Made by a program: the position numbers and the translations under genes
Part shown: positions 1 through 64,000 of the stretch, piece after piece
How the letters are laid out: each line of letters opens with the position of its first letter
How positions within the stretch are numbered: the first letter of the stretch is position 1
Notes under the pieces: generated by a model
What the model saw: only the letters and a program-made list of their open reading frames with translations
Database searches by the model: none
Told to the model about the DNA's origin: nothing
Source of the DNA: Candidatus Eisenbacteria bacterium
Lineage (GTDB): Bacteria; Desulfobacterota; Binatia; DP-6
Direction of reading: 5' to 3'
Assembly: GCA_035577985.1 (NCBI GenBank)
Contig: DATJZY010000042.1
Coordinates: forward strand, 124,001 to 188,000
DNA: 64,000 nucleotides

Positions 1-1
1 G

Positions 2-2008
2 ACGCGTGCCTGCTTCACGCTCGCGTCGGTCGGCTACGGGACCCTGATCGATCCCGGTCCGCTCACCGCCGTCGCCGAGCGGCTCGCCGACGACGACCCC
101 TCCTTGTGCGGGTTCGTGTGGGCCGAGCTCTCGCAGGTCTACTGGACGGCCCGGCGCGCCGGCCAGGCACGCGAGATGGCCGAGCGCGGGCTCGAGATCG
201 GTCGCCGTCTGGGCGACGATCCGCTCGCCGCCGAGTCGCATCGCTCCGCCGCCCTCGCGGCCAGCCAGGCGCTCGATCCGCGCGGCGCGCTCGAGCACCT
301 GGAACAGGGCCTCGTCTGCGCGCGACGTGGCGGCGACTCCTGGATCGAGAGCAACCTCCTGCAGCGCCGCCCGCTGGCGCTCCTCTGGAGCGGGCGGCTC
401 GCCGACGCCGACGCGGCCGCGTTCGAGGCCGCGGAGATCACGCGCCGCCTCCACGACTGGGGGGACAACTCCCTCGCCGAGGGCGCGCTCACCTGCCTCG
501 CGGTCGCGCGGGGCGACTTCGACGGTGCCGAGCGACACGCCTACCGCGCGATGGCCCTGCTGCAGCGGTCCGGCTATCCGTGGGCGGGACCGACCGCGCT
601 TCCCGCGCTGGCGTGCGCACGCATCGCGCGCGGTGCGTTCGGCGAAGCCGAGGACGCGCTCGCCATCCTGGGCGACCCGGGGCAGGTGTTCGACGACCCG
701 GGGCCGGCGATCCAGTTCGCCGTCTTCGTGCTGCGCCAGGCGGTGCGGGCCTGGACCGAGCGTCCCGAGGATCTCCGTGCGGAGCTGCACGACCGCTTCC
801 TGCCCCTCGCCCGCCCGATCACGAGGGACGACGCCGCCGATGTCTACGCGGTCGGCATGTACGGCGCCCTCGTCGAGACCGCCGAGCGCCTCGCCGCGCC
901 CGAGCTGGCCGAGCCCGTGTACGACGTCCTCGTGCGCGCCGCCGAGCGCGGCGTCGTCGTGTCGAGCGGATGGGTGTGTCTCACCGCGCGCGTCCTCGGC
1001 GCCGCCGCGACGATGCTGCACCGGTGGGACGAGGCCCAGGCCTGGTTCGAGACCGGGCTCGCGCAGGCGACGACGCACGGCATGCGACCCGAGCTGGCGC
1101 GCATCCACCTCGGCCTGGCGCGGCTGCTCGTCGCGCGTGGACGGCGCGCCGACCGCCGGCGCGCGGTGGACCACGTGGGCCGTGCCCTCCCGATCCTGCG
1201 CGAGCTCGGCATGACGCCGTTCGAAGACCAGGCCCGCACGCTCGCTGCCGTTCTCGAGACCGCCGCCGCGGCCCCTGCCCAGCTCGAGAGCACCGAAGGC
1301 CTCAACCGCCGTGAGCACACGATCCTCTTCCACCTCGCGCGCGGGCACGACGACGCGACGATCGCCCGCGATCTCGTGCTGCGCGCCGACACGCTCGCAC
1401 GCCATCTCCGTACGCTGTTCCGCAAGATCGGCGTCGACACCCGCGCCGAAGCGGTCCTCTACGCCCGCTCCCTCGGGGTCGTGCCCGAGCCGCCGCCGGC
1501 CCGCGATCGCCCGCTCGCCGTGATCCTGTTCACCGACATCGCCGGGTCGGCTGCGCTGTTCGACCGCCTGGGGGACGCGGCTGCGCGCGAGCTGGTGCGC
1601 ACGCACGACAGCATCGTCCGCGACGCGCTCGCTCGCACCGGCGGCGTCGAGACCAAGCACACCGGCGACGGGATCATGGCGACCTTCGCGTCGGTGTCGC
1701 TGGCGCTCGACTGCGCCGTCCTGCTGCAGCGCCAGATCGCGGCCCACAACGCGCGCTCGCCGGAGCGCCGCCTCGGCGTGCGCGTCGGCATCAACGCCGG
1801 CGAGGCGATGCTCGAGGACCACGACTTCTTCGGCACCGCCGTCACGGCGGCGGCACGCATCTGCGCGCGCGCCCGTCCCGGGCAGATCCTGGTCGCCGAG
1901 GTCGTCCGGCAGCTCGCGTCGGGTCAGGCCGTCCGGTTCACCGACAAGGGGCGGGTCGCGCTGCGCGGCTTTGCGCGCCGCTACCACCTCTTCGAGGTAT
2001 CATGGTAA
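2..2008 (+). CDS. Partial regulator: helical repeats, internal LuxR-type HTH, C-terminal class III nucleotide cyclase
   Basis: The reading frame is open from the first bases, so the start lies before the window; 668 codons are visible. Roughly the first 420 residues are Ala/Arg/Leu-rich paired helices like TPR units. Residues ~434-495 match the LuxR-family DNA-binding domain (LNRREHTILFHLARG, then KIGVDTRAEA). From ~505 to the end is a class III adenylyl/guanylyl cyclase catalytic domain with both metal-binding Asp motifs (FTDIAGS and HTGDGIMATF) and GVRVGINAGEA. The usual transition-state Asn in VNxAAR reads Thr (AVTAAARI), so activity is not certain. The likely role is a signal-responsive regulator that either binds DNA or makes cAMP. 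Finding the HTH before, not after, the cyclase is unusual. The stop is TAA, 25 bp before the next start. Confidence 0.85.
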   Translation, partial: TRACFTLASVGYGTLIDPGPLTAVAERLADDDPSLCGFVWAELSQVYWTARRAGQAREMAERGLEIGRRLGDDPLAAESHRSAALAASQALDPRGALEHLEQGLVCARRGGDSWIESNLLQRRPLALLWSGRLADADAAAFEAAEITRRLHDWGDNSLAEGALTCLAVARGDFDGAERHAYRAMALLQRSGYPWAGPTALPALACARIARGAFGEAEDALAILGDPGQVFDDPGPAIQFAVFVLRQAVRAWTERPEDLRAELHDRFLPLARPITRDDAADVYAVGMYGALVETAERLAAPELAEPVYDVLVRAAERGVVVSSGWVCLTARVLGAAATMLHRWDEAQAWFETGLAQATTHGMRPELARIHLGLARLLVARGRRADRRRAVDHVGRALPILRELGMTPFEDQARTLAAVLETAAAAPAQLESTEGLNRREHTILFHLARGHDDATIARDLVLRADTLARHLRTLFRKIGVDTRAEAVLYARSLGVVPEPPPARDRPLAVILFTDIAGSAALFDRLGDAAARELVRTHDSIVRDALARTGGVETKHTGDGIMATFASVSLALDCAVLLQRQIAAHNARSPERRLGVRVGINAGEAMLEDHDFFGTAVTAAARICARARPGQILVAEVVRQLASGQAVRFTDKGRVALRGFARRYHLFEVSW

Positions 2009-2033
2009 CCGGCGAAGAGAGGAGGAACCCTCC

Positions 2034-2663
2034 ATGCCAGGGATGCCGGATCTGATCCTTCGAGCCCCGGTCTTTCACCGCCTCGCCAAGGCCTCGCGCC
2101 TGGCCGGCGCCAGCTCGAACCCGCTCGTCGACGAGATCATCACCCGCCTGAACGGCGATCCGTCGCAGCCGGCGAACAAGATCCCCCAGATCATGCAGGA
2201 CATGGGGTTCTATGCCGACGCGCCGGCGGCCGAGCACTTTCGTCGCGACTGGCTGAACGATCCGCCAGGCGGCGGCTTCTGGCAAACGATCGACACCGAG
2301 TCGATCATCCGCAAGGGCATCGCGGTCGCGCTCGAGAAGTTCAAGGACGTCGGCAAGCCGCTCGAGTTCTTCTGGGTCATCTCCGGCGATCAGACGACGA
2401 GCCGCTGGGAGATGACGGTCACGGTCTGCAAGCGGGTCATCGTCGTCATGTTCCACACGCCGCAGTTCCCGTGCTTCGTGCCCACCAAGGCGAGCACCTC
2501 GATGACGGTCATCCGGCCAGAGGGCGGGGCCATCATCGCGCGCCCGGTGCTCGAGCCGAACCCGCCCGCCCCCGCCGGTGCGGCCGCGGCCAAGAAGAAG
2601 CCGAAGACGAAGCACAAGAAGAAGACGAAGCACCCGAAGGGGCCGAAGAAGAACAAGAAGTAG
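2034..2663 (+). CDS. Hypothetical protein with Lys-rich C-terminal tail
   Basis: 209 residues from an ATG preceded by a strong Shine-Dalgarno stretch (GAGAGGAGGA, about 8 bp upstream), which decides the start over upstream in-frame codons. The body (about 1-175) has no signal peptide or membrane segment and no family I recognise; it contains FWQTIDTESIIRKG and a beta-rich stretch ending in STSMTVIRPEGG. The last ~35 residues switch to an Ala/Pro linker and then an almost pure Lys/Pro/His tail, resembling histone H1-like or RNA-binding tails. A nucleic-acid or polyanion contact is therefore possible, but this is inference from composition only. It follows the cyclase gene and converges on icd through a shared hairpin. 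Confidence 0.8.
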   Translation: MPGMPDLILRAPVFHRLAKASRLAGASSNPLVDEIITRLNGDPSQPANKIPQIMQDMGFYADAPAAEHFRRDWLNDPPGGGFWQTIDTESIIRKGIAVALEKFKDVGKPLEFFWVISGDQTTSRWEMTVTVCKRVIVVMFHTPQFPCFVPTKASTSMTVIRPEGGAIIARPVLEPNPPAPAGAAAAKKKPKTKHKKKTKHPKGPKKNKK

Positions 2664-2680
2664 GCGCGCCCCGCGCGCGC

Positions 2681-2683
<3 letters not shown>
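2661..2683. terminator. Bidirectional hairpin holding both stop codons
   Basis: A perfect 9-bp inverted repeat, TAGGCGCGC at 2661-2669 and GCGCGCCTA at 2675-2683, with a 5-base loop. The left arm begins with the TAG stop of the plus-strand gene and the right arm ends with the TAG stop of icd on the other strand. There is no T-tract, so it is a terminator-like hairpin rather than a classical intrinsic terminator. Its position exactly between convergent genes fits transcription termination or protection of the 3' ends in both directions. Confidence 0.55.
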
Positions 2684-4072
<1,389 letters not shown>

Positions 4073-4204
4073 GAGGGCCAGAAACTAGAATTCGGAGAGC
4101 GGCGCAAGGGCGTGTCGACGACGTCCGGGTGGCGCCGGACCATCATGCCGTGGCCGGTGCTGGAACCTCCGCCGGACGTCTGCTACCTGATCCGCCGCGC
4201 GGCG

Positions 4205-5026
4205 ATGTGGTACCGCTTCCTTAACCCGCTGCGACCGATGCGCGACCTGTACGTTCACCGCGAGCTGCTCGGCCAATTCGCGCGGCGCGAGATCGAGGCG
4301 CGATATCGCGGATCGTACCTGGGGCTACTGTGGTCCCTCATCACGCCGCTCGTGATGCTCGCTACGTACACGCTCGTGTTCTCGACCATCTTCCAGGCAC
4401 GGTGGCGCGTCGACGCCGTTCCGCAACGCGGCGAGTTCGCCCTGACGCTGTTCGCCGGCCTCATCGCCTTCAACCTTTTCGCGGAGTGCGTGACGCGCGC
4501 GCCGACGCTGGTCGTCGCGAACACGAACTACGTGAAGAACGTCGTCTTCCCCATCCAGATCCTGCCCGTGAGCGCCCTCGGTGCCGCCCTCTTCCACGGC
4601 GTCGTCAACGTCGCGATCCTCCTCGTCGCGAGCCTCGTCGTGTTCGGCACGTTGTCGCACACCCTCTGGCTCCTTCCGGTGGCGGCCCTCCCGCTGCTGG
4701 CGTTCTCGCTCGGCCTCAGCTGGCTCCTCGCGTCGCTCGGCGTCTTCTTGCGTGACACGACCTACGCCGTCGGCATGGCGACGCAGATCCTCTTCTTCCT
4801 GACGCCGGTCTTCTACCGCGCCGACGCGGTACCCGAGCCGCTGCGCACCGTCCTCGGCCTCAACCCCCTCTCCAACATCGTGGAGGACTTTCGCCGCGTC
4901 CTCGTCTGGAGTCAGACGCCCGACTGGACTGCGTGGTCGATCGCGATGGCGACCTCCGCCGCCGTGTTCGTCCTCGGCTACGCCTGGTTCATGATCACGA
5001 AGCCGGGATTCGCCGACGTGTTGTGA
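4205..5026 (+). CDS. wzm: Polysaccharide ABC exporter permease (Wzm type, ABC-2 family)
   Basis: 273 residues from the ATG at 4205; in-frame ATGs at 4145 (293 aa) and 4238 (262 aa) are alternatives, and none has a convincing ribosome site. The start of the conserved domain reads RRE(I)EARYRGSYLGLLWS, the hallmark of O-antigen/teichoic acid export permeases, followed by about six hydrophobic segments (LVMLATYTLVFSTIF, LTLFAGLIAFNLF, the paired LLPVAALPLLAFSLGLSWLL, QILFFLTPVFY and a last one near the C-terminus). It would form the inner-membrane channel that moves a lipid-linked glycan to the periplasm. Its ATPase partner is not adjacent; the only candidate here is the Wzt-type gene at 20.7-22.5 kb on the other strand, which is an unusual separation. 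Confidence 0.85.
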   Translation: MWYRFLNPLRPMRDLYVHRELLGQFARREIEARYRGSYLGLLWSLITPLVMLATYTLVFSTIFQARWRVDAVPQRGEFALTLFAGLIAFNLFAECVTRAPTLVVANTNYVKNVVFPIQILPVSALGAALFHGVVNVAILLVASLVVFGTLSHTLWLLPVAALPLLAFSLGLSWLLASLGVFLRDTTYAVGMATQILFFLTPVFYRADAVPEPLRTVLGLNPLSNIVEDFRRVLVWSQTPDWTAWSIAMATSAAVFVLGYAWFMITKPGFADVL

Positions 5027-5044
5027 GCGTAGCGCCGGGGCGGT

Positions 5045-7177
5045 TCACTCGCCCATCGCCCGATAGTGGCGCGGGGTGTTCCGGCGGACGGTGCCATGGT
5101 CGGCCGCCCAGCAGCGATCGGGTGCATCGAGGCGTCGAAGCTCGATCCTGACCGATTCCGTGGCCGGGAGGTCGGGAACGACCGCATGCTTCCCGCCACC
5201 CGTCGCCTCGAATCGCGACTGGCCCCCGGCGCCTGCCCGAAGCGAAAGACGGGACAGCCCGTCCGGCGCGCGCGCATCCCTGTATTCGAAGCCGTGGCGC
5301 GTTCGTCGCCAGCACCGCACCGCGCCGCACCCTCCGGCGGGCGCCGTCGCGCGCAGTACGACCCTCCCGGACTCCGTGATCCCGCAGACCGCGTACCCGG
5401 CGGCGGCCCGTGGATCTCCGAGATTCGCGACGGTCGTCGCGGGCCCACTTCTGAGCGTCCACAGGAACGAGCCGCGAGAGGACCGTGGGCGATCCACCGC
5501 GAGCCGACCGCCGCCGCTCACCATCGACCGACCGCACGACGCCGTCGGCTCCGCGAGGCACCCATTGGTCGGCGAACATTCTCCGCAGGGCGCACACGGA
5601 AGCTCGGACGACCCCGCGCAGATACCGCCGTGGCACGCATCACCCAGGGTGCAGACGGAGCCATCGTCGCAGGCGGAGCCCTCCGCGGCGGCCGTCTTGC
5701 AGTCGGCGGCGCAACAGTCGCCGCCGACGAAGTTCCCGTCGTCGCACATTTCGCCCGCATCCACGGTGCCGTCGCCGCAGGCAAGTGGCGCGCCGTCGTC
5801 AGCCGCGAACGTCGTCACCGTGAACGTGGGGAGGGAGGACGGGCCCGTACCCGGCAGGACGGCCGCGTGCCCACCGCCGACGGCCAGCGTCCCGTTCGCG
5901 GTGCGAGTCGCACCGCGCGGCTGGTACCAGCCCGGGACGTCCGGGGTCTCGCCCCCTTCGCGGCGCCACAGCTCGTGAAGATCTGCCGCGGCGAGCCGTG
6001 CGGCCAGGAAACCGAAGTCGCGGTAGCTGCCCACGACGAACAGATCGCCCGACGACGGATCGAGGACGAGGGCTGCGCCGCGACCGCGGGCGCCGCATGG
6101 ACAGGGATACACGTTGCCCGGGTCGCGCGGGAATTCGTGGTCGGCCACGAGGGTGCCGTCGTCATGCGCGAGTCTCTCGACCCACAGGGTGTGTGGCGAC
6201 AGCAAGGCGGCCTGCCCCTGCTGGATCGTGCTCGTCTCGAGCACGGCGACATCGCCGTTCCCGAGCACGGTTGCGTCGTCGACGCTGCGCACCTCGTGGG
6301 TCCAGCTCGGTTGCCCGGCGGTGCCGGAGAGCAACGAGATGGTACCGGTGATCATGAAGTCGGAGCCGGTGTTGCCCGCGCCGACGTAAACGTCGCCCGC
6401 AGCCGACACCAGCAATCGCTTGGCCTCGCCACTCGGAGGCTGAAGCATGGTGGCCCAGACCTCCATTCCCGTCGCCTGATCGACGCGCGCGACCGCGCTC
6501 CCCTGCAGGAACGTTCCCAGGGTTCGCCCGAGGAGAACGGGATCGCCGCTCGGGTGCAGGGCGACGGCGACACCCTCCCCTTGTACGCCCGTATACGTCC
6601 ACGACGGGAGCCCCGTCTGCGCAGCGTGCCGCCTGAGCGTCATGCGCGATTCGAAGCTCATGGGATCGACCGTCGTCGTAGCAACGAAGACGTCGCCGCT
6701 CGGGTCGACCGCGAGCCCCACTGGTTCCTGGAATGTCGCCGGAGCGTCCTGGCGCCAACGGATCGCGCCGGTGGCGCCGTTCAGCTTCACGACGGTCAAT
6801 TGCGAGTCGACCCCGGGCGACGACGTGCGTCCGGCGGCGATGACGTCGCCGGCGGGATCGATGGCAACCGCGACGGCTTCGTCGGTTTCGTTGGGCGGCA
6901 TGTGCACCGCCGGCCCGGCAAGCACCGTCCGCCACAGCTCGGACCCGTCCGCCGAGGCGAGCCGCACCACAGCGAAATCGGCCCCGGTGGCGGTCTGGTC
7001 GATGAAGCCCCCGGCGACCACGTCGCCGCCGGGCGCCGCCGTGACGGCGAGCGCGGAGCCTTCCCCGCTTCCCGTGCCGCTGAGCCGTGCCTGCCACGCG
7101 CGAGCAGCAGTCGAGGTGGAGAACACCAACGCCGCGATCGACAGCGCGATCAATCGACCTGTGCGTCTCGACGGCAT
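5045..7177 (-). CDS. Secreted beta-propeller-like repeat protein with Cys-rich motif and C-terminal lineage-type domain
   Basis: 710 residues. The N-terminal ~27 residues form a Sec signal peptide (basic start, hydrophobic core, ARAW cleavage region). Residues ~30-470 contain repeats of the type GDVVAGGF...DFAVVRL, GDVFVATTT, GDPVLLGRT, GDVYVGAGN and GDLFVVGSY, each followed by a strand ending ELWRR or VWATML, as in PQQ/SBBP-type propellers. A Cys-rich stretch follows with CGDGTVDAGEMCDDGN (DUF4215-like), then a ~120-residue C-terminal domain with FLWTLRSGPATTVANLGDP and APAGGCGAVRCWRRTRHGF. The role is unknown; it is extracellular or periplasmic, possibly adhesive. It converges with the Wzm gene with only 18 bp between stops. 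Confidence 0.85.
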   Translation of the reverse strand: MPSRRTGRLIALSIAALVFSTSTAARAWQARLSGTGSGEGSALAVTAAPGGDVVAGGFIDQTATGADFAVVRLASADGSELWRTVLAGPAVHMPPNETDEAVAVAIDPAGDVIAAGRTSSPGVDSQLTVVKLNGATGAIRWRQDAPATFQEPVGLAVDPSGDVFVATTTVDPMSFESRMTLRRHAAQTGLPSWTYTGVQGEGVAVALHPSGDPVLLGRTLGTFLQGSAVARVDQATGMEVWATMLQPPSGEAKRLLVSAAGDVYVGAGNTGSDFMITGTISLLSGTAGQPSWTHEVRSVDDATVLGNGDVAVLETSTIQQGQAALLSPHTLWVERLAHDDGTLVADHEFPRDPGNVYPCPCGARGRGAALVLDPSSGDLFVVGSYRDFGFLAARLAAADLHELWRREGGETPDVPGWYQPRGATRTANGTLAVGGGHAAVLPGTGPSSLPTFTVTTFAADDGAPLACGDGTVDAGEMCDDGNFVGGDCCAADCKTAAAEGSACDDGSVCTLGDACHGGICAGSSELPCAPCGECSPTNGCLAEPTASCGRSMVSGGGRLAVDRPRSSRGSFLWTLRSGPATTVANLGDPRAAAGYAVCGITESGRVVLRATAPAGGCGAVRCWRRTRHGFEYRDARAPDGLSRLSLRAGAGGQSRFEATGGGKHAVVPDLPATESVRIELRRLDAPDRCWAADHGTVRRNTPRHYRAMGE

Positions 7178-7285
7178 CGATCGACCTTGCTCGTGTGCTT
7201 ACCACCGGGAGCCACGGTCGTGAAGAGCGTCGCTCCCTGCCAAGCACTGCCTCGTAGACTTGCATCGACGAGATTCAGCCCCGAT

Positions 7286-7305
7286 CGCGCGCCACCCGGC
7301 GCGCG
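7286..7305 (-). terminator. GC hairpin after the small helical gene
   Basis: A perfect 8-bp inverted repeat (CGCGCGCC at 7286-7293 and GGCGCGCG at 7298-7305) with a 4-base loop, 5 bp beyond the stop of the 7311-7679 gene in its direction of transcription. No T-tract follows. It sits at the end of the minus-strand glycosyltransferase run and before the separately oriented start of the beta-propeller gene, so a terminator role is plausible but not proven. Confidence 0.4.
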
Positions 7306-7310
7306 CCGCC

Positions 7311-7679
7311 TCACGTCGCGCCGTTTCCCCTCCGCGGGCTCCCGGTGACCTCGTCGCTCCGCTCCAGCTCGACCCGGAGCACGGCCATGCGGTTGCGCAG
7401 ATCGACCAGCTCACGCGCGATCTCGTCCATGGCGTCGAGGATGGCCTCCTGGACGCGCGCCTGGCGGTCGAACGCCGACGCACTGAACCAGTACACGAAG
7501 CGCTTGAGGCCCAGGAGACGCCCGCCGAGCGGCTCGGCGCGGAATCGATGCCACTGCTCGCGTGCCTGCATCGCCAGGGAGATGCTGCGCTGGGACGCCG
7601 CCTCGCACGCGCGCAGGCGGGCGTCCATGGTCCGCAACAGCTCGTCCACGTTCGCGGAATCTTCGGGGTGCGTCGTCAT
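7311..7679 (-). CDS. Small helical protein; stand-alone copy of a module fused to a neighbouring glycosyltransferase
   Basis: 122 residues from ATG 7679, overlapping the preceding gene's stop by 4 bp (ATGA), so it is translationally coupled to the large glycosyltransferase. It is predicted all-helical with heptad-like spacing at both ends. Residues 49-95 (EPLGGRLLGLKRFVYWF, then SASAFDRQARVQEAILDAMDE) align without gaps to residues 459-505 of the GT4 protein at 18570-20171; I count about 28 identical of 47. The amphipathic Trp/Phe/Tyr-containing core could lie on the membrane. No catalytic motif is visible. Its likely role is an accessory or scaffold for the glycosyltransferase complex, which is inference. 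Confidence 0.8.
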   Translation of the reverse strand: MTTHPEDSANVDELLRTMDARLRACEAASQRSISLAMQAREQWHRFRAEPLGGRLLGLKRFVYWFSASAFDRQARVQEAILDAMDEIARELVDLRNRMAVLRVELERSDEVTGSPRRGNGAT

Positions 7680-10300
7680 CGTTCGCTCTCCGGGGAATCG
7701 GCGGCGTCGCTCACGAACACCTGGCGGATCCACACCTGGCTCGCCCGACTGTCGAGGTTCCGCCACGGCTGTACGCGCAGGCGCACGGCGACCTGGTCGT
7801 CCGGCGCACCCACGATGGGCAGGTCGGTCCGCCTCCGGAAGTCGGGCTGCCGCTCGAACAGATCGAGGTAGACGGGCGGCTGTCCGTCCACGTCGACGGC
7901 GAGCACGCCGCTCCAATCGTGGCGCAGCGTCACCAGCGACAGCACGCTGCCGCCGGGGACCTCGAAACGCAGCGCCGCGCCCGGGCGCTCGGCGACCAGA
8001 TAGGTCTCACCGGGACGCGGCTCCCGCTCCTCCCACGCTCCGACCCGTTCGACGGCGCGCGCATCCCGGAACGGGATCGCCGAGGCGACGTGCCGGCGCC
8101 GACGCTCCCTGGCCCGCGCATCCATGCGCCGGACGACGCTCTCGTAGACGGGGATCATCCGGCGCGCCATGGCGAGGTGATCGAGGTCGCGAGCGACTTT
8201 GGCGCGCGCGGCCTCACCCAGTCGGCGACGCAGCTCGGCGTCGCCCATGAGCGCATCGAGCGCGGCCGTGAGCGCCTGCACGCTCCCCGGTTCGACCAGG
8301 ACGCCGTCGACACCGTCGGTGATGAGCTCGGGAATGCCCGCGCTCCGGCAACCGATGACCGGCTTCCCGTACTGCATCGCTTCCGGGTAGATCAGCCCGA
8401 ACGACTCGAACAGCGACGGTGCCACGAACACGTCGCACGCCGCGTAGAAGCCGGCGAGCCGCTCGTCGGATACCGCGCCGTGGAACGTGACCCGATCCAG
8501 CCAGGGCGCTCCGGCATGTCGCCGCAGGAACTCGCCCTTGAGACGCGTCCCCGTGCCGTCGGCGCCGCAATCGTCGCCGACGAAGTCGCACTGCCAGTCC
8601 GGATGACGCACCAGCAGGTCGGGCAATGCGTCGAGCAGCACGTGCGCACCCTTGCGGTATTCGAGGCGGCCGACGAAGAGGAGGCGCCGGCATCCCGTGT
8701 TCACCGGGAGATCCGGGCGGCGAAACGGCGCGACGCCGAGCGGCGTGCGATGGAGGGGAGGCAGGTGCTCGCGGTCGAGTCCCACCTTCTCGCGATAGAC
8801 GTCGAGCACCCCCCACGAGGGGCAGCAGATCGTATCGGCCTGCTCGATCTGCCACCGATCCAGGGCCAGGTAGGTTCGCAGCCCGTCGTCGAGCGTCCAG
8901 CCCTGCGTCTCGATGATCTCCGCGAGCGGCGTGACCAGCATGATCACGAACGGGTGAAGTCGCGCCAGGCATACCCCGAGGCCGCAGAGGTTCCAGTTGG
9001 TCGTGTGCACGACGTCGATCGTGATGCCTTCGCGCTCGAGCGCCACGAGCTTGTGGGGGACCGCGGCCGCGTACGCGGTGATCTGGTTCACCATGGGTCG
9101 ATCGGGGAACATGACGTTGTCGACCAGCTCTTCCCCGGACACCGCGTGCAGTGTGAAGCCAAGCCCGTCGCGCCGAATTCCGAAGTCGCCGCGGCAGATC
9201 ACGTGTACCTCGTGCCCGAGCCGATGCAGCCCCTTGGCGAGATCGTACGTGTAGCGCTCGACACCGCCGATGTGATCGAACGGGGGCACGCGATCGGTGA
9301 CGAGGGCGACGCGAAGGCGGCGCTCCGGCCGCTGCGCGCCGAACGGGAGAAACGCCGGGGGGATCGCCGCCCGCGCCAACCGCCGCCCACGAACGAGCGC
9401 CGCCCACATCCCCATGACGATTCCCAGCGGCCACTCCCACAGGAAGAAGCGAAGCACGCCAGCCGCCGACGTCTGGTCTTCGCGGTAGAACTTGAACACG
9501 TCCGCGACGAAGTGCTTCCGCGGCGCGACCCGCAACGTCGTGAGGAACCGGCGGAGGCGGCCACCTCGTCCATTGTGCATGCAGTAGTACGTGTCGTCCC
9601 GGGCGATGACCCGATAGTTTCGGCGGAGCGATTTGCCCGCACCAGGCGACGATGCAGGATAGTGCCGCACGGCGCCGTCGGGGATGGCGACGGTCCGGTA
9701 GCCGGCTCTCGCCAGGCGAAAGCAGACGTCTGCCTCGTCGGCGTAGTAGAGAACGTTCTCGTCGAACCCTCCGACCTCGACGAGCGCCGAGCGGCGGAAC
9801 GCGCTGTTGCAGCCCACCGTGCGCCGGACCCACCGCGTCCCGTCCGGCTTCGGCGCGTCCGGCCGGGAGCCCCAGAACACCTGGAACGCGTAGTCGGACG
9901 TCATGCCCGATTCGAACTGGAGCAGCGTACCATCGCAGTGGATCGCGGGCCCCGCGACCGCGCCGACGCGCCCGCTCCGATCGGCATCGAAGACCTCGAC
10001 GATCCGGTCCAGCCAATCCGGCTCGGCCGGCCGCGCGTCGTCGTCGATGAAGATGACGATGTCTCCAGTCGCCTGATCGATCCCGAGGTTGCGCTGCGCC
10101 GTCATGCGTCCCACCGGCGAGCTCACGACCTTGATGCGGCCGTCGTACTCCCGCAGCACATCCGCCGTGCGGTCGCTCGAGGGACCGTTCACCACCACCA
10201 CCTCGAAGTGCGGATAGGTGAGATGGCCGAGCGACGCGAGCAGCTGCTCCACGTAGTCCGCCCGGTTGTACGTGACGACGATGATCGAAACGCTGGTCAT
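7676..10300 (-). CDS. Tri-domain glycosyltransferase: GT2 - GT4 - C-terminal beta-sandwich
   Basis: 874 residues from ATG 10300 (MTSVSIIVVTYN); a GTG 21 bp upstream is less likely. Residues 1-~240 are a GT-A family 2 transferase with DDD at 86-88 and the acceptor-side DEADVCFRLA. A hydrophobic patch at ~282-305 may associate with the membrane. Residues ~328-715 are a GT-B family 4 transferase (VERYTYDLAKGL, FVGRLEYRKGAHVLL) with the EX7E pair at Glu632 and Glu640. Residues ~750-874 form a beta-rich domain containing TLRHDWSGVLAVDVDGQ. Two transferases on one chain suggest sequential addition of sugars to a lipid-linked glycan in the cytoplasm. The GT4 part is a close paralogue of the 18570-20171 protein. 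Confidence 0.9.
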   Translation of the reverse strand: MTSVSIIVVTYNRADYVEQLLASLGHLTYPHFEVVVVNGPSSDRTADVLREYDGRIKVVSSPVGRMTAQRNLGIDQATGDIVIFIDDDARPAEPDWLDRIVEVFDADRSGRVGAVAGPAIHCDGTLLQFESGMTSDYAFQVFWGSRPDAPKPDGTRWVRRTVGCNSAFRRSALVEVGGFDENVLYYADEADVCFRLARAGYRTVAIPDGAVRHYPASSPGAGKSLRRNYRVIARDDTYYCMHNGRGGRLRRFLTTLRVAPRKHFVADVFKFYREDQTSAAGVLRFFLWEWPLGIVMGMWAALVRGRRLARAAIPPAFLPFGAQRPERRLRVALVTDRVPPFDHIGGVERYTYDLAKGLHRLGHEVHVICRGDFGIRRDGLGFTLHAVSGEELVDNVMFPDRPMVNQITAYAAAVPHKLVALEREGITIDVVHTTNWNLCGLGVCLARLHPFVIMLVTPLAEIIETQGWTLDDGLRTYLALDRWQIEQADTICCPSWGVLDVYREKVGLDREHLPPLHRTPLGVAPFRRPDLPVNTGCRRLLFVGRLEYRKGAHVLLDALPDLLVRHPDWQCDFVGDDCGADGTGTRLKGEFLRRHAGAPWLDRVTFHGAVSDERLAGFYAACDVFVAPSLFESFGLIYPEAMQYGKPVIGCRSAGIPELITDGVDGVLVEPGSVQALTAALDALMGDAELRRRLGEAARAKVARDLDHLAMARRMIPVYESVVRRMDARARERRRRHVASAIPFRDARAVERVGAWEEREPRPGETYLVAERPGAALRFEVPGGSVLSLVTLRHDWSGVLAVDVDGQPPVYLDLFERQPDFRRRTDLPIVGAPDDQVAVRLRVQPWRNLDSRASQVWIRQVFVSDAADSPESER

Positions 10301-10377
10301 TGCTCGCGGGATCGTGCGCACCCGCCGACCGGGCGGCCCGAGCTTCCGCCTTCAGCTACCATGCGTCGGACGGTCCG

Positions 10378-12288
10378 TCACCCGGGCTTGTGATAGCGCA
10401 CGAGGCGCAGGCCACCCCAGATGACCGGATGACCGGACACGACGCGATCTTCTGGCGTCTGCTGCACGGAGAGCATCCCGCAGTCGACCAGCCGGTCGGC
10501 ATGCTTGCACAGCATCTCGTCGATCGCCCGCGCCACCTCGAAGTAGTTGGCGTCGTGAAACAGCATGTAGGCGTTCGGCGCGAGCACGCGGAGCGTCCCC
10601 TCGATGTCCCGGACCACCCCCGGGTACTCGTGGTCGCCGTCGATGAGCGCGAAGTCGAACAGCCCTCCGGCCGACTCGATCGCCTGGGGGAGCACGGCCG
10701 GCGAAGGCCCCGCTATCATGGTCGCCCGGTGGCTCACCTGCGCCCAGTGCTCGGGCGCGACGAGGGGCTGGGGATCGACGCAGACGAGTCGCCCCGCGCC
10801 GAGGTCGTCGAGCGCGGCGCCGATGATGAGGGCCGAACCACCCTTGTGGGTCCCGATCTCGAGGCAGCGCTGCGGCCGCAGGCCCAGGACCAACGAATAG
10901 ACGAGCACTCGCTCGGGCGCCGTCATGTGCGCGGGGGTCGTGTAGATGACGCCGAACCGGGCGGGCCGGGTGGAAAAGTTGTGGTTGGCGGGAACGTCCT
11001 GCGCGCTGGAGCTCATGCTTTCCCCTTGGTCGTCGACACGGGTGTACGCGATCGCCTGGTAGAAGATCAGTTGGTTCGCATGGCTGCGTGGGTCGCGGAT
11101 CTCGCCACCCCGCAAGGTCAGGCGATGCCTGCCGGGGGCCAGCCCGCGCAGATGGACCCGGCGGAAGCCACCCTGCGAGCCGTAGAGATTGAGCACGTCC
11201 GCGCCGATGCCGTCGACCTCGATGAAGGCGTACCCGCTCCAGTCGTGCGACCAGAGAAAGAGGAGCAGGTCGGTCCCCTCGAAGTCGAAGGCGAGCGACG
11301 AGGCGTCCGCATCCATACCCCGGCGGGCGGTCATCGTGCGGTGCAGCGGCGCGATCTCCCACCGGCCCTCGTAGGCGATGGCCTTGGACTCGTGATGATA
11401 CGTCTGTTGCAGATAGCGCGGACGCCGATAGGCGTCCCGACGGCGTGCCAGCAGCACGATGCTCGTCGCCAGGTCGGGCCGGTCCTGGAACTGTTCGGTC
11501 CAGGCCTTGATGAACGCCGGCTCCGTGATGGAGGCGTCCCAGTCCTCTTGAACGCTCGCATTGAATCCGTGTGCGACGACGACGTCGAATCGCGGCGCGA
11601 GGTACGCCGACAGCTCTCCCCAACCCATGAGCGACAGGTGCTCGACGCTCGGGCAGTACCGCTCGCCGCGGAGGCGATAGAGGTAGCCATCCGCGTTCGG
11701 CGTCGTCAGCACGAGCATCCCGCCCGGTCGCAGGACGCGATGGATCTCGTCGAGGAACGCTTCGACGTTCTCGACGTGCTCGATGCATTCGCCGGCGAAG
11801 AACAGGTCGACGCTCGCGTCGTCCAGGGCGAAGCGATCTCCCCGCGAGGTGATGTACATGTAGTTGTTGCCGTACGGCCACCGATGCTCGGCCGAAACCC
11901 GCGCCGACGCTTCGAGCGCGGAGCGCGAGATGTCCATGCCGATCGCGTAGGCGCAGTGCCGGAGCTTCGGGTAGATCTGCCCGAAGCCCCACGATCCGAC
12001 GCCGTAGTCGACGCAGACCTTGGTCGAGAGGTCCCCGACCGGCAGCGCCTCGAGCAGCGCGACGCGGCGCTCGTGGCTCGCGAGGAGCAGCGGCGACAAG
12101 GTCGGGTACACCTCTCCGCCCATGGCGATCGCCTCGGCGAATCCGCCGTCGTAGGCGTCGACGAGCTGGTCGGGTCCCTCCTGCGCCATGCCGTCGAGGA
12201 CCCGTCCCCCGTTCGACGGCGGTATCGGCAGCGCTGCCGCCGCGCCGGTGCGCGTCTCGGCGCCCTGCCCGTCCTCATGCTCTTGCAT
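10378..12288 (-). CDS. Two-methyltransferase protein with a beta-sandwich between the domains
   Basis: 636 residues. The N-terminal part (about 50-280) is a class I SAM methyltransferase: motif I CVDYGVGSWGFG, then DISRSALEA, VDLFFAGECIEHVEN and RVLRPGGMLVLTTPNADGY. Residues ~300-410 are a beta-rich domain with FLWSHDWSGYAFIEVDG and LAPGRHRLTLRG. The C-terminal part (~430-636) is a second SAM fold of the Methyltransf_24/CmcI type: CLEIGTHKGGSALI, FDFALIDGDHEY. It probably O-methylates sugars of the exported glycan at one or two positions. The start overlaps the previous gene by 14 bp, placing it in one operon with the GT4 and methyltransferase genes upstream. Confidence 0.9.
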   Translation of the reverse strand: MQEHEDGQGAETRTGAAAALPIPPSNGGRVLDGMAQEGPDQLVDAYDGGFAEAIAMGGEVYPTLSPLLLASHERRVALLEALPVGDLSTKVCVDYGVGSWGFGQIYPKLRHCAYAIGMDISRSALEASARVSAEHRWPYGNNYMYITSRGDRFALDDASVDLFFAGECIEHVENVEAFLDEIHRVLRPGGMLVLTTPNADGYLYRLRGERYCPSVEHLSLMGWGELSAYLAPRFDVVVAHGFNASVQEDWDASITEPAFIKAWTEQFQDRPDLATSIVLLARRRDAYRRPRYLQQTYHHESKAIAYEGRWEIAPLHRTMTARRGMDADASSLAFDFEGTDLLLFLWSHDWSGYAFIEVDGIGADVLNLYGSQGGFRRVHLRGLAPGRHRLTLRGGEIRDPRSHANQLIFYQAIAYTRVDDQGESMSSSAQDVPANHNFSTRPARFGVIYTTPAHMTAPERVLVYSLVLGLRPQRCLEIGTHKGGSALIIGAALDDLGAGRLVCVDPQPLVAPEHWAQVSHRATMIAGPSPAVLPQAIESAGGLFDFALIDGDHEYPGVVRDIEGTLRVLAPNAYMLFHDANYFEVARAIDEMLCKHADRLVDCGMLSVQQTPEDRVVSGHPVIWGGLRLVRYHKPG

Positions 12289-13420
12289 GCAGTGCTCCGC
12301 CGTCCTCGCCGCCGAGCGCGTGCGACCACGCGAACAGCGGGCTCCAAGTGCCCGAGCGCAGAAACTCCACGACTGCAGCCAGCCGCGCCCTCACCTCGGC
12401 GGCGGAAAACCGCCGCAGTGCTTCGCGCTGCCGCACGACCACGCTCGCCCGCAGCATCCGATCGCGCACCAGCCGATCCACGATGTCCGCCACCGACGCG
12501 GGGTCCCACCGGTCGACGACGATGCCCCCGCCTCCGAGCGTCTCGGGAACGGCCGTCGCCCGAAGCGCAACGACCGGGACGCCCAGCGCCATCGCGTGCG
12601 CGACGGGAATGCAGAACGCCTCGTGCTCCGTTGCGCAGACGAAGACGTCGGCACCCCGCTGATAGGCGTTGAGTGCGGCGTCGCTCACCTTGCCGGTGAA
12701 GACGACGCGCTCGGGCGCACGCAGGGCGAGGCGTTGCTGCTCGAGCTCGGCCCGGAACGCGGGATCGGCCGCGTCGTTCCCGACCAGGAAGAGACGCGAG
12801 CGGGGGTTTCGCCCGTGGTACTGATCGAAGAGGCGGAGGAGCTGGTCGTGACGCTTGTTGCGCGCGACACGCCCCACGAACACCAGGTTCACGTCGCCGC
12901 TCGACTCGAGCTGGGTCAGCAGCGACGCATCGACCGGATCCCGACGAACCTCGTCGGGGTCGATGACCGGATACATGTGCAGCGCGGGCCGCGGGCGACT
13001 CAAAAAGCCACACACGGTCGCCAGCGCGTCCCGCGACAGACCGATGATCAGATCGAAGCAGTTCACGAGGCGGCGGAGCTGCGCATAGCCCTCCGACGTC
13101 ATGCGATGGAGCTCGGATCCGGCGGCGAAGAAACGTGGTGGGGTGATGCCGTGGAAATAGATCGCCCGTCTCCCGTGGATCGCGTGTACGGTCCAGGTCG
13201 AGGTGTTGTAGTTCCAGTAGTGGAACAGGAGGCCTCCCTCGGGATGGGCGAGCACGTCGTGCCGCGGCCGGGTCTCGCCGAGCAACGACGGTGCGACCCA
13301 TTTCGCCGGGGCGTGGATCGTGCCGGACTCGCCGAGCTCGCGCAGCAAGGCCGCCGTGCCGAGGGCGACGTTGGTCACGCCGTCGCCGACGTCGAGCGCT
13401 TCCATGACGTGATGGATCAC
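12275..13420 (-). CDS. GT4 glycosyltransferase with altered EX7E motif
   Basis: 381 residues from GTG 13420; the opening IHHVMEALDVGDGVTN is the conserved family N-terminus, which supports this over the ATG at 13405. It is a GT-B fold family 4 enzyme: donor-side LVFVGRVARNKRHDQLL, then PERVVFTGKVSDAALNAYQRGADVFV, and the motif HEAFCIPVAHAMALGVPVVAL. In most relatives the second Glu of EX7E falls where this protein has His (EAFCIPVAH), so nucleotide-ribose binding may differ; this is a real oddity rather than a frame error, because the flanking sequence is intact. It lies 16 bp after the methyltransferase gene and overlaps the next by 14 bp. Confidence 0.88.
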   Translation of the reverse strand: MIHHVMEALDVGDGVTNVALGTAALLRELGESGTIHAPAKWVAPSLLGETRPRHDVLAHPEGGLLFHYWNYNTSTWTVHAIHGRRAIYFHGITPPRFFAAGSELHRMTSEGYAQLRRLVNCFDLIIGLSRDALATVCGFLSRPRPALHMYPVIDPDEVRRDPVDASLLTQLESSGDVNLVFVGRVARNKRHDQLLRLFDQYHGRNPRSRLFLVGNDAADPAFRAELEQQRLALRAPERVVFTGKVSDAALNAYQRGADVFVCATEHEAFCIPVAHAMALGVPVVALRATAVPETLGGGGIVVDRWDPASVADIVDRLVRDRMLRASVVVRQREALRRFSAAEVRARLAAVVEFLRSGTWSPLFAWSHALGGEDGGALHARA

Positions 13421-13436
13421 AGCGGAGCGATGCTCG

Positions 13437-14627
13437 TCACTGGCGAGCGACGATCTCCATCTCGGGACACATGCCGTTCATGCGGCCGGTGACGAGCACG
13501 TCCACGTGCCGGAATCCGACGTCGACCAGGAGGTCGCGCAGCGTTTCCGGCGTGAACATCGCGAAGTGATCGTCCCCTTCGTAGTCCTGCCATCCGAACG
13601 TGACGAGCTTGAACTCCTGCAGGGTCATTTGCCCGTCCCGCACGCGCTCGAGCATCACCGCCCAGTTCGGGCACACGATGCGGAGCCGGCCGTCCGGTCG
13701 AAGAAGGCTCTTCCAGTACGGGAGCAATCGGGTGCGCGCGTGGTGCTCGCGGAAATGCTCGACGAGATGCGAGGAAGCGATCTCGTCGAGCGAGCCCGCC
13801 TCGAAGGGCAGGCGGTGCACGTCGGCGACGACGTCGACCCCCGGCAGCGCGCGCAGGTCGACGTTCAGGTAGTCCGGGAGCAGTTTTTCGCCGCAGCCGA
13901 GGTTCGCCCGCACCGCCGCTCCCATGTCCTTCAGGCGCCGCGCGTACGCCTCGGGATCGACGATGCGCGGCTCGGGCCAGTCGGCGGGTGGTTGGGAGAT
14001 TTCGCGCGCCTCGAGCGACACGCCTTGGTATTTTCGCTGCAGCACCGTGATCCAGTCGGCGTGGCTCATGAAGCCCTCGCGGAACTCACGCAAGAGCGCC
14101 ATGTCCTGGCTGGCGAGCCCGTCGATGCGGCTTCCGATGTCGCGCAGTGCCGAGTCGATCTCGCCGAGCCGCTCCATGCGGTGACGTCCCGCGTCCACGA
14201 TCTCGCTCGAGAACAGCGCCTGGAGGTGCGCGACGCGTTGGCGGAGCGTCGCGAGCTCCTGGACGATCGGATCGAGCGGGCGCTCTCCGGGCGGCGCCGC
14301 GAGCGATTCGCTCCAGCGGCGGAGCGCACGTACCTCGGCCATCAGCAACGTGAGGACGTCGAGCACCTCGCGGTTGAAGGCCTCCTGGGAGCGACCGACG
14401 AACCGGAGCACGAAGTTGAGCGCGCGCTTCACCTGTAGCCGCAACCCTCCGCGCTCGTCCCACAGGAAGCGCGGCGCCGGATGCTGGTAGAGCTGGTTCA
14501 GGTGCGTCGGGAGCTCGGCGATCGGTGGTGGCGGCGGCGGCAGCGACGAGATGATCGTGGGCTCGTGCGCGCTCGCGTCGCCTTCGGCCGTGTCGGCCCG
14601 CATGGGGATGGAGGTCACCGAGGCCAT
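13437..14627 (-). CDS. Coiled-coil plus SAM-dependent methyltransferase
   Basis: 396 residues. The N-terminus has a Pro-rich tract (positions ~30-36) followed by a helical segment RLQVKRALNFVLRFVGRSQE/AFNREVLDVLTLLMAEVRAL that resembles the recurring helical module of the neighbouring proteins. Residues ~95-200 look like coiled coil. The C-terminal ~170 residues are a class I methyltransferase of the COG4627 kind: ANLGCGEKLLPDYLNVDLR, VDVVADVHRLPFEAG, SSHLVEHF, LLRPDGRLRIVCPNW. It probably methylates the glycan or its end. A methyltransferase tied to a coiled coil recalls chain-terminating enzymes of Wzm/Wzt O-antigens (WbdD), although the domain order is reversed here. It is the first gene of its minus-strand run. 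Confidence 0.88.
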   Translation of the reverse strand: MASVTSIPMRADTAEGDASAHEPTIISSLPPPPPPIAELPTHLNQLYQHPAPRFLWDERGGLRLQVKRALNFVLRFVGRSQEAFNREVLDVLTLLMAEVRALRRWSESLAAPPGERPLDPIVQELATLRQRVAHLQALFSSEIVDAGRHRMERLGEIDSALRDIGSRIDGLASQDMALLREFREGFMSHADWITVLQRKYQGVSLEAREISQPPADWPEPRIVDPEAYARRLKDMGAAVRANLGCGEKLLPDYLNVDLRALPGVDVVADVHRLPFEAGSLDEIASSHLVEHFREHHARTRLLPYWKSLLRPDGRLRIVCPNWAVMLERVRDGQMTLQEFKLVTFGWQDYEGDDHFAMFTPETLRDLLVDVGFRHVDVLVTGRMNGMCPEMEIVARQ

Positions 14628-14841
14628 CGCAGGTACGCCGCCGTGCCGCGCGCGAAACGCAGGCTATCCACCTTCGGGGGCACTTCGGCGCGGAATACCA
14701 GAGCCATCCGGTGAGGGCAACGTGCACGCCACCGCTCGATTCCATCGGTCCACATGTGATATCCCGCGCGCGAGCGCGCAGCATGAGCACGCGGTTACTC
14801 GTCGTCGCCACGTGGACCGCGTGTCGGAAGGACTCGCAGGC

Positions 14842-16365
14842 GTGACGTCGCGCCGTTCGACGACCGACATCTTGCTCGTGTCATTGCTGGTGGTCGCCGC
14901 GGTCGGGGTGCGATGGGTTCTCTACCGGGACCTTCCTGCGCTCCTCACGAACGACTCCTGGGACTACTTGAAGGCCGCGCAGGACATCCGCCGCGACCTG
15001 GACTTCTTCAGCGCGGGGCTCCGCGACGTCCGACTACCCGGATACCCGACGCTGCTGGCACTCGCCTCGCCGCTCGTGGGGTGGCGTTCGGACTCGATCG
15101 TCCTCCTGCAGAGCGTGCTTGGCCTCACCACGGCCGCGATCGGATGGGGGATCGGCAAGGTCCTTGGCTCCCGGTTGATCTCATGGGTGATGGTGGTGTT
15201 CCTCGCGCTCAACCCCGTCTACCTGCTGAACGAGCACGCGATCATGGCCGAAGCCTTCGGGCTCACCCTCTATCTGCTCCTCGTCTTGGTCGGGCTCGCG
15301 TGCCTCGTTCGACCAGGGGGCTCCGTCGGCTGGGTCGCGTTCGGCGTGGTGCTCGGCGTCTGCACGTTGACGCGCGCCAACGTGGTCGCGCTGGGCGCCG
15401 CGATCGCCGGGGGCGCATGTCTTCTGCAGCGACCGGCGAACGGAACGTGCGGCGACGTTGGTCGCCTGAGGCGCAGTCTCGAGTATCTCCGCCCGGTGCT
15501 CCTGACCGTCACGATCACGTCCATCATCGTCACGCCGTGGCTCTGGCGAAACTGGGCGGCATATGGACGGCCGTCGTTCTTCAGTTCGACGAATCGAGTT
15601 CTCGTCATGTACAAGAACATGCACCGGCCCTTTGACTCATCGATGCCGACGCTCGCGCGAGTGAACGAGATGCTCGAATACGATCACATCGATTTCGAAT
15701 GGCTGTGGCGGTTCAGCAACAGGTTCGACCCACGAGAGGCCGAGGACCTGGCGAGGCGCATCTTGGACGAGCAGATCGCCAAGGATCCGTGGCTCCACGT
15801 CTCGCAGATCGGCGAGAGTGCGGTTGCCTTCGGTGGATTCGGGCCCGCCACGGTCGACGACCGCTCAGCCCTGCTCTTCTGGTTCGACGTGGAGGTCGGC
15901 CACGTCGGCAACATGGAGGCCCTGAGTCGGAGCGAGGCTGCGTCCCGATTGCCCCACTGGACCTTCGTTCCCCGGGGTCGCGACACGCCCACGACGGCCC
16001 TCTTCGCTCGGGCGGGCCACGCCTATCTTCGACCGGGGAGAGCCGTCGTCTCTCTCGGCTTCCTCCTGGCGCTCGGCCTCTACTTCGTATGGATCGTCCG
16101 GTTCCGAGGTCGTGCGCGCGGTGCGAGGTCGGCGGTCGTTCTCGTCCTCGCGATCGGCTACTTGGGAACGGTCGCCATGCACGTGGCGATGCTCATGGAC
16201 TGCGATCGCTTCGCCAGCATGTTCGACTTCTTGAGCGTCCTCATCACCGTTGCGATCTTCGAAGAGGTGCTCGTCGCGCGGCACGAACGACCTGCGAGGT
16301 GGCCATCCGTCGTGGCGGTCTCGCCGGACACCGAGGATCGTGAGTCTGCCGGAGCTGCCCCCTGA
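14842..16365 (+). CDS. Polytopic membrane glycosyltransferase (GT39/ArnT-like)
   Basis: About 507 residues from GTG 14842 (GGAAGGA lies 9-15 bp upstream); GTG 14821 is an alternative. There are around ten hydrophobic segments, beginning DILLVSLLVVAAVGVRWVLY, followed by a first periplasmic loop with LLTNDSWDYLKAAQDI and RDVRLPGYPTLLALASP, which fits GT-C enzymes that use polyprenyl-phosphate sugars in the periplasm. Later segments include LTLYLLLVLVGLACLV, VVSLGFLLALGLYFVWIV and VVLVLAIGYLGTVAM. It is the only plus-strand gene inside the polysaccharide region and is divergent from the methyltransferase gene. The family assignment rests on topology and loop composition only. Confidence 0.75.
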   Translation: MTSRRSTTDILLVSLLVVAAVGVRWVLYRDLPALLTNDSWDYLKAAQDIRRDLDFFSAGLRDVRLPGYPTLLALASPLVGWRSDSIVLLQSVLGLTTAAIGWGIGKVLGSRLISWVMVVFLALNPVYLLNEHAIMAEAFGLTLYLLLVLVGLACLVRPGGSVGWVAFGVVLGVCTLTRANVVALGAAIAGGACLLQRPANGTCGDVGRLRRSLEYLRPVLLTVTITSIIVTPWLWRNWAAYGRPSFFSSTNRVLVMYKNMHRPFDSSMPTLARVNEMLEYDHIDFEWLWRFSNRFDPREAEDLARRILDEQIAKDPWLHVSQIGESAVAFGGFGPATVDDRSALLFWFDVEVGHVGNMEALSRSEAASRLPHWTFVPRGRDTPTTALFARAGHAYLRPGRAVVSLGFLLALGLYFVWIVRFRGRARGARSAVVLVLAIGYLGTVAMHVAMLMDCDRFASMFDFLSVLITVAIFEEVLVARHERPARWPSVVAVSPDTEDRESAGAAP

Positions 16366-16389
16366 AGAACCGCCCCGGCGACCCCGCCA

Positions 16390-18369
16390 CTAGGGAGTGA
16401 ACTCGTACGCCCCGAGGTCGGGCGAAGGCCCGGACGGTCGCGCGGCACCGTCCAGGTCGACCGCCACGCCACTCGGTCCGGCCTGGTTCACCGCAGGCGA
16501 TCCCGCGGCGAGATGGTAGTCGTTGTCCGGGTCGCCGCTCGAGACGAACCCGGCGTTCGGCGCGGTCACCACCCCGCTCAGGTTGATGGTTCCCGAGGGC
16601 ACGTTGAGGACGTCCCAGATTCCCGCGTTGGAGTCGTGGATGTTGTTGGCGAAGAGCACGCGCGTCACGTCGGCGGTCGCGTTCTGCGCCACCCAGAGAG
16701 CCGCGTTCGTGTAGACGCCCGGCTGGGTCGCCGGCGAGTTGTGGTTCGCGAAGATGCAGTTGTTGAACGCCGCACGCGTCTGGAAGCCGTTGAGCGGCAG
16801 GATGCCGACCCCGCCACCGAGGAGATGGGGTTCCCCGAGGTGATTGTCGGCGATCGTCGCATGCTCGACCGTTCCGGTAGCGCCCTGGATCCACATCGCG
16901 CCGCCCCCACCGCCCGCGAGCGTGCCCGAGCCCACCGATACCCGGTTGCTCGCCATGACGCTGTTCCTTATCGTGAAAGGCAGATCGACGCCGTCCCGCG
17001 ACCCGATCGCAATCGCCACACCGCCGCCCTCGGAAATGCCACCGTACGCGGCGCCGTTGCCCCCTCGCGCCTCGTTGTCGACGAAGGCCACGCGATCGAG
17101 CGTCAGCGCCGTCATGGTTGCCATCATCGCCCCGCCCTGCGCGATCGAGCTGTCGCCCACGCTGTTCGTGCCGTCGCCACCGTGGGCCAGGTTGCCGACC
17201 AGCGCCGCGTCGGTCAGTGTGAGTGTTCCCAGCTCCGCAAAGAAGGCGCCGCCGAACGCGCCGCCGCCATCCCCGTTCAGCGCATTGCCGCCCATCGCGA
17301 CGTTTCCGCTCGCGGTGACGTGCCGGAGATCGGCCGAGCTGTCCACTTCGATCGCCACCGCGCCGCCGAGCGCGTCGGCCTTGTCGGTTCCGGCGGTGCC
17401 GTCGCCGTTCGAGTTGCCGCCGGTCGCGGTGTTGTTCGTGAAGACGAGGCCATCGGCGCTCACGCCGTATCCGAACGTGATCATCGCGCCACCGAGCGCG
17501 TAGCCGCCGGCCTCCTGACCGTCGCCCCCGTGCACGGTGTTGGCGTCGAAGGTGACGTTGGTGAGCGTCGCGGGGGACGTGGTCCCTGGTGTCCCGGTCA
17601 GCGCCAGGCCACCGCCCGAGCCGCGTCCACCGTCGGCCTGGCTCGTGGTGCCGCCGACGGCCGTGTTGTTACGGAAGATCATGTTGCGCAACGTGACGGG
17701 GCAGGTCCCGGAAAGCATGCCTCCGCCGAACGCCCACGTCTGAGCGACACTGGTGCCCGCCTGGCCGTGCGCCATGCCGTTCTGGATCGTCAAACCGTCC
17801 ATCTCGATCCCGGCGGCCGGATGGGTGGGTCCGCTGTGGACGGCGACGACGCCCCGTCCCTGCCCTTGCGCATCGATCACCGTGTCGCTCGGATCGCCGG
17901 TCGGCGTGTCCCAATTCGGCGGGACGAACCCTCCGAGGATCGTGGCGTACTTGTCCACCACACACACGACGGCGTGGTCCGCACCGGTCCCCGCGTCGCA
18001 CGGCGTCTGCCCGTCGAAGACCCCGACACCCACCTTGATCGTGGCCGCCGTTCCTCGCGGAATCAGGTTGTCGACGACGTACTGGATCGTCGCGCAGGGC
18101 GAGTCGAACGTCCCACACCCCGCGACGTCCACGCCGCCGGGCGCCGTGGCGAACGTGCCCACCGACTGCGGCTTCGTGCAGACCGAGAGCCCGTTCTTTC
18201 GGCAGCTCCGCAGGACCGTGCGTTTGCACTTCCGGGCACGTCCGCCGCCGTCGATGCATGTCTGGATCGCGGGCGCGCAGACCTGCTTGCAGTCGCGCAA
18301 ACGGGTTCGCGCGACCGCGGGCATCGCGCACACGAGCACCAGGAGACCGACGAGAAGGCGGAAGGGCAT
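16390..18369 (-). CDS. Secreted right-handed parallel beta-helix protein
   Basis: 659 residues from ATG 18369. A signal peptide covers ~1-20 (MPFRLLVGLLVLVCAM, cleavage near AVA). A short Cys-rich segment (CKQVCAPAIQTCIDGGG, then CRKNGLSVC) precedes the domain start GTFDSPCATIQYVVDN. From ~130 to 600 there are repeated rungs of the type NNTAVGG, NTATGGNSNG, GNVAMGGNALNG, ALVGNLAHGG and VDNEARGGNG, typical of outer-membrane-associated beta-helix repeats. The C-terminus reads SPAVNQAGPSG...DLGAYEF, as in the choice-of-anchor Q group. Function unknown; likely a surface or secreted polysaccharide-binding or lyase-like fold without a recognisable active site. It converges with the GT39-like gene with 24 bp between them. 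Confidence 0.88.
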   Translation of the reverse strand: MPFRLLVGLLVLVCAMPAVARTRLRDCKQVCAPAIQTCIDGGGRARKCKRTVLRSCRKNGLSVCTKPQSVGTFATAPGGVDVAGCGTFDSPCATIQYVVDNLIPRGTAATIKVGVGVFDGQTPCDAGTGADHAVVCVVDKYATILGGFVPPNWDTPTGDPSDTVIDAQGQGRGVVAVHSGPTHPAAGIEMDGLTIQNGMAHGQAGTSVAQTWAFGGGMLSGTCPVTLRNMIFRNNTAVGGTTSQADGGRGSGGGLALTGTPGTTSPATLTNVTFDANTVHGGDGQEAGGYALGGAMITFGYGVSADGLVFTNNTATGGNSNGDGTAGTDKADALGGAVAIEVDSSADLRHVTASGNVAMGGNALNGDGGGAFGGAFFAELGTLTLTDAALVGNLAHGGDGTNSVGDSSIAQGGAMMATMTALTLDRVAFVDNEARGGNGAAYGGISEGGGVAIAIGSRDGVDLPFTIRNSVMASNRVSVGSGTLAGGGGGAMWIQGATGTVEHATIADNHLGEPHLLGGGVGILPLNGFQTRAAFNNCIFANHNSPATQPGVYTNAALWVAQNATADVTRVLFANNIHDSNAGIWDVLNVPSGTINLSGVVTAPNAGFVSSGDPDNDYHLAAGSPAVNQAGPSGVAVDLDGAARPSGPSPDLGAYEFTP

Positions 18370-18569
18370 CCTAGCAACCGACGGGCCCGATCGCGCACGG
18401 CGGGCGCCGAATCGACCCTCACGGCGTCGTGCGCGATTCCTCGCGATCCGGCGGAGAGCTTCGCACGACGCGACCGGGACCACCGCACAGCACCGTCCGC
18501 TCGGCGGCCCTTCGGCGACGAGGCTCGGCGCGTTGGAATCGCGACCGGGCGTCGAAAATGCGTCGCTCC

Positions 18570-20171
18570 TCACCGGCGCTTCATCGTCACGATTTCCGAA
18601 GCGTCAAAGGAGCCGCTCGTCGGACGTCTGCTCCCTTCCACCTCGCCCTCGTCGATGCGCAGTCGGGCCATCTCCTGCTCGACCTCCACGAGGGCGGCGA
18701 GCAGCGCCTCCTGCGCTTTCGCCTGTCGGTCGAACGCCGACGCGGTGAACCAGCAGACGAGCTTCTTCAGCCAGGCGAGTCGGCCGCCGATCGGCTCGGT
18801 GCGAGCACCCTCGAGCAACTCGCGAATGCGATGCGTGCGAAGCGGGACCGCCGTCGATCCATCGGCAGCCGGGACGCCGGCCACGTGTGCGGCGATCGTT
18901 TCGAGGATGCGGTCGACGGCAGGATCGCTCGATCGGCCGAGGCGTGCGCGTCGACCCGCGCGCCCGCCCGCTGCGACGCGCTCGTAGACCGCGACTAGCC
19001 CGGCCGCCATCGCGCGGTGGTCGAAGCGTTCCCGCACGCTCGTCCTCGCCGCGTCGCCCAGGCGCTCGCGGAGCGCTGCGTCCGACATGAGACGGTCGAG
19101 CGCTCCCGCCAGCGCCTCGGCGTCGTCCGGCGGCACCAGGAGTCCGTCCACGCCGTCGCGCACCACCTCGGGAATGCCACCGGTGCGACACCCGACCACC
19201 GGCTTTCCGTACTGCATCGCCTCCGGGTAGATGAGACCGAACGACTCGAAGAGCGACGGCGCCACGAAGACGTCGCACGATGCAAAGAAGCGCGCGAGCT
19301 CCTGATCCGCGACCGGCCCACGGAAGTGGACGCGATCCCTCCATGATCCGACCGGCCCGGCTTCGAACGTCGCGCGAAACGTCGCGTCCGTCCCAGGAGC
19401 GACGACACTGTCGTCGCCGACGAGGTCGCACTCCCAATCCGGATGGGCGGCGAGCAGCCGCGGGAGCACCGCGAGCAGGACGTGAATGCCCTTGCGCTGC
19501 TCGAGACGCCCCACGAACAGCAGCCGCTTCCGCCCTCTTCCCGCGACGGGCGACGCCGGCGTGGGAGCGACCCCGAGGGGCGTGCGGTACATGGTCGGTC
19601 GGCCCCGCAGCGAGAGGCCCATCGTCTCCTCGTACACGTCGAGGACACCCCACGACGGACAGCACACTGCGTCGGCGTTCTCGACCTGCCAGCGGTCGAG
19701 CGCGACGGCGTGGCGGAGATCGTCGGTCGGCTCCCAGCCGTGGCCGCCCATGATCTCGCTGAGTGGGGTGACGAGCATCAGGACGAGCGGCGCCAGACGC
19801 GCGCACAGCACGCCCAACCCACACGCGTTCCAGTTGGACGCGTGCACGACGTCGAACGCGATGCCCTCTCTCTGCAGCGCGGCGATGCGCCGGGCGGCCG
19901 CCACTGCGAAGCGGGCGTTCGTGCTGCACACGGGATGCGACGAGAACCCGATACGGTCGTCCAGATCCGTGGGTGCGATCCCATGGATCGTGAACCCAAG
20001 CCCGTCGCGCCGGATCGGCACGCTCCCGCGCGCGACGACGTGCACCTCGTGGCCCAGCTCGTGGAGGCCGCGCGCGAGATCGTAGGTGTACCGCTCGACC
20101 CCTCCGATCCGATCCACGGGCGGGACGCGGTCGACCACGAGGCACACGCAAACGCGCCGCGTCGGGGTCAC
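18570..20171 (-). CDS. GT4 glycosyltransferase with C-terminal helical module
   Basis: 533 residues from GTG 20171, two bases after the preceding gene's TGA, which fixes the start better than any upstream codon in frame. Residues ~5-400 are family 4: VDRVPPVDRIGGVERYTYDL, FVGRLEQRKGIHVLL, and EX7E at Glu309 and Glu317 within LFESFGLIYPEAMQYGKP. Residues ~435-505 carry the helical module TEPIGGRLAWLKKLVCWF, then TASAFDRQAKAQEALL, which at 7311-7679 exists as a separate gene. The GT4 domain is also a close paralogue of the middle domain of the 7676-10300 protein, so the two loci arose by duplication and domain rearrangement. It probably transfers a hexose to the same or a related glycan. Confidence 0.9.
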   Translation of the reverse strand: MTPTRRVCVCLVVDRVPPVDRIGGVERYTYDLARGLHELGHEVHVVARGSVPIRRDGLGFTIHGIAPTDLDDRIGFSSHPVCSTNARFAVAAARRIAALQREGIAFDVVHASNWNACGLGVLCARLAPLVLMLVTPLSEIMGGHGWEPTDDLRHAVALDRWQVENADAVCCPSWGVLDVYEETMGLSLRGRPTMYRTPLGVAPTPASPVAGRGRKRLLFVGRLEQRKGIHVLLAVLPRLLAAHPDWECDLVGDDSVVAPGTDATFRATFEAGPVGSWRDRVHFRGPVADQELARFFASCDVFVAPSLFESFGLIYPEAMQYGKPVVGCRTGGIPEVVRDGVDGLLVPPDDAEALAGALDRLMSDAALRERLGDAARTSVRERFDHRAMAAGLVAVYERVAAGGRAGRRARLGRSSDPAVDRILETIAAHVAGVPAADGSTAVPLRTHRIRELLEGARTEPIGGRLAWLKKLVCWFTASAFDRQAKAQEALLAALVEVEQEMARLRIDEGEVEGSRRPTSGSFDASEIVTMKRR

Positions 20172-20173
20172 CC

Positions 20174-20710
20174 TCAGGAACGGCTCTTCCGGTCCGGTAT
20201 GCGGCCGACGAAGGTCCCGATCTTCTCGACCGCACGCGTGAGCGCGTCTCCGGAACGATGCTCGCGCCACGGCTCGATGTCCAGATAGTGGAAACGGTCG
20301 CTCGTCTCGCGGAGCCGGCGGTGCTTCGCCGCCAGTGCTGCCGCGGTCCCGTGGACGCGTGCGGGATGCCCATAGGCGACGGCGCCGGCGGGGACGTCGG
20401 AGGTGACGAGCGACCCGGCGCCGACCACCGCGTGCGCGCCTATCTCGACGCCGCACAGGATGGTCGCGTTGGCGCCCACGTAACACTCCGACCGCAGCAC
20501 GACGCGCCCGAACTTCACCGGCTCGCCCAGCGCGTTGTTCAGCGCCGAGTCGTGGAGGAGGATCGACACCCCGCGAGCGAGCACGACGCCGTCCTCGATG
20601 GTGAGCAGCGAAGCAAAATCGGGCTCGACGTACACGTCCGCGCCGAGGAACACGGCCTGCCCGATGCGCGCCCCCAGGCGGCGCAGGCCGTCGACCCGCG
20701 GATCATCCAT
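20174..20710 (-). CDS. Left-handed beta-helix (hexapeptide) acyltransferase
   Basis: 178 residues from ATG 20710, chosen because GAAGGGG sits 9 bp upstream; ATG 20719 is also possible. The imperfect hexapeptide repeats read FLGADVYVEPDF, IEDGVVLARGVSILLHD, VVLRSECYVGANATILCG and VEIGAHAVVGAGSLVTSDVPAGAVAYGHPARV, the standard WbbJ/maltose-acetyltransferase pattern with the likely catalytic His in LLHDSALNN. It would O-acetylate a sugar using acetyl-CoA in the cytoplasm. It overlaps the Wzt stop by 8 bp and is followed 2 bp later by the GT4 gene, so all are co-translated. Confidence 0.9.
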   Translation of the reverse strand: MDDPRVDGLRRLGARIGQAVFLGADVYVEPDFASLLTIEDGVVLARGVSILLHDSALNNALGEPVKFGRVVLRSECYVGANATILCGVEIGAHAVVGAGSLVTSDVPAGAVAYGHPARVHGTAAALAAKHRRLRETSDRFHYLDIEPWREHRSGDALTRAVEKIGTFVGRIPDRKSRS

Positions 20711-22514
20711 GCGGGGCATCCCCTTCGAACGTGGCCGCGGCGACCGCGACGGGCTCGTGGTAGACGTACCACACCGGACGCTGGGGATCCCCGCCCACGT
20801 TGAACACCGCAGCGATGTCGATCTGATCCATCGGAATGCGCCGCGTGAGGTCCTCGGAGCACTCGACGACCGCAGCCAGAACGGAGTACGAGCCGGGACC
20901 CAGCCGCACGTCGAACGCGAACTCGACCACGAGCCGTGACGCCGATGCGTCCAGCCGCACGCGCTCGTCGATGGTCGTCGTCCCGAGGATGTCCACGCGA
21001 TTGCGATCGCGGACGATGTAGGAGAACTCGATCCGACCGCTGACCGGTGCGAGCCGTTCCGCATGCAGTCGCAGCCGCACGCGCTGGCCGAAGGCGATCT
21101 CGGACACGGGCTCCTGCGTGACCCAGTCGAGGACCTCGACGGCCGTGAGCCGGGCTCGCCCGTTTCCGTACCGTCCGACTTCGCTGTCGGTCGAGCCGAG
21201 ACGCGGGTCCGATCGGAAGGCGAGCGCCGGCGAGGCGTGAACGCGCCCGCCGAGCCACGACACGAGGGTGACCCGAGCACCCGGGCGCTCGGCGGGGGCG
21301 ATCGCCACGATGTGCGGCCCCGGTGCGAGCGCGAAGCGATAGGTCTGGGGACGCGCGGTGATCGCATGGAGGTCGGTGCGACGGGGCTGGCCGTCGATGC
21401 TCACGTCGACCGGGCTCGCGTCGGGGCCGCACCCGAAGGTCAGCTCGAGGAGCGTTCCCGCCGTCCGGAAGGCGGCAAGGGCGCGAGGGTCGTTCGTGTA
21501 GCGACCGAAAGCCTCGCCCTCGCGAAGCGTGAACCAGGGCCAGATGCCGCGCAGAAAGAGCCCGTCGGCCGACAGATCGAGATCGCCGGCGAGCTGCGGG
21601 AGCACGGCGTCGTCCGGCGGCACGGCGGACCGGGCGGCTCCGGCGGACGTCTCGACCGCTGCCTCGGAGACGATCTCCCCGTTCTGCGCCTCGCGCATGC
21701 GCGTGTCGGCCAGATAGCGCTCCACCGCGACACCCGCTTCCCCGAAGTACCGCAGCGCGCCGCCATCGAGCCAGAGTCCCCGGCGACAGAAACGCTTCAC
21801 CGCGTCGGTGGCGTGCGACACGAAGAGCAACGTCGTCCCCCGGTCGACGAGCTGGCGGATGCGCCGCATGCACTTGTGCTGAAAGTACGCGTCACCCACC
21901 GCGAGCGCCTCGTCGACGATCAGGACGTCGGCGTCGACGTGGGCCTGTACCGCGAAGGCCAGCCGGACCATCATGCCGCTCGAGTACAGCCTCACGGGCT
22001 GGTCCAGAAATTCACCGATGTCGGCGAAGGCGGCGATGTCGTCGAACCGGCGCGCAACCTCGGCGCGCGGCATGCCGAGGACGGCGCCGTTGAGGAACAC
22101 GTTCTCCCGGCCGGTGAACTCCGGATTGAAACCGCTCCCGAGCTCCAGCAGCGCCGCCACCCGACCCGTCACGAGGCACTCGCCCGTGGTGGGCGCGAGC
22201 GTCCCGGCGAGAATGTGCAGCAGCGTGCTCTTGCCGCTGCCGTTGCGTCCCACGATCCCGACCGCCTCCCCGCGTCCGACTTCGAACGTGACGTCGTGCA
22301 ACGCCCAGAACTCGCGTCCGAACGTCCGTCCGAACCGCCACAGGAGCTGCTCTTTCAGCCGCTCGTGTGGCCGATCGTAGAGCATGTAGCGCTTGCCGAG
22401 GCCCCGCACGGCGATCGCCACGTCGGCGCGTGTCTGCGTGGAATCGCGCTCGACGGGCGCGACGGTGCTGCGAGCGGTCACGTCATGGCGCAGATGCTGG
22501 AAAAGCGCGCCCAC
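20703..22514 (-). CDS. wzt: Polysaccharide ABC exporter ATPase (Wzt type) with an extra inserted domain
   Basis: 603 residues from GTG 22514 (GTG 22481 is an alternative); typical Wzt proteins are about 400-450. The ABC domain is complete: Walker A GRNGSGKST at 89-97, signature YSSGM at 177-181, Walker B VLIVDEA at 197-203, switch His in FVSH. Residues ~445-590 match the Wzt C-terminal carbohydrate-binding domain (NGRARLTAVEVLDW, IEFSYIVRDR, GSYSVLAAVVE). Between them, ~300-440 is an additional beta-rich domain with VDVSIDGQPRRTDL and RFALAPGPHIVAIAPAE. It energises export and selects finished chains. It pairs by inference with the distant Wzm-type permease at 4.2-5.0 kb. Confidence 0.92.
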   Translation of the reverse strand: MGALFQHLRHDVTARSTVAPVERDSTQTRADVAIAVRGLGKRYMLYDRPHERLKEQLLWRFGRTFGREFWALHDVTFEVGRGEAVGIVGRNGSGKSTLLHILAGTLAPTTGECLVTGRVAALLELGSGFNPEFTGRENVFLNGAVLGMPRAEVARRFDDIAAFADIGEFLDQPVRLYSSGMMVRLAFAVQAHVDADVLIVDEALAVGDAYFQHKCMRRIRQLVDRGTTLLFVSHATDAVKRFCRRGLWLDGGALRYFGEAGVAVERYLADTRMREAQNGEIVSEAAVETSAGAARSAVPPDDAVLPQLAGDLDLSADGLFLRGIWPWFTLREGEAFGRYTNDPRALAAFRTAGTLLELTFGCGPDASPVDVSIDGQPRRTDLHAITARPQTYRFALAPGPHIVAIAPAERPGARVTLVSWLGGRVHASPALAFRSDPRLGSTDSEVGRYGNGRARLTAVEVLDWVTQEPVSEIAFGQRVRLRLHAERLAPVSGRIEFSYIVRDRNRVDILGTTTIDERVRLDASASRLVVEFAFDVRLGPGSYSVLAAVVECSEDLTRRIPMDQIDIAAVFNVGGDPQRPVWYVYHEPVAVAAATFEGDAPHG

Positions 22515-22536
22515 GTCAATCTGACGAGCCCCGCCG

Positions 22537-24717
22537 TCACACGCCGAGCAATCGCCGCACGCCCCGCCTGAGATTCGCCGATCGGAGGAGGAGCCGGCCC
22601 GCGGCGGAGCGCCGGAAGCGCTCGACGAGACGACCGCCCAGCTCGGCGTCGTATCGAGACGACACGCCCCACGGAAGGTCGGGCTCGACGTCGGGATGGT
22701 TCCACTTCCAGCTCGGTCCGTTCGCGTTGAGCAGATTCGTGAGCTCCGGGCCCCATTCGCGGTACACGTCGGGATGCAGGTTCGCCAGCATCTCGTGCGA
22801 GTAGAGGAAGGCGTCGGAGCGCATCTGGCGGAACATCGACTCCGGCCGAATCCGATAGCGGACGAGCGCGTGAGGAAGGCTGACGCCCAGCGCCCCCGCC
22901 AGGACGAGCCGCAGCCACGATTCGTGATCCTCCAGGCCGTGCTCCATTTCCTTCCGATTCTGCCCGTGGCGGAGGAACCACGCGCGGCGCGCGACCACGA
23001 ACGGGTTCAGCATGTTGTGCCCGAGGAGATAGGGCAGCTCGGCATTCCACGTCGGCCAGATCCCGGCGTGCGTGCCGAAGTACCGCACCCACGAGTACAC
23101 GAAGCCGACGTTCTCGAACCGCTGGAGTACGTCGACGCACCGACCGAAGAACTCGCGCTCGACCAGGTCATCCGCGTCGACGAACGCGATGAATTCCCCG
23201 CGCGCGGCGGCCGCCCCGGCGTTGCGCGTGGGACCGAGGCCCTGATTTCTCGTCCGGACGACCCGGTAGCGCGTATCGCCTTCGAGCTGCTCCGCGAGCG
23301 CCCGGCTCGCTGGATCGTCGCTACCGTCGTCGACGATCACGACCTCGCGCGGGGTGTACGTCGAGGCCTCCACGCTCGCGAGCGTCTCGGGCAGGTAGGC
23401 GCCCAAGTTGTAGAAGGGAATCACGATCGACAGGAGGCCCCTCTGCTCGCCGGCGGCGGCGCCGGGCGCAGGTGCCGGTCGTGTCGTCGTCGTCGGAAAG
23501 AGACGGCGGGTCTCGCGCGCGACGCGTGCGCGCTCGTAGTGCTCCACGCGTGCCGCCAACACCGTCTCGGGTGCACACAACGCCTCGATCCGGGCGCGCG
23601 CCGCCGACCCGATCCGCGCATGCCCCGCAGCGTCGAGCGAGAGGACGTCGCCGAGCTTGCGTTCGAAGTCGCCTTCGAGCGTCCAATCGAACACGAAACC
23701 GGCGATGCCGCCGTCGGCGATCATTTCGGCTTGCCCGCCGGCGGTGGACGCCAGGACGACCTGCCCCATCCCCATCGCTTCCATGCAGGTGTTCGGGAAG
23801 TTCTCCCACACCGACGGCACGAGGACCGCCCACGCCTCGCTCATGAGCCGCAGCGCCTCGGGCCGCGGAACGGCATCGGACCAACGGAGACGGCCGTCGG
23901 CGAACCAACGTCCGTACAGCTTGCGCAGATACCCATGAACCGTCGTCGCCCGTGGTGCGTAGCCCAGATCGCCACCCACGAGCGTCAACCGAAACGTGTG
24001 GCCGCTGTCCCACAGGCGGTCGCACGCCTGGACCAGCGGCAACACGCCCTTGCGCGGCTCCAGGCGGCCCACGGCGACCAGCTCGCCTGGTCGCGGACGG
24101 ACGACCGGTCGCTCGCCGAGCACGAGGGGATACGGCACGCACGCGATCTCGAGGTCGCGTCCGATCGCACGCCGGACCCAGGCCGCGAGGTAGTGGCTCG
24201 GCGAGACGAGCGCGTCGGCGGCGACCACGCAGAACTTCTCCATCTGCCCGGTCCAGTAGTCGGGGAGCTTGAAGCGTGGCTCCTGGTTCGCCTGCGCGAT
24301 GCCGAAGCGGGGGCTGTGAAGGTGGACGACGATCGGCGTCGTGCCGAGACAGGTCCGCTCGGTGAGCTTGCGCTGCAGGAGGTAGTACGGCAGCGCGAGA
24401 TACTCCTGCGATTCGATGACCCCCGGCGCTCCGACGTCCGCTGCGTGCTGCAGGACCCGCGTCGCGATCTCGTAGCTCATCGCGGCTGGCGGCGAGAGCA
24501 CGTCGTAGGGATTGGGATCGTCGCGCACCCCACGGCCCCCTAGATCCACTACGGTGATCCCGGCCGCGGCTCGACGCTGTCGGCTCGGTACGCCGCCGTT
24601 GAAGATCGTGACCTCGTGCCCGCGCGCGGCGAGCAGCCGTGCGTAGCCGTCGACGTAGGTCGCGATGCCGCCGGCGGTCTCGGGCGGGAGCTCCGACGTC
24701 AGCAACCAGATGCGCAT
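22537..24717 (-). CDS. Two-domain glycosyltransferase: GT4 - GT2
   Basis: 726 residues from ATG 24717 (MRIWLLTSELPPETAGG), the canonical GT4 N-terminus; the frame extends 17 codons further upstream but without homology. Residues 1-~400 are family 4 with VAVGRLEPRKGVLPLV and EX7E within VWENFPNTCMEAMGMG. A Thr/Pro/Ala linker lies near 410-430. Residues ~435-700 are family 2 (LLSIVIPFYNLGAYLPETL, VDDGSDD, FVDADDLVEREFF with the DXD). It probably makes two successive linkages of the repeat unit. It is the first gene of the run that continues into wzt 22 bp later and is divergent from the 24.8-kb operon across 95 bp. Confidence 0.9.
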   Translation of the reverse strand: MRIWLLTSELPPETAGGIATYVDGYARLLAARGHEVTIFNGGVPSRQRRAAAGITVVDLGGRGVRDDPNPYDVLSPPAAMSYEIATRVLQHAADVGAPGVIESQEYLALPYYLLQRKLTERTCLGTTPIVVHLHSPRFGIAQANQEPRFKLPDYWTGQMEKFCVVAADALVSPSHYLAAWVRRAIGRDLEIACVPYPLVLGERPVVRPRPGELVAVGRLEPRKGVLPLVQACDRLWDSGHTFRLTLVGGDLGYAPRATTVHGYLRKLYGRWFADGRLRWSDAVPRPEALRLMSEAWAVLVPSVWENFPNTCMEAMGMGQVVLASTAGGQAEMIADGGIAGFVFDWTLEGDFERKLGDVLSLDAAGHARIGSAARARIEALCAPETVLAARVEHYERARVARETRRLFPTTTTRPAPAPGAAAGEQRGLLSIVIPFYNLGAYLPETLASVEASTYTPREVVIVDDGSDDPASRALAEQLEGDTRYRVVRTRNQGLGPTRNAGAAAARGEFIAFVDADDLVEREFFGRCVDVLQRFENVGFVYSWVRYFGTHAGIWPTWNAELPYLLGHNMLNPFVVARRAWFLRHGQNRKEMEHGLEDHESWLRLVLAGALGVSLPHALVRYRIRPESMFRQMRSDAFLYSHEMLANLHPDVYREWGPELTNLLNANGPSWKWNHPDVEPDLPWGVSSRYDAELGGRLVERFRRSAAGRLLLRSANLRRGVRRLLGV

Positions 24718-24774
24718 CGACCGGGCGCCGCGAGTAGCACGTCCCCGGGAGAGCGGCAACGCGGGCACGTGCGC

Positions 24775-24804
24775 TTGACGCGTGGCGAGGCCACCCAGTA
24801 GATC
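24775..24804 (+). promoter_or_regulatory. Candidate promoter for the GT2/phosphatase-superfamily operon
   Basis: TTGACG at 24775-24780 and TAGATC at 24799-24804 with an 18-bp spacer, in the divergent gap before the first gene of the operon. Transcription would begin at about 24811, almost on the TTG start at 24813, implying a leaderless or nearly leaderless message. The -10 match is weak (3 of 6), so this is only a candidate. Confidence 0.25.
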
Positions 24805-24812
24805 GAACCGAG

Positions 24813-25757
24813 TTGGCCGTCGCGAGCGTCGTCATCTGCACCCACAACCGCGCCGATCTCGTCGCCCACGCCGTCGGCGCGGCGCTGCCGCAGGTGCGCG
24901 CGTGCGGCGGCGAGGTGATCGTGGTCGACAACGCCTCGACCGACGCGACGCCGACGGTGCTGCGCGACGTCAGCCGCACGTACGGCGACGCCGTCCGCAT
25001 CGTCGAGGAGCCGCGGCTCGGCCTGTCCGTGGCGCGGAACCGTGGCCTGCACGCGGCGCGCGGTGACGTCGTCGCCTACCTCGACGACGACGCCGTGCCG
25101 CGCCCCGGCTGGCTCGCCGCGCTGGTCGCGCCGTACGACGATCCGAAGGTGGTGGCGGTCGGCGGCCGCATCGTGCTGCGCTTCGCGGGCGCGCCGCCGC
25201 CATGGCTCTCGACCGAGATCTACGCCGCGCTCTCCGCGTACGATCTCGGGCCGATCGCGGGGCCCGTCCGCTACGGCCATGCGACCTATCCATTCGGCGC
25301 CAACATCTCGTTCCGCGTCGCGGCCGCGCGCGCGGCCGGCGGCTTCTCGTCCACCGTCGGCCCGCTCGGCCGCCACCAGCTCGTGCACGACGAGACCGAC
25401 CTCTGCTACCGCCTCGAGCACGCGGGCGGCGTCGTGTGGTACACTCCGGATGCCGTCGTCGACCATCACGTCGTCCCCGAGCGGCTGTCGCCGCGCTGGA
25501 TGCTGCGGCGGCACTGGGCCGGCGGGCAGTCGGCCGCCGTCTTCATCCTGCGCAACCGCGGCGTGCTGCGCGCGGTCTGGCGCCTGTGGTGGCTGTACTG
25601 GGGCGCGCTGACCGCGTTGCCGTACGACACCCGCGAGCCGATCGATCCGGGCCGCTTCGCACACGAGTGCCGGCGCCGCGAGGCGCTCGGCTACGTCACC
25701 GGGCTGGTCCGCGCCCTCCCGCGCCTGGCCGAGCTGCGTCGCGACCTCGCGGCATGA
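24813..25757 (+). CDS. GT2 glycosyltransferase
   Basis: 314 residues, apparently from a TTG start at 24813; no ATG or GTG is in frame before the conserved VASVVICTHNRADLV, so the start is set by family alignment. It is a GT-A fold family 2 enzyme with VIVVDNASTDAT, ARNRGLHAARGD, the DXD motif in AYLDDDAVPRPGW and the acceptor motif HDETDLCYRLEHAGG. It should transfer a sugar from a nucleotide donor to a lipid- or protein-linked acceptor at the inner membrane. It is the first gene of a tightly packed plus-strand operon and overlaps the next gene by 4 bp (ATGA). Confidence 0.88.
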   Translation: MAVASVVICTHNRADLVAHAVGAALPQVRACGGEVIVVDNASTDATPTVLRDVSRTYGDAVRIVEEPRLGLSVARNRGLHAARGDVVAYLDDDAVPRPGWLAALVAPYDDPKVVAVGGRIVLRFAGAPPPWLSTEIYAALSAYDLGPIAGPVRYGHATYPFGANISFRVAAARAAGGFSSTVGPLGRHQLVHDETDLCYRLEHAGGVVWYTPDAVVDHHVVPERLSPRWMLRRHWAGGQSAAVFILRNRGVLRAVWRLWWLYWGALTALPYDTREPIDPGRFAHECRRREALGYVTGLVRALPRLAELRRDLAA

Positions 25758-26587
25758 GCGATCCCGTCGTCTCGGTCGTGACGCCCGTGCTCGACGCCGG
25801 GCGCGACCTCGCCGACGCGCTCGGCAGCGTCGCGGCGCAGACGTTCACGCAGTGGGAGCACGTCGTCGTCGACGACGGCTCGACCGACGGCGAGACGGCG
25901 CGCATCCTCGAGCGCGCCCGCACGCGCCCGGGAGTGACGGTGATCCGCACCGAGAACCGCGGGCCCGCCGCGGCGCGCAACCTCGCCATCGAGCGCGCGC
26001 GCGGGCGGTACGTCCTCCCGCTCGACGCCGACGACCATCTGGCGCCGGCGTTCCTGGCGAAGACCGTGCCCGTCCTCGATTCGCAGCCGGCGATCGGGGT
26101 GGTGCATACGTGGGTCGCGCTCGTCGGCGGCCATCAGGGCGTGTGGAAGACCGGGCCGTTCGAGCTCCCCGCCCTTCTCGCCCGCTGCACCGTGCACGTG
26201 ACGTGTCTCTTCCGCCGGAGCCTGTGGGCCGACGTCGGCGGCTTCGACTCGCGATACGTCGAGAGCGCCGAGGACTGGGATTTCTGGATCGGCGTCGCGG
26301 GGCGGGGCACGAGAGCCGTCTGCGTGCCGGAGGTCCTCGCCTACTACCGCCGCACGGCGCGCAGTCGCGAGCGCGCCGCGCGTGCGCCGGGCGTCTCGGG
26401 CAAGCTCATGCGGCAGCTCGCCGAGAAGCACCGGGCCCTCTATGAAGCCCATCTGCCGGACGCGCTGGGGCTCGTCTACGACGAGCTCGCGCGCGTCAGC
26501 GACACGCTCGAGCGGATCTACGCCCATCCGGCGGCGCGGCTCGCGCTCCGCCTGCGCGACGCGGTCCGCAAGCGCGACGAGCCATGA
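25754..26587 (+). CDS. GT2 glycosyltransferase
   Basis: 277 residues from ATG 25754 in a 4-bp ATGA overlap with the preceding gene. The family 2 signature runs VSVVTPVLDAGRDLADAL, VVDDGSTDGE, the donor/metal motif LPLDADDHLAPAF, and the acceptor-side ESAEDWDFWIGVAGRG. The C-terminal ~45 residues (LPDALGLVYDELARVSDTLERI) are helical and may mediate pairing with other enzymes. The overlap at the 3' end with the sulfatase-family gene (ATGA again) shows coupled translation. Substrate unknown. Confidence 0.9.
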   Translation: MSDPVVSVVTPVLDAGRDLADALGSVAAQTFTQWEHVVVDDGSTDGETARILERARTRPGVTVIRTENRGPAAARNLAIERARGRYVLPLDADDHLAPAFLAKTVPVLDSQPAIGVVHTWVALVGGHQGVWKTGPFELPALLARCTVHVTCLFRRSLWADVGGFDSRYVESAEDWDFWIGVAGRGTRAVCVPEVLAYYRRTARSRERAARAPGVSGKLMRQLAEKHRALYEAHLPDALGLVYDELARVSDTLERIYAHPAARLALRLRDAVRKRDEP

Positions 26588-28206
26588 GCCGCGCCCTGCC
26601 GATCGCCTGCACGCTCGCCGTGCTCGCGGGCATGCTCGGCGTCGCCGGGCTCGACGCCTGGCGCGAGGCCGTGGCGCAGGGCTGGATCGAGGACGGCTAC
26701 CGCCATCTGGTCGCCGACGCGTTCTGGGACCGCTTCGACCACGTGGCGCCGATCGGGCTGGGCGTGCTCGTCGGGCTGCTGCTCCTGGTGGCCGCGATGC
26801 GCCGCCGCGTGTCGGCGTGGCGCGAGCTCGCCGTGCCGCTCGTCCTGGTCGCCTTCGTCGCGGGCAGCCGCGGGATCGCCCAGGCGTACGATCTCTTCCG
26901 TGGTCGCGGCCCGAACGTCGTCCTCATCTCCATCGACACGCTGCGCGCCGATCGGCTGGGCACGTACGGCTACGGGCGCCCGATCAGCCCGGCGCTCGAC
27001 GCCCGCCTCTCGGCCGAGGGCGTCGTGTTCGAGGACGCGTGGAGCCAGTCGCCGAAGACGACGCCGTCGCACATGACGATGCTCACCTCCCTCTATCCGT
27101 CGGTGCACGGCGTTCCCCTGTGGATGGGAGCCGGTGCCGCGCCTGCCCTCAATCCGCGCGTCGTGACGCTCGCCGAGGTCCTGAAGAATGCGGGCTACGC
27201 GACCGCCGCATTCACCGGCGGCGCGCACATGCACCGCGATCGCGGCTTCGGCCAGGGCTTCGACGTCTACAAGCACGGCGATCAGTTGAGCCGCACCCTC
27301 GCGTTCCTCGACGCGCGGGGCCGGCAGCCGTTCTTCCTCTTCTTCCACACCTACGAGGTGCACGATCCGTACACGCCGCCGCCCGAGGTGGCGGCGCGCT
27401 GGGCGTCGGACCCGGTGCCCGCGATCGCCGACGCGGTGGCGAAGGTTCGCGACGGCGTCTCGGGGTGGCCGCAGGCGCACAAGATCTTCTGGCAGCCGGT
27501 CGACCCGACCGACGCTCGGCACGTCCGCTACGTGTCCGACCTCTACGACGCCGGCATCAACAAGATGGACGCCGGCACGCTCCCGGCGCTCCTCTCGAAG
27601 CTGGACGCCCTCGGCCTCGCGAACGACACGCTCGTCGTCTTCACGTCCGACCACGGCGAGGCGTTCCAGGAGCACGGCACGTTCCTGCACGAGGACCTGC
27701 ACGTCGAGACGCTGCACGTGCCGCTCGTGCTCCGCTTCCCGCAGCGGCTGCCGGCGGGCCTGCGGGTGAGGACGCCGGCGCGCCTCCTCGACGTGACGCC
27801 GACGATCCTGGACCTCGTGGGCCTTCCCATCCCGGCGCAGGCCGAGGGCGTGAGCCTCGCTCGCATCGCACGCGACCGCCCGGACGCGGCGGTCCCGGAC
27901 GTCGTCTTCTCGGAGTACAGCGACGACGCGACGGGCCGGGTCTTCGAGAGCATCCGCCGCGAGCCGTGGGTGCTGGTCCGCGACGGTGCCGCCGTGCAGC
28001 TCTTCGATGCCAGCAGGGACGGCGGCGAGCGCCGCGACCGCGCCGCGGCCGATCCCGCGCGCGTGGCCGCTCTGCGTACCGAGCTCGACCAGTGGCACGA
28101 CGCCAGCCGGCGCCTCGCCCAGCGCTACGGCCCGCGCGCCGGCGACGTCGCGGCGCCGTCGAAGGAGACGGTCGACCAGCTCCGCGCGCTCGGCTACGTC
28201 GAGTGA
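26584..28206 (+). CDS. Membrane-anchored alkaline-phosphatase-superfamily protein, Thr-type (sulfatase-like)
   Basis: 540 residues. Three hydrophobic segments in the first ~95 residues anchor it with the catalytic domain outside. That domain starts at NVVLISIDTLRADRLG (Asp118), has SPKTTPSHMTMLTSLYP, then HTYEVHDPYTPP and FTSDHGEAFQEHG, and ends in LRALGYVE. In sulfatases the residue two before the motif Pro is Cys or Ser, converted to formylglycine; here it is Thr159, which cannot be converted. The fold is therefore sulfatase-like, but the chemistry is more likely phosphoryl or phosphodiester transfer or hydrolysis with Thr as nucleophile, as in other superfamily members. It is one of three such paralogues in this operon. 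Confidence 0.88.
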   Translation: MSRALPIACTLAVLAGMLGVAGLDAWREAVAQGWIEDGYRHLVADAFWDRFDHVAPIGLGVLVGLLLLVAAMRRRVSAWRELAVPLVLVAFVAGSRGIAQAYDLFRGRGPNVVLISIDTLRADRLGTYGYGRPISPALDARLSAEGVVFEDAWSQSPKTTPSHMTMLTSLYPSVHGVPLWMGAGAAPALNPRVVTLAEVLKNAGYATAAFTGGAHMHRDRGFGQGFDVYKHGDQLSRTLAFLDARGRQPFFLFFHTYEVHDPYTPPPEVAARWASDPVPAIADAVAKVRDGVSGWPQAHKIFWQPVDPTDARHVRYVSDLYDAGINKMDAGTLPALLSKLDALGLANDTLVVFTSDHGEAFQEHGTFLHEDLHVETLHVPLVLRFPQRLPAGLRVRTPARLLDVTPTILDLVGLPIPAQAEGVSLARIARDRPDAAVPDVVFSEYSDDATGRVFESIRREPWVLVRDGAAVQLFDASRDGGERRDRAAADPARVAALRTELDQWHDASRRLAQRYGPRAGDVAAPSKETVDQLRALGYVE

Positions 28207-28210
28207 CGGC

Positions 28211-29128
28211 GTGCCGCGCGTCAGCATAGTCCTCGCGACCCACAACCAGGCCCGCTGGCTTCCCGAGACGATCGCCAGCGTGCGCGCGCAGACGCTCACC
28301 GACTGGGAGCTGCTTCTGGTCGACGACGGCTCGACCGACGACACCGCCGAGGTCGCCGCGCGCGCCGTCACCGACAAGCGCATCCGCTATCTCCCGGGTG
28401 CGCGGCGCGAGCGCGCCGCCGCTCGCAATCGCGGCATCGCCGCCGCCAAGTCGAATCTGGTCGCCTTCCTCGACGGCGACGACCTCTGGCATCCCGAGAA
28501 GCTCGCGCGCCAGACGGCCGCGCTCGAGGCCGTGCCGGACGCCGGGCTCTGCTACACCGTCGCGCGCTACGTCGACGCGGCCGGGGCGCGGCTCCGCATC
28601 CGGCGGCCGCCCGTCCCGCTCGAGGGCGAGATCTTCCCCGCGCTCATGCGAGCGAATCGCATGATCCTCGCTTCCGTTCTGGTGCGGCAGTCGGCCCTCG
28701 ACGAGGCGGGCGCCTTCGACGAGCGGCTTCCGGTCTTCGGCTGCGAGGACTGGGATCTCTGGCTGCGCATCGCGCGGTTCTTCCCGGTCGTCGCGGTGCG
28801 GGACGAGCTCACGTACTACCGGCGCCACGCGGGCAACACCGCGCGCGCACGCGTGCTCGAGAGCGGCCTCGCCGTCGTCGACAAGCACTACGCCGACCCG
28901 ACGACGCCGGCGATCGCGCGCCTCTCCTGCAGCGCGGCGCGTGCCCGGCTGCTGTGGTACCACGCCGGCGCGGCGGTGGAGGACCGCCGGACGACCGGGC
29001 TCGCGCTCGCTGCGCGCGCGGTCGCCGCCGCGCCGTCGTCGCTCGCGAGCCGTCCCGCCGCGGGCGCGCTCGCGACGCTCGCGCTCCCCAAGCTCGTGCT
29101 TCGCGCGCTCGGCCGGTTGCCCGGTTGA
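28211..29128 (+). CDS. GT2 glycosyltransferase
   Basis: 305 residues from GTG 28211, 4 bp after the preceding stop. The N-terminus VPRVSIVLATHNQARWLPET is canonical for family 2. Further motifs are LLVDDGSTDDTAEVA, RERAAARNRGIAAAKS, AFLDGDDLWHPEKL with the DXD-type triad, and FGCEDWDLWLRIARFF at the acceptor site. The C-terminal third is Ala-rich helix without clear transmembrane segments. It belongs to the same operon as the two GT2 genes upstream and, with them, could build a short oligosaccharide on a common acceptor. The precise sugar is not predictable. Confidence 0.9.
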   Translation: MPRVSIVLATHNQARWLPETIASVRAQTLTDWELLLVDDGSTDDTAEVAARAVTDKRIRYLPGARRERAAARNRGIAAAKSNLVAFLDGDDLWHPEKLARQTAALEAVPDAGLCYTVARYVDAAGARLRIRRPPVPLEGEIFPALMRANRMILASVLVRQSALDEAGAFDERLPVFGCEDWDLWLRIARFFPVVAVRDELTYYRRHAGNTARARVLESGLAVVDKHYADPTTPAIARLSCSAARARLLWYHAGAAVEDRRTTGLALAARAVAAAPSSLASRPAAGALATLALPKLVLRALGRLPG

Positions 29129-29152
29129 ATCCCGTGTGAGAAAAGCGCGCGC

Positions 29153-30139
29153 GTGGGGCTGCTCCTGCCGTACGGGATGCGCTCGCGCCTGCATCACGCG
29201 CGCACGGGCTTGGAACGGGGAGTGCGAAGCCTTCTCTTCGGCGGCACGCCGTCCTGGCAGCGCCATCCGAACCGGCTCCCGTGGTTCGACCAGCCCGACG
29301 CGATGGACGAGGCGATCCGCCGCGCCCGGAGCGCGGACGAGCGCGCGACGCTCGAGAGTTGGGTGCGCGACGGCTACGTCGTGCTGCGCGACGTCCTCGA
29401 ACCGGCCGACATCGACGCGATGATCACGACGCTCGACGGCCTGTGGGACGCGCCGGCGCCGATCGCGAACCTCGACCTGCTCGATCTGCGCGATGCGCCC
29501 GACGCCCCGCCCCGGGCCGTGCCACACACGACTCTGCTCGGGCTCCCGCAAGAGCAGCGCGCCCGCATGCGCGCCCACTCCGACTGGCGCATCCACGGCT
29601 TCCATTACGTGAACGCGCCCGCCCACCGGATCTTCCACAGCGAGCGCCTGCGCGCCGCGGTGACCCAGATCCTGGGACGCCGCGCACGGCCGTTCGCCGC
29701 CATCAACTTCATGGCCGGCAGCCAGCAGCACCTGCACCAGGACATGGCCGTCTTCCACATCTATCCGCACAACCTCCTCGTCGGCGCATGGATCGCGTGC
29801 GAGGACATCAAGCCCGAGAGCGGTCCGCTCGTCATCTACGCGGGCTCGCACCGGGCGGGGATGTTCCCCGGGTTCACCGACTACCCGCAGACGAACCTCC
29901 GCACCGTCGACGCCACCACCGCGGCGTCCTATCAATCGTGGGTCGACGACCTCGCGACGCGCTTCGCACGCCACGAGTTCCTCGCCCGCAAGGGCGAGGT
30001 CCTGCTCTGGCACGGCATGCTGATCCACGGCGGCGCCCCGGTCGGCCGCCGCGGCACGTCGCGCAAGTCGTTCGTCCTCCACTACACCGTACGCGGCGCG
30101 GATCGGGCGCGCGAGGTCCGTGGTCCGTTCAACTGGTAG
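29153..30139 (+). CDS. PhyH-family Fe(II)/2-oxoglutarate dioxygenase
   Basis: 328 residues from GTG 29153; no strong ribosome site, but family homology begins well inside. It is a phytanoyl-CoA dioxygenase-type fold: VRDGYVVLRDVLEPADIDAM near 70-90, the iron ligands His195 and Asp197 in LHQDMAVFH, the distal His at about 292 in LLWHGMLIHGG, and the likely 2-oxoglutarate Arg304 in TSRKSF. SGPLVIYAGSHRAGMFPGF is also typical. It would hydroxylate a small molecule or lipid/sugar substrate. Its place between glycosyltransferase and phosphatase-superfamily genes suggests it modifies an acceptor or a product of this operon. It overlaps the next gene by 20 bp. Confidence 0.88.
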   Translation: MGLLLPYGMRSRLHHARTGLERGVRSLLFGGTPSWQRHPNRLPWFDQPDAMDEAIRRARSADERATLESWVRDGYVVLRDVLEPADIDAMITTLDGLWDAPAPIANLDLLDLRDAPDAPPRAVPHTTLLGLPQEQRARMRAHSDWRIHGFHYVNAPAHRIFHSERLRAAVTQILGRRARPFAAINFMAGSQQHLHQDMAVFHIYPHNLLVGAWIACEDIKPESGPLVIYAGSHRAGMFPGFTDYPQTNLRTVDATTAASYQSWVDDLATRFARHEFLARKGEVLLWHGMLIHGGAPVGRRGTSRKSFVLHYTVRGADRAREVRGPFNW

Positions 30140-31979
30140 CGCGCGACGTCTGTTCGCCGTGCTCGCGCTCGCGGCGAGCGTCGCCTGCCACCGCGACGCG
30201 CCGCTGGGGCCGACGCTCACGGTGGAGGACGTGGTCCAGCACCTCGATGCGGATCTCGGCGGCGGCGAGCGGGAGCTGGTCGACCCCGGTGACGCGCTCC
30301 GCGGCGACGGCGCCCGCACCGGCCTCGTCCTCGCACCCGGCGCCAAGACGAGCGTGCGCGTCGCCGTGCCCGAGCGCGCGGCGCTGCGCTTCGGCGTCGG
30401 CGTCGCCGGCGACAAGACGCGGGACGATTCCCGCACCGGCGTGCGCTTCACGCTCACGGTCGACGGCACGCCGCTCTTCACGCGCACGGTGAATCCCGCC
30501 GGTGATCGTCGCGACCGCCGCTGGTTCGACGAGCGCATCGACCTGGCGGCGTACGCGGGGCGGTCGGTCGAGATCGCGCTCGCCGTCGAGGCCGAGGCAC
30601 CCGGCAAGCCCGTCGCGGGCACCGCGGCCTGGAGCCGCGTGCGGGTCGTGCAGGCGACGGCGCTCGAACGACAGCGCAGGGCGTCCGATCGGCCCAACGT
30701 CGTCGTGCTCCTGGTCGACACGCTGCGCGCCGACGCGGTCGGTCTCTATGGGGCGGGCCCCGGCGCCTCGCCGGCGCTCGATGCCCTCGGGGCCCGCGGC
30801 ACGGTGTTCGCCACCGCCGTCAGTCAATCGTCGTGGACGCTGCCGTCGGTCGCGTCGATCATGACGGGCCTGCCCTCACGCCGGCACGGCGCCGTCGGCG
30901 AAGCCGAGCACGGAGCGAACCATGCTCACGCGCGGTGGGGCTTCCTGGCCGATCACCTGACGACCTGGGCCGAGGCGGCGGCCCACGCGGGCATCACGAC
31001 CTTCGCCGCGTCGGCGAACCCGCTCGTCTCGGTGGGCACGAACCTCGCGCAGGGTTTCGAGACGGTCGTCGAGCTGCCGTGGGATCCGGACGGGCACGAC
31101 TGGGCGTCGGCGGAGGAGGTGAACGGCGCGTTCCTCGCCTGGCTCCCGCGCCGCGAGGGCTACCGCTTCGTCGCGTACCTCCACTACATGGAGCCGCACG
31201 ATCCCTACACGCCGCCCGCCGCGCGCACAGCGCCCACCGGCGTGCGCCCGGCGATCGCCAGCGGCTGGGTGCGCGACGCCGCCAATCGCATCAACTGGAG
31301 CGGCGGCGATAAGCTGACGGCCGACGAGGTGGCGTACCTCCGGACCCGCTACGCGGGCGAGGTGCAGGCGTGGGATCGCGCCTTCGGCGCGCTCACGACC
31401 GCGCTCGCCCGCGCCGGTCTCGACCGGGACACCATCATCGTCGTGACCGCGGATCACGGTGAGGAGTTCCAGGAGCACGGGCGCCTCACACACGGCTCGC
31501 ATCTCTACGAGGAATCGATCCGCGTGCCGCTCGTGCTGGCGGGTCCGGGCATTCCGGCGCAGCGGCGCAGCGACGTCGCACAGGGGATCGACCTCTTCCC
31601 GACCCTCGCCCGCGTGCTCGGGACCGACGTGCCGCCCCACCTGCCGGGTCGCGATCTCCTGGGCGCCCCCGACGAACGCCCGGCGATCGTCGAGACGGCG
31701 AGCGGGATCGGGCCCGACGGCAGCGCGGTCAGTCTGGTCGCACTCCGCACGGCGCGCTGGAAGCTCGTGCAGACACCGCGCCTGGGTCGCAACGAGGTGT
31801 ACGACCTCGAGCACGACCCGCGCGAGCAGACCGATCGCAGCCAGGCCGCACCCGAAGCGGCCGCGCTCCTGGCGGCGCTCGAGCTCTGGCGGGGCCAGGC
31901 GCCGGCCGCCGCCACGGTCGCGGGCACGAGCGATCCCGGCTTCGCCGCGAAGCTGCGCGCGCTGGGGTACGCGGAGTGA
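30120..31979 (+). CDS. Putative lipoprotein, alkaline-phosphatase superfamily, Thr-type (sulfatase-like)
   Basis: 619 residues from GTG 30120, overlapping the dioxygenase gene by 20 bp. The N-terminus is basic and then hydrophobic (RRLFAVLALAASVAC), with Cys23 a possible, though weak, lipidation site. Residues ~40-180 form a beta-sandwich-like domain (FTLTVDGTPLFTRTVNP, DERIDLAAYAGRSVE). The catalytic domain starts at NVVVLLVDTLRADAVG; the nucleophile motif is SSWTLPSVASIMTG with Thr240 instead of Cys/Ser, followed by HYMEPHDPYTPP and VTADHGEEFQEHGRL. It ends in LRALGYAE. It is probably periplasmic and not a formylglycine sulfatase. The extra N-terminal domain could bind glycan. Confidence 0.87.
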   Translation: MVRSTGSARRLFAVLALAASVACHRDAPLGPTLTVEDVVQHLDADLGGGERELVDPGDALRGDGARTGLVLAPGAKTSVRVAVPERAALRFGVGVAGDKTRDDSRTGVRFTLTVDGTPLFTRTVNPAGDRRDRRWFDERIDLAAYAGRSVEIALAVEAEAPGKPVAGTAAWSRVRVVQATALERQRRASDRPNVVVLLVDTLRADAVGLYGAGPGASPALDALGARGTVFATAVSQSSWTLPSVASIMTGLPSRRHGAVGEAEHGANHAHARWGFLADHLTTWAEAAAHAGITTFAASANPLVSVGTNLAQGFETVVELPWDPDGHDWASAEEVNGAFLAWLPRREGYRFVAYLHYMEPHDPYTPPAARTAPTGVRPAIASGWVRDAANRINWSGGDKLTADEVAYLRTRYAGEVQAWDRAFGALTTALARAGLDRDTIIVVTADHGEEFQEHGRLTHGSHLYEESIRVPLVLAGPGIPAQRRSDVAQGIDLFPTLARVLGTDVPPHLPGRDLLGAPDERPAIVETASGIGPDGSAVSLVALRTARWKLVQTPRLGRNEVYDLEHDPREQTDRSQAAPEAAALLAALELWRGQAPAAATVAGTSDPGFAAKLRALGYAE

Positions 31980-33553
31980 CCCGCGCCCTCGTCCTGCTCC
32001 TCCTCGCCGCCGCCTGCCGCCCCGACTGCACGCCCGAGCAAGGGAAGGAGGCGCCGATCGTCCTTCTCGTGACCGTCGACACGCTGCGCGCCGATCATCT
32101 GGGGGCATACGGAAGCGCACGCGTGCACACGCCCGAGTTCGATCGACTCGCCGCCGAGAGCCTGCTCTTCGAGCGCGCGTACGCGCAGGCGAGCATCACG
32201 CTGCCATCGCACGTGAGCCTGCTCACCTCCACGCCCCTCGCGACGCATGGCGTGCTCTCGAACAAGGATTCGACACCGCCCGAGGTCGCCACTCTGCCGG
32301 GCGAGTTCGCGCGCGCGGGCTACCACACCGCAGCGTTCGTGAGCGCGTACCACCTCGGCCCCCAGATGGTCCTCGGCCGCATGCTCGATCGGCTGGAACG
32401 TTTCGAGGCGCCCGAACGCATCTCCCACCCGCGGCGGGCCGACGATACGACGGATCGCGCGCTCGCGTGGATTCGCGGCGTCTGCCGCGAGCCGACCTTC
32501 GCCTGGATCCACCTCTGGGATCCGCACATGCCCTACACGCCGCCGTCGCCCTTCGACCGCACCTACTACCGCGGCGATCCGCGCGATCCCGCTCACGACA
32601 CCATGGCCGGCGTGCAGCTCGATTGGGCCCTCTACGACCTATCGAAGCTCCGCGTCCACCTCGGGCCCCATGCCGGAGTCCTGCGCGACCTCAAGCAGCG
32701 TTTCACGACCAACAGCCGTGGGGCCCGCCGTCTCCTGCTCTGGCCCGACACCTCCCCGCCGGGCCGCTACCGCGAGGTCGTCGGTCTCGTGCAGCGACCC
32801 GCGGCCGAGCTGCGCCGCGAGCTCCCCTATGGTCCGGGCATCGCCGGGTTCCTCGAAGGACTGCGCGACCTCGAGTATCCCCGCGCGCAATACGCCGGCG
32901 AGGTGTCGTGGGTGGACAGCCAGGTCGGCCGTCTGCGCGACACCCTCGTCGCCTGGGGGCTGACGGATCGGACGATCCTCGTGGTCACCGCCGACCACGG
33001 CGAAGGGCTCGGCGAGCACGGTGTCTATTTCTCGCACGTCGGCACGTGGGAGGAGATGCTGCACGTCCCGATGCTCGTCTGGGCCCCAGGCCGTCTCGCC
33101 CCGGCGCGGCGCTCGGATCTCGCGAGCGGCCTCGACGTCGCGCCCACCCTGCTCCAGCTCGCCGCTCTCGCCCCGCCACCGACCATGCAGGGTCGGGACC
33201 TCGTCGCATCGCATGCGCCGGCCGCGCCGCTCGTCCTCGAGCAGGTGAAGGGCACGCAGGTGGCGCTCCGAGACGACCGCTGGAAGCTCGTCCGGACCCT
33301 CCACACCTTTCGGCACAACGACGCGTTCGATCGCGAGGCAGGCACGATCGAGCTGTACGACGTGGTTTCCGACCCCGGTGAGCGCACCGATCGGGCGCGC
33401 GACGCGCCCGCCGTCGCCACGCAGCTGGGCGCGATCCTGGACCGCTGGCTCGCCGCCCACCAGGTCGATGGCGACGGGTACGGTCGCGCTGCCCGGACCA
33501 CGACCACGCCCGAGCAGCGCGATCGGCTCCGCGCGCTCGGCTACGCGGACTGA
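31976..33553 (+). CDS. Lipoprotein, alkaline-phosphatase superfamily, Thr-type (sulfatase-like)
   Basis: 525 residues from GTG 31976 in a 4-bp GTGA overlap with the previous gene. The short signal LVLLLLAAAC gives a lipobox with Cys14. The catalytic domain begins at once: VLLVTVDTLRADHLGAYG, then ASITLPSHVSLLTS with Thr75 at the nucleophile position, HLWDPHMPYTPP, and VTADHGEGLGEHGVYF; the end reads LRALGYAD. A ~100-residue insertion around 190-290 is specific to this paralogue. Same inference as its neighbours: exported, metal-dependent hydrolase or transferase acting on a phospho- or ester-substituted glycan or lipid. It stops 4 bp before the convergent hypothetical gene. Confidence 0.88.
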   Translation: MTRALVLLLLAAACRPDCTPEQGKEAPIVLLVTVDTLRADHLGAYGSARVHTPEFDRLAAESLLFERAYAQASITLPSHVSLLTSTPLATHGVLSNKDSTPPEVATLPGEFARAGYHTAAFVSAYHLGPQMVLGRMLDRLERFEAPERISHPRRADDTTDRALAWIRGVCREPTFAWIHLWDPHMPYTPPSPFDRTYYRGDPRDPAHDTMAGVQLDWALYDLSKLRVHLGPHAGVLRDLKQRFTTNSRGARRLLLWPDTSPPGRYREVVGLVQRPAAELRRELPYGPGIAGFLEGLRDLEYPRAQYAGEVSWVDSQVGRLRDTLVAWGLTDRTILVVTADHGEGLGEHGVYFSHVGTWEEMLHVPMLVWAPGRLAPARRSDLASGLDVAPTLLQLAALAPPPTMQGRDLVASHAPAAPLVLEQVKGTQVALRDDRWKLVRTLHTFRHNDAFDREAGTIELYDVVSDPGERTDRARDAPAVATQLGAILDRWLAAHQVDGDGYGRAARTTTTPEQRDRLRALGYAD

Positions 33554-33557
33554 CCCC

Positions 33558-34103
33558 TCATTGCTTGCGCTCGCGGCGCTCGAGGACGAGCCGGCGCGCG
33601 TGGTTCAGCACGCCGTCGGGCAGGTCGCGCGACTTCGCCATGCGCGCGAGGTCGTGCTCCATCAGCGTCGGCAGCAGGCCGATGGCGGCCGGCAGCGGCG
33701 TCTTCGGGTTCTTCACGAGCGCGACGCGGACCTGGTAGTTCCGCATCCACTCCTTCTTGTCGGCGATCGTCCGGAGCTGCTCTTCGTCGGTCAGCCGGTT
33801 CTGCGCGATCATCGCGATCTCCTGCTCGGTGATGCGCGGGTTGTAGAGGACGTAGCGCCGCACGACCTTGTTCGAGTCGTGCGTCAGCAGGATGCGCGCC
33901 TCCTTCCCGCCCAGCATGGCGAGCTTCACCTTCTCGACGACGTTCATGCGGCTGATCTGCACCGCGATGCTCGGCAGCGGCGCCTTGGGCGGCGGGATGT
34001 CCTCGCGCAGGAAGTCGACCGGGATCCAGATGTCCTCGGCCGTGCCGTTCTTCACCCGCTCGGCGGCGTCCTCCGCGAGGAGGTCGTCTTCGCTGTCAGC
34101 CAT
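33558..34103 (-). CDS. Conserved hypothetical helical protein
   Basis: 181 residues, cytoplasmic by composition. After an acidic N-terminus (MADSEDDLLAEDAAERV) it is helical with a HEAT-like pair: KVKLAMLGGKEARILL followed by SNKVVRRYVLYNPRITEQEI and QVRVALVKNPKTPLPAAIGLL. I recognise this as a type of protein conserved in deltaproteobacteria but know no function. It is the last gene of the valS-nadC-birA-coaX-EF-G operon and overlaps the EF-G-like stop by 8 bp, so the two are translationally coupled and may be linked to translation or stress. Confidence 0.85.
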   Translation of the reverse strand: MADSEDDLLAEDAAERVKNGTAEDIWIPVDFLREDIPPPKAPLPSIAVQISRMNVVEKVKLAMLGGKEARILLTHDSNKVVRRYVLYNPRITEQEIAMIAQNRLTDEEQLRTIADKKEWMRNYQVRVALVKNPKTPLPAAIGLLPTLMEHDLARMAKSRDLPDGVLNHARRLVLERRERKQ

Positions 34104-36183
34104 GTTTCTCGGCGCGGGCCGCCTGGGCTTCCTTGATGACCTTGTCGGCGATGTGCGGGGGGACTTCGTCGTAGTGGGCGAGCTCCATCTCGAAGTCGCC
34201 GCGCCCCTGCGTCATCGAGCGGAGGTCGGGCGCGTAGCGCAGGACCTCTGCCAGCGGGACGTTGGCGCGCACCATCTGCTGGCCGATGCCCTTCGGCTCG
34301 GCGCCGAGCACGCGACCGCGCCGGCTGTTCAAGTCGCCGATGATGTCGCCCATGAACTCGTCGGGCACCGTCACGCTGAGCAGCATGATGGGCTCGAGCA
34401 GCACCGGGCGCGAGTCCTCGAACGCCTTCTTGAACCCCAGGTGCGCGGCGATCTTGAACGACATCTCCGAGGAGTCGACGTCGTGGTAGGACCCGAAGTA
34501 GAGCTTCGCCTTCAAGTCGACGATCGGGTAGCCGGCCAGGATCCCCTGCGGCAGCATCTCGCGCACGCCCTTCTCGACCGCCGGAATGAACTGGCGCGGG
34601 ATCGTCCCCCCCACGATCGCGTCCTCGAACTCGAAGCCGGCGCCGCGCGCGAGCGGCGACAGCTCGAGCCAGCAGTCGCCGTACTGGCCGTGCCCGCCGG
34701 TCTGACGCTTGTGCTTGCCCTGCGCCTTAGCCGTGCCCTTGATGGTCTCGCGGTACGGTACCTTCGGCGCCTTCAGCTCGACCTCGACGCCGAACTTGCG
34801 CCGCAGGCGTTCGACCGCGACCTCGATGTGGAGCTGACCCGTTCCGGAGACGACGAACTCCTTGGTCTGCTCGTCGCGGTGAACGCGTAGGGCCGTGTCT
34901 TCTTCCATCAGGCGGTGCAGCGCGCTCATCACCTTGTCGTCGTCGGCCTTGTTCTTGGCGGAGAGCGCGAACGAGATCGCCGCCGGCGAATCCGGCGTGG
35001 GCGGGTAGACGATGGGGTTGCGCTCGTCGGCGAGCGTGTCGCCGGTCGCCGTGTCCTTCAGCTTCGCGAGCGCGATGATGTCGCCGGCGATCGCCAGCGG
35101 CACCTGGCTCTGCTTCTTGCCTTCGAGCTTGAGCAGATGCCCGAGCCGCTCCCGCGCGTCACGATAGGTATTGTGCACGTCGAGGTTGGGCGTGGCCTTC
35201 CCCGACACGATGCGGATCACCGACAGCTTGCCCGCGAAGGGATCGACCACCGTCTTGAAGACGAACGCCGAGAACGGCGCGGCCGGATCGGGCGCGCGCT
35301 CGATCTCGTCGCCGGTCTTGGGGTTCGTGCCCTTCCACGGCGGCAGCTCGCCCGGCGACGGCAGGAGATCGACGGTGGCGTCGAGCAGCGCGTGGAGGCC
35401 GATCCCCTTCGCGCCCGCGCCGCACAGGATCGGCAGGAACTTGCCGGTACGTGTTCCCTCGCGCAGCCCCGCCCGCAGCTCGTCGGGCGAGAGCTCGGTG
35501 CCTTCGAGGTACTTCTCGAGCAGGTCGTCGTTCGCCTCGGCGATCGTTTCGACCAGCTGATCGCGCGCGGCGGCGATCTCGTCGGCGAGATCGGCGGGCG
35601 GCTGCGTCTCCTGGACCGCGTCGCCCTGGTAGACCCACGCCTTCCCGGACAGGACGTCGACGACGCCCTTGAACTCCCCCTCGGCGCCGATCGGAACCTG
35701 GAGCACCGCGGGCTTCGCGCCGAGACTCTTCAGGTCCTCGAGCGCATTGTCGATGCGCGCCCGCTCGCGGTCGAGCCGCGTGACGAACCCGATCCGCGGC
35801 AGGTCGAGCTCCTCGCACCAGCGCCAGAGCTTCTCGGCCTCGACCTTGATCTCGCCCCCGCCCGAGCCGAGGACGAACACGGCGCCGCTCGCGGCGTACA
35901 GGCAGTTGCGCGAGTCGTGCAGGAACGAGGAGTAGCCCGGCGTGTCGATCACGTTGAGGTCGATCTTCTTCCAGGCGCAGTGGTGCAACCCCGCCGTGAT
36001 CGAGCTGCGACGGCGCTGCTCCTCGGGCTCGATGTCGAAGGCCGACGAGCCGTCCTCCGTCCGGCCGATCCGCGTGACCCCGCCAGCCGCGAACAGGAGC
36101 GCGTCCGACACCAGCGTCTTTCCGACGCCGCCCTGCCCGACGACGGCCACGTTGCGGAGCTTGCGCGGATCGTCAACTGCCAT
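34096..36183 (-). CDS. EF-G-like translational GTPase (divergent)
   Basis: 695 residues with full EF-G architecture: G domain with P-loop GQGGVGKT, switch II DTPGYSSFLH, then domains II-V ending KVIKEAQAARAEKHG. It differs from canonical FusA: the NKxD base-specificity motif reads TRLD (FVTRLDRERARIDN), switch I reads EEQRRRSSITAG instead of a GIT-type motif, and the domain IV tip is QTGGHGQYGDCWLELSP. The Asn-to-Thr change could alter guanine recognition or rate. Its likely role is a specialised EF-G paralogue (ribosome recycling or stress) rather than the main translocase. It overlaps coaX by 11 bp and the hypothetical gene by 8 bp. Confidence 0.85.
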   Translation of the reverse strand: MAVDDPRKLRNVAVVGQGGVGKTLVSDALLFAAGGVTRIGRTEDGSSAFDIEPEEQRRRSSITAGLHHCAWKKIDLNVIDTPGYSSFLHDSRNCLYAASGAVFVLGSGGGEIKVEAEKLWRWCEELDLPRIGFVTRLDRERARIDNALEDLKSLGAKPAVLQVPIGAEGEFKGVVDVLSGKAWVYQGDAVQETQPPADLADEIAAARDQLVETIAEANDDLLEKYLEGTELSPDELRAGLREGTRTGKFLPILCGAGAKGIGLHALLDATVDLLPSPGELPPWKGTNPKTGDEIERAPDPAAPFSAFVFKTVVDPFAGKLSVIRIVSGKATPNLDVHNTYRDARERLGHLLKLEGKKQSQVPLAIAGDIIALAKLKDTATGDTLADERNPIVYPPTPDSPAAISFALSAKNKADDDKVMSALHRLMEEDTALRVHRDEQTKEFVVSGTGQLHIEVAVERLRRKFGVEVELKAPKVPYRETIKGTAKAQGKHKRQTGGHGQYGDCWLELSPLARGAGFEFEDAIVGGTIPRQFIPAVEKGVREMLPQGILAGYPIVDLKAKLYFGSYHDVDSSEMSFKIAAHLGFKKAFEDSRPVLLEPIMLLSVTVPDEFMGDIIGDLNSRRGRVLGAEPKGIGQQMVRANVPLAEVLRYAPDLRSMTQGRGDFEMELAHYDEVPPHIADKVIKEAQAARAEKHG

Positions 36184-36964
36184 CCTGTCCTCCGTTGCGT
36201 GCGCAGTTGCGCATATGGATGATGCGCAGGCCTTCGAGCGTCAGGAACTCGTCGACCGTCTCGATCGTGGTGGACCCGCCGGCGACGAGGGCGCCGAAGC
36301 CGCCGGTCGCGAGCACGCGGGCGTCGGCATCGTTCTCCTCGCGGATGCGCGCCACCAACCCGTCGACGAGCGCCGTGTACCCGTTCACCACGCCCGACTG
36401 GATCGCGTGCACGGTGTTCTTGCCGACCACGCGCGGCGGCCGCACCAGGTCCACCTTCGGGAGCTTCGCCGTGCGCGAGCCGAGCGCCTCGAGCGAGATG
36501 CCGATGCCCGGCACGATGACCCCGCCCAGGTACTCGCCCTTGCGGGTCACGTAGTCGAACGTGGTGGCGGTCCCGAAGTCGATCACGATGGCGGCGGTGT
36601 GCACGCGCTCGTAGGCCGCCACGGCGTTCACGATGCGGTCGGCGCCGACCTCCTTCGGGTTGTCGGACAGAATCGGCATGCCGGTCTTGGTGCCCGGGCC
36701 GACCCACAGAGGCACGTGCCCGAAGAACTTCCGGCACAGCTCCTCGACCGTGTGATTGATCGGCGGGACCACGCTCGAGACGATGACGCCCGAGATCGCC
36801 GTCGGCGAGAGCCCCGCCGCCGTGAAGAGCCCCAACAGCAACGCCGCATACTCGTCGGCCGTTCGCTCCGCGAGCGTCTGCACCCGCCAGTGCTGGGCGA
36901 GACGTTCGCGGTCGTACACCCCGAGCTTCGTGTGGGTGTTGCTCACATCGATCGCGAGCAGCAT
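36173..36964 (-). CDS. coaX: Type III pantothenate kinase
   Basis: 263 residues from ATG 36964 (MLLAIDVSNTHTKLG), the canonical N-terminus; an ATG 15 bp upstream is less likely. It phosphorylates pantothenate in the first step of CoA synthesis. ASKHA-fold motifs are present: phosphate-binding DVSNTHTK (usually DVGNT; Ser replaces Gly here), VPPINHTV, GADRIVNAVAAYE with the catalytic Asp, DFGTATTFDYVT, and GGVIVPGIGISLEAL. It sits between birA and the EF-G-like gene, the common CoaX-BirA pairing. Confidence 0.94.
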   Translation of the reverse strand: MLLAIDVSNTHTKLGVYDRERLAQHWRVQTLAERTADEYAALLLGLFTAAGLSPTAISGVIVSSVVPPINHTVEELCRKFFGHVPLWVGPGTKTGMPILSDNPKEVGADRIVNAVAAYERVHTAAIVIDFGTATTFDYVTRKGEYLGGVIVPGIGISLEALGSRTAKLPKVDLVRPPRVVGKNTVHAIQSGVVNGYTALVDGLVARIREENDADARVLATGGFGALVAGGSTTIETVDEFLTLEGLRIIHMRNCARNGGQDGS

Positions 36965-37009
36965 CGGACGGCGGACCATAGCCCCGGCGGAAGCCGGGCC
37001 GCAAGCCCG

Positions 37010-37996
37010 CTACGTGCCGTAGCCGTCCCGGATCGTGACCTCGCCGGCGACCACGCGGCGGGCGGTCCCCTCCGCGTCCACGAGACGCAGCGCGCCGTCG
37101 TCGTCGAGCCCCTCGACGCGTCCGCCGAGGTCGCCCTCCGGGGCGCGCACGACGACCGTGCGGCCCGTCAGGGCCGACAGCCCTTCCCACTCGGGGCGAA
37201 GCGGCCCGAAGCCGCCGTCGGCGAACCGTCGGTAGTAGGTCTCGAGCGTCGCGAGGAGCCGCGCCATGAACGCCACCCGATCGACCGGGCGCCCGGTCGC
37301 GATCGCGAGCGACGTGACCTTGTCCCGCAGGTCGTCGGGGAACGCATCGGCCGGCGCGTTCACGTTGACGCCGATGCCGGCCACGACGAAGTGCACCCGC
37401 TCGAGCTCCGCCTCCATCTCGGTGAGGATGCCGACGATCTTGCGGCCGCCGACGAGGACGTCGTTGGGCCACTTCAGCATCGGCGCGAGCCCGGTCGCCT
37501 CGCGCACGGCGACGGCCACCGCGAGCCCGAGGACGAGCCCGAGCTGCGGCACGACGCCCGGCGCCAGCGCCGGGCGCAGTACCAGCGAGCAGTACACGTT
37601 CACGCCCGGTGGCGAGTGCCACGAGCGGCCGAGTCGCCCCCGCCCGGCCGTCTGGGCCTCGGCGACGACGGTCGTTCCCTCGGCCGCGCCCGCGCGGGCG
37701 AGGTCGCGCGCCGCCCGCTGCGTCGAGTCGATCTCGCCGTGCCACTCGATCCGGCGCCACGTCCCCGTGAGGTGCGGCCCGAGCTCCACGGCGTCGAGGC
37801 GATCCGGCGTTCCCGCCAGCACGTAGCCCTGGGCGTGGCGCGCGTCGATCGTGTACCCCCGCCCGCGCAGGGCTTCCACGTGCTTGAAGACGGCGGCACG
37901 CGACACCCCGAGGCGCTGCGCCAGCTCCTCGCCCGAGAGGGGTGCGCTCGCGGCCCGCAGCCAGGCGAGGATCTGGTCGGCCGCGCCGGAGGGCAT
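37010..37996 (-). CDS. birA: Bifunctional biotin-protein ligase / biotin-responsive repressor
   Basis: 328 residues. The N-terminal ~60 residues are a winged helix (LSGEELAQRLGVSRAAVFKHVEALRGRGY), so the protein can act as a repressor of biotin genes as well as an enzyme. The ligase core carries GRGRLGRSWHSPPG (biotinyl-AMP loop), KWPNDVLVGGRKIVGIL and GIGVNVNAP. The C-terminal SH3-like domain begins near TGRTVVVRAPEGD. It attaches biotin to acetyl-CoA carboxylase and relatives. It starts 3 bp after the pirin-like gene's stop and precedes coaX by 45 bp. Confidence 0.94.
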   Translation of the reverse strand: MPSGAADQILAWLRAASAPLSGEELAQRLGVSRAAVFKHVEALRGRGYTIDARHAQGYVLAGTPDRLDAVELGPHLTGTWRRIEWHGEIDSTQRAARDLARAGAAEGTTVVAEAQTAGRGRLGRSWHSPPGVNVYCSLVLRPALAPGVVPQLGLVLGLAVAVAVREATGLAPMLKWPNDVLVGGRKIVGILTEMEAELERVHFVVAGIGVNVNAPADAFPDDLRDKVTSLAIATGRPVDRVAFMARLLATLETYYRRFADGGFGPLRPEWEGLSALTGRTVVVRAPEGDLGGRVEGLDDDGALRLVDAEGTARRVVAGEVTIRDGYGT

Positions 37997-37999
37997 CGC

Positions 38000-38326
38000 T
38001 CAGGCGAGCCGGCCCATGCGCCCGCTCTGGTAGTCGGCGATCGCCTGGCGGATCTCCACGGGGCTGTTCATGACGAACGGGCCGCTGCCGACGATCCGCT
38101 CGTCGATGGGTTCGCCGGCCAGCAGGAGGGCCGTCGCATCCTGGTCGCAGCCGACCGTGACGTCCTTGCCCGCGCGATCGAAGAGCCCGACCTCGGCCGC
38201 GCCCATCGCTTCCGACTCGCCGACGCGAACGGCGCCGCGCAGGACGACGAGCGCGGTCGTGTAGCCGTCGGGGACCGGCAGCTCGCTCCGCTTCCCGGCG
38301 GCCAGGCGGAGATCCCAGACGTTCAT
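38000..38326 (-). CDS. Stand-alone pirin C-terminal cupin domain
   Basis: 108 residues from ATG 38326, matching only the second half of pirins: TTALVVLRGAVRVGE, LLLAGEPIDERIVGSGPFVMNS and EIRQAIADYQSGRMGRL. Full pirins are ~230-290 residues and carry the metal-binding His/Glu set in the N-terminal cupin, which is absent. No trace of the missing half lies upstream, because nadC ends 10 bp away. It could be a truncated relic kept in frame or a natural single-cupin protein. It has neighbours on both sides in the nadC-birA operon, so it is expressed. Confidence 0.8.
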   Translation of the reverse strand: MNVWDLRLAAGKRSELPVPDGYTTALVVLRGAVRVGESEAMGAAEVGLFDRAGKDVTVGCDQDATALLLAGEPIDERIVGSGPFVMNSPVEIRQAIADYQSGRMGRLA

Positions 38327-38336
38327 GGCCGCCTCG

Positions 38337-39191
38337 TCATGGCCGGAGCGGTTCGAGCTTGAGGCTGATGTCGACCGCCGGCGCCGAGTGCGTGAGCTGG
38401 CCCATCGCCACGTACCCTACGCCCGTCGCGGCGACGGCGGGAAGGTTCTCCAACGTGATGCCGCCCGAGGCTTCCAGCGGGACGCGTCCGGCGACGAGCG
38501 CCACGGCCTTGCGCATGTCGTCGGGCGTCATGTTGTCGAGCAGGATGAGATCGGGCTTGGCGGCGACGGCGCGCTCGACCTCGGCCAGCGTGCGCGCCTC
38601 GACCTCGAGCGGCAGGGACGCGAAGCGCGTCCGGGCCGCGTGGACTGCGGCATCGAAGTTGCCGCCGCCCAGCGCCAGGTGGTTGTCCTTCACCAGGATG
38701 GCGTCGTCCAGGCCCATGCGATGGTTCGTTCCGCCGCCGCAGCGCACGGCGTACTTCTCGAGCAGGCGGAGACCCGGGACGGTCTTGCGCGTGTCGCGCA
38801 CGACGAGCTTCGTGCCCCGCACCTTGTCGACGCACGCGCGCGTGAGCGTCGCGACGCCCGAAAGGTGCTGGAGGAAGTTCAAGGCCAGGCGCTCGCCCGC
38901 GAGGAGGGAGCGCGCCGTGCCCTCCAGCACGGCGAGCACGGTGCCCGGCTGCACGACGTCGCCGTCGGCGGCGTGGAGCGCGATGGCGACGCCGCCCAGG
39001 CGCGCGAAGACGCGCTCGGCGAGCGGCAGGCCGCAGACGACCAGGCGCTGCTTCGCCAGCAGCCTGCCGCGCGCGCGGGCGGTCTCCGGGACCGTCGCCT
39101 CCGACGTGCGGTCCCCGTGGCCGACGTCCTCGCGCAGCGCCAGGTCGAGCAGCGCCGTCACGCGGGCATCGTCGAAGACGGGGTCGCTCAC
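38337..39191 (-). CDS. nadC: Nicotinate-nucleotide pyrophosphorylase (carboxylating)
   Basis: 284 residues from GTG 39191, in a 4-bp GTGA overlap with valS. It converts quinolinate and PRPP to nicotinate mononucleotide in NAD synthesis. Family motifs: REDVGHGDRTSEA, ERLALNFLQHLSGVAT, VVRDTRKTVPGLRLLEKYAV, GGGTNHRMGLDDAILVKDNH, DLILLDNMTPDDMR and LEASGGITLENLPAVAATGV. All active-site segments (His, Arg, Lys clusters) look intact. Linked downstream to the pirin-like domain and birA. Confidence 0.95.
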   Translation of the reverse strand: MSDPVFDDARVTALLDLALREDVGHGDRTSEATVPETARARGRLLAKQRLVVCGLPLAERVFARLGGVAIALHAADGDVVQPGTVLAVLEGTARSLLAGERLALNFLQHLSGVATLTRACVDKVRGTKLVVRDTRKTVPGLRLLEKYAVRCGGGTNHRMGLDDAILVKDNHLALGGGNFDAAVHAARTRFASLPLEVEARTLAEVERAVAAKPDLILLDNMTPDDMRKAVALVAGRVPLEASGGITLENLPAVAATGVGYVAMGQLTHSAPAVDISLKLEPLRP

Positions 39192-41803
39192 GCCTCGGCC
39201 ACCTCCACGAAGGCGATCTCCGGCACCTCGAACACGTCGTCAGCGAGATCGGGCTTCGGTCCGAGCGTGTGCGCCTCGACCCGGGCCGACGCCATGACGT
39301 CGCCGATCGCCGGCGCGAGCCGCGCGAGCGTCGCCGGGCTGGCGCGCAACGTCACCGTGCGCACCCCGCGACCGACCGACACGCCGCCCTCGGACTTGCC
39401 CTTGTTGATGGCCGCGAGACACGCGACGGCGGCGTCGAAGATGCCGGCGTCGGCCGGGGCCGCGATGCCCGCGAAGTCGGCCGTGCCCGGCCACGGAGCG
39501 CGATGGATGCTCGCGTGCCCGCTCTCTTCGGCGAAGGCCCACGACCAGACTTCCTCGGTGATGTACGGGAGGACGGGCGCGAACAGGCGCAGCAACACGC
39601 CGAGCCCCAGGCGCAGCGCCGCGATCGCCGAGCCGCCCTGCGCGTCGCGCGCCCGCACCTTCACCAGCTCGAGGAACGTGTCGGTGAAGTCGCGCCAGAA
39701 GAAGGACTCGGTCTCGGCGAGCGCGTGCGCGAACTCGAACTCCTCGTAGAGCGCGGTCACGCGCTCGACCAAGGCGCGGAGGCGGTGGACGAAGGCGCGA
39801 TCGAGCTCCGCGTCGATCGGCGCGACGTCGCCCTCCTGCTGGAGCACGAACTTGCCGGCGTTGAAGAGCTTGGTGGTGAGGCGCTTCCCCACCTTGAAGA
39901 CCTTGTCGTCGAACGCCGTGTCGGTGCCGAGCCGCGCCGACGCCGCCCAGTAGCGGACGCCGTCGGAGCCGTACTCGTCGAGCAGGTGCATGGGCGTCAC
40001 GACGTTGCCGCGGCTCTTCGACATCTTCTTGCGGTCGGGGTCGAGGATCCACCCGGATATGACGGCGTGCTTCCACGGGATCGCCTGCTCGTGCAGGAGC
40101 GCCTTCACGATCGTGTAGAACGCCCAGGTGCGGATGATCTCGTGGCTCTGCGGGCGCATGTCGGCCGGGAAGAGCCGCCGGTGGCGCTCGGGGTCGAGCT
40201 CCCATTTCGAGCTGATCTGCGGCGTGAGCGAGCTGGTGAACCAGGTGTCGAAGACGTCGGGGTCGGCGGTGAAGCCGCCCGGACGGTCGCGCTGCTCGGC
40301 GCGGTAGCCCGCCGGCACGTCGGTCGTGGGATCGACCGGCAGCGCCGCGCGCGCCGCCACGATCGGCCGCTCGTGGTCCGGATTCCCCTCCGCGTCGAGC
40401 GGATACCACACCGGGATCGCGGGCCCGAAGTACCGCTGGCGCGACACGCACCAGTCGACGTTCAGGTTCTCGGTCCAGTTGCGGTAGCGCAGCCGCATGA
40501 AGTCCGGGTGCCAGCGGATCTCGTCACCCTTGGCGAGGAGCGCGTCCTTCTTGTCGAGGAGGCGCACGAACCACTGCCGGCTGGATACGAACTCGAGCGG
40601 CCGGTCGCCCCTCTCGTAGAACTTGACCGAGTGCTCGATCGGCTTCGGATCGCCCTGCAGCGGCGCGCGACCGCCCGCCGGCTGGCGCAGCATCTCGACC
40701 ACGACCTGCCGCGCCCCGCCGACGCCCTTCATGGCGATGCGTGCATACGCCGCATTGGCCGCCGCCGCATCGACGCTCTCCCACCCGGGCGTCCCGAACT
40801 CGACCGGCACGAGCCGGCCGTCGCGCCCCACGATCTGGCGGAGCGCGAGCTTCTGCTCGCGCCACCACAGGACGTCGGTCGCGTCGCCGAACGTGCACAC
40901 CATGAGGATGCCGGTGCCCTTCTCCGGATCGGCGAGCTCGCTCGGGAAGATCGGCACGGGGACGCGGAAGATCGGCGTGATCGCGCGCTTGCCGAACAGC
41001 CCCTTGTAGCGTGCGTCGCCCGGATGCGCGGTCACGCCGACGCAGGCGGCGAGCAGCTCGGGCCGCGTCGTCGCGATCACGAGGTCGCCCCCGCCCTCGA
41101 CGTCGAATGCGATGTGATGGAACGCGCCCTTCACCGGCCGGTCTTCGACCTCCGCCTGCGCGATCGCGGTCTGGAAGTCGACGTCCCACATGGTGGGCGC
41201 TTCGAGGCTGTAGAGGTGCCCCTTGTCCCACAGGTCGACGAACGAGAGCTGCGCCAGGCGACGGCAGTGGGTGTCGATCGTCGAGTACTCCTGCGCCCAG
41301 TCGACCGAGAGCCCGAGACGCCGGAAGAGCGCCTTGAAGGCCTTCTCGTCCTCCCCCGTGAGCTCGAGGCAGAGGTCGATGAAATCGGGACGCGAGACCA
41401 GGCGCGGCGGCTCCTTCGTCTTCTCCGGCGCCTGCTCGAGGCGGAGATTGCCGACGACGGGCGTCTTCGGATCGCAGCGCACGTTGAAGTAGTTCTGGAC
41501 GCGCCGCTCGGTCGGCAGGCCGTTGTCGTCCCACCCCATCGGGTAGAAGACGTTGTCGCCCCGCATGCGGCGGTAGCGGGCGATGACGTCGGCGTGCGTG
41601 TAGCTGAACACGTGCCCCACGTGCAGCGAGCCGGAGACGGTGGGCGGCGGGGTGTCGACGACGAACGTCTCGGCACGCGGCCGCGAGGCGTCCCAGGCAT
41701 ACGCGCCCAGACGATCCCAGTGCTCGTGCCAGCGGGCCTCGGCCGCGGCCGACTCGAAGTGCTTCGGGAGCGTCGTCGGATCGATCGCTCGGACGCGGGG
41801 CAT
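39188..41803 (-). CDS. valS: Valyl-tRNA synthetase
   Basis: 871 residues from ATG 41803 (MPRVRAIDPTTLPKHFESA). A class I synthetase with the HIGH box as HVGH (PPTVSGSLHVGHVFSYTHAD) and KMSKS in DRKKMSKSRGNVVTP. The segment YPMGWDDNGLPTERRVQNYF is characteristic of the archaeal/actinobacterial-type ValRS, as I recall it, not the E. coli type, and the C-terminal coiled coil of the latter is missing. The editing domain is present (ATTRPELLAACVGVTAHPGD). It leads the operon that continues into nadC by a 4-bp overlap. Confidence 0.94.
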   Translation of the reverse strand: MPRVRAIDPTTLPKHFESAAAEARWHEHWDRLGAYAWDASRPRAETFVVDTPPPTVSGSLHVGHVFSYTHADVIARYRRMRGDNVFYPMGWDDNGLPTERRVQNYFNVRCDPKTPVVGNLRLEQAPEKTKEPPRLVSRPDFIDLCLELTGEDEKAFKALFRRLGLSVDWAQEYSTIDTHCRRLAQLSFVDLWDKGHLYSLEAPTMWDVDFQTAIAQAEVEDRPVKGAFHHIAFDVEGGGDLVIATTRPELLAACVGVTAHPGDARYKGLFGKRAITPIFRVPVPIFPSELADPEKGTGILMVCTFGDATDVLWWREQKLALRQIVGRDGRLVPVEFGTPGWESVDAAAANAAYARIAMKGVGGARQVVVEMLRQPAGGRAPLQGDPKPIEHSVKFYERGDRPLEFVSSRQWFVRLLDKKDALLAKGDEIRWHPDFMRLRYRNWTENLNVDWCVSRQRYFGPAIPVWYPLDAEGNPDHERPIVAARAALPVDPTTDVPAGYRAEQRDRPGGFTADPDVFDTWFTSSLTPQISSKWELDPERHRRLFPADMRPQSHEIIRTWAFYTIVKALLHEQAIPWKHAVISGWILDPDRKKMSKSRGNVVTPMHLLDEYGSDGVRYWAASARLGTDTAFDDKVFKVGKRLTTKLFNAGKFVLQQEGDVAPIDAELDRAFVHRLRALVERVTALYEEFEFAHALAETESFFWRDFTDTFLELVKVRARDAQGGSAIAALRLGLGVLLRLFAPVLPYITEEVWSWAFAEESGHASIHRAPWPGTADFAGIAAPADAGIFDAAVACLAAINKGKSEGGVSVGRGVRTVTLRASPATLARLAPAIGDVMASARVEAHTLGPKPDLADDVFEVPEIAFVEVAEA

Positions 41804-41850
41804 AGAGGGGGTCTGATACCAAAGGCCCGGGGACAGGCCAACGAGAGGGC

Positions 41851-42213
41851 CTAGCCGCGGAGCGCGGCCCGGACGAGCACGGCCCAACCGGCGAGGAACG
41901 CGAGCCCGCCGATCGGCGTGATCGCGCCAAGCCCTCGCACGCCCGTCACGGCCAGCAGGTAGAGGCTCCCCGAGAAGACGACGATGCCGAAGGCGAAGAG
42001 CCACCCGGCCGTCGCGGCCGAGCGCCAATGCGGCGTCGCGAACGCCACCGCGATGATCGCGAGCGCGTGGTACATCTGGTAGCGCACGCCGGTCTCGAAG
42101 ATGGCCAGCATCTCGGGCGTCAGCCGATTGCGGAGGCCGTGCGCGCCGAACGCGCCGAGCGCCACGGCTAGCATGGCCGCCGTCGCACCCAGCGCCATGA
42201 ACGACCGCTCCAT
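41851..42213 (-). CDS. DUF423 family small membrane protein
   Basis: 120 residues from ATG 42213, with four hydrophobic segments: ATAAMLAVALGAFGAHGL, YHALAIIAVAFAT, GWLFAFGIVVFSGSLYLLAV and ITPIGGLAFLAGWAVLV. The GAFGAHGL start, TGVRYQMYHALAI and SGSLYLL are family signatures (YgdD-like). Inner-membrane protein of unknown function. It is divergent from the fumarylacetoacetase-family gene over 82 bp and lies 47 bp ahead of valS in the same direction, so it may share a promoter with it. Confidence 0.88.
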   Translation of the reverse strand: MERSFMALGATAAMLAVALGAFGAHGLRNRLTPEMLAIFETGVRYQMYHALAIIAVAFATPHWRSAATAGWLFAFGIVVFSGSLYLLAVTGVRGLGAITPIGGLAFLAGWAVLVRAALRG

Positions 42214-42295
42214 GCGGCCTCCCTTACCGCGCCGCGGGCGCAGGCGCGAGCGGCGGCGCTTGACGCGCGTCCGACGATGGCGGAACCCTGCGCCC

Positions 42296-43165
42296 ATGAA
42301 GCTCGCCACCTTCACGCACGACGAGCGGACGCGCCTCGGCGTCGTCACCGGCGACGAGATCGTCGACCTCGCCGCCGCGGCGCCGGGCCTGCCGCAGGAG
42401 ATGCGCGCGTTCCTCGATGCGGGTGCCGCCGCGATGGACGCCGCGCGGTCTGCCGCCGCGGCGACGGGGCATCGGCTCCCCCTCGCCCGCGTCACGCTCG
42501 AAGCGCCGATCCGCCGTCCGCCCGAGATCCTCGCCGTCGGCCTCAACTACCGCGACCACGTCGAGGAGGCGAAGCTGCCGCTCCCCGAGTTCCCGCTCTT
42601 CTTCAACAAGCAGACGGCGAGCGTCACCGGCCCGTACGACCCGATCCACCTGCCGCGCGTCTCGAACAAGCTCGACTACGAGGGCGAGCTGGCGTTCGTG
42701 ATCGGCAAGCGCGCCCGCCACGTGCGGAAGGAGCGCGCGCGCGAGTTCATCGCCGGGTATCTCGTCTGCGACGACGTCAGCGTGCGCGACTGGCAGTTCA
42801 AGGCGCCCACCTGGACGCTCGGGAAGTCGTTCGACACGCATTGCCCGCTCGGGCCGTGGATCGTCACGCCCGACGAGGTCGGCGATCCGCACGCGCTCGA
42901 GCTCCGGACCTGGGTCAATGGCGAGGAGCGCCAGCACTCGAACACGAAGCACCTGATCTTCGACTGCTACGATTGTGTCGAGACGCTCTCCACCGTCTTC
43001 ACGCTCGAGCCCGGCCTGATCGTGACGACGGGCACGCCGTCCGGCGTCGGCGGCCCGCGCCGCATCTACCTGAAGGAAGGCGACGTCGTGCGCATCGACA
43101 TCGAGCGCATCGGCGCGATCGAGAACCGGGTGGTGGCCGAGCCGGCCACGACGGTGACGGCGTGA
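42296..43165 (+). CDS. Fumarylacetoacetate hydrolase (FAH) family protein
   Basis: 289 residues from ATG 42296. The FAH catalytic fold is clear: ILAVGLNYRDHVEEAKLP, PLFFNKQTASVTGP, DYEGELAFVIGKRARHV with the metal-binding Glu-x-Glu, GYLVCDDVSVRDWQF, GKSFDTHCPLGPWIVTPDE and TTGTPSGVGGPRR. Members hydrolyse or decarboxylate acyl-pyruvates and related beta-diketo acids (aromatic catabolism, 2-keto-3-deoxy sugars); the exact substrate is not predictable. A vestigial VOC (extradiol dioxygenase-like) reading frame starts on the last base of this gene, as in aromatic degradation operons. Confidence 0.92.
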   Translation: MKLATFTHDERTRLGVVTGDEIVDLAAAAPGLPQEMRAFLDAGAAAMDAARSAAAATGHRLPLARVTLEAPIRRPPEILAVGLNYRDHVEEAKLPLPEFPLFFNKQTASVTGPYDPIHLPRVSNKLDYEGELAFVIGKRARHVRKERAREFIAGYLVCDDVSVRDWQFKAPTWTLGKSFDTHCPLGPWIVTPDEVGDPHALELRTWVNGEERQHSNTKHLIFDCYDCVETLSTVFTLEPGLIVTTGTPSGVGGPRRIYLKEGDVVRIDIERIGAIENRVVAEPATTVTA

Positions 43166-43314
43166 TGGCCCGCTTTCCGACTCCCATCCGCTTCGCCCAC
43201 GCGGTCTTCCGCACTCCGCGCCTCGCCGAGATGACGCGCTGGTACGGGACCGTGCTCGGCGCGCACAAGGCCGGCGTGCCGGTCGAGGAGCTGGTCCAGC
43301 AAGGCTCCTGCTGA
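43165..43314 (+). pseudogene. Remnant of a VOC/extradiol dioxygenase-type gene
   Basis: 49 codons from ATG 43165, overlapping the preceding TGA by one base (TGATG). The start PIRFAHAVFRTPRLAEMTRWYGTVLGA matches the first beta-alpha-beta unit of VOC proteins that accompany FAH genes, whose length is usually ~150-300 residues. After GAHK the sequence jumps to GVPVEELVQQGSC and stops, which looks like a fusion of the N-terminal unit to something near a C-terminus, so an internal deletion is likely. The metal site cannot be complete. Confidence 0.55.
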
Positions 43315-43319
43315 GGACC

Positions 43320-43358
43320 GCTCGCCCGATCGCGCCCGGCCCGCTAAGGTGGGCGAGC
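43320..43358 (+). other. Inverted repeat before the metallophosphoesterase start
   Basis: GCTCGCCC at 43320-43327 and GGGCGAGC at 43351-43358 are perfect 8-base complements separated by 23 bases. The right arm contains part of the presumed ribosome site (AGGTGGG) for the GTG start at 43361, so folding could hide it. With only 8 bp and a long loop it may be chance in GC-rich DNA. Confidence 0.25.
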
Positions 43359-43360
43359 CC

Positions 43361-44566
43361 GTGCGCAACCTGCTGGCCCGCCACATCTTCCGTCACTACT
43401 GGGAAGCCTTCTGCATCGCCGCCGCGCTCGGCGAGTGGGGCCTCGCCTGCTGGGCGCTCGGCATCTCGGTCGGGCCCGTCGCCCACCTGGGCGCGATCGC
43501 CGGCCTGTTCGCGCTCAATCGTCTTGCCGCCGTCGCGTACGAGCGCGAGGACGACCGGGCGCCGATCCTCCACCGCTCGGGCGGCGTCGTCCTCGCCGCG
43601 GGGCTCGTCGCCTCCGGCGGCACCGGCGGCCTCGTCGTCGGTGCGGTCCTGTGGATGCTCGTCGTGCGCGCCGGCGGACTCAGCGCCGAGGCCGGCATGC
43701 TGACGCTGGTCCCGTCCGTGACGGCCGATCCCATCCATGCGGTGTTCGCGATGCTCGGCCTGGCCGGCGGCATGGGGCTCGTCGCCGACGGCTACCTGCG
43801 CGGCTACCGCCGGCTCACCGTCTCGCGCCTCGAGGTCACGCTGCCGCATCTTCCGTCCGCGCTGGACGGCCTCCGCGTCGTCCACGTGAGCGACCTGCAC
43901 CTGGGTCCCCTCGCCCATCGCGCGACCGTGCGCGACGGGCTCGAGCTGGCGAACGCGGAGGCGCCGGACCTGGTGGTCGTGACGGGCGACATCGTGGACT
44001 CGCCGCACACCGATCTCGACTCGTGGCTCCCGGAGCTGGACCGCCTCACTGCGCGCCTCGGTGTCTTCGCCATCCTCGGCAACCACGACGGGCGGCTCGG
44101 CCACGCCGAGGTCGCGGCCGGGATCCACGCGCACACGCGCTGGCGCGTCCTGCGCGACGAGACGGCGCTCGTCGACATCGGAGGCGAGCGCCTCGCGATC
44201 GTCGGCCTCGAGGATCGGCCGGTGCCATGGGAGAGCGCCCGGCTGCCCGCGCTGGCCGCGACGCTGCCGCCGGCCGTTCCCGCGATCCTGCTCGCGCATC
44301 ATCCGAAGGTGTTCCACGCCGCACGCGCCGCCGGGCTCCCGCTCACGCTCGCGGGGCACACGCACGGTGGCCAGCTCGCCGTGCCGGGGCTCCCCCGCCT
44401 CAACGCCGCTCGCGTGCTCATGACGCCGCTCGACGCCGGCACGTTCGTCGAGGACGGCTGCGTGCTGCACGTGAGCCGCGGCCTCGGGACGAGCGGCCAG
44501 CGCCTGCGGATCGGCGTGCCGCGAGAGATCACCGTCATCACCCTGCGCACGCCGGCCGACGGCTGA
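43361..44566 (+). CDS. Membrane-anchored metallophosphoesterase (YkuE-like)
   Basis: 401 residues from GTG 43361 (AAGGTGGG 7 bp upstream); GTG 43349 is an alternative. About four hydrophobic segments cover the first 150 residues, then a calcineurin-like domain: VVHVSDLHLGPL, LVVVTGDIVDSP, FAILGNHDGRLG, ILLAHHPKVFHAA and LAGHTHGGQL, i.e. the complete dimetal ligand set. Relatives hydrolyse UDP-diacylglucosamine-like or other phosphoesters at the membrane; here the specificity is unknown. It is followed 9 bp later by the polytopic membrane protein. Confidence 0.9.
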   Translation: MRNLLARHIFRHYWEAFCIAAALGEWGLACWALGISVGPVAHLGAIAGLFALNRLAAVAYEREDDRAPILHRSGGVVLAAGLVASGGTGGLVVGAVLWMLVVRAGGLSAEAGMLTLVPSVTADPIHAVFAMLGLAGGMGLVADGYLRGYRRLTVSRLEVTLPHLPSALDGLRVVHVSDLHLGPLAHRATVRDGLELANAEAPDLVVVTGDIVDSPHTDLDSWLPELDRLTARLGVFAILGNHDGRLGHAEVAAGIHAHTRWRVLRDETALVDIGGERLAIVGLEDRPVPWESARLPALAATLPPAVPAILLAHHPKVFHAARAAGLPLTLAGHTHGGQLAVPGLPRLNAARVLMTPLDAGTFVEDGCVLHVSRGLGTSGQRLRIGVPREITVITLRTPADG

Positions 44567-44575
44567 TCACGGCTG

Positions 44576-46633
44576 GTGACGACCGGTACGCGACGCTTCG
44601 CGCTCTCGGTCGTCGGGTACGCCGTGCTGTTCGGCGTCCTGTTCGCGCCGTGGATCCGGATCGCCGCCGACGCGATCCCGGCGCAGCCGCACGCCGACGA
44701 CGCGCGCGTCATCGTGTGGGTGATCGGGTGGGTGGCGCAGGCGCTGCGCACGGGGGCGCACGTCTTCGACGCCCCGATCAACTACCCGGCTCCGGCGCAG
44801 CTCACGGGCTCCGAGCACCTCGCGACGAGCCAGATCGTCGCGGCGCCCGTGTACTGGACGACCGGGAACGCCGCGCTGGCGACGAACGTCGCCACGATGG
44901 CGTCGTACCTGCTCGCGGCGGTGGTCATGGAACGGCTCGTGACGGCACTCGGCGCCGGCGCGGCCGTCGCGTGGACGGCGGGCGTCGTGTTCGCACTGGG
45001 GCCGCTGCGCGCACCCGCGAACGTGCAGACGCTGCAGTATGCGAACGTCTTCCTCGCGCTCGTCGCGCTGGCGCTCGTCCGGCTCCGCGATCAACCGAAC
45101 GCCCGGCGTGCGATCGCGATAGGCGCCGCCGTGCTGCTGGGTCTCGTGAGCTCGTACTACATGGCGGTGCTCGTGCTCGTCATGGCCGCGGCGTGGATCG
45201 TGCTCGACGCGCCCCCGGGTGGGCGAGCGCGATACACGGCGCTCGCGGGGCTCGCGCTCGTCGCCTCCGTGGCGGTCCTCATGGTCGCGTCCCGTCCGTA
45301 TTTCGCACGCGGCGCGGCGCTCGGCCCGATCCTGGATCAGATGTCGCAGACCGTCCGCGACGATGCCGCGCGCTACCGCGCCGAGCTCGTCGCGTTCGCG
45401 CCGTCGCGCTTCGGCGCGATTCCGCTCGCCCTCGCGGCGTTCGGCGTGCTCGGCCTGCTGCGTCCCGGACCGCCGCGCCGTCTCGCCGTGCTGGGAATCG
45501 CCTGTGCGCTCGTCGGGATCGTCTTCGCGCTGGGTCCGATGCAGCCGGCGTTCGGAATCGACCTGCCGCTGCCGTTCGCGCTGCTCACGGACTCGCCCCT
45601 CCGGTTCTTCCGTATGCCGGAGCGGTTCTTGGTCCTCGCGGGTTTCGGAACGGCGCTCCTGGCGGGCGCCGCCCTCGCCGCGATCCCCGGGCGCGCGGGA
45701 GCGGCAATCGCGCTGATCACGGCGGCCGCGGTGCTTGTCGATCGCGCGCCGGCCGTGCAAGCGTGGGCACCCGACCGCGTTATCGATCGCGCCACGCGGG
45801 GCGTCTACGCTCGCGTCGGGGCCGTCGCCGATTCGGGCGCGCTGCTCGAGCTGCCGCTCCAGGACCGCTCGTGGGCGCTTCTCGAGGTCGACGCGATGAT
45901 CGGCGAGACGATCCACCACCGTCCGATCCTCACCGGCTACACGGGCTACCGCGCCGCGCACCGGCCGCTCCTCCTGTCGCTCATCGCGCGCCTGCCCGAC
46001 GCCGACGCATGGGACGCGATCGTCGACCTCACGCACGTGCGCTGGCTCCTCCTGCGCCCGGCGGCCGCGTGGCGCGACGTCGCGACGCGGACCACCCTGC
46101 GCGCGATGGCGGGACAGGTCGTGTTCGACGAGGACGGATGGACGCTCGTGCGCGTCGCCCGAGCGCCGGAACGCGGAGCGTGGTTCGAAGCGCTCGCGTC
46201 CGGTCCGCAGCCGGGGCGCACCGTCCTCGGAGCGCCGCTGTCGGCGCTCGATCCGGGGCGGACACGCGCGGCGCTGTCGCTCGTCGAGGCGCCCGCTTCG
46301 GTCGAGGCGCGCGGGCTCACGGCGCCCGTCGTGCGCGTCGAGAACACGGGACAGACGCCGTGGCCCGTCGCCGTGCCGGCCGATCAGCCCGAGAGGTTCC
46401 GCGTCGCCCTGCTCGCCGAGTGGCGACCGGCGTCGGCTGCCGTCCCGCCGCCGCAATCCGTGCCGCTCCCGTGGGACGTCGCGCCGGCCGACGCGGTTCG
46501 CCTGGGCGCGCGCGTCGGGACGCCGTCGGAGCCGGGCGACTACGTCCTCGCGCTGCGCGTCGTGCAGGAGGGGTCGGCAGCTTTCGCGGATTCGCCGGCG
46601 CTCGAGATCCCATTCACCGTCGCGCCGCGTTGA
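44576..46633 (+). CDS. Polytopic membrane protein, GT-C glycosyltransferase-like
   Basis: 685 residues from GTG 44576. There are around eleven hydrophobic segments in the first ~400 residues, with a first periplasmic loop HADDARVIVWVIGWVAQAL and INYPAPAQLTGSEHLATSQ typical of GT-C-like proteins that use lipid-phosphate sugars. The remaining ~280 residues are soluble: a mixed domain with LLELPLQDRSWALLEVDAM and DEDGWTLVRVARAPE, then a beta-sandwich-like end (PVVRVENTGQTPWPV, PSEPGDYVLALRVVQEG). No catalytic assignment is safe. Its TGA stop overlaps the -35 box of the tRNA promoter. Confidence 0.78.
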   Translation: MTTGTRRFALSVVGYAVLFGVLFAPWIRIAADAIPAQPHADDARVIVWVIGWVAQALRTGAHVFDAPINYPAPAQLTGSEHLATSQIVAAPVYWTTGNAALATNVATMASYLLAAVVMERLVTALGAGAAVAWTAGVVFALGPLRAPANVQTLQYANVFLALVALALVRLRDQPNARRAIAIGAAVLLGLVSSYYMAVLVLVMAAAWIVLDAPPGGRARYTALAGLALVASVAVLMVASRPYFARGAALGPILDQMSQTVRDDAARYRAELVAFAPSRFGAIPLALAAFGVLGLLRPGPPRRLAVLGIACALVGIVFALGPMQPAFGIDLPLPFALLTDSPLRFFRMPERFLVLAGFGTALLAGAALAAIPGRAGAAIALITAAAVLVDRAPAVQAWAPDRVIDRATRGVYARVGAVADSGALLELPLQDRSWALLEVDAMIGETIHHRPILTGYTGYRAAHRPLLLSLIARLPDADAWDAIVDLTHVRWLLLRPAAAWRDVATRTTLRAMAGQVVFDEDGWTLVRVARAPERGAWFEALASGPQPGRTVLGAPLSALDPGRTRAALSLVEAPASVEARGLTAPVVRVENTGQTPWPVAVPADQPERFRVALLAEWRPASAAVPPPQSVPLPWDVAPADAVRLGARVGTPSEPGDYVLALRVVQEGSAAFADSPALEIPFTVAPR

Positions 46634-46658
46634 CACCCCACGGAGCCGTTGGTACCTA
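46630..46658 (+). promoter_or_regulatory. Promoter of tRNA-Leu
   Basis: A perfect -35 hexamer TTGACA (46630-46635), a 17-bp spacer and a weak -10 TACCTA (46653-46658), ending 12 bp before the tRNA. Transcription would start around 46665. The -35 box contains the stop codon of the upstream gene. Perfect TTGACA is rare in this GC-rich window, which supports a real promoter. Confidence 0.5.
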
Positions 46659-46670
46659 CCGACTCCACCC

Positions 46671-46752
<82 letters not shown>

Positions 46753-46763
46753 CTTCGGCTTCC

Positions 46764-46787
46764 GCGGTCACTCATCGTTGTGACCGC
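46764..46787. terminator. Hairpin between tRNA-Leu and the convergent secreted-protein gene
   Basis: A perfect 8-bp stem GCGGTCAC (46764-46771) / GTGACCGC (46780-46787) with an 8-base loop, 11 bp after the tRNA 3' end and 32 bp beyond the stop of the minus-strand gene. Its position suits termination from both sides. There is no long T-run, so strength is uncertain. Confidence 0.45.
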
Positions 46788-46819
46788 CAGGCCAGCTGTG
46801 GTGGCGCGCGGCGGCCGCG

Positions 46820-48424
46820 TCAGAGCCCGGCGCGCGCGGCATCGACGCGCGCACGCAGCTCGGCGGCCAGGGCGCGGAGCGCGTCCCGGCACGCGGCGGG
46901 GAGCCGTCGCGACACCTTCGGCCGGCCGAGAGCGGCCGCCGCCTTTCCGAACAGGCGCGACGCTCTGGCGAGCTGCTTCTTCGCCTTCGCCGGGGTCGCG
47001 CCGTCGCTCGCATGGGCGCCCTTGCAGGCCTGCATCCACGGGTGGGCGACGCTCCCGGGCGGCGGCGTGACGCCGCAGGCCGGCACCGTATTGCCGGCGC
47101 ACAGGCACTCGACGGCGGCCAGGTCCGCAAGGTCGTCGCAGCCGCCCGGCAATGTCGTGGTGGTCGTGGTCGAGCTCCCCGGTGCGGACGTGGTGCTCGT
47201 GGACGTAGTCCCCGGCTCCGACGTGGAGGTCGTGGAAGAGGTGTCCGCCACCGACGTGCTCGTGGTCGTCGAGGTCGTACCGCACGGCTCGAAGTCGACG
47301 CGGCAACCGGTGCAGCGCATGCACGCCGACGCGAGCGCCGGAACCGACACGTCCGCGGCGCAGCTCGCGACGACGTCGCCCGACTGCGCCATCGGGCAGT
47401 CGCACTCTTCGCCGCAATCGGCCTGATGGACGCCGTCGCCGCAGTATGCCTCCGCGGCGCAAGTCGGCAGCGTGGTGGGCGGCACGAAGGTAGTCGAGGT
47501 CGAGGTGGTCGTCGTGACCGTGATCTCGTCGGCTGGCGGGGCGTGGCCGAAATCGAACCCGCTCTGGCCCACGACGCCGTGGCCATCGGCGTCGGTCACC
47601 AGCACGTAGGCGGTGTCGAGACCGCTCGCCGAATTGTCCGACATGTCCGTGCCGACGTTGCTGAGGAAGTAGTCGCCTGCGATCGCGATCGCCCAGAGCG
47701 TCACGCCGAACTGCAGGAGGACCGGGTCGCCAGCCGTGAGACCACCGATCACCTTGTCGTTGGAGATCCCACCACACCCCTGCTCGCGGGTTCCGAGGCC
47801 GTCGATGAACCGGCTCCCGTCGCCGGTGAAGACGTCCGCCCCCACGGTCTGCGAGATGCCGACATGCCCGAGCCCGTACCCTGGACTCCCGACCACGGGC
47901 ACCGCGCTGGTGTCCACGCAGTCGAACTGGACGTGCAGGTTGAGCGACGTCGGGCTGCCGACCGGTATTCCCGTCGTGGCCGGGGGCACGACGATCTCGC
48001 TGAAGCTCCCGGACACCGACACGCCCGCGTACGCCCGTAGCGGGTTCGGCCCGAGCAGGACGCGCGTAGGGAAGGCGTCGGCAAAGGCCGACACCCAGAG
48101 CCGGAGAGCGCCCATCCGGCTGCGCACGAAACCCTGGAAGCCGGCGTGGCTGGCGAACAGCGACGTCAGCCCCGGACCGAAGTGCAGGGCCGTGTCGGTC
48201 CCGCCGCGCACCGTGAGCTCCTTGGAGACGTTGGGCACGTCGTGGCGCACTTCGGAGAGGATGTTGCCCGCGGCAGGCGACGCGGGGATGAGGATCGTAC
48301 CCGTCGTCACGATCGCGATCGCGTCGAACCGCTCCGCCGTCAAGTCGGCCGCGGCGGGGATCGCTGCGACGAGTACGAGCAGGAGGAGCAGCAGCAGGAG
48401 ACGGCAGGGCAACGGATGTCGCAT
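46820..48424 (-). CDS. Secreted protein with Cys-rich motif and Thr/Ser-rich linkers
   Basis: 534 residues. A strong signal peptide (MRHPLPCRLLLLLLLLVLVA, cleavage near AAAD) precedes a ~270-residue beta-rich domain (ERFDAIAIVTTGTILI, LHVQFDCVDTSAVPVVG, SGLDTAYVLVTDADG). Then come two Thr/Ser-rich linkers (VTTTTSTSTTFVPPTT and TTSTTTSTSVADTSSTTSTS) flanking a Cys-rich segment with CGDGVHQADCGEECDCP, and a C-terminal helical domain with Lys/Ala (ATPAKAKKQLARASRLFGK). Such linker style marks the secretome of this lineage. Function unknown; extracellular. It converges on the tRNA across a hairpin. Confidence 0.85.
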   Translation of the reverse strand: MRHPLPCRLLLLLLLLVLVAAIPAAADLTAERFDAIAIVTTGTILIPASPAAGNILSEVRHDVPNVSKELTVRGGTDTALHFGPGLTSLFASHAGFQGFVRSRMGALRLWVSAFADAFPTRVLLGPNPLRAYAGVSVSGSFSEIVVPPATTGIPVGSPTSLNLHVQFDCVDTSAVPVVGSPGYGLGHVGISQTVGADVFTGDGSRFIDGLGTREQGCGGISNDKVIGGLTAGDPVLLQFGVTLWAIAIAGDYFLSNVGTDMSDNSASGLDTAYVLVTDADGHGVVGQSGFDFGHAPPADEITVTTTTSTSTTFVPPTTLPTCAAEAYCGDGVHQADCGEECDCPMAQSGDVVASCAADVSVPALASACMRCTGCRVDFEPCGTTSTTTSTSVADTSSTTSTSEPGTTSTSTTSAPGSSTTTTTTLPGGCDDLADLAAVECLCAGNTVPACGVTPPPGSVAHPWMQACKGAHASDGATPAKAKKQLARASRLFGKAAAALGRPKVSRRLPAACRDALRALAAELRARVDAARAGL

Positions 48425-48511
48425 ACGCTCGCCCTCGCGAGGGCGTCAAGCCGCGGCGAGGTCGCAAAGTGCTTCGTCGCGTCGCGTGCTCGGGCGACGT
48501 CCGCCCCCGCG

Positions 48512-49198
48512 TCAGGGTATCGTCGACACTGCGTGGAGCGGGCGTACGATGCCGAGGTTCGCGAAGGGCACCGTGCCCGCGGCGTACGGGTTCCCGATAC
48601 CGGATATCTGAGTGCGACAACAACCGCCGTGCGGCGTGATCGACGTGCAGCCGTAGCTGCGGTTGGTCCTCTCGATCGAGTTGATCATTCCGGCCGTCGT
48701 TGGTGTCATCGGGAAGAACACCGTATCGGCCACGGTCTGCACGACCGGGATCGAGCCGCCACCCCCGACCAGCGGCGTTCCCGTGCAGTCGCCCGATTCA
48801 TAGCTGACGATTCCGGTGGGATCGCCGCCGAGATTGAGACCGAGCAGGACCGGCTCGCCGACCGGTGAGGTCTTCACGAGCACGAACGTCAGCTGGAATT
48901 CGTCCCCGAGCCCGAGCGCATTGAGGAAGTCCTCGGTGAAGACCACGGGACCGACGAGCTTGCCGCCGGCGTCGACGGCTTCGAGCGGCGGCGGTCCCTG
49001 CATGCCCGCCGCTCCCGGATTTCCACTCGGGCCGGGCGCGCCCACCGAGGCCAGCGAGAGCGGCGACTCCTTCCGGCGGCAGGCTGCACGCGCGACGAGG
49101 GTGTGAGCGCGCGTCTCTCACAGGACGAGCGGCGCGGCGTCGGCGACGCGGGCGAGCACCACGAGCGCGACCACCTGAAGGAATCGCGTCGCCGTCAT
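48512..49198 (-). pseudogene. Secreted collagen-like protein interrupted by an in-frame TGA
   Basis: The same reading frame runs from ATG 49198 to the stop at 48512, but codon 27 is TGA (49120-49118). Before it lies a clean signal peptide (RFLQVVALVVLARVADA). After it the frame continues through AACRRKESPLSLASV into a collagen-like GAPGPSGNPGAAGMQGPPP and a ~145-residue C-terminal domain with Cys pairs (GDCTGTPLVG, CTSITPHGGCCRTQ). A shortened product could start at GTG 49045, but it would lack the signal. The simplest readings are a nonsense mutation or a sequencing error in an otherwise secreted protein. Confidence 0.6.
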
Positions 49199-49243
49199 GG
49201 GACCACCGCCCGGAACGGCGGAACGAACCCCAGGGTATCTCGC

Positions 49244-49945
49244 CTACTCGTCTCGCTGCTGGCGATGCGACATCTGCATCGATACGAGCCGGGCGAGCGT
49301 GAGGGCGGGAAAGAGCTGCCCGATCACTCCTTCGAGATTCGCGAGCGAGCGGGCGACGGGGTTGACGGGCGTGATGTCGCCGTACCCGACCGTCGTCAGC
49401 GTCGACATGCTGAAGTAGATCAGCCGGGCCGTCAGAGTCTGTGGTGGGAGGCCCGTGGTCGGAAAGCTGAAGGCCACGGGATCGCCCAACGCGACCAGCT
49501 TGTACGCTAGCGCCCACGCGTAGGAGAGCAGCAGGTAGGCGGCGACCGCTCCCTGGATGCGGCGCAGGTCGATCGGTCCCGGCGCATACGCCTGGGCGAG
49601 GACCACGGCGGTGAGGACGACGCAGAACGCCAGTGACGCGACGGTGTCGGCGCACGCGAGGCAGGCGCTCGGGTGACCGTAGCTCGTCCATCGGATGAGG
49701 ACGCTGACGACGCCGAGCGTGCCGAGGAGGACGGTGACACCGCGATGCCAGCGGCTCCTGAGCGCGATCGGCGTGGCCGCGACGACGAAGAGCGAGTAGA
49801 CGACGGGCTGGACTGCGCCCGGCGTCTCCCGGAACTGGATGATGGGAACGAGGATGAAGATGTCGACGACGAGCAGGGCCTCGAGGACGCTGAGGCTCCA
49901 GTCGCTCAACCAGAAGCGTGCGACGGACTCGCGGCGAGACGACAT
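49244..49945 (-). CDS. Potassium channel, six-TM with TVGYGD filter
   Basis: 233 residues from ATG 49945. Hydrophobic segments: LEALLVVDIFILVPIIQF, VQPVVYSLFVVAATPIAL, TVLLGTLGVVSVLI, ASLAFCVVLTAVVLAQAY, AVAAYLLLSYAWALAY, then the pore loop STLTTVGYGDITPV and the last segment GVIGQLFPALTLARLVS. It is an Ion_trans_2-type K+ channel without an obvious charged voltage sensor and without a C-terminal RCK domain, so likely a small leak-type or unregulated channel. It is divergent from the arylsulfatase gene over a 244-bp gap in which I see no further gene. Confidence 0.9.
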   Translation of the reverse strand: MSSRRESVARFWLSDWSLSVLEALLVVDIFILVPIIQFRETPGAVQPVVYSLFVVAATPIALRSRWHRGVTVLLGTLGVVSVLIRWTSYGHPSACLACADTVASLAFCVVLTAVVLAQAYAPGPIDLRRIQGAVAAYLLLSYAWALAYKLVALGDPVAFSFPTTGLPPQTLTARLIYFSMSTLTTVGYGDITPVNPVARSLANLEGVIGQLFPALTLARLVSMQMSHRQQRDE

Positions 49946-50189
49946 TCGGACCGCCGTACATGCGGGCGGCCCCGTCCGGCAACTGCCCGGTCGTTCCCCA
50001 TCGAGCGGGCACTCTCGATCTCGACATGTGGCCGGACAGATGGGGGCCCACCCGGCACGATGTGGCGCGAAATGGCAAGATCGCGGACGCCGGAGGTGAA
50101 ACGATCTAAGAGGCCGTCTACGCATGGGTGGTGTCGCGCCTTTGACGCCTGCGAGATCGACGGCCTGCCTACAAGCGAGGGGAGCCACG

Positions 50190-52685
50190 ATGCGTCGACA
50201 CAACACGGCGGTACTGGTCATAGCGATCGGGATCGCCACTCTCGGCACCGTGGCCGTTGCCCAGCAAATCAACGGGGTTCCGGGCTCGCCGAGCGCCACG
50301 ATGTCGATCGATGGCAAGCAGCTACCGCCACCCGAGCCCAAGTTCGGCGGTGTGATCAAGGAAAAAGCGTCGGACTCCAAGGCCTGGTGGCCGCCCACCG
50401 TCGTTCCGCCGAAGGGCGCACCCAACGTGCTCCTCATCATGACCGACGACTGCGGGTTCGGCGCGCCGAGTACGTTCGGCGGCGTCATCCCGACACCGGC
50501 CCTGGACCGCATCGCGAACGCGGGGCTGCGCTACACGCAGTTCCACTCCACCGCGTTGTGCTCGCCGACGCGCGCGGCCCTCATTACCGGACGCAACCAT
50601 CACGTGGTCGGCTATGGTGTCGTGGGCGAAGCAGCAACCGGATTCCCGGGGTACGACTCCGTCATCCGGAAGGATACCGGCACGATCGGGCGCATCCTCA
50701 AGGAGCACGGGTACGCGACCTCGTGGTTCGGCAAGGACCACAACACGCCCTTCTACCAGGCGAGCCAGGCCGGACCGTTCGACCAGTGGCCCATCGGGAT
50801 GGGCTTCGACTACTTCTACGGGTTCATCGGCGGCGACACGAGCCAGTGGCAGCCGAACCTCTTCCGTAACACGACGGCCATCTATCCCTTCGCTGGCAAT
50901 CCCGGTTGGAACCTCACCACGGCGATGGCCGACGATGCCATCGCGTACATGAAGCAGCTGAGCGAGGTCGCTCCCGACAAACCCTTCTTCGTCTACTACG
51001 TGCCCGGCGGCACGCACGCGCCGCACCACCCGACGCCGGAATGGATCTCCAAGATCAGCGACATGCACCTCTTCGACGGCGGCTGGAACAAGCTCCGCGA
51101 GACGATCCTCGAGAACCAGAAGCGGCTCGGCATCATGCCGGCCAACGCCCAGCTGACGGCATGGCCGAAGGACTTGCCGCAGTGGGACTCGCTCAGTTGG
51201 GACGAGAAGAAGCTCTTCATCCGGCAGGCCGACGTGTACGGCGCATATCTCGCCTACACCGACCATGAGATCGGGCGGGTCATTCAGGCCGTCGAGGACA
51301 TGGGCAAGCTCGACGACACGTTGATCATCTTCATCAGCGGCGACAACGGCGCGAGCGCCGAGGGCATGCTCAACGGGACGCCGAACGAGTTCACGACCTT
51401 CAACGGCGTGGCCGTCCCCGTCAAGGATCAGTTCCTGTGGTACGAGTTCTGGGGATCGGAGCGGACGTTCCCACACTTTGCGGCGGCTTGGGCATGGGCG
51501 CTCGACGCGCCGTTCAAGTGGGTCAAACAGGTCGCCTCGCATCGCGGCGGAACGGCGCAAGGCGTGGCCATGTCGTGGCCCGGCCACATCAAGGACGTGG
51601 GCGGCATCCGGCATCAGTTCCACCACATCATCGACATCGTGCCGACCATCCTCGAAGCGACCGGCATCGCCCCGCCCGACTCCATCGACGGCATCGGGCA
51701 GCGTCCCATCGAAGGCGTGAGCATGGCGTACACGTGGGACAAGGCGAACGCCGCCGCGCCCACCCGGCACACGACGCAGTACTTCGAGATGCTGGGGAAC
51801 CGCGCCATCTACCACGACGGCTGGATGGCGCTGACGAGCCCGGTGACCATTCCGTGGGAGCTGAGCACCGCTGCGCCGCCGGACGTGATCACCGGCTACA
51901 ACTGGGAGCTCTACAACCTGAACGAGGACCCCACCGAGTCCAACGATCTCGCCGCCAAGATGCCGGACAGGCTCAAGGAGATGCAGGACCTCTTCTACGC
52001 CGAAGCGAAGAAGTACGACGTCCTGCCGCTCGACAACTCGACGCTCGCGCGCTTTCTCACGCCGCGTCCGAGCGCGACGGCCGGACGAAAGAGCTTCACG
52101 TATTCGGGCACCTTGAGCGGCGTGCCGGCCAGCGCCGCCCCCAACATCCTGGACAAGTCCTACACCATCACGGCCGAGGTCGAGATTCCCGATGGCGGCG
52201 CGGAAGGCATGATCGTCACGGAGGGCGGGCGCTTCGGCGGCTACGGCCTCTTCCTGAGCAAGGGCGAGCTGGGCATCGGGCGGGGTAAGCCCGTGTTTCT
52301 CTACAATCTGCTCGACTTGAAGCGGACGACCTGGGAAGGGCCCGAGCTCAAGGCGGGCAAGCACACCATCGTGTTCGACTTCAAGTTCGATGGTCCCGGC
52401 TTCGGCAAGGGCGGCACGGGGGTGCTGTCCGTGGACGGCAAGGAAGTGGCCAGGAACACCATGGACCACACCACGCCCATCACGTTCCCGGAGGACGAAG
52501 ACTTCGACATCGGAGAGGACACCCGTACGCCGGTCGCCCTCCTCGAGTATCGCTACGATTGCCCGTTCAAGTTCACCGGCACGATCGACAAGCTGACCTT
52601 CGAGCTCGGTCCGGCACAGTACACGGAAGAAGATCGCAAGCAGCTTCCGGCCGTCGCCGACCGCGTCGCCCGCGCGAAGGACTAG
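50190..52685 (+). CDS. Periplasmic Cys-type arylsulfatase
   Basis: 831 residues from ATG 50190, with GAGGGGAG 5 bp upstream deciding the start. Sec signal peptide (~1-24, cleaving near VAVAQQ). The sulfatase domain has NVLLIMTDDCGFG (metal Asp86/Asp87), the formylglycine motif CSPTR with Cys124, GYATSWFGKDHNTPF, VYYVPGGTHAPHH and ISGDNGASAEG. The last ~230 residues form a beta-rich domain (SYTITAEVEIPDGGAEGMIV, GKHTIVFDFKFDGPGF), as in large arylsulfatases of the AslA type. It hydrolyses sulfate esters and needs a formylglycine-generating enzyme, which is not in this window. Likely a sulfur-scavenging enzyme; a small membrane gene follows 12 bp later. Confidence 0.93.
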   Translation: MRRHNTAVLVIAIGIATLGTVAVAQQINGVPGSPSATMSIDGKQLPPPEPKFGGVIKEKASDSKAWWPPTVVPPKGAPNVLLIMTDDCGFGAPSTFGGVIPTPALDRIANAGLRYTQFHSTALCSPTRAALITGRNHHVVGYGVVGEAATGFPGYDSVIRKDTGTIGRILKEHGYATSWFGKDHNTPFYQASQAGPFDQWPIGMGFDYFYGFIGGDTSQWQPNLFRNTTAIYPFAGNPGWNLTTAMADDAIAYMKQLSEVAPDKPFFVYYVPGGTHAPHHPTPEWISKISDMHLFDGGWNKLRETILENQKRLGIMPANAQLTAWPKDLPQWDSLSWDEKKLFIRQADVYGAYLAYTDHEIGRVIQAVEDMGKLDDTLIIFISGDNGASAEGMLNGTPNEFTTFNGVAVPVKDQFLWYEFWGSERTFPHFAAAWAWALDAPFKWVKQVASHRGGTAQGVAMSWPGHIKDVGGIRHQFHHIIDIVPTILEATGIAPPDSIDGIGQRPIEGVSMAYTWDKANAAAPTRHTTQYFEMLGNRAIYHDGWMALTSPVTIPWELSTAAPPDVITGYNWELYNLNEDPTESNDLAAKMPDRLKEMQDLFYAEAKKYDVLPLDNSTLARFLTPRPSATAGRKSFTYSGTLSGVPASAAPNILDKSYTITAEVEIPDGGAEGMIVTEGGRFGGYGLFLSKGELGIGRGKPVFLYNLLDLKRTTWEGPELKAGKHTIVFDFKFDGPGFGKGGTGVLSVDGKEVARNTMDHTTPITFPEDEDFDIGEDTRTPVALLEYRYDCPFKFTGTIDKLTFELGPAQYTEEDRKQLPAVADRVARAKD

Positions 52686-52697
52686 ACGCCGAGGCCG

Positions 52698-53054
52698 ATG
52701 ACCCTACTGACCATCGCCGCCGCCGTCGAGGCGGCCACCGGCGCGGCACTCCTGGTCGTTCCGCCGGTCGTCGTACGCCTGTTGCTCGGCGCGGAGGCTG
52801 CCGGAGTCTCCATTCCGATCTGTCGTGTGACCGGCATCGCCTTGTTCGCCTTGAGCGTGGCGTCCTGGCCGGGCCCGGCCTTGTTGGGCATGTTGACCTA
52901 CGGCACGCTCATCACGGTGTACCTCTCGTCTCTCGGCATCTCGGGCGAGTGGGTTGGGCCGCTCTTGTGGCCGGCCGTGGTGGCCCACGCCGCCATCACG
53001 GTGCTTCTCGCCCGGCTGCAGCTCGCACCGCGCGGTCGACACGAGCCACGCTGA
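52698..53054 (+). CDS. Small four-TM membrane protein
   Basis: 118 residues from ATG 52698, 12 bp after the arylsulfatase and probably co-transcribed. Hydrophobic segments: LTIAAAVEAATGAALLVVPPVVV, VTGIALFALSVASWP, ALLGMLTYGTLITVYLSSLG and LLWPAVVAHAAITVLLARL. I have seen such small proteins beside sulfatase and redox genes but know no function. No charged residues inside the segments suggest transport or redox activity. Confidence 0.8.
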   Translation: MTLLTIAAAVEAATGAALLVVPPVVVRLLLGAEAAGVSIPICRVTGIALFALSVASWPGPALLGMLTYGTLITVYLSSLGISGEWVGPLLWPAVVAHAAITVLLARLQLAPRGRHEPR

Positions 53055-53168
53055 GCGCGTCGCTAGCCGAGAGGCCGCTCGATCATGGGGATCACGCGGG
53101 AGTTGCGATTCCAATGGCCCGCCCCGGTTCAACTGGCGGTCACCGCGAGCGCCACGCGCACCGACCTG

Positions 53169-54149
53169 CTACTCGCCCGCCCCCTGCAGGGCGCCGCGGA
53201 TGAGCGGCTGGTTCGCGAGCCCCAGCGCCTCGACGATGTCCGGCGCGAGCAGCCCCGCGCGCCGGGCGCTCTTCAAGAGGTGCGGCACCTTCACGCCCGA
53301 GGCCGCATCGGCGAGCTCGCGCGCGTTCAATTCACGCTGCTCGCGCAGCATCGCGGGCCCGAGCGTCTCCGCGTCGCGGACGCCGGCCTCCTTCAGGCGG
53401 CGCACGACGCGCGAGAGGAAGATGGGACCCGGCTTGTCCAGGAGCGAGCCCAGGATCTGCGCGAGCCAGTGGCGGGCGAAGCCGATGCGCTTCGGCTGCG
53501 GCTGACGGCGCAGCCACTCGGCGACGTACAGGACGCCGAAACCCATGTGACGGCTCTCGTCGCGGGTGATGAGCTCGATCACGCGGCGGAGGAGCGGATG
53601 CGTCGCGTGGTCGCGCAGGCCTTCGAAGATGCTCATGGCGAAGCCCTCGAGGAAGAACTGCTCGGTCGCGATCAGCTCGAGCGGGTCGTCCTCGGCGAGG
53701 AGCGCGTCGAACATCATCTCCGTGCCGCCGTCGATGTCCTCGGGCTCCTCGCCCATGCGATCGAGGAATCGACGGTACGCGAGATGATGGCGTGCCTCGT
53801 CCATCGCCTGCGCGGCGGCGTGGTTGCGGTAGTCCTCCTCGCGCAGCACGAGCACGAGCTTCGCACACACGTTCTGGGCCACGCTCTCGCCCACCTGCAG
53901 GATGTTCAGCATCCGCCCCAGGGAGCGGCGGGTGGCGTACGTCTGTACGGACTGCGGCAACGACCGGAAGGTCGGTGTCCCTCCGTACGCCGCCCACTCG
54001 GGTGCGACGAGGGGATCGTCGGCGCCGACCGCGACGCTCCAGTCGACGTCGTTCTCGATGTCCCAGTCGGCGGAGTGCGCCTTCGCGAAGAGCGCGTTGA
54101 TGCCGGGATGGCCGGTGTTGTGGAGCCTCACGAGATCGCGCGTCCGCAT
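53169..54149 (-). CDS. Ferritin-like diiron carboxylate protein
   Basis: 326 residues. A four-helix-bundle diiron site can be read directly: Glu88 (QVGESVAQNVCAKL), Glu118-x-x-His121 (MDEARHHLAYRRFL), Glu168 (FFLEGFAMSIFEGL) and Glu198-x-x-His201 (TRDESRHMGFGVLY). This is the R2/oxidase-type ligand set of ferritin-like oxygenases and desaturases; the helix around IEGLRDHATHP-type loops matches the family of uncharacterised ferritin-like proteins in deltaproteobacteria. It probably activates O2 for hydroxylation, desaturation or N-oxidation, substrate unknown. It is divergent from the split-barrel protein gene across 80 bp. Confidence 0.87.
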   Translation of the reverse strand: MRTRDLVRLHNTGHPGINALFAKAHSADWDIENDVDWSVAVGADDPLVAPEWAAYGGTPTFRSLPQSVQTYATRRSLGRMLNILQVGESVAQNVCAKLVLVLREEDYRNHAAAQAMDEARHHLAYRRFLDRMGEEPEDIDGGTEMMFDALLAEDDPLELIATEQFFLEGFAMSIFEGLRDHATHPLLRRVIELITRDESRHMGFGVLYVAEWLRRQPQPKRIGFARHWLAQILGSLLDKPGPIFLSRVVRRLKEAGVRDAETLGPAMLREQRELNARELADAASGVKVPHLLKSARRAGLLAPDIVEALGLANQPLIRGALQGAGE

Positions 54150-54229
54150 GGTGACGCGACGCTACCCCGCGCGACGAGCGATCGGAAGGGTGCTTGACGG
54201 CGCCCCGACGGGCGTGGTCCGAAGGCGCC

Positions 54230-54664
54230 GTGCCCGCACCCCTGACACGCGCAGAGCGCGAAGAGTTCCTGGCCGGCCTGCACGTCGGCATCCTCACCGT
54301 CGACGAGCCCGGCCGCGGACCGCTGTCCGTCCCCGTGTGGTATCTCTACGAGCCGGGCGGCGAGATCGTCGTCGTGACACGCCCCGAGGCGCGCAAGGCG
54401 CAACTCCTGCGCGATGGCGCGCGGGTCGCGTTCTGCGTCCAGTCCGAGGAGATGCCGCCCAGGTACGTGACCATCCAGGGGCGCGTCCGCTCGGCGACGC
54501 CCGCCGACGTCGCGCGCGACGTGAAGCCCGTCGTCCGCAAGTACCTCGGAGCCGAAGTCGGCGACGCGTACGTCGACAACACGCGGCCGAACGGGACGAA
54601 CGAGATCGTGGTCCGCATCCGCCCCGAGCGGTGGTACTCGCGCGACTTCGGCAGGACGGCCTGA
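54230..54664 (+). CDS. Pyridoxamine-phosphate-oxidase-like split beta-barrel (FMN or F420) protein
   Basis: 144 residues from GTG 54230 with GAAGG just upstream; a TTG 36 bp earlier is in frame but unsupported. The fold signature is FLAGLHVGILTVDEPGRGPL, SVPVWYLYEPGGEIVVVTR, KAQLLRDGARVAFCV, RYVTIQGRVR and RPERWYSRDF. Such proteins bind FMN or F420 and reduce or oxidise small molecules. Cofactor choice cannot be settled by eye; the R-x-A-K-A-Q-L pattern is common to both groups. Next to a diiron protein, a redox role is plausible. Confidence 0.85.
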   Translation: MPAPLTRAEREEFLAGLHVGILTVDEPGRGPLSVPVWYLYEPGGEIVVVTRPEARKAQLLRDGARVAFCVQSEEMPPRYVTIQGRVRSATPADVARDVKPVVRKYLGAEVGDAYVDNTRPNGTNEIVVRIRPERWYSRDFGRTA

Positions 54665-54806
54665 TGGGGATTCTTTGCCGAGGTTGGTTCGCGCCTTCAG
54701 GAAGCCCCCTCGCCCATTTTGTCGCCCCTGCGAGACGGGTCGCGTCCCGGCATGCCTCATCGCGGCACGGCGGTTGCTCCGACGCCGCACGAAAGGGAGG
54801 ACCTCG

Positions 54807-55205
54807 ATGCGTGGAATCTCGACGACGGCCCTGATCGCTGCACTGCTTCTCGCCGGCACGGTCGCCCGCGCGGAGGACGTTGCGGGCAAGCAGACCTACC
54901 TGCGCTACTGCGGCGCGTGTCACGGGCCCGACGGAAGGGGCGACGGGATCGCGGGCACGTTCATGCGCCCGAAGCCGACCGATCTCACGCAGATCGCCAA
55001 GAAGAACGGCGGGGAGTTCCCGGTGACGCGCGTGATGGCCGACATCGACGGCCGCAATACGGTGCGCGCGCACGGCGACCCGCAGATGCCGGTCTGGGGC
55101 GAGATCTTCCGCGAGGAGGCGGGATCGCCGCAGGGGCCGCAGAACGAGGCACGCTCCAAGGTCGTGGCAATCACCGAGTACGTGCGCTCGATTCAGCAGA
55201 AGTAG
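54807..55205 (+). CDS. Periplasmic class I cytochrome c
   Basis: 132 residues from ATG 54807 with a strong GAAAGGGAGG 6 bp upstream. Signal peptide ~1-22 (LIAALLLAGTVARA). One haem-binding CGACH (Cys35, Cys38, His39) and a distal Met94 in DPQMPVWG, the usual six-coordinate arrangement; the stretch CHGPDGRGDGIAG is typical of cytochromes fused to or serving terminal oxidases and dehydrogenases. It carries one electron in the periplasm. It stands alone with 86 bp before the next small gene. Confidence 0.93.
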   Translation: MRGISTTALIAALLLAGTVARAEDVAGKQTYLRYCGACHGPDGRGDGIAGTFMRPKPTDLTQIAKKNGGEFPVTRVMADIDGRNTVRAHGDPQMPVWGEIFREEAGSPQGPQNEARSKVVAITEYVRSIQQK

Positions 55206-55291
55206 GGCGACCGCCGGCGTCCCGATCCTCGGAAGGAGCTGGCCGCGCAGGAGCGGGCCTGCCTGGCCGGAAACTTGCTTCGTCGTGGGGT

Positions 55292-55573
55292 ATGACGACG
55301 ATCCCTCTCCTCTCCGCGACCCAACGATCTGGGCGTCCCACGCCCGAGCAACGGCTCATGGCCGCCGTCCTCGACGACGCGATCCGCATCTATCGCCATC
55401 CGGGTGCGGCGAAGCGATTGCCGAGCGTACACGCGGCGGAGGCGTGGATCCGATCGGACGACCATAGTTGGCCCTTCGCGTTCGTGCCCCTCTGCGAGCA
55501 TCTCGGCTTCGATCCGCACGCGATCCGAGCGACGCTGGAGCGGGAGCGCCTCGACCGGATGCTGGCCGCCTGA
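55292..55573 (+). CDS. Small conserved hypothetical protein
   Basis: 93 residues from ATG 55292. The C-terminal half, AAEAWIRSDDHSWPFAFVPL followed by CEHLGFDPHAIRATLER, matches a small family common in deltaproteobacteria and relatives (pattern W-x-x-x-DD-x-x-WPFSF-x-x-x-CE-x-LG-DP). No signal peptide. Helical; function unknown, possibly regulatory or DNA-associated. A 190-bp stretch after it to the groEL stop shows no further gene. Confidence 0.75.
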   Translation: MTTIPLLSATQRSGRPTPEQRLMAAVLDDAIRIYRHPGAAKRLPSVHAAEAWIRSDDHSWPFAFVPLCEHLGFDPHAIRATLERERLDRMLAA

Positions 55574-55763
55574 GGCGCCGCCCCGGCGCCAGATGCGATG
55601 CGGCACCGGCGAGTGCGGGCATTTGCTACCTCGGGTCGCGCTACGTTCTGCGGGACGGGCCCGTCTTCTCGCTGGCACCGTTCGAGACGATTCCGACGCC
55701 TTCGGGAACCCGGCCGGCACCTGGGCGTCGACCTGCCACTGACGGCGACGGGCGAACCGGCCG

Positions 55764-57383
55764 CTATGCCATCTCGGGCATCCCAGGCGCCGGTGTCTTC
55801 TTCTCCGGGATTTCGGTGAGCGTCGCCTCCGTCAACAGGAGCACGCTCGCGACCGAGACGGCATTCTCGAGCGCGATACGAACCACCTTCGTCGGGTCGA
55901 TGATGCCCGCTTCGAAGAGGTCGACGTAGCAGCCGCGGGCGGCGTCGTATCCATGGGCGCCGGTGCCCGCGCGCATGCGCTCGACCACGACGCCACCGTC
56001 CGCGCCCGAGTTGGCGGCGATCTGCCGCGTCGGTGCCTCGAGTGCGAGCCGCAGCATGCGCATGCCCGTGCGCTCGTCACCTTCGGCGCCTTGCTCGTCG
56101 CGTTCGACCACATCGATCGCGCGCAGCAGCGCCAGGCCGCAGCCGGGCACGATGCCCTCCGCGAGCGCCGCGCGCGTCGCGCTGATGGCGTCCTCGAAGG
56201 CTTCCTTCCGGCTCTTGAGCTCGGCCTCGGTCGCCGCGCCCACCCGGATCACGGCGACGCCTCCCGCCAGCTTCGCCAGGCGTTCCTGAAGCTTCTCCTT
56301 GTCGTAGTCGCTCGTGCTGCGCCCGATCTCGGCACGAATCTGGTCGGCCCGGCCGGCAATCGCCTTCGCGTCCCCGCGCCCGCCGATGATGGTGGTGTGG
56401 TCCTTGGTGACGACGACGCGCGACGCGCGTCCGAGGTCGGCCAGGGTGACGTGCTCGAGCTTCTGGCCGAGCTCCTCGGCGATGAGGCGCCCGCCCGTCA
56501 GGATCGCCATGTCGTCGAGCATCGCCTTGCGCCGGTCGCCGAACCCGGGCGCCTTGACGGCGACTGCGGTCAAAGTCCCCCGCAGCTTGTTTACCACCAG
56601 CGTCGCGAGGGCCTCGCCCTCGATCTCCTCGGCCACGAGCAACAGGGGGCGGCCGGCCTTCACCACCTGCTCGAGCACGGGCAGCAGATTGTGCATGAGG
56701 ACGATCTTCTTCTCGTGAAGCAGGATGCACGGCTCTTCGAGGACGCACTCCATGCGCTCGGGATCGGAGACGAAGTACGGCGAGAGATAACCGCGATCGA
56801 ACTGCATCCCCTGCACGACCTCGAGCGCGGTCTCGGTGCCCTTGGCCTCTTCGACCGTGATCACACCCTCGGGGCCGACCTTGTCGACCGCGTCGGCCAC
56901 GAGCGCACCCATGCGGGTGTCGTTGTGCGCCGAGATGGTCGCGACCTGCTCGCGCTCGCGGTGGCCGGCGAGCGGGCGGGAGAGATCCTTCAGCGCGCCG
57001 GTCACGAGGGCGCAGGCACGATCGAGCCCGCGCTTGAGGTCGATCGCGCTCGCGCCCGCCGCGATGTTGCGTATACCCTCGACGAGGATCGCGTGCGCGA
57101 GGATCGTCGCCGTGCTGGTCCCGTCGCCGACCAGCTCGCCGGTCTTGGACGCCGCCTCGCGCAGCATGCGGGCACCCAGATTCTCCTCGGGATCGTCGAG
57201 CTCGACCTCCTTCGCGATCGTGACGCCGTCGTTGCAGACGACCGGGCTCCCCCACTTCTTCTCGATGAGCACGCACTTCGACTTCGGGCCGAGGGTGACG
57301 CGCACCGCGTCGGCCAGCGCGCTCGCGCCGCGCAGGATCTTCTCGCGCGCGCTCGAGCGGAAGAGGAGCTGCTTCGACGCCAC
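55764..57383 (-). CDS. groL: Divergent GroEL-type chaperonin
   Basis: 539 residues from GTG 57383. The ATPase motifs are intact: [34 protein letters not shown] at 86-91, and [12 protein letters not shown]. It departs from housekeeping GroEL: N-terminus [23 protein letters not shown] instead of KGRN after TLGP, and a C-terminus [16 protein letters not shown] without the GGM repeat that lines the cavity. No groES is adjacent and no CIRCE element is seen. A specialised paralogue with its own clients is likely. It follows the coiled-coil gene by 3 bp, so the pair is coupled. Confidence 0.9.
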
Positions 57384-57386
57384 CCG

Positions 57387-57773
57387 CTAGCCCTGGGCCG
57401 AGGGCAGCGCGTCGTGGAGCTGCTCCCTCAGCTCTTCGATGCGGCGCTCGAGGTCGCCGACGCGGCGCTCGAGCCCCGCCATCTGCCGGAGCACCTTCGA
57501 AACATCGTCCGTCCCCGCGACGCCGAGCTGCGCGCGAACGCCGCGCTCCAAAGTCGCGATGCGGCGCTCGAACTCACGTTCGGCCCCCTTCAGCCGGGTC
57601 GCGATCTCCCGGCGTACCGCGGCCGAATCCGTCGTGAGGTCGGCCCGGGCACGGCGCACGAACTGCCGCACCTGCTTTTCGACCCGGCCGATCGTCTGCT
57701 TGCCGTCGCGCTGGATCCTCGTCACCGCCTCGCGGATGCTCGCTCCGGGGCTGCCATTCACGCTCTTCGCCAT
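57387..57773 (-). CDS. Coiled-coil protein upstream of groEL paralogue
   Basis: 128 residues from ATG 57773, with AGGAGGAAGG upstream deciding the start. Long heptads fill most of it: [56 protein letters not shown]. It resembles phasin-like or polyhydroxyalkanoate-associated coiled coils but has no diagnostic motif. No signal or membrane segment. Placed 3 bp before the groEL paralogue, it may be that chaperonin's partner or client; this is context inference only. Confidence 0.82.
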
Positions 57774-57887
57774 TGGCCTTCCTCCTGCAGGCCAAGGAAG
57801 CACCTCGCATGCCATGGACAAGGCAGCCCCGGGCCGCGAGCCGTCGTGAACGCTTCTCAGGATCGGGAGGCCCCGCGCGTGGTCGCC

Positions 57888-58430
57888 TCAGATCCAAGAT
57901 TCCTTCATGCCCAGCTCGTAGGCGATCGCCGTCACCACGACGCTGCCGCCGCCGACGATCGGGAGGCAGAGCAGGAAGGCCCCGAGCGGCGGGGCGTAGA
58001 CGGGGGCCGCGAAGAGCCAGGCGCCGACCATGAAGTCGAGCTGGTCGAAGCCGAGCCACGGCTCGCCCGGCGCGATCGCGATGCGGCGCTTGAAGAACGA
58101 TTTGACCGCGTCACCGACGCCCGTTCCGAGGCCGAGGGCGGCGCCGAGCCAGCCGGGCAACGTGTCGTAGCCGACCGGAGCCAGCCCGCGCAGAATGCCC
58201 GCGTCGGACAGCAGCTGCTGTCCGAGGAAGACGAGCGCGCCGACCACCGTTCCCGCGACGACCCCCCGCCACGTCTTGTGCGCCCCGAGAAGCCGCTGGC
58301 CGGCGAACATGCGGCCGCCGTCGAGCGGCCGATCGAGCCAGGCGAGGTGTCCGCGCACGAAGACCGGCGCCATGTTCGCGAGGTAGGCGGGCACGAAGAA
58401 CCACAGCGTCTGTACGAGCGTGGCATCCAT
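57888..58430 (-). CDS. CDP-archaeol synthase-like (CarS/DUF46) membrane enzyme
   Basis: 180 residues from ATG 58430 ([20 protein letters not shown]). About four to five hydrophobic segments. Family signature: [30 protein letters not shown] and [20 protein letters not shown] followed by [11 protein letters not shown], as in CarS, which uses CTP to activate isoprenoid glycerol diethers in archaea; bacterial homologues are common, with unsettled substrates. It probably makes a CDP-activated lipid for phospholipid head-group transfer. Divergent from the acyl-CoA synthetase gene over 138 bp. Confidence 0.88.
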
Positions 58431-58568
58431 GGTTCCACCGCCGAAGAGAGCAACCGGCATGCCGCGCCACCGCCCCACCCAAGGGAAGGTCTTCCCAAAT
58501 CTGATACGGGCCGCCCCACGGTCCGCACGAAGGGACGGAACGTCCCTTGCACCCGGCGCTTCTCGACG

Positions 58569-60335
58569 ATGCAGGAGGACCGCGCCCGGATCCACAAGCC
58601 AGCACGCTTCCGTGTCCCGCCGAACCTCACCGACTACGACGCGGCGTGTGCGGCGTTTCGTTGGGAGGAGGCGCGAGCGGAGCTCGAAGGCCTGCCCGAC
58701 GGCGGCCTCAACATCGCGCACGAGGCGGTCTTCCGGCACGTCGCCGCGGGGCGCGGCGACCGGATCGCGCTCCGCTGGCTCGGGCGCGGCGGCGGGCGTC
58801 GCGAAGTCACTTACGCGGAGCTCGCCGATCTCACGGGTCGGTTCGCAGCGGTGCTCGACGACCTCGGCGTCCGCGGCGGCGATCGCGTCTATGCGCTGCT
58901 CGGCCGCGTGCCCGAGCTGTTCGCGGTGGCGCTCGGCACGCTCGCCCACGGCGCCGTCTTCTGCCCGCTCTTCTCGGCGTTCGGCCCCGAGCCGATCCGT
59001 GCCCGGCTCGCGCTCGGCGGCGCGCGCGTGCTGGTCACGACCGAGGCGATCCATCGGCGCAAGGTCGAAGCGCTGCGATCGGCGCTCCCCGAGCTCGAGC
59101 ACGTCCTGCTGGCCGGTGAGCTCGGCGCCGTGACGACGGTGCCCGGCACGCGCGATCTCGCCACCCTGCTGCGCGCCGCGACGCCCCGTCGCGCCGTCGC
59201 CCCTACGCGCCCCGAGACGCCGGCGCTCCTGCACTTCACCAGCGGAACGACCGGCCGGCCGAAGGGTGCGCTGCACGTCCACGAGGCGGTCGTCGCGCAT
59301 CACGCGACGGGGCGCCTCGCCTTGGATCTGCATCCCGACGACGTCTACTGGTGCACGGCGGACCCCGGCTGGGTCACGGGCACCTCCTACGGGATCGTGG
59401 CACCGCTCGCCCTCGGCACCACCTGCGTGGTGGACGAAGCGGAGTTCGACGTCGGCCGCTGGTACGACACGCTCGCCCGCGAGCGCATCACGGTCTGGTA
59501 CACCGCGCCCACCGCGATCCGACTGCTCATGAAGGCCGGAGCCGCCGAGGCGCGCGCGCGCGATCTCTCGGCGCTGCGCTTCCTCGCGAGCGTCGGCGAG
59601 CCGCTCAACGCCGAGGCCGTGATCTGGAGCCACGAGACCTTCGGGATCCCGTTCCACGACAACTGGTGGCAGACCGAGACGGGCGGCATCATGATCGCGA
59701 ACTTCGCCGCCATGGAGGTGCGCCCCGGCTCGATGGGGCGCCCGCTGCCCGGCGTCACCGCCGCGATCGTGCGCCGCGAGGCCGGCGGCGGCGCCGCCGT
59801 CGTGCACGAGCCCGACGTGCAGGGCGAGCTCGCGCTCGCGCCCGGATGGCCGTCGATGTTCCGCGGCTACTGGCACGAGGACGAGCGCTATCGAAAGTGC
59901 TTCGCCGGCGGCTGGTACCTCACCGGCGATCTCGCGCGCCGCGACGCCGACGGCTACTTCTGGTTCGTCGGACGCGGCGATGACGTCATCAAGACGTCGG
60001 GACACCTCATCGGGCCGTTCGAGGTGGAGAGTGTGCTGATGGAGCATCCGGCGGTCGCCGAAGCGGGCGTGATCGGCAAGCCCGATCCGGTCGCGATGGA
60101 GATCGTGAAGGCCTTCGTCACCCTGAAGCCCGGCGTCGATCCGACCGACGCCCTCGCGCGCGAGATCGTCGCTCACGCGCGCAAGCGGCTGGGCGCCGTC
60201 GTCGCCCCGAAGGAGCTCGAGTTCCGCTCGACGCTGCCGCGCACGCGCAGCGGCAAGATCATGCGCCGCCTCCTGCGGGCGCGGGAGCTCGGTCTTCCGG
60301 AGGGCGACACGTCGATGCTGGAGGACCCGGTGTGA
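58569..60335 (+). CDS. AMP-forming acyl/acetyl-CoA synthetase
   Basis: 588 residues from ATG 58569. ANL-family motifs are complete: [20 protein letters not shown] (P-loop), [49 protein letters not shown] and [13 protein letters not shown] with the catalytic, acetylatable Lys. The closest type by eye is the AcsA-like acetyl-CoA synthetase group. It activates a carboxylate via acyl-AMP to acyl-CoA. It overlaps the E1 alpha gene by 4 bp, so its product is expected to be used together with the dehydrogenase complex. Confidence 0.92.
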
Positions 60336-61309
60336 CCGACGATCGTGCCGCGCTGCGCGAGATGCTGCGCATCCGACGCTTCGAGGAGAAGGCCGCGGAG
60401 CTCTACACGCAGGGCAAGATCCGCGGCTTCCTGCACCTGTGCATCGGCGAGGAGGCCGTCTCGGTCGGCACCCTCGCCGCGCTGTCGGCCAGCGACAACG
60501 TGGTGTCGACCTATCGCGAGCACGGCCACGCCCTCGCACGCGGCGTCCCCATGGCCGCGCTGATGGCGGAGCTCTTCGGCAAGGTGACCGGGTGCTGCCG
60601 CGGGCGCGGCGGCTCGATGCATTTCTTCGACGTCGGGCGCCGCTTCTACGGCGGGAACGCGATCGTGGGCGGGGGCCTCCCGCTCGCCGTCGGCCTCGCC
60701 CTCGCCGACCAGATGCAGCAACGCGCCGCCATCACGCTGTGCCTGTTCGGTGACGGCGCCGTCGCCGAGGGCGAGTTCCACGAAGCGATGAACCTCGCCG
60801 CGCTCTGGCGGCTCCCCGTCCTGTTCTTGTGCGAGAACAACCTCTATGCGATGGGCACCCACGTCGCGCGGCACCAGGCGCAGCCCGACATCGCGCGCAA
60901 GGCCGACGGCTACGGTGTCCCCGCCGAGGCGGTGAACGGGATGGACCTGCACGCCGTGGAGACGGCGGTCGCGGCGCACGGAGCCGCGATCCGGAACGGC
61001 GGTGGACCGCGCTTGATCGAGGCACGAACCTATCGCTTTCGCGCCCACTCGATGTACGACCCCGAGCTCTACCGCACCAAGGCCGAGGTCGAGCAGTGGA
61101 AGCTGCGCGACCCCCTCCCGGCGTTCGCGGCGACGTTGCGGAGCGCAGGGCGGCTCGACGACGCCGGTTTCGCGGCGCTCGAGACCGAGGTCGCGGCCGA
61201 GATCGCCGCCGCGGTCGCCGCGGCCGAGGCGGCGGCGTGGGAGCCGCTCGACGGCCTGGTGCGCGACGTCTACACCGCCGACGCGCCGGAGACGACGTCG
61301 TGCGCATGA
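60332..61309 (+). CDS. pdhA: 2-oxo-acid dehydrogenase E1 component, alpha subunit
   Basis: 325 residues from GTG 60332 in a GTGA overlap with the synthetase. The thiamine-diphosphate motif is [20 protein letters not shown] ending in CENN; also [11 protein letters not shown] and [19 protein letters not shown], with the phosphorylation-loop region. Size and sequence fit pyruvate or acetoin dehydrogenase E1 alpha. With the beta subunit next it decarboxylates a 2-oxo acid and reductively acylates E2. Substrate (pyruvate, acetoin or branched chain) cannot be fixed from sequence alone. Confidence 0.93.
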
Positions 61310-62280
61310 CCTATCGCGAGGCCGTTCGCTCGGCGCTGCGCGAGATCCTGCGGACCGACGCGCGCGCATTCCTCATGGGCGAGGACGTGGGCGCGTACGG
61401 AGGCTCGTTCGCGTGCAGCAAGGGGCTACTGGAGGAGTTCGGCCCCGAGCGCGTGCGCGACACCCCGCTCGCGGAGTCCACCTTCCTCGGCGCCGGCATC
61501 GGAGCCGCCATGGGCGGCATGCGACCGATCGTCGAGATCATGACGGTCAACTTCAGCCTGCTCGCGCTCGACCAGATCGTGAACAACGCCGCCACGCTCC
61601 GGCACATGTCGGGCGGCCAGATCTCGGTCCCGCTCGTCGTCCGCATGGCGACGGGGGGCGGCCGCCAGCTCGCCGCGCAGCACTCGCACAGCCTCGAGGG
61701 ATGGTACGCCCACGTGCCCGGCATCCGCGTCGCCGTGCCGGCGACGCCGGCCGACGCGCGCGGTATGCTGCTCGCCGCCATGCGCGAGCCGGACCCCGTG
61801 TTCCTGTTCGAGCCCGCGGTGCTCTACCCCGTCGAGGACGAGGTCGACGAGGCGGCCGGTCCCGCCGATCTGCGCCACGCGCTCGTCCGCCGAGCCGGAC
61901 GCGACCTCACGCTCGTCGCCTTCGGCGCCGCGCTGCCGAAGGCGCTGGCCGCCGCCGATGCGCTCGCGCGTGAGGACGTCTCGGCCGAGGTCGTCGACGT
62001 GCGCGTGCTGCGCCCGCTCGACCTGCCGACGATCGCCGCGTCGGTCGCGCGCACCCGCCGCGCCATCGTGGTCGACGAGGCCTGGCGGACCGGCGGCTTC
62101 GCCGCCGAGATCGCGGCCTCGCTCGCCGAGCAGGTCTTCTACGACCTCGACGCGCCGATCGGCCGGATCTGCGGTGCCGAGGTACCGTTGCCCTATCCGA
62201 AGCACCTCGAGGATGCGGCACTGCCTCAGGCCGCGACCATCGCCGCCGCCGCGCGCGCGCTCATGGGGCGGCATGGCTGA
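61306..62280 (+). CDS. pdhB: 2-oxo-acid dehydrogenase E1 component, beta subunit
   Basis: 324 residues from ATG 61306, ATGA overlap with E1 alpha. Transketolase-type domain: [74 protein letters not shown] and the C-terminal [17 protein letters not shown] and [11 protein letters not shown]. All beta-subunit landmarks are present. It overlaps the E2 gene by 8 bp, showing the complex is produced from one message. Confidence 0.93.
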
Positions 62281-63421
62281 CCTCGTGATGCCGATCCTCG
62301 GCGCCGACATGGAAGCCGGCGTGCTCGTCGCGTGGCGCTGCCGGCCCGGCGATCGGGTGACGCGCGGCGACGTCGTGGCCGAGGTCGAAACCGAGAAGGG
62401 CTTGATCGAGATCGAGGCGTACGAGAGCGGCGTCGTGGAGCGGCACCTCGTCGCTCCCGGAACCAAGGTGCCCGTCGGGACGCCGCTCGCGACGATTCGC
62501 GGCGACGCGGCCCCCGTGTCCGACGGCGCCCCGGCGGCCCTGCCGCCACCCGTCCCCGCACCGCCGCCGGTCCCCGCACCGCCGCCGGTCGTACTTGCGG
62601 TGGGCAGCCCGGCGCCCGCGACGCGCGCGCGCGTCTCGCCGGCCGCACGGCGGCGAGCCGCCGACCTCGGCGTGCGCATCGAGGACGTCGCGGGCAGCGG
62701 ACCCGACGCCGCGATCACCGTCGCCGACGTCGAGCATGCCGCCGCCGGGTCGGCCCCGGCCGGCGGCATGCGGCGGGCGATCGCCGCCGCCATGAGCCGG
62801 TCGAAGCGCGAGATTCCCCACTTCTACCTCGCGACCACGGTCGACCTCCGCGCCGCGACCAGCTGGCTGGCGCGAACGAACGGGAGCCGGCCGGTGGGCG
62901 AGCGCCTCCTGCTCGGCCTGCTCTTCGTGAAGGCCGTCGCGCTCGCGCTCCACGACGCGCCCGAGCTGAACGCGGTCTGGCAGGACGGGGGGCCGGTCGC
63001 GCGCGAGGCGGTGCACGTCGGGGTCGCGATCACGCTTCGCGGTGGTGGCCTCGTCGCCCCGGCGCTCCTCGATACCGACCGCCGATCCCTGACCGAGCTC
63101 ATGGCCGGCTTCCGGGATCTCGTGAGCCGCGCCCGCGCCGGGCGCCTGCGGGGTTCGGAGCTCGGCAGCCCCACGATCACGGTCACGAGCCTCGGCGACA
63201 ACGGCGTCGAGACCGTCTTCCCCGTGATCTACCCGCCGCAGGTCGCCATCGTGGGCTTCGGCACGGTCGTGCAGCGCCCGTGGTGCGACGGTGGCGCGGT
63301 GGTGGCCGCACCGGTCGTCACCGCGACGCTCGCCGCCGACCATCGCGTGACCGACGGGCATCACGCCGCCGCCTTCCTCGCCGGCGTCGCGCGGCGGCTC
63401 GCTGCCCCGGAGGCGCTATGA
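62273..63421 (+). CDS. pdhC: 2-oxo-acid dehydrogenase E2 acyltransferase
   Basis: 382 residues from ATG 62273. One lipoyl domain (1-~80) with Lys42 in [15 protein letters not shown]; a Pro/Ala linker ([16 protein letters not shown]) encoded by an 18-bp tandem repeat; a peripheral subunit-binding domain ([20 protein letters not shown]); and a catalytic domain ending [16 protein letters not shown] with catalytic His357/Asp361. Slightly short for E2 but complete. No E3 (dihydrolipoamide dehydrogenase) is visible before the window ends. It overlaps the next gene by 4 bp. Confidence 0.93.
62552..62587 (+). repeat. 18-bp tandem repeat in the E2 linker
   Basis: Two perfect copies of GTCCCCGCACCGCCGCCG in a row inside the E2 gene, encoding VPAPPP units of the flexible linker. 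A typical site of length change by replication slippage. Confidence 0.85.
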
Positions 63422-64000
63422 CGCCCGACGACGTCCGCCGGCGCATCCTCGCCGCGCTCGTGCGCGTCGCCCCCGAGGTCGATCCCGAGACGGTCCGCCC
63501 GGAGGCCGTGCTGCGGGACGAGTACGACCTCGACTCGATGGACTTCCTCAACTTCGTGATCGGCCTGCACGAGGGCTTCGGCATCGACATCCCCGAGAGC
63601 GACTACCCCGCGCTCGCCACGCTCGCCGGCTGCGAGGGCTACGTTCGCGCCCACACGGCACCGCCGCCGGCCTCGCGTGGGTCGCGCCCGGCGCACCGCT
63701 TCGAGGCCACGCTCCAGTGGACGCCGCAGGACGGGAGCGCGATGCTCGCTCACGTCGTCTCCTTCACCGGCCGGCCGGACCTCGCGATGTCGGCGCCGCC
63801 GCAGTTTCACGGTGACGGGACGCGTCTCTCGCCCGAAGAGCTCTTCGTCGCCTCGCTCGCGTCGTGCCAGCTCCTCACCTACCTCGCGCTCGCGAAGCGC
63901 GCCGGCGTCGCGGTCGCGCGCTACGAGGATCACGCGGTGGCGACGCTCGCCGCGGTCGATCGGGGCATGCGCATCACCGAGGTCGTGCTGCGGCCGCGGA
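63418..64000 (+). CDS. Acyl carrier protein - OsmC fusion (partial at window end)
   Basis: Starts at ATG 63418 in a 4-bp ATGA overlap with the E2 gene and is still open at the window end (194 codons visible). Residues 1-~75 are a carrier domain: YDLDSMDFLNFVIGLHEGFG with Ser40 the expected phosphopantetheine site, then IDIPESDYPALATLAG. After a Pro/Ala/Ser linker (~80-92), residues ~93 on match OsmC/Ohr: RLSPEELFVASLASCQLLTY with the first redox Cys at 150, followed by AKRAGVAVARYEDHAVATL. The second Cys would lie beyond the edge. A carrier protein fused to a peroxidase-like fold, in an acyl-CoA-making operon, suggests handling of a carrier-bound acyl or thiol intermediate. Confidence 0.82.
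   Translation, partial: MTPDDVRRRILAALVRVAPEVDPETVRPEAVLRDEYDLDSMDFLNFVIGLHEGFGIDIPESDYPALATLAGCEGYVRAHTAPPPASRGSRPAHRFEATLQWTPQDGSAMLAHVVSFTGRPDLAMSAPPQFHGDGTRLSPEELFVASLASCQLLTYLALAKRAGVAVARYEDHAVATLAAVDRGMRITEVVLRPR

Follow-up and report, generated by a model that had tools for sequence, protein, structure and literature searches.

The seven co-directional genes at 24813-33553 of the window (the whole 64,000-nucleotide stretch of DNA that was analysed) make up the right-hand, variable end of a larger polysaccharide locus of the Wzm/Wzt type, which also has family 4 glycosyltransferases (GT4) and methyltransferases. Three of their products, S1, S2 and S3, are sulfatase-fold proteins that carry Thr where formylglycine (FGly) sulfatases carry Cys. 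Since related bacteria retain a similar arrangement, S1-S3 probably trim or decorate the surface glycan. The fuller reading has in our judgement an even chance of being correct: the locus makes a surface polysaccharide exported by an ABC transporter, its content is variable, and its exported Thr-type enzymes perform phosphoester transfer or hydrolysis. The original prediction described a pathway that builds a surface glycan or lipid and then modifies it outside the membrane. A conserved glycan locus, in which cytoplasmic glycosyltransferases alternate with exported Thr-type proteins, bears this out in part; a self-contained seven-gene system and PhyH as a fixed part had to be given up, since the gene content varies and Wzm/Wzt and further glycosyltransferases belong to the locus.

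The operon and its polysaccharide locus

Gene models and Pfam searches agreed with the predicted set of seven packed plus-strand genes: three family 2 glycosyltransferases (GT2), a PhyH dioxygenase and three sulfatase-fold proteins, in the order GT2a, GT2b, S1, GT2c, PhyH, S2, S3 (Table 1). The successive junctions are a 4 bp overlap, a 4 bp overlap, a 4 bp gap, a 24 bp gap, a 20 bp overlap and a 4 bp overlap. Coding in all seven frames was backed by high third-position GC; GT2b and GT2c are nested inside longer ORFs, and both were confirmed by Pfam.

Table 1. Features of the operon and of the surrounding locus, in window positions
Feature	Position	Strand	Evidence and remarks
Wzm-like ABC-2 permease	4208-5026 (approximate start)	+	PF01061 at 4274-4897 (G000:C42:128274-128897)
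Rest of locus: GT2-GT4 fusion, double methyltransferase, GT4, methyltransferase, PMT_2-like protein (+ strand), protein without Pfam match, GT4	7676-20486		Pfam
Wzt-like ABC ATPase with Wzt_C domain	20703-22514	-	PF00005, PF14524
GT4-GT2 fusion glycosyltransferase, divergent operon neighbour	22537-24718	-	PF00534 and PF00535; likely start 24718, ORF opens 24768
GT2a, family 2 glycosyltransferase without membrane segment	24813-25757	+	TTG start; PF00535 2.3e-28
GT2b, family 2 glycosyltransferase	25754-26587	+	PF00535 3.3e-26
S1, Thr-type sulfatase-fold enzyme, membrane-anchored	26584-28206	+	PF00884 4.8e-42; hydropathy; KTTPSH
GT2c, family 2 glycosyltransferase	28211-29128	+	PF00535 1.1e-30
PhyH-type Fe(II)/2-oxoglutarate dioxygenase	29153-30139	+	PF05721 1.2e-23
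S2, exported Thr-type sulfatase-fold enzyme	30120-31979	+	PF00884 1.6e-37
S3, Thr-type sulfatase-fold enzyme, probable lipoprotein	31976-33553	+	PF00884 4.1e-44; lipobox LLAAAC
Unknown gene, conserved border	33558-34103	-	
EF-G-like gene, conserved border	34096-36183	-	

An ABC-2 permease and a Wzt ATPase stand in one locus, which marks it as a Wzm/Wzt polysaccharide locus and predicts an exported product. The best NCBIfam matches of the ATPase, all below cut-off, were teichoic-acid and galactan export ATPases. Like ABC-dependent O-antigen and other surface polysaccharide loci, the locus occupies a fixed chromosomal site, varies in content and combines a Wzm-like permease with a Wzt that has a carbohydrate-binding domain at its C-terminus, with GT2 and GT4 enzymes and with methyltransferases. 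Unlike them, it adds two or three exported Thr-type enzymes and sometimes PhyH, and its Wzm and Wzt genes lie ~16 kb apart.

The Group A carbohydrate cluster, gacA-L, has one LtaS-type transferase, GacH. This cluster is a functional parallel, uniting glycosyltransferases with an extracytoplasmic phospho-decoration step, the addition of glycerol phosphate to the carbohydrate (PMC12282279); it differs from the present locus in being Gram-positive and in lacking both PhyH and a paralogue series. The open-access literature yielded no match to the composition seen here, in keeping with the original prediction, whose author knew of no named system so composed, and its text held no described system for Thr-type sulfatase relatives, for PhyH in O-antigen clusters or for the C-terminal LRALGY tail described below.

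The Thr-type sulfatase-fold proteins

All three proteins contain the PF00884 catalytic domain (Pfam 2e-37 to 4e-44), and all three are Thr-type, as had been proposed: KTTPSH, WTLPSV and ITLPSH were read at the nucleophile of S1, S2 and S3, respectively. The [CS]-x-P-x-R signature is thus replaced by T-T-P-S-H, T-L-P-S-V and T-L-P-S-H, and the FGly-stabilising Arg, 99% conserved among S1 sulfatases (PMC5066984), is missing from each. Identification as sulfatases by annotation was therefore rejected. Across 22 divergent members of the Thr-type alignment, the Thr shows almost no variation and the CxPxR Arg has been lost, while the metal-site and nucleophile positions D19, T60, D257 and H258 are kept, as are two further His positions. 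The three proteins end in LRALGYVE (S1), LRALGYAE (S2) and LRALGYAD (S3), and the Thr-type family with this conserved tail is expanded and apparently uncharacterised. In place of the single transmembrane anchor first proposed, hydropathy showed three hydrophobic stretches in S1, which begin at about residues 2, 50 and 76. Of the two suggested lipoproteins, S3 has a convincing lipobox; S2 (SVAC) is a plausible one, but its orthologue in locus L035 shows a hydrophobic anchor and no clear lipobox. A low-confidence structure model gives S2 an N-terminal beta-rich domain (strands at 67-178).

The closest relatives of S1-S3 are hydrolases. S1 sulfatases and phosphonate monoester hydrolases (4uph, 2w8s) were among the best profile matches, and no EptA or LtaS structure appeared among the 60 best. 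NCBIfam EptA/MCR models matched only short segments, far below cut-off. Foldseek likewise placed S1 sulfatases first (E 5e-22 and 3e-19), with weak AlphaFold models, built from five sequences, whose pLDDT of 56-60 is too low for placing active-site residues or the LRALGY tail. The suggested kinship with phosphoethanolamine or phosphoglycerol transferases thus fails by both sequence and fold, and membership of EptA/LtaS was rejected on these rankings; the active-site pattern is nevertheless compatible. In MCR-1, Thr is the phosphate-accepting nucleophile and Glu, Asp and His are zinc ligands (PMC5031297), and D19, T60, D257 and H258 correspond to MCR-1 Glu246, Thr285, Asp465 and His466 by motif rather than superposition. 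With S1 sulfatases and phosphonate monoester hydrolases as the nearest relatives rather than EptA/LtaS, we only infer that S1-S3 act on phosphate rather than sulfate.

With FGly-dependent S1 sulfatases (SulfAtlas S1, PF00884; e.g., choline sulfatase) S1-S3 share the fold, overall sequence, metal-ligand Asp/Asp, the DHG region and a weak SGSH_C match in the C-terminal part; they differ in having Thr for Cys/Ser, no CxPxR Arg and the added tail. With phosphonate monoester hydrolases and phosphodiesterases (SulfAtlas S1_0) they share the Asp-His metal pair; those enzymes use FGly, whereas S1-S3 have Thr and are exported and anchored. EptA/MCR-type transferases have the Thr nucleophile and, like S1, a membrane anchor, and their models detect a short DHGE segment; full-length homology is lacking, and the first metal ligand of S1-S3 is Asp rather than Glu. 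The DxLRxD and ADHGE surroundings of Thr-type proteins also occur in haloarchaeal relatives that keep CxPSR, so these surroundings say nothing about chemistry; only the Thr and the missing Arg bear on it. A late His (DHG...H) was dropped as a phosphotransfer marker, since haloarchaeal Cys-type relatives have similar surroundings.

In the window's genome, 19 of the 28 typed PF00884 genes are Thr-type, and for these the motif excludes an FGly sulfatase. Of 14 Thr-type loci, 5 have a GT2 gene within 5 kb, compared with 5.6% of the genome so placed (P ~0.0007; P 0.005 without the window locus). None of the nine Cys-type or other PF00884 genes has one. Over half of the Thr-type genes are not near GT2, and the family is therefore not dedicated to glycan loci.

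Possible roles of S1-S3

On the preferred reading, the seven genes would form the decoration end of a variable O-antigen-like, ABC-exported polysaccharide locus in a Myxococcota family. The three GT2 enzymes, judging by their family, would extend or branch a lipid-linked glycan in the cytoplasm, where PhyH may hydroxylate a precursor (e.g., a sugar, lipid or acyl substituent). The products of the Wzm and Wzt genes present would then export the glycan. Outside the inner membrane, membrane-anchored S1 and lipid- or membrane-anchored S2 and S3 would attack a phosphate ester or diester via a metal-activated Thr, either transferring a phospho-substituent to the glycan or its lipid carrier or stripping one from it. 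Their substrates, and transfer as against hydrolysis, are likewise what we infer.

A bolder extension, which we put forward tentatively, is that the expanded, exported, LRALGY-tailed Thr-nucleophile family evolved from FGly-type sulfatases (Cys-x-P-x-R to Thr-x-P-x-[HVT]) and provides series of glycan-specific phosphotransferases in the surface-polysaccharide loci of Myxococcota, decorating single sugars after export. If the family generalises, many 'sulfatase' annotations would denote something else. The locus gives a genomic context in which a Thr-type substrate becomes testable, with the C-terminal tail as a simple search marker. It also raises the possibility that the surface polysaccharides of uncultured Myxococcota, which have been little studied, bear a layer of phospho-decoration.

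The strongest alternative, possible though doubtful, is that the Thr-type proteins serve in recycling or trimming: as phosphodiesterases or phosphatases they would, for instance, dephosphorylate lipid carriers or remove phosphate from phospholipids or the exported glycan, and would have no decorating activity. Their nearness in fold and sequence to hydrolases, including phosphonate monoester hydrolases, is consistent with this, as are a weak Pfam match of each of the three proteins to the phosphodiesterase family PF01663 and a locus (L106) in which PF01663 phosphodiesterases adjoin Thr-type proteins. Against it, two to three anchored, long-diverged paralogues among glycosyltransferases suggest dedicated biosynthetic steps; a general recycler would have no need of paralogues particular to one locus. 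Sulfatases using Thr, or some modification of it, on a sulfated glycan are improbable: the closest solved relatives are sulfatases, and a sulfotransferase-like gene stands beside cyanobacterial PhyH relatives (L037, L038), but S1-S3 lack the sulfatase signature, Pfam revealed no sulfotransferase in the window's polysaccharide locus, and we know of no case in which Thr is a substrate of formylglycine generation. Slightly less probable still is that S1-S3 are catalytically degenerate sulfatase-fold subunits and act as structural or regulatory components. The lost FGly motif would fit this and the LRALGY tail could be a docking element, but the metal site and T60 are conserved throughout the 22 members, which argues for catalysis.

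Conservation across genomes

By the original prediction's own test, the operon would be a chance grouping if homologues of its genes were hardly ever neighbours in related genomes. The genomes contradict this: five others from the same GTDB order (G001-G005) have GT2 and Thr-type genes in a cluster, so the grouping is not due to chance. Orthologues of GT2a are 57-70% identical in G001, G002 and G004 and 41% in G003; those of GT2b are 55-63% identical in G001, G002, G004 and G005, and those of GT2c 58-59% in G001 and G005. An S1 orthologue occurs in G001 (54-58% identical), and S3 orthologues are 51-52% identical in G002 and G006, the latter adjoining PhyH on a 3.5 kb contig. S2 homologues, one to three per genome in G001, G002, G003 and G005, form one supported clade of eight. 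A Binatota origin of the DNA was considered and dropped, because the close relative in L035 is catalogued as Myxococcota.

PhyH is an accessory of the locus, present in some genomes. It matches human PHYH (2a1x, E 1.7e-9), and the HxD...H triad, here HQD...H, and 2OG-binding Arg (H195, D197, H287, H292, R304) are invariant in 10 of 10 aligned homologues. Orthologues in G001 and G002 are 61-65% identical, and the gene is missing from the complete genome G005. Homologues elsewhere stand alone or beside Wzt.

The unknown and EF-G genes are adjacent in G001, G003, G004 and G005, as well as on one contig of G002. The cluster ends at this border in G001 and G005, and in G002 a contig terminates with a copy of the unknown gene. 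On the opposite side of the cluster, G001 has GT4, Wzt and an IDH gene, matching the window. Gene order differs among genera, and gene content varies. A chance grouping of unrelated genes, for which this reordering and the missing PhyH might speak, was rejected as extremely improbable, since neighbourhoods are kept across genera and, throughout the family, orthologous GT2a, GT2b, GT2c and S clades group together, partly at one shared chromosomal border. One locus (L106) from another family of the class has Thr-type PF00884 and PF01663 proteins interspersed with glycosyltransferases, and further loci there hold the same mixture of Thr-type and glycosyltransferase genes.

The operon within a surface-polysaccharide locus

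All seven genes of the predicted operon were found at exactly the predicted positions on the plus strand, and every family was confirmed by Pfam. Successive genes are joined by three 4-bp overlaps, one 20-bp overlap and gaps of 4 bp and 24 bp. S1 had been assigned a single transmembrane anchor, but its hydropathy shows three hydrophobic segments. Of the two proteins called likely lipoproteins, S3 has a good lipobox and S2 a less certain one.

Features of the operon, the surrounding locus and the rest of the window
Feature	Position	Strand
IDH (isocitrate/isopropylmalate dehydrogenase), left border of locus	2681-4072	
Wzm-like ABC-2 permease	~4208-5026	
GT2-GT4 fusion	7676-10321	
Double methyltransferase	10378-12288	
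GT4-GT2 fusion	22537-24718	-
GT2a	24813-25757	+
GT2b	25754-26587	+
S1	26584-28206	+
GT2c	28211-29128	+
PhyH	29153-30139	+
S2	30120-31979	+
S3	31976-33553	+
Right-border gene	33558-34103	-
Cys-type (CSPTR) sulfatase	50124-52685	+

The operon had been proposed as a candidate system in itself, but it belongs to a larger locus. Leftward of it, the minus strand encodes a GT4-GT2 fusion, a Wzt-like ATPase bearing a Wzt_C domain and a GT4, and farther left lie methyltransferases, a GT4, a GT2-GT4 fusion, a PMT_2-like protein and the Wzm-like permease. Wzm/Wzt are polysaccharide exporters, and the layout is that of an ABC-exported surface-polysaccharide locus. The double methyltransferase and the two glycosyltransferase fusions are uncommon fusions to find within a single locus.

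An EF-G-like gene shares the right border with the gene at 33558-34103. The product of the latter has no Pfam match, is 42–53% conserved beside the EF-G-like gene in five other genomes of the family, and is a candidate partner of the adjoining EF-G paralogue. The Cys-type sulfatase is by motif a normal FGly sulfatase with no relation to the operon.

Conservation in related genomes

The assembly of the window's genome is nearly complete; a relative from the same family is listed under Myxococcota. Seven genomes from five genera of the order were compared. G001 has GT2a, GT2b, GT2c, S1, two S2-type genes and PhyH on the opposite strand; its cluster has the right-border gene and EF-G at one end and GT4, Wzt and the IDH gene on the other side. 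One G002 contig carries GT2a, GT2b, another GT2, S3, a methyltransferase-like gene, PhyH and S2, and ends in a copy of the right-border gene, which a second contig holds together with EF-G. The genes beside EF-G in G005 comprise three of the S2 type together with GT2b, GT2c, one more GT2 and a GT4; no PhyH was found anywhere in that genome. Contigs of the remaining three genomes are fragmented, so that missing genes are not firm absences: G004 has GT2a, GT2b, a methyltransferase-like gene, another GT2 and one S gene, G003 an S2-type gene with a GT2 after it (41% to GT2a), and G006 S3 and PhyH. The original prediction had named chance grouping as its alternative, in which homologues would rarely be neighbours in relatives; instead, GT2 and S-type genes cluster in G001–G005. 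S1, S2 and S3 form three well-supported, long-separated clades, and are therefore old paralogues rather than recent duplicates.

PhyH proteins oxidize their substrates with 2-oxoglutarate, and the iron triad and Arg are present here. At an E-value of 1e-30, matches in a 395-genome phylum sample were confined to the window's genome and G001. A C-terminal GPFNW motif is common to the homologues outside the family, which are 36–43% identical; some of them (Microcystis) lie away from glycan genes, and two from cyanobacteria (L037, L038) adjoin Wzt-like genes and, as assigned by reading the sequence, Wzm-like and sulfotransferase-like genes. PhyH is an accessory of the polysaccharide locus, not a core part. 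Members of the GPFNW subfamily (L036-L044) come from cyanobacteria and from MAGs of beta- and gammaproteobacteria, and frequently have no glycan genes around them.

In conclusion, the polysaccharide locus is real, conserved and variable, and carries an apparently uncharacterised Thr-type sulfatase-fold family. It exceeds an ordinary O-antigen cluster, yet falls short of a categorically new system.

Active site and kinship of the Thr-type proteins

GT2 enzymes are cytoplasmic and use nucleotide sugars. Following export, S1–S3 would work on phosphate esters or diesters, either as transferases or as hydrolases. The first role is slightly favoured, because the anchored, long-diverged S paralogues alternate with glycosyltransferases.

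In all three proteins the nucleophile position is occupied by Thr, and the FGly-stabilising Arg, 99% conserved across the S1 sulfatases (the enzyme group, not the operon gene; PMC5066984), is missing. Metal-site positions are retained in 22/22 aligned members. The best matches of the family profile are choline sulfatase, phosphonate monoester hydrolases and other S1 enzymes, and Foldseek on weak structure models gave the same kinship. By descent the proteins therefore belong to the sulfatase fold, and their active site is of the Thr type. As for the proposed comparison with phosphoethanolamine and phosphoglycerol transferases, a Thr with ligands of this kind can accept phosphate in MCR-1 (PMC5031297), but homology to the MCR-1 group past the superfamily level is unsupported. 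Haloarchaeal plasmid relatives have similar surrounding motifs and retain C-x-P-S-R, suggesting that the Cys-to-Thr change happened within the branch of the Thr-type proteins.

The wider family and its glycosyltransferase neighbours

The window's genome has about 30 PF00884 genes. Thr-bearing proteins almost always end in LR/KALGY plus two residues, an ending absent from those with CSPTR, CTAGR or CMPAR. In the form LR(A/S)LGY(V/A/L)x, this extreme C-terminal tail marks almost every Thr-type PF00884 protein and no Cys-type paralogue; it ends S1 (28206), S2 (31979), S3 (33553), many loci of the family alignment and one PF01663 protein (L106:5399-7402). Within the class, the family profile has as many as 27 matches per genome, some perhaps Cys-type; most of the matches listed extend to the profile end, tail included. 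Outside the class, strong matches are sporadic in the phylum.

Within the window's genome, 5/14 Thr-type loci have a GT2 no more than 5 kb away, a range that takes in 5.6% of the genome (P about 0.0007; 0.005 leaving out the window's locus), compared with 0/9 Cys-type or other PF00884 genes, types being assigned by motif reading with a few genes ambiguous. L106, from a different family of the class, interleaves GT4, PF01663, PF00884, PF01663, GT4, GT2, PF00884, PMT_2, UDP-glucose dehydrogenase and further glycosyltransferases, and the makeup of L107 from a sister genus is similar. Thus, such neighbourhoods recur, though the majority of family members are located elsewhere.

L106:329-18772 (G015) and L107 (G009) are polysaccharide loci mixing Thr-type PF01663/PF00884 with GT2, GT4, PMT_2 and UDP-glucose dehydrogenase; no description of this type of locus was found in open-access text. 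A second conserved pair, Thr-type PF00884 then GT2, occurs in two families of the class (L109:6668-9717, L110:6087-9167 and, in the window's genome, G000:C118:55979-57905), with a radical SAM gene next to the pair in L109 and L110.
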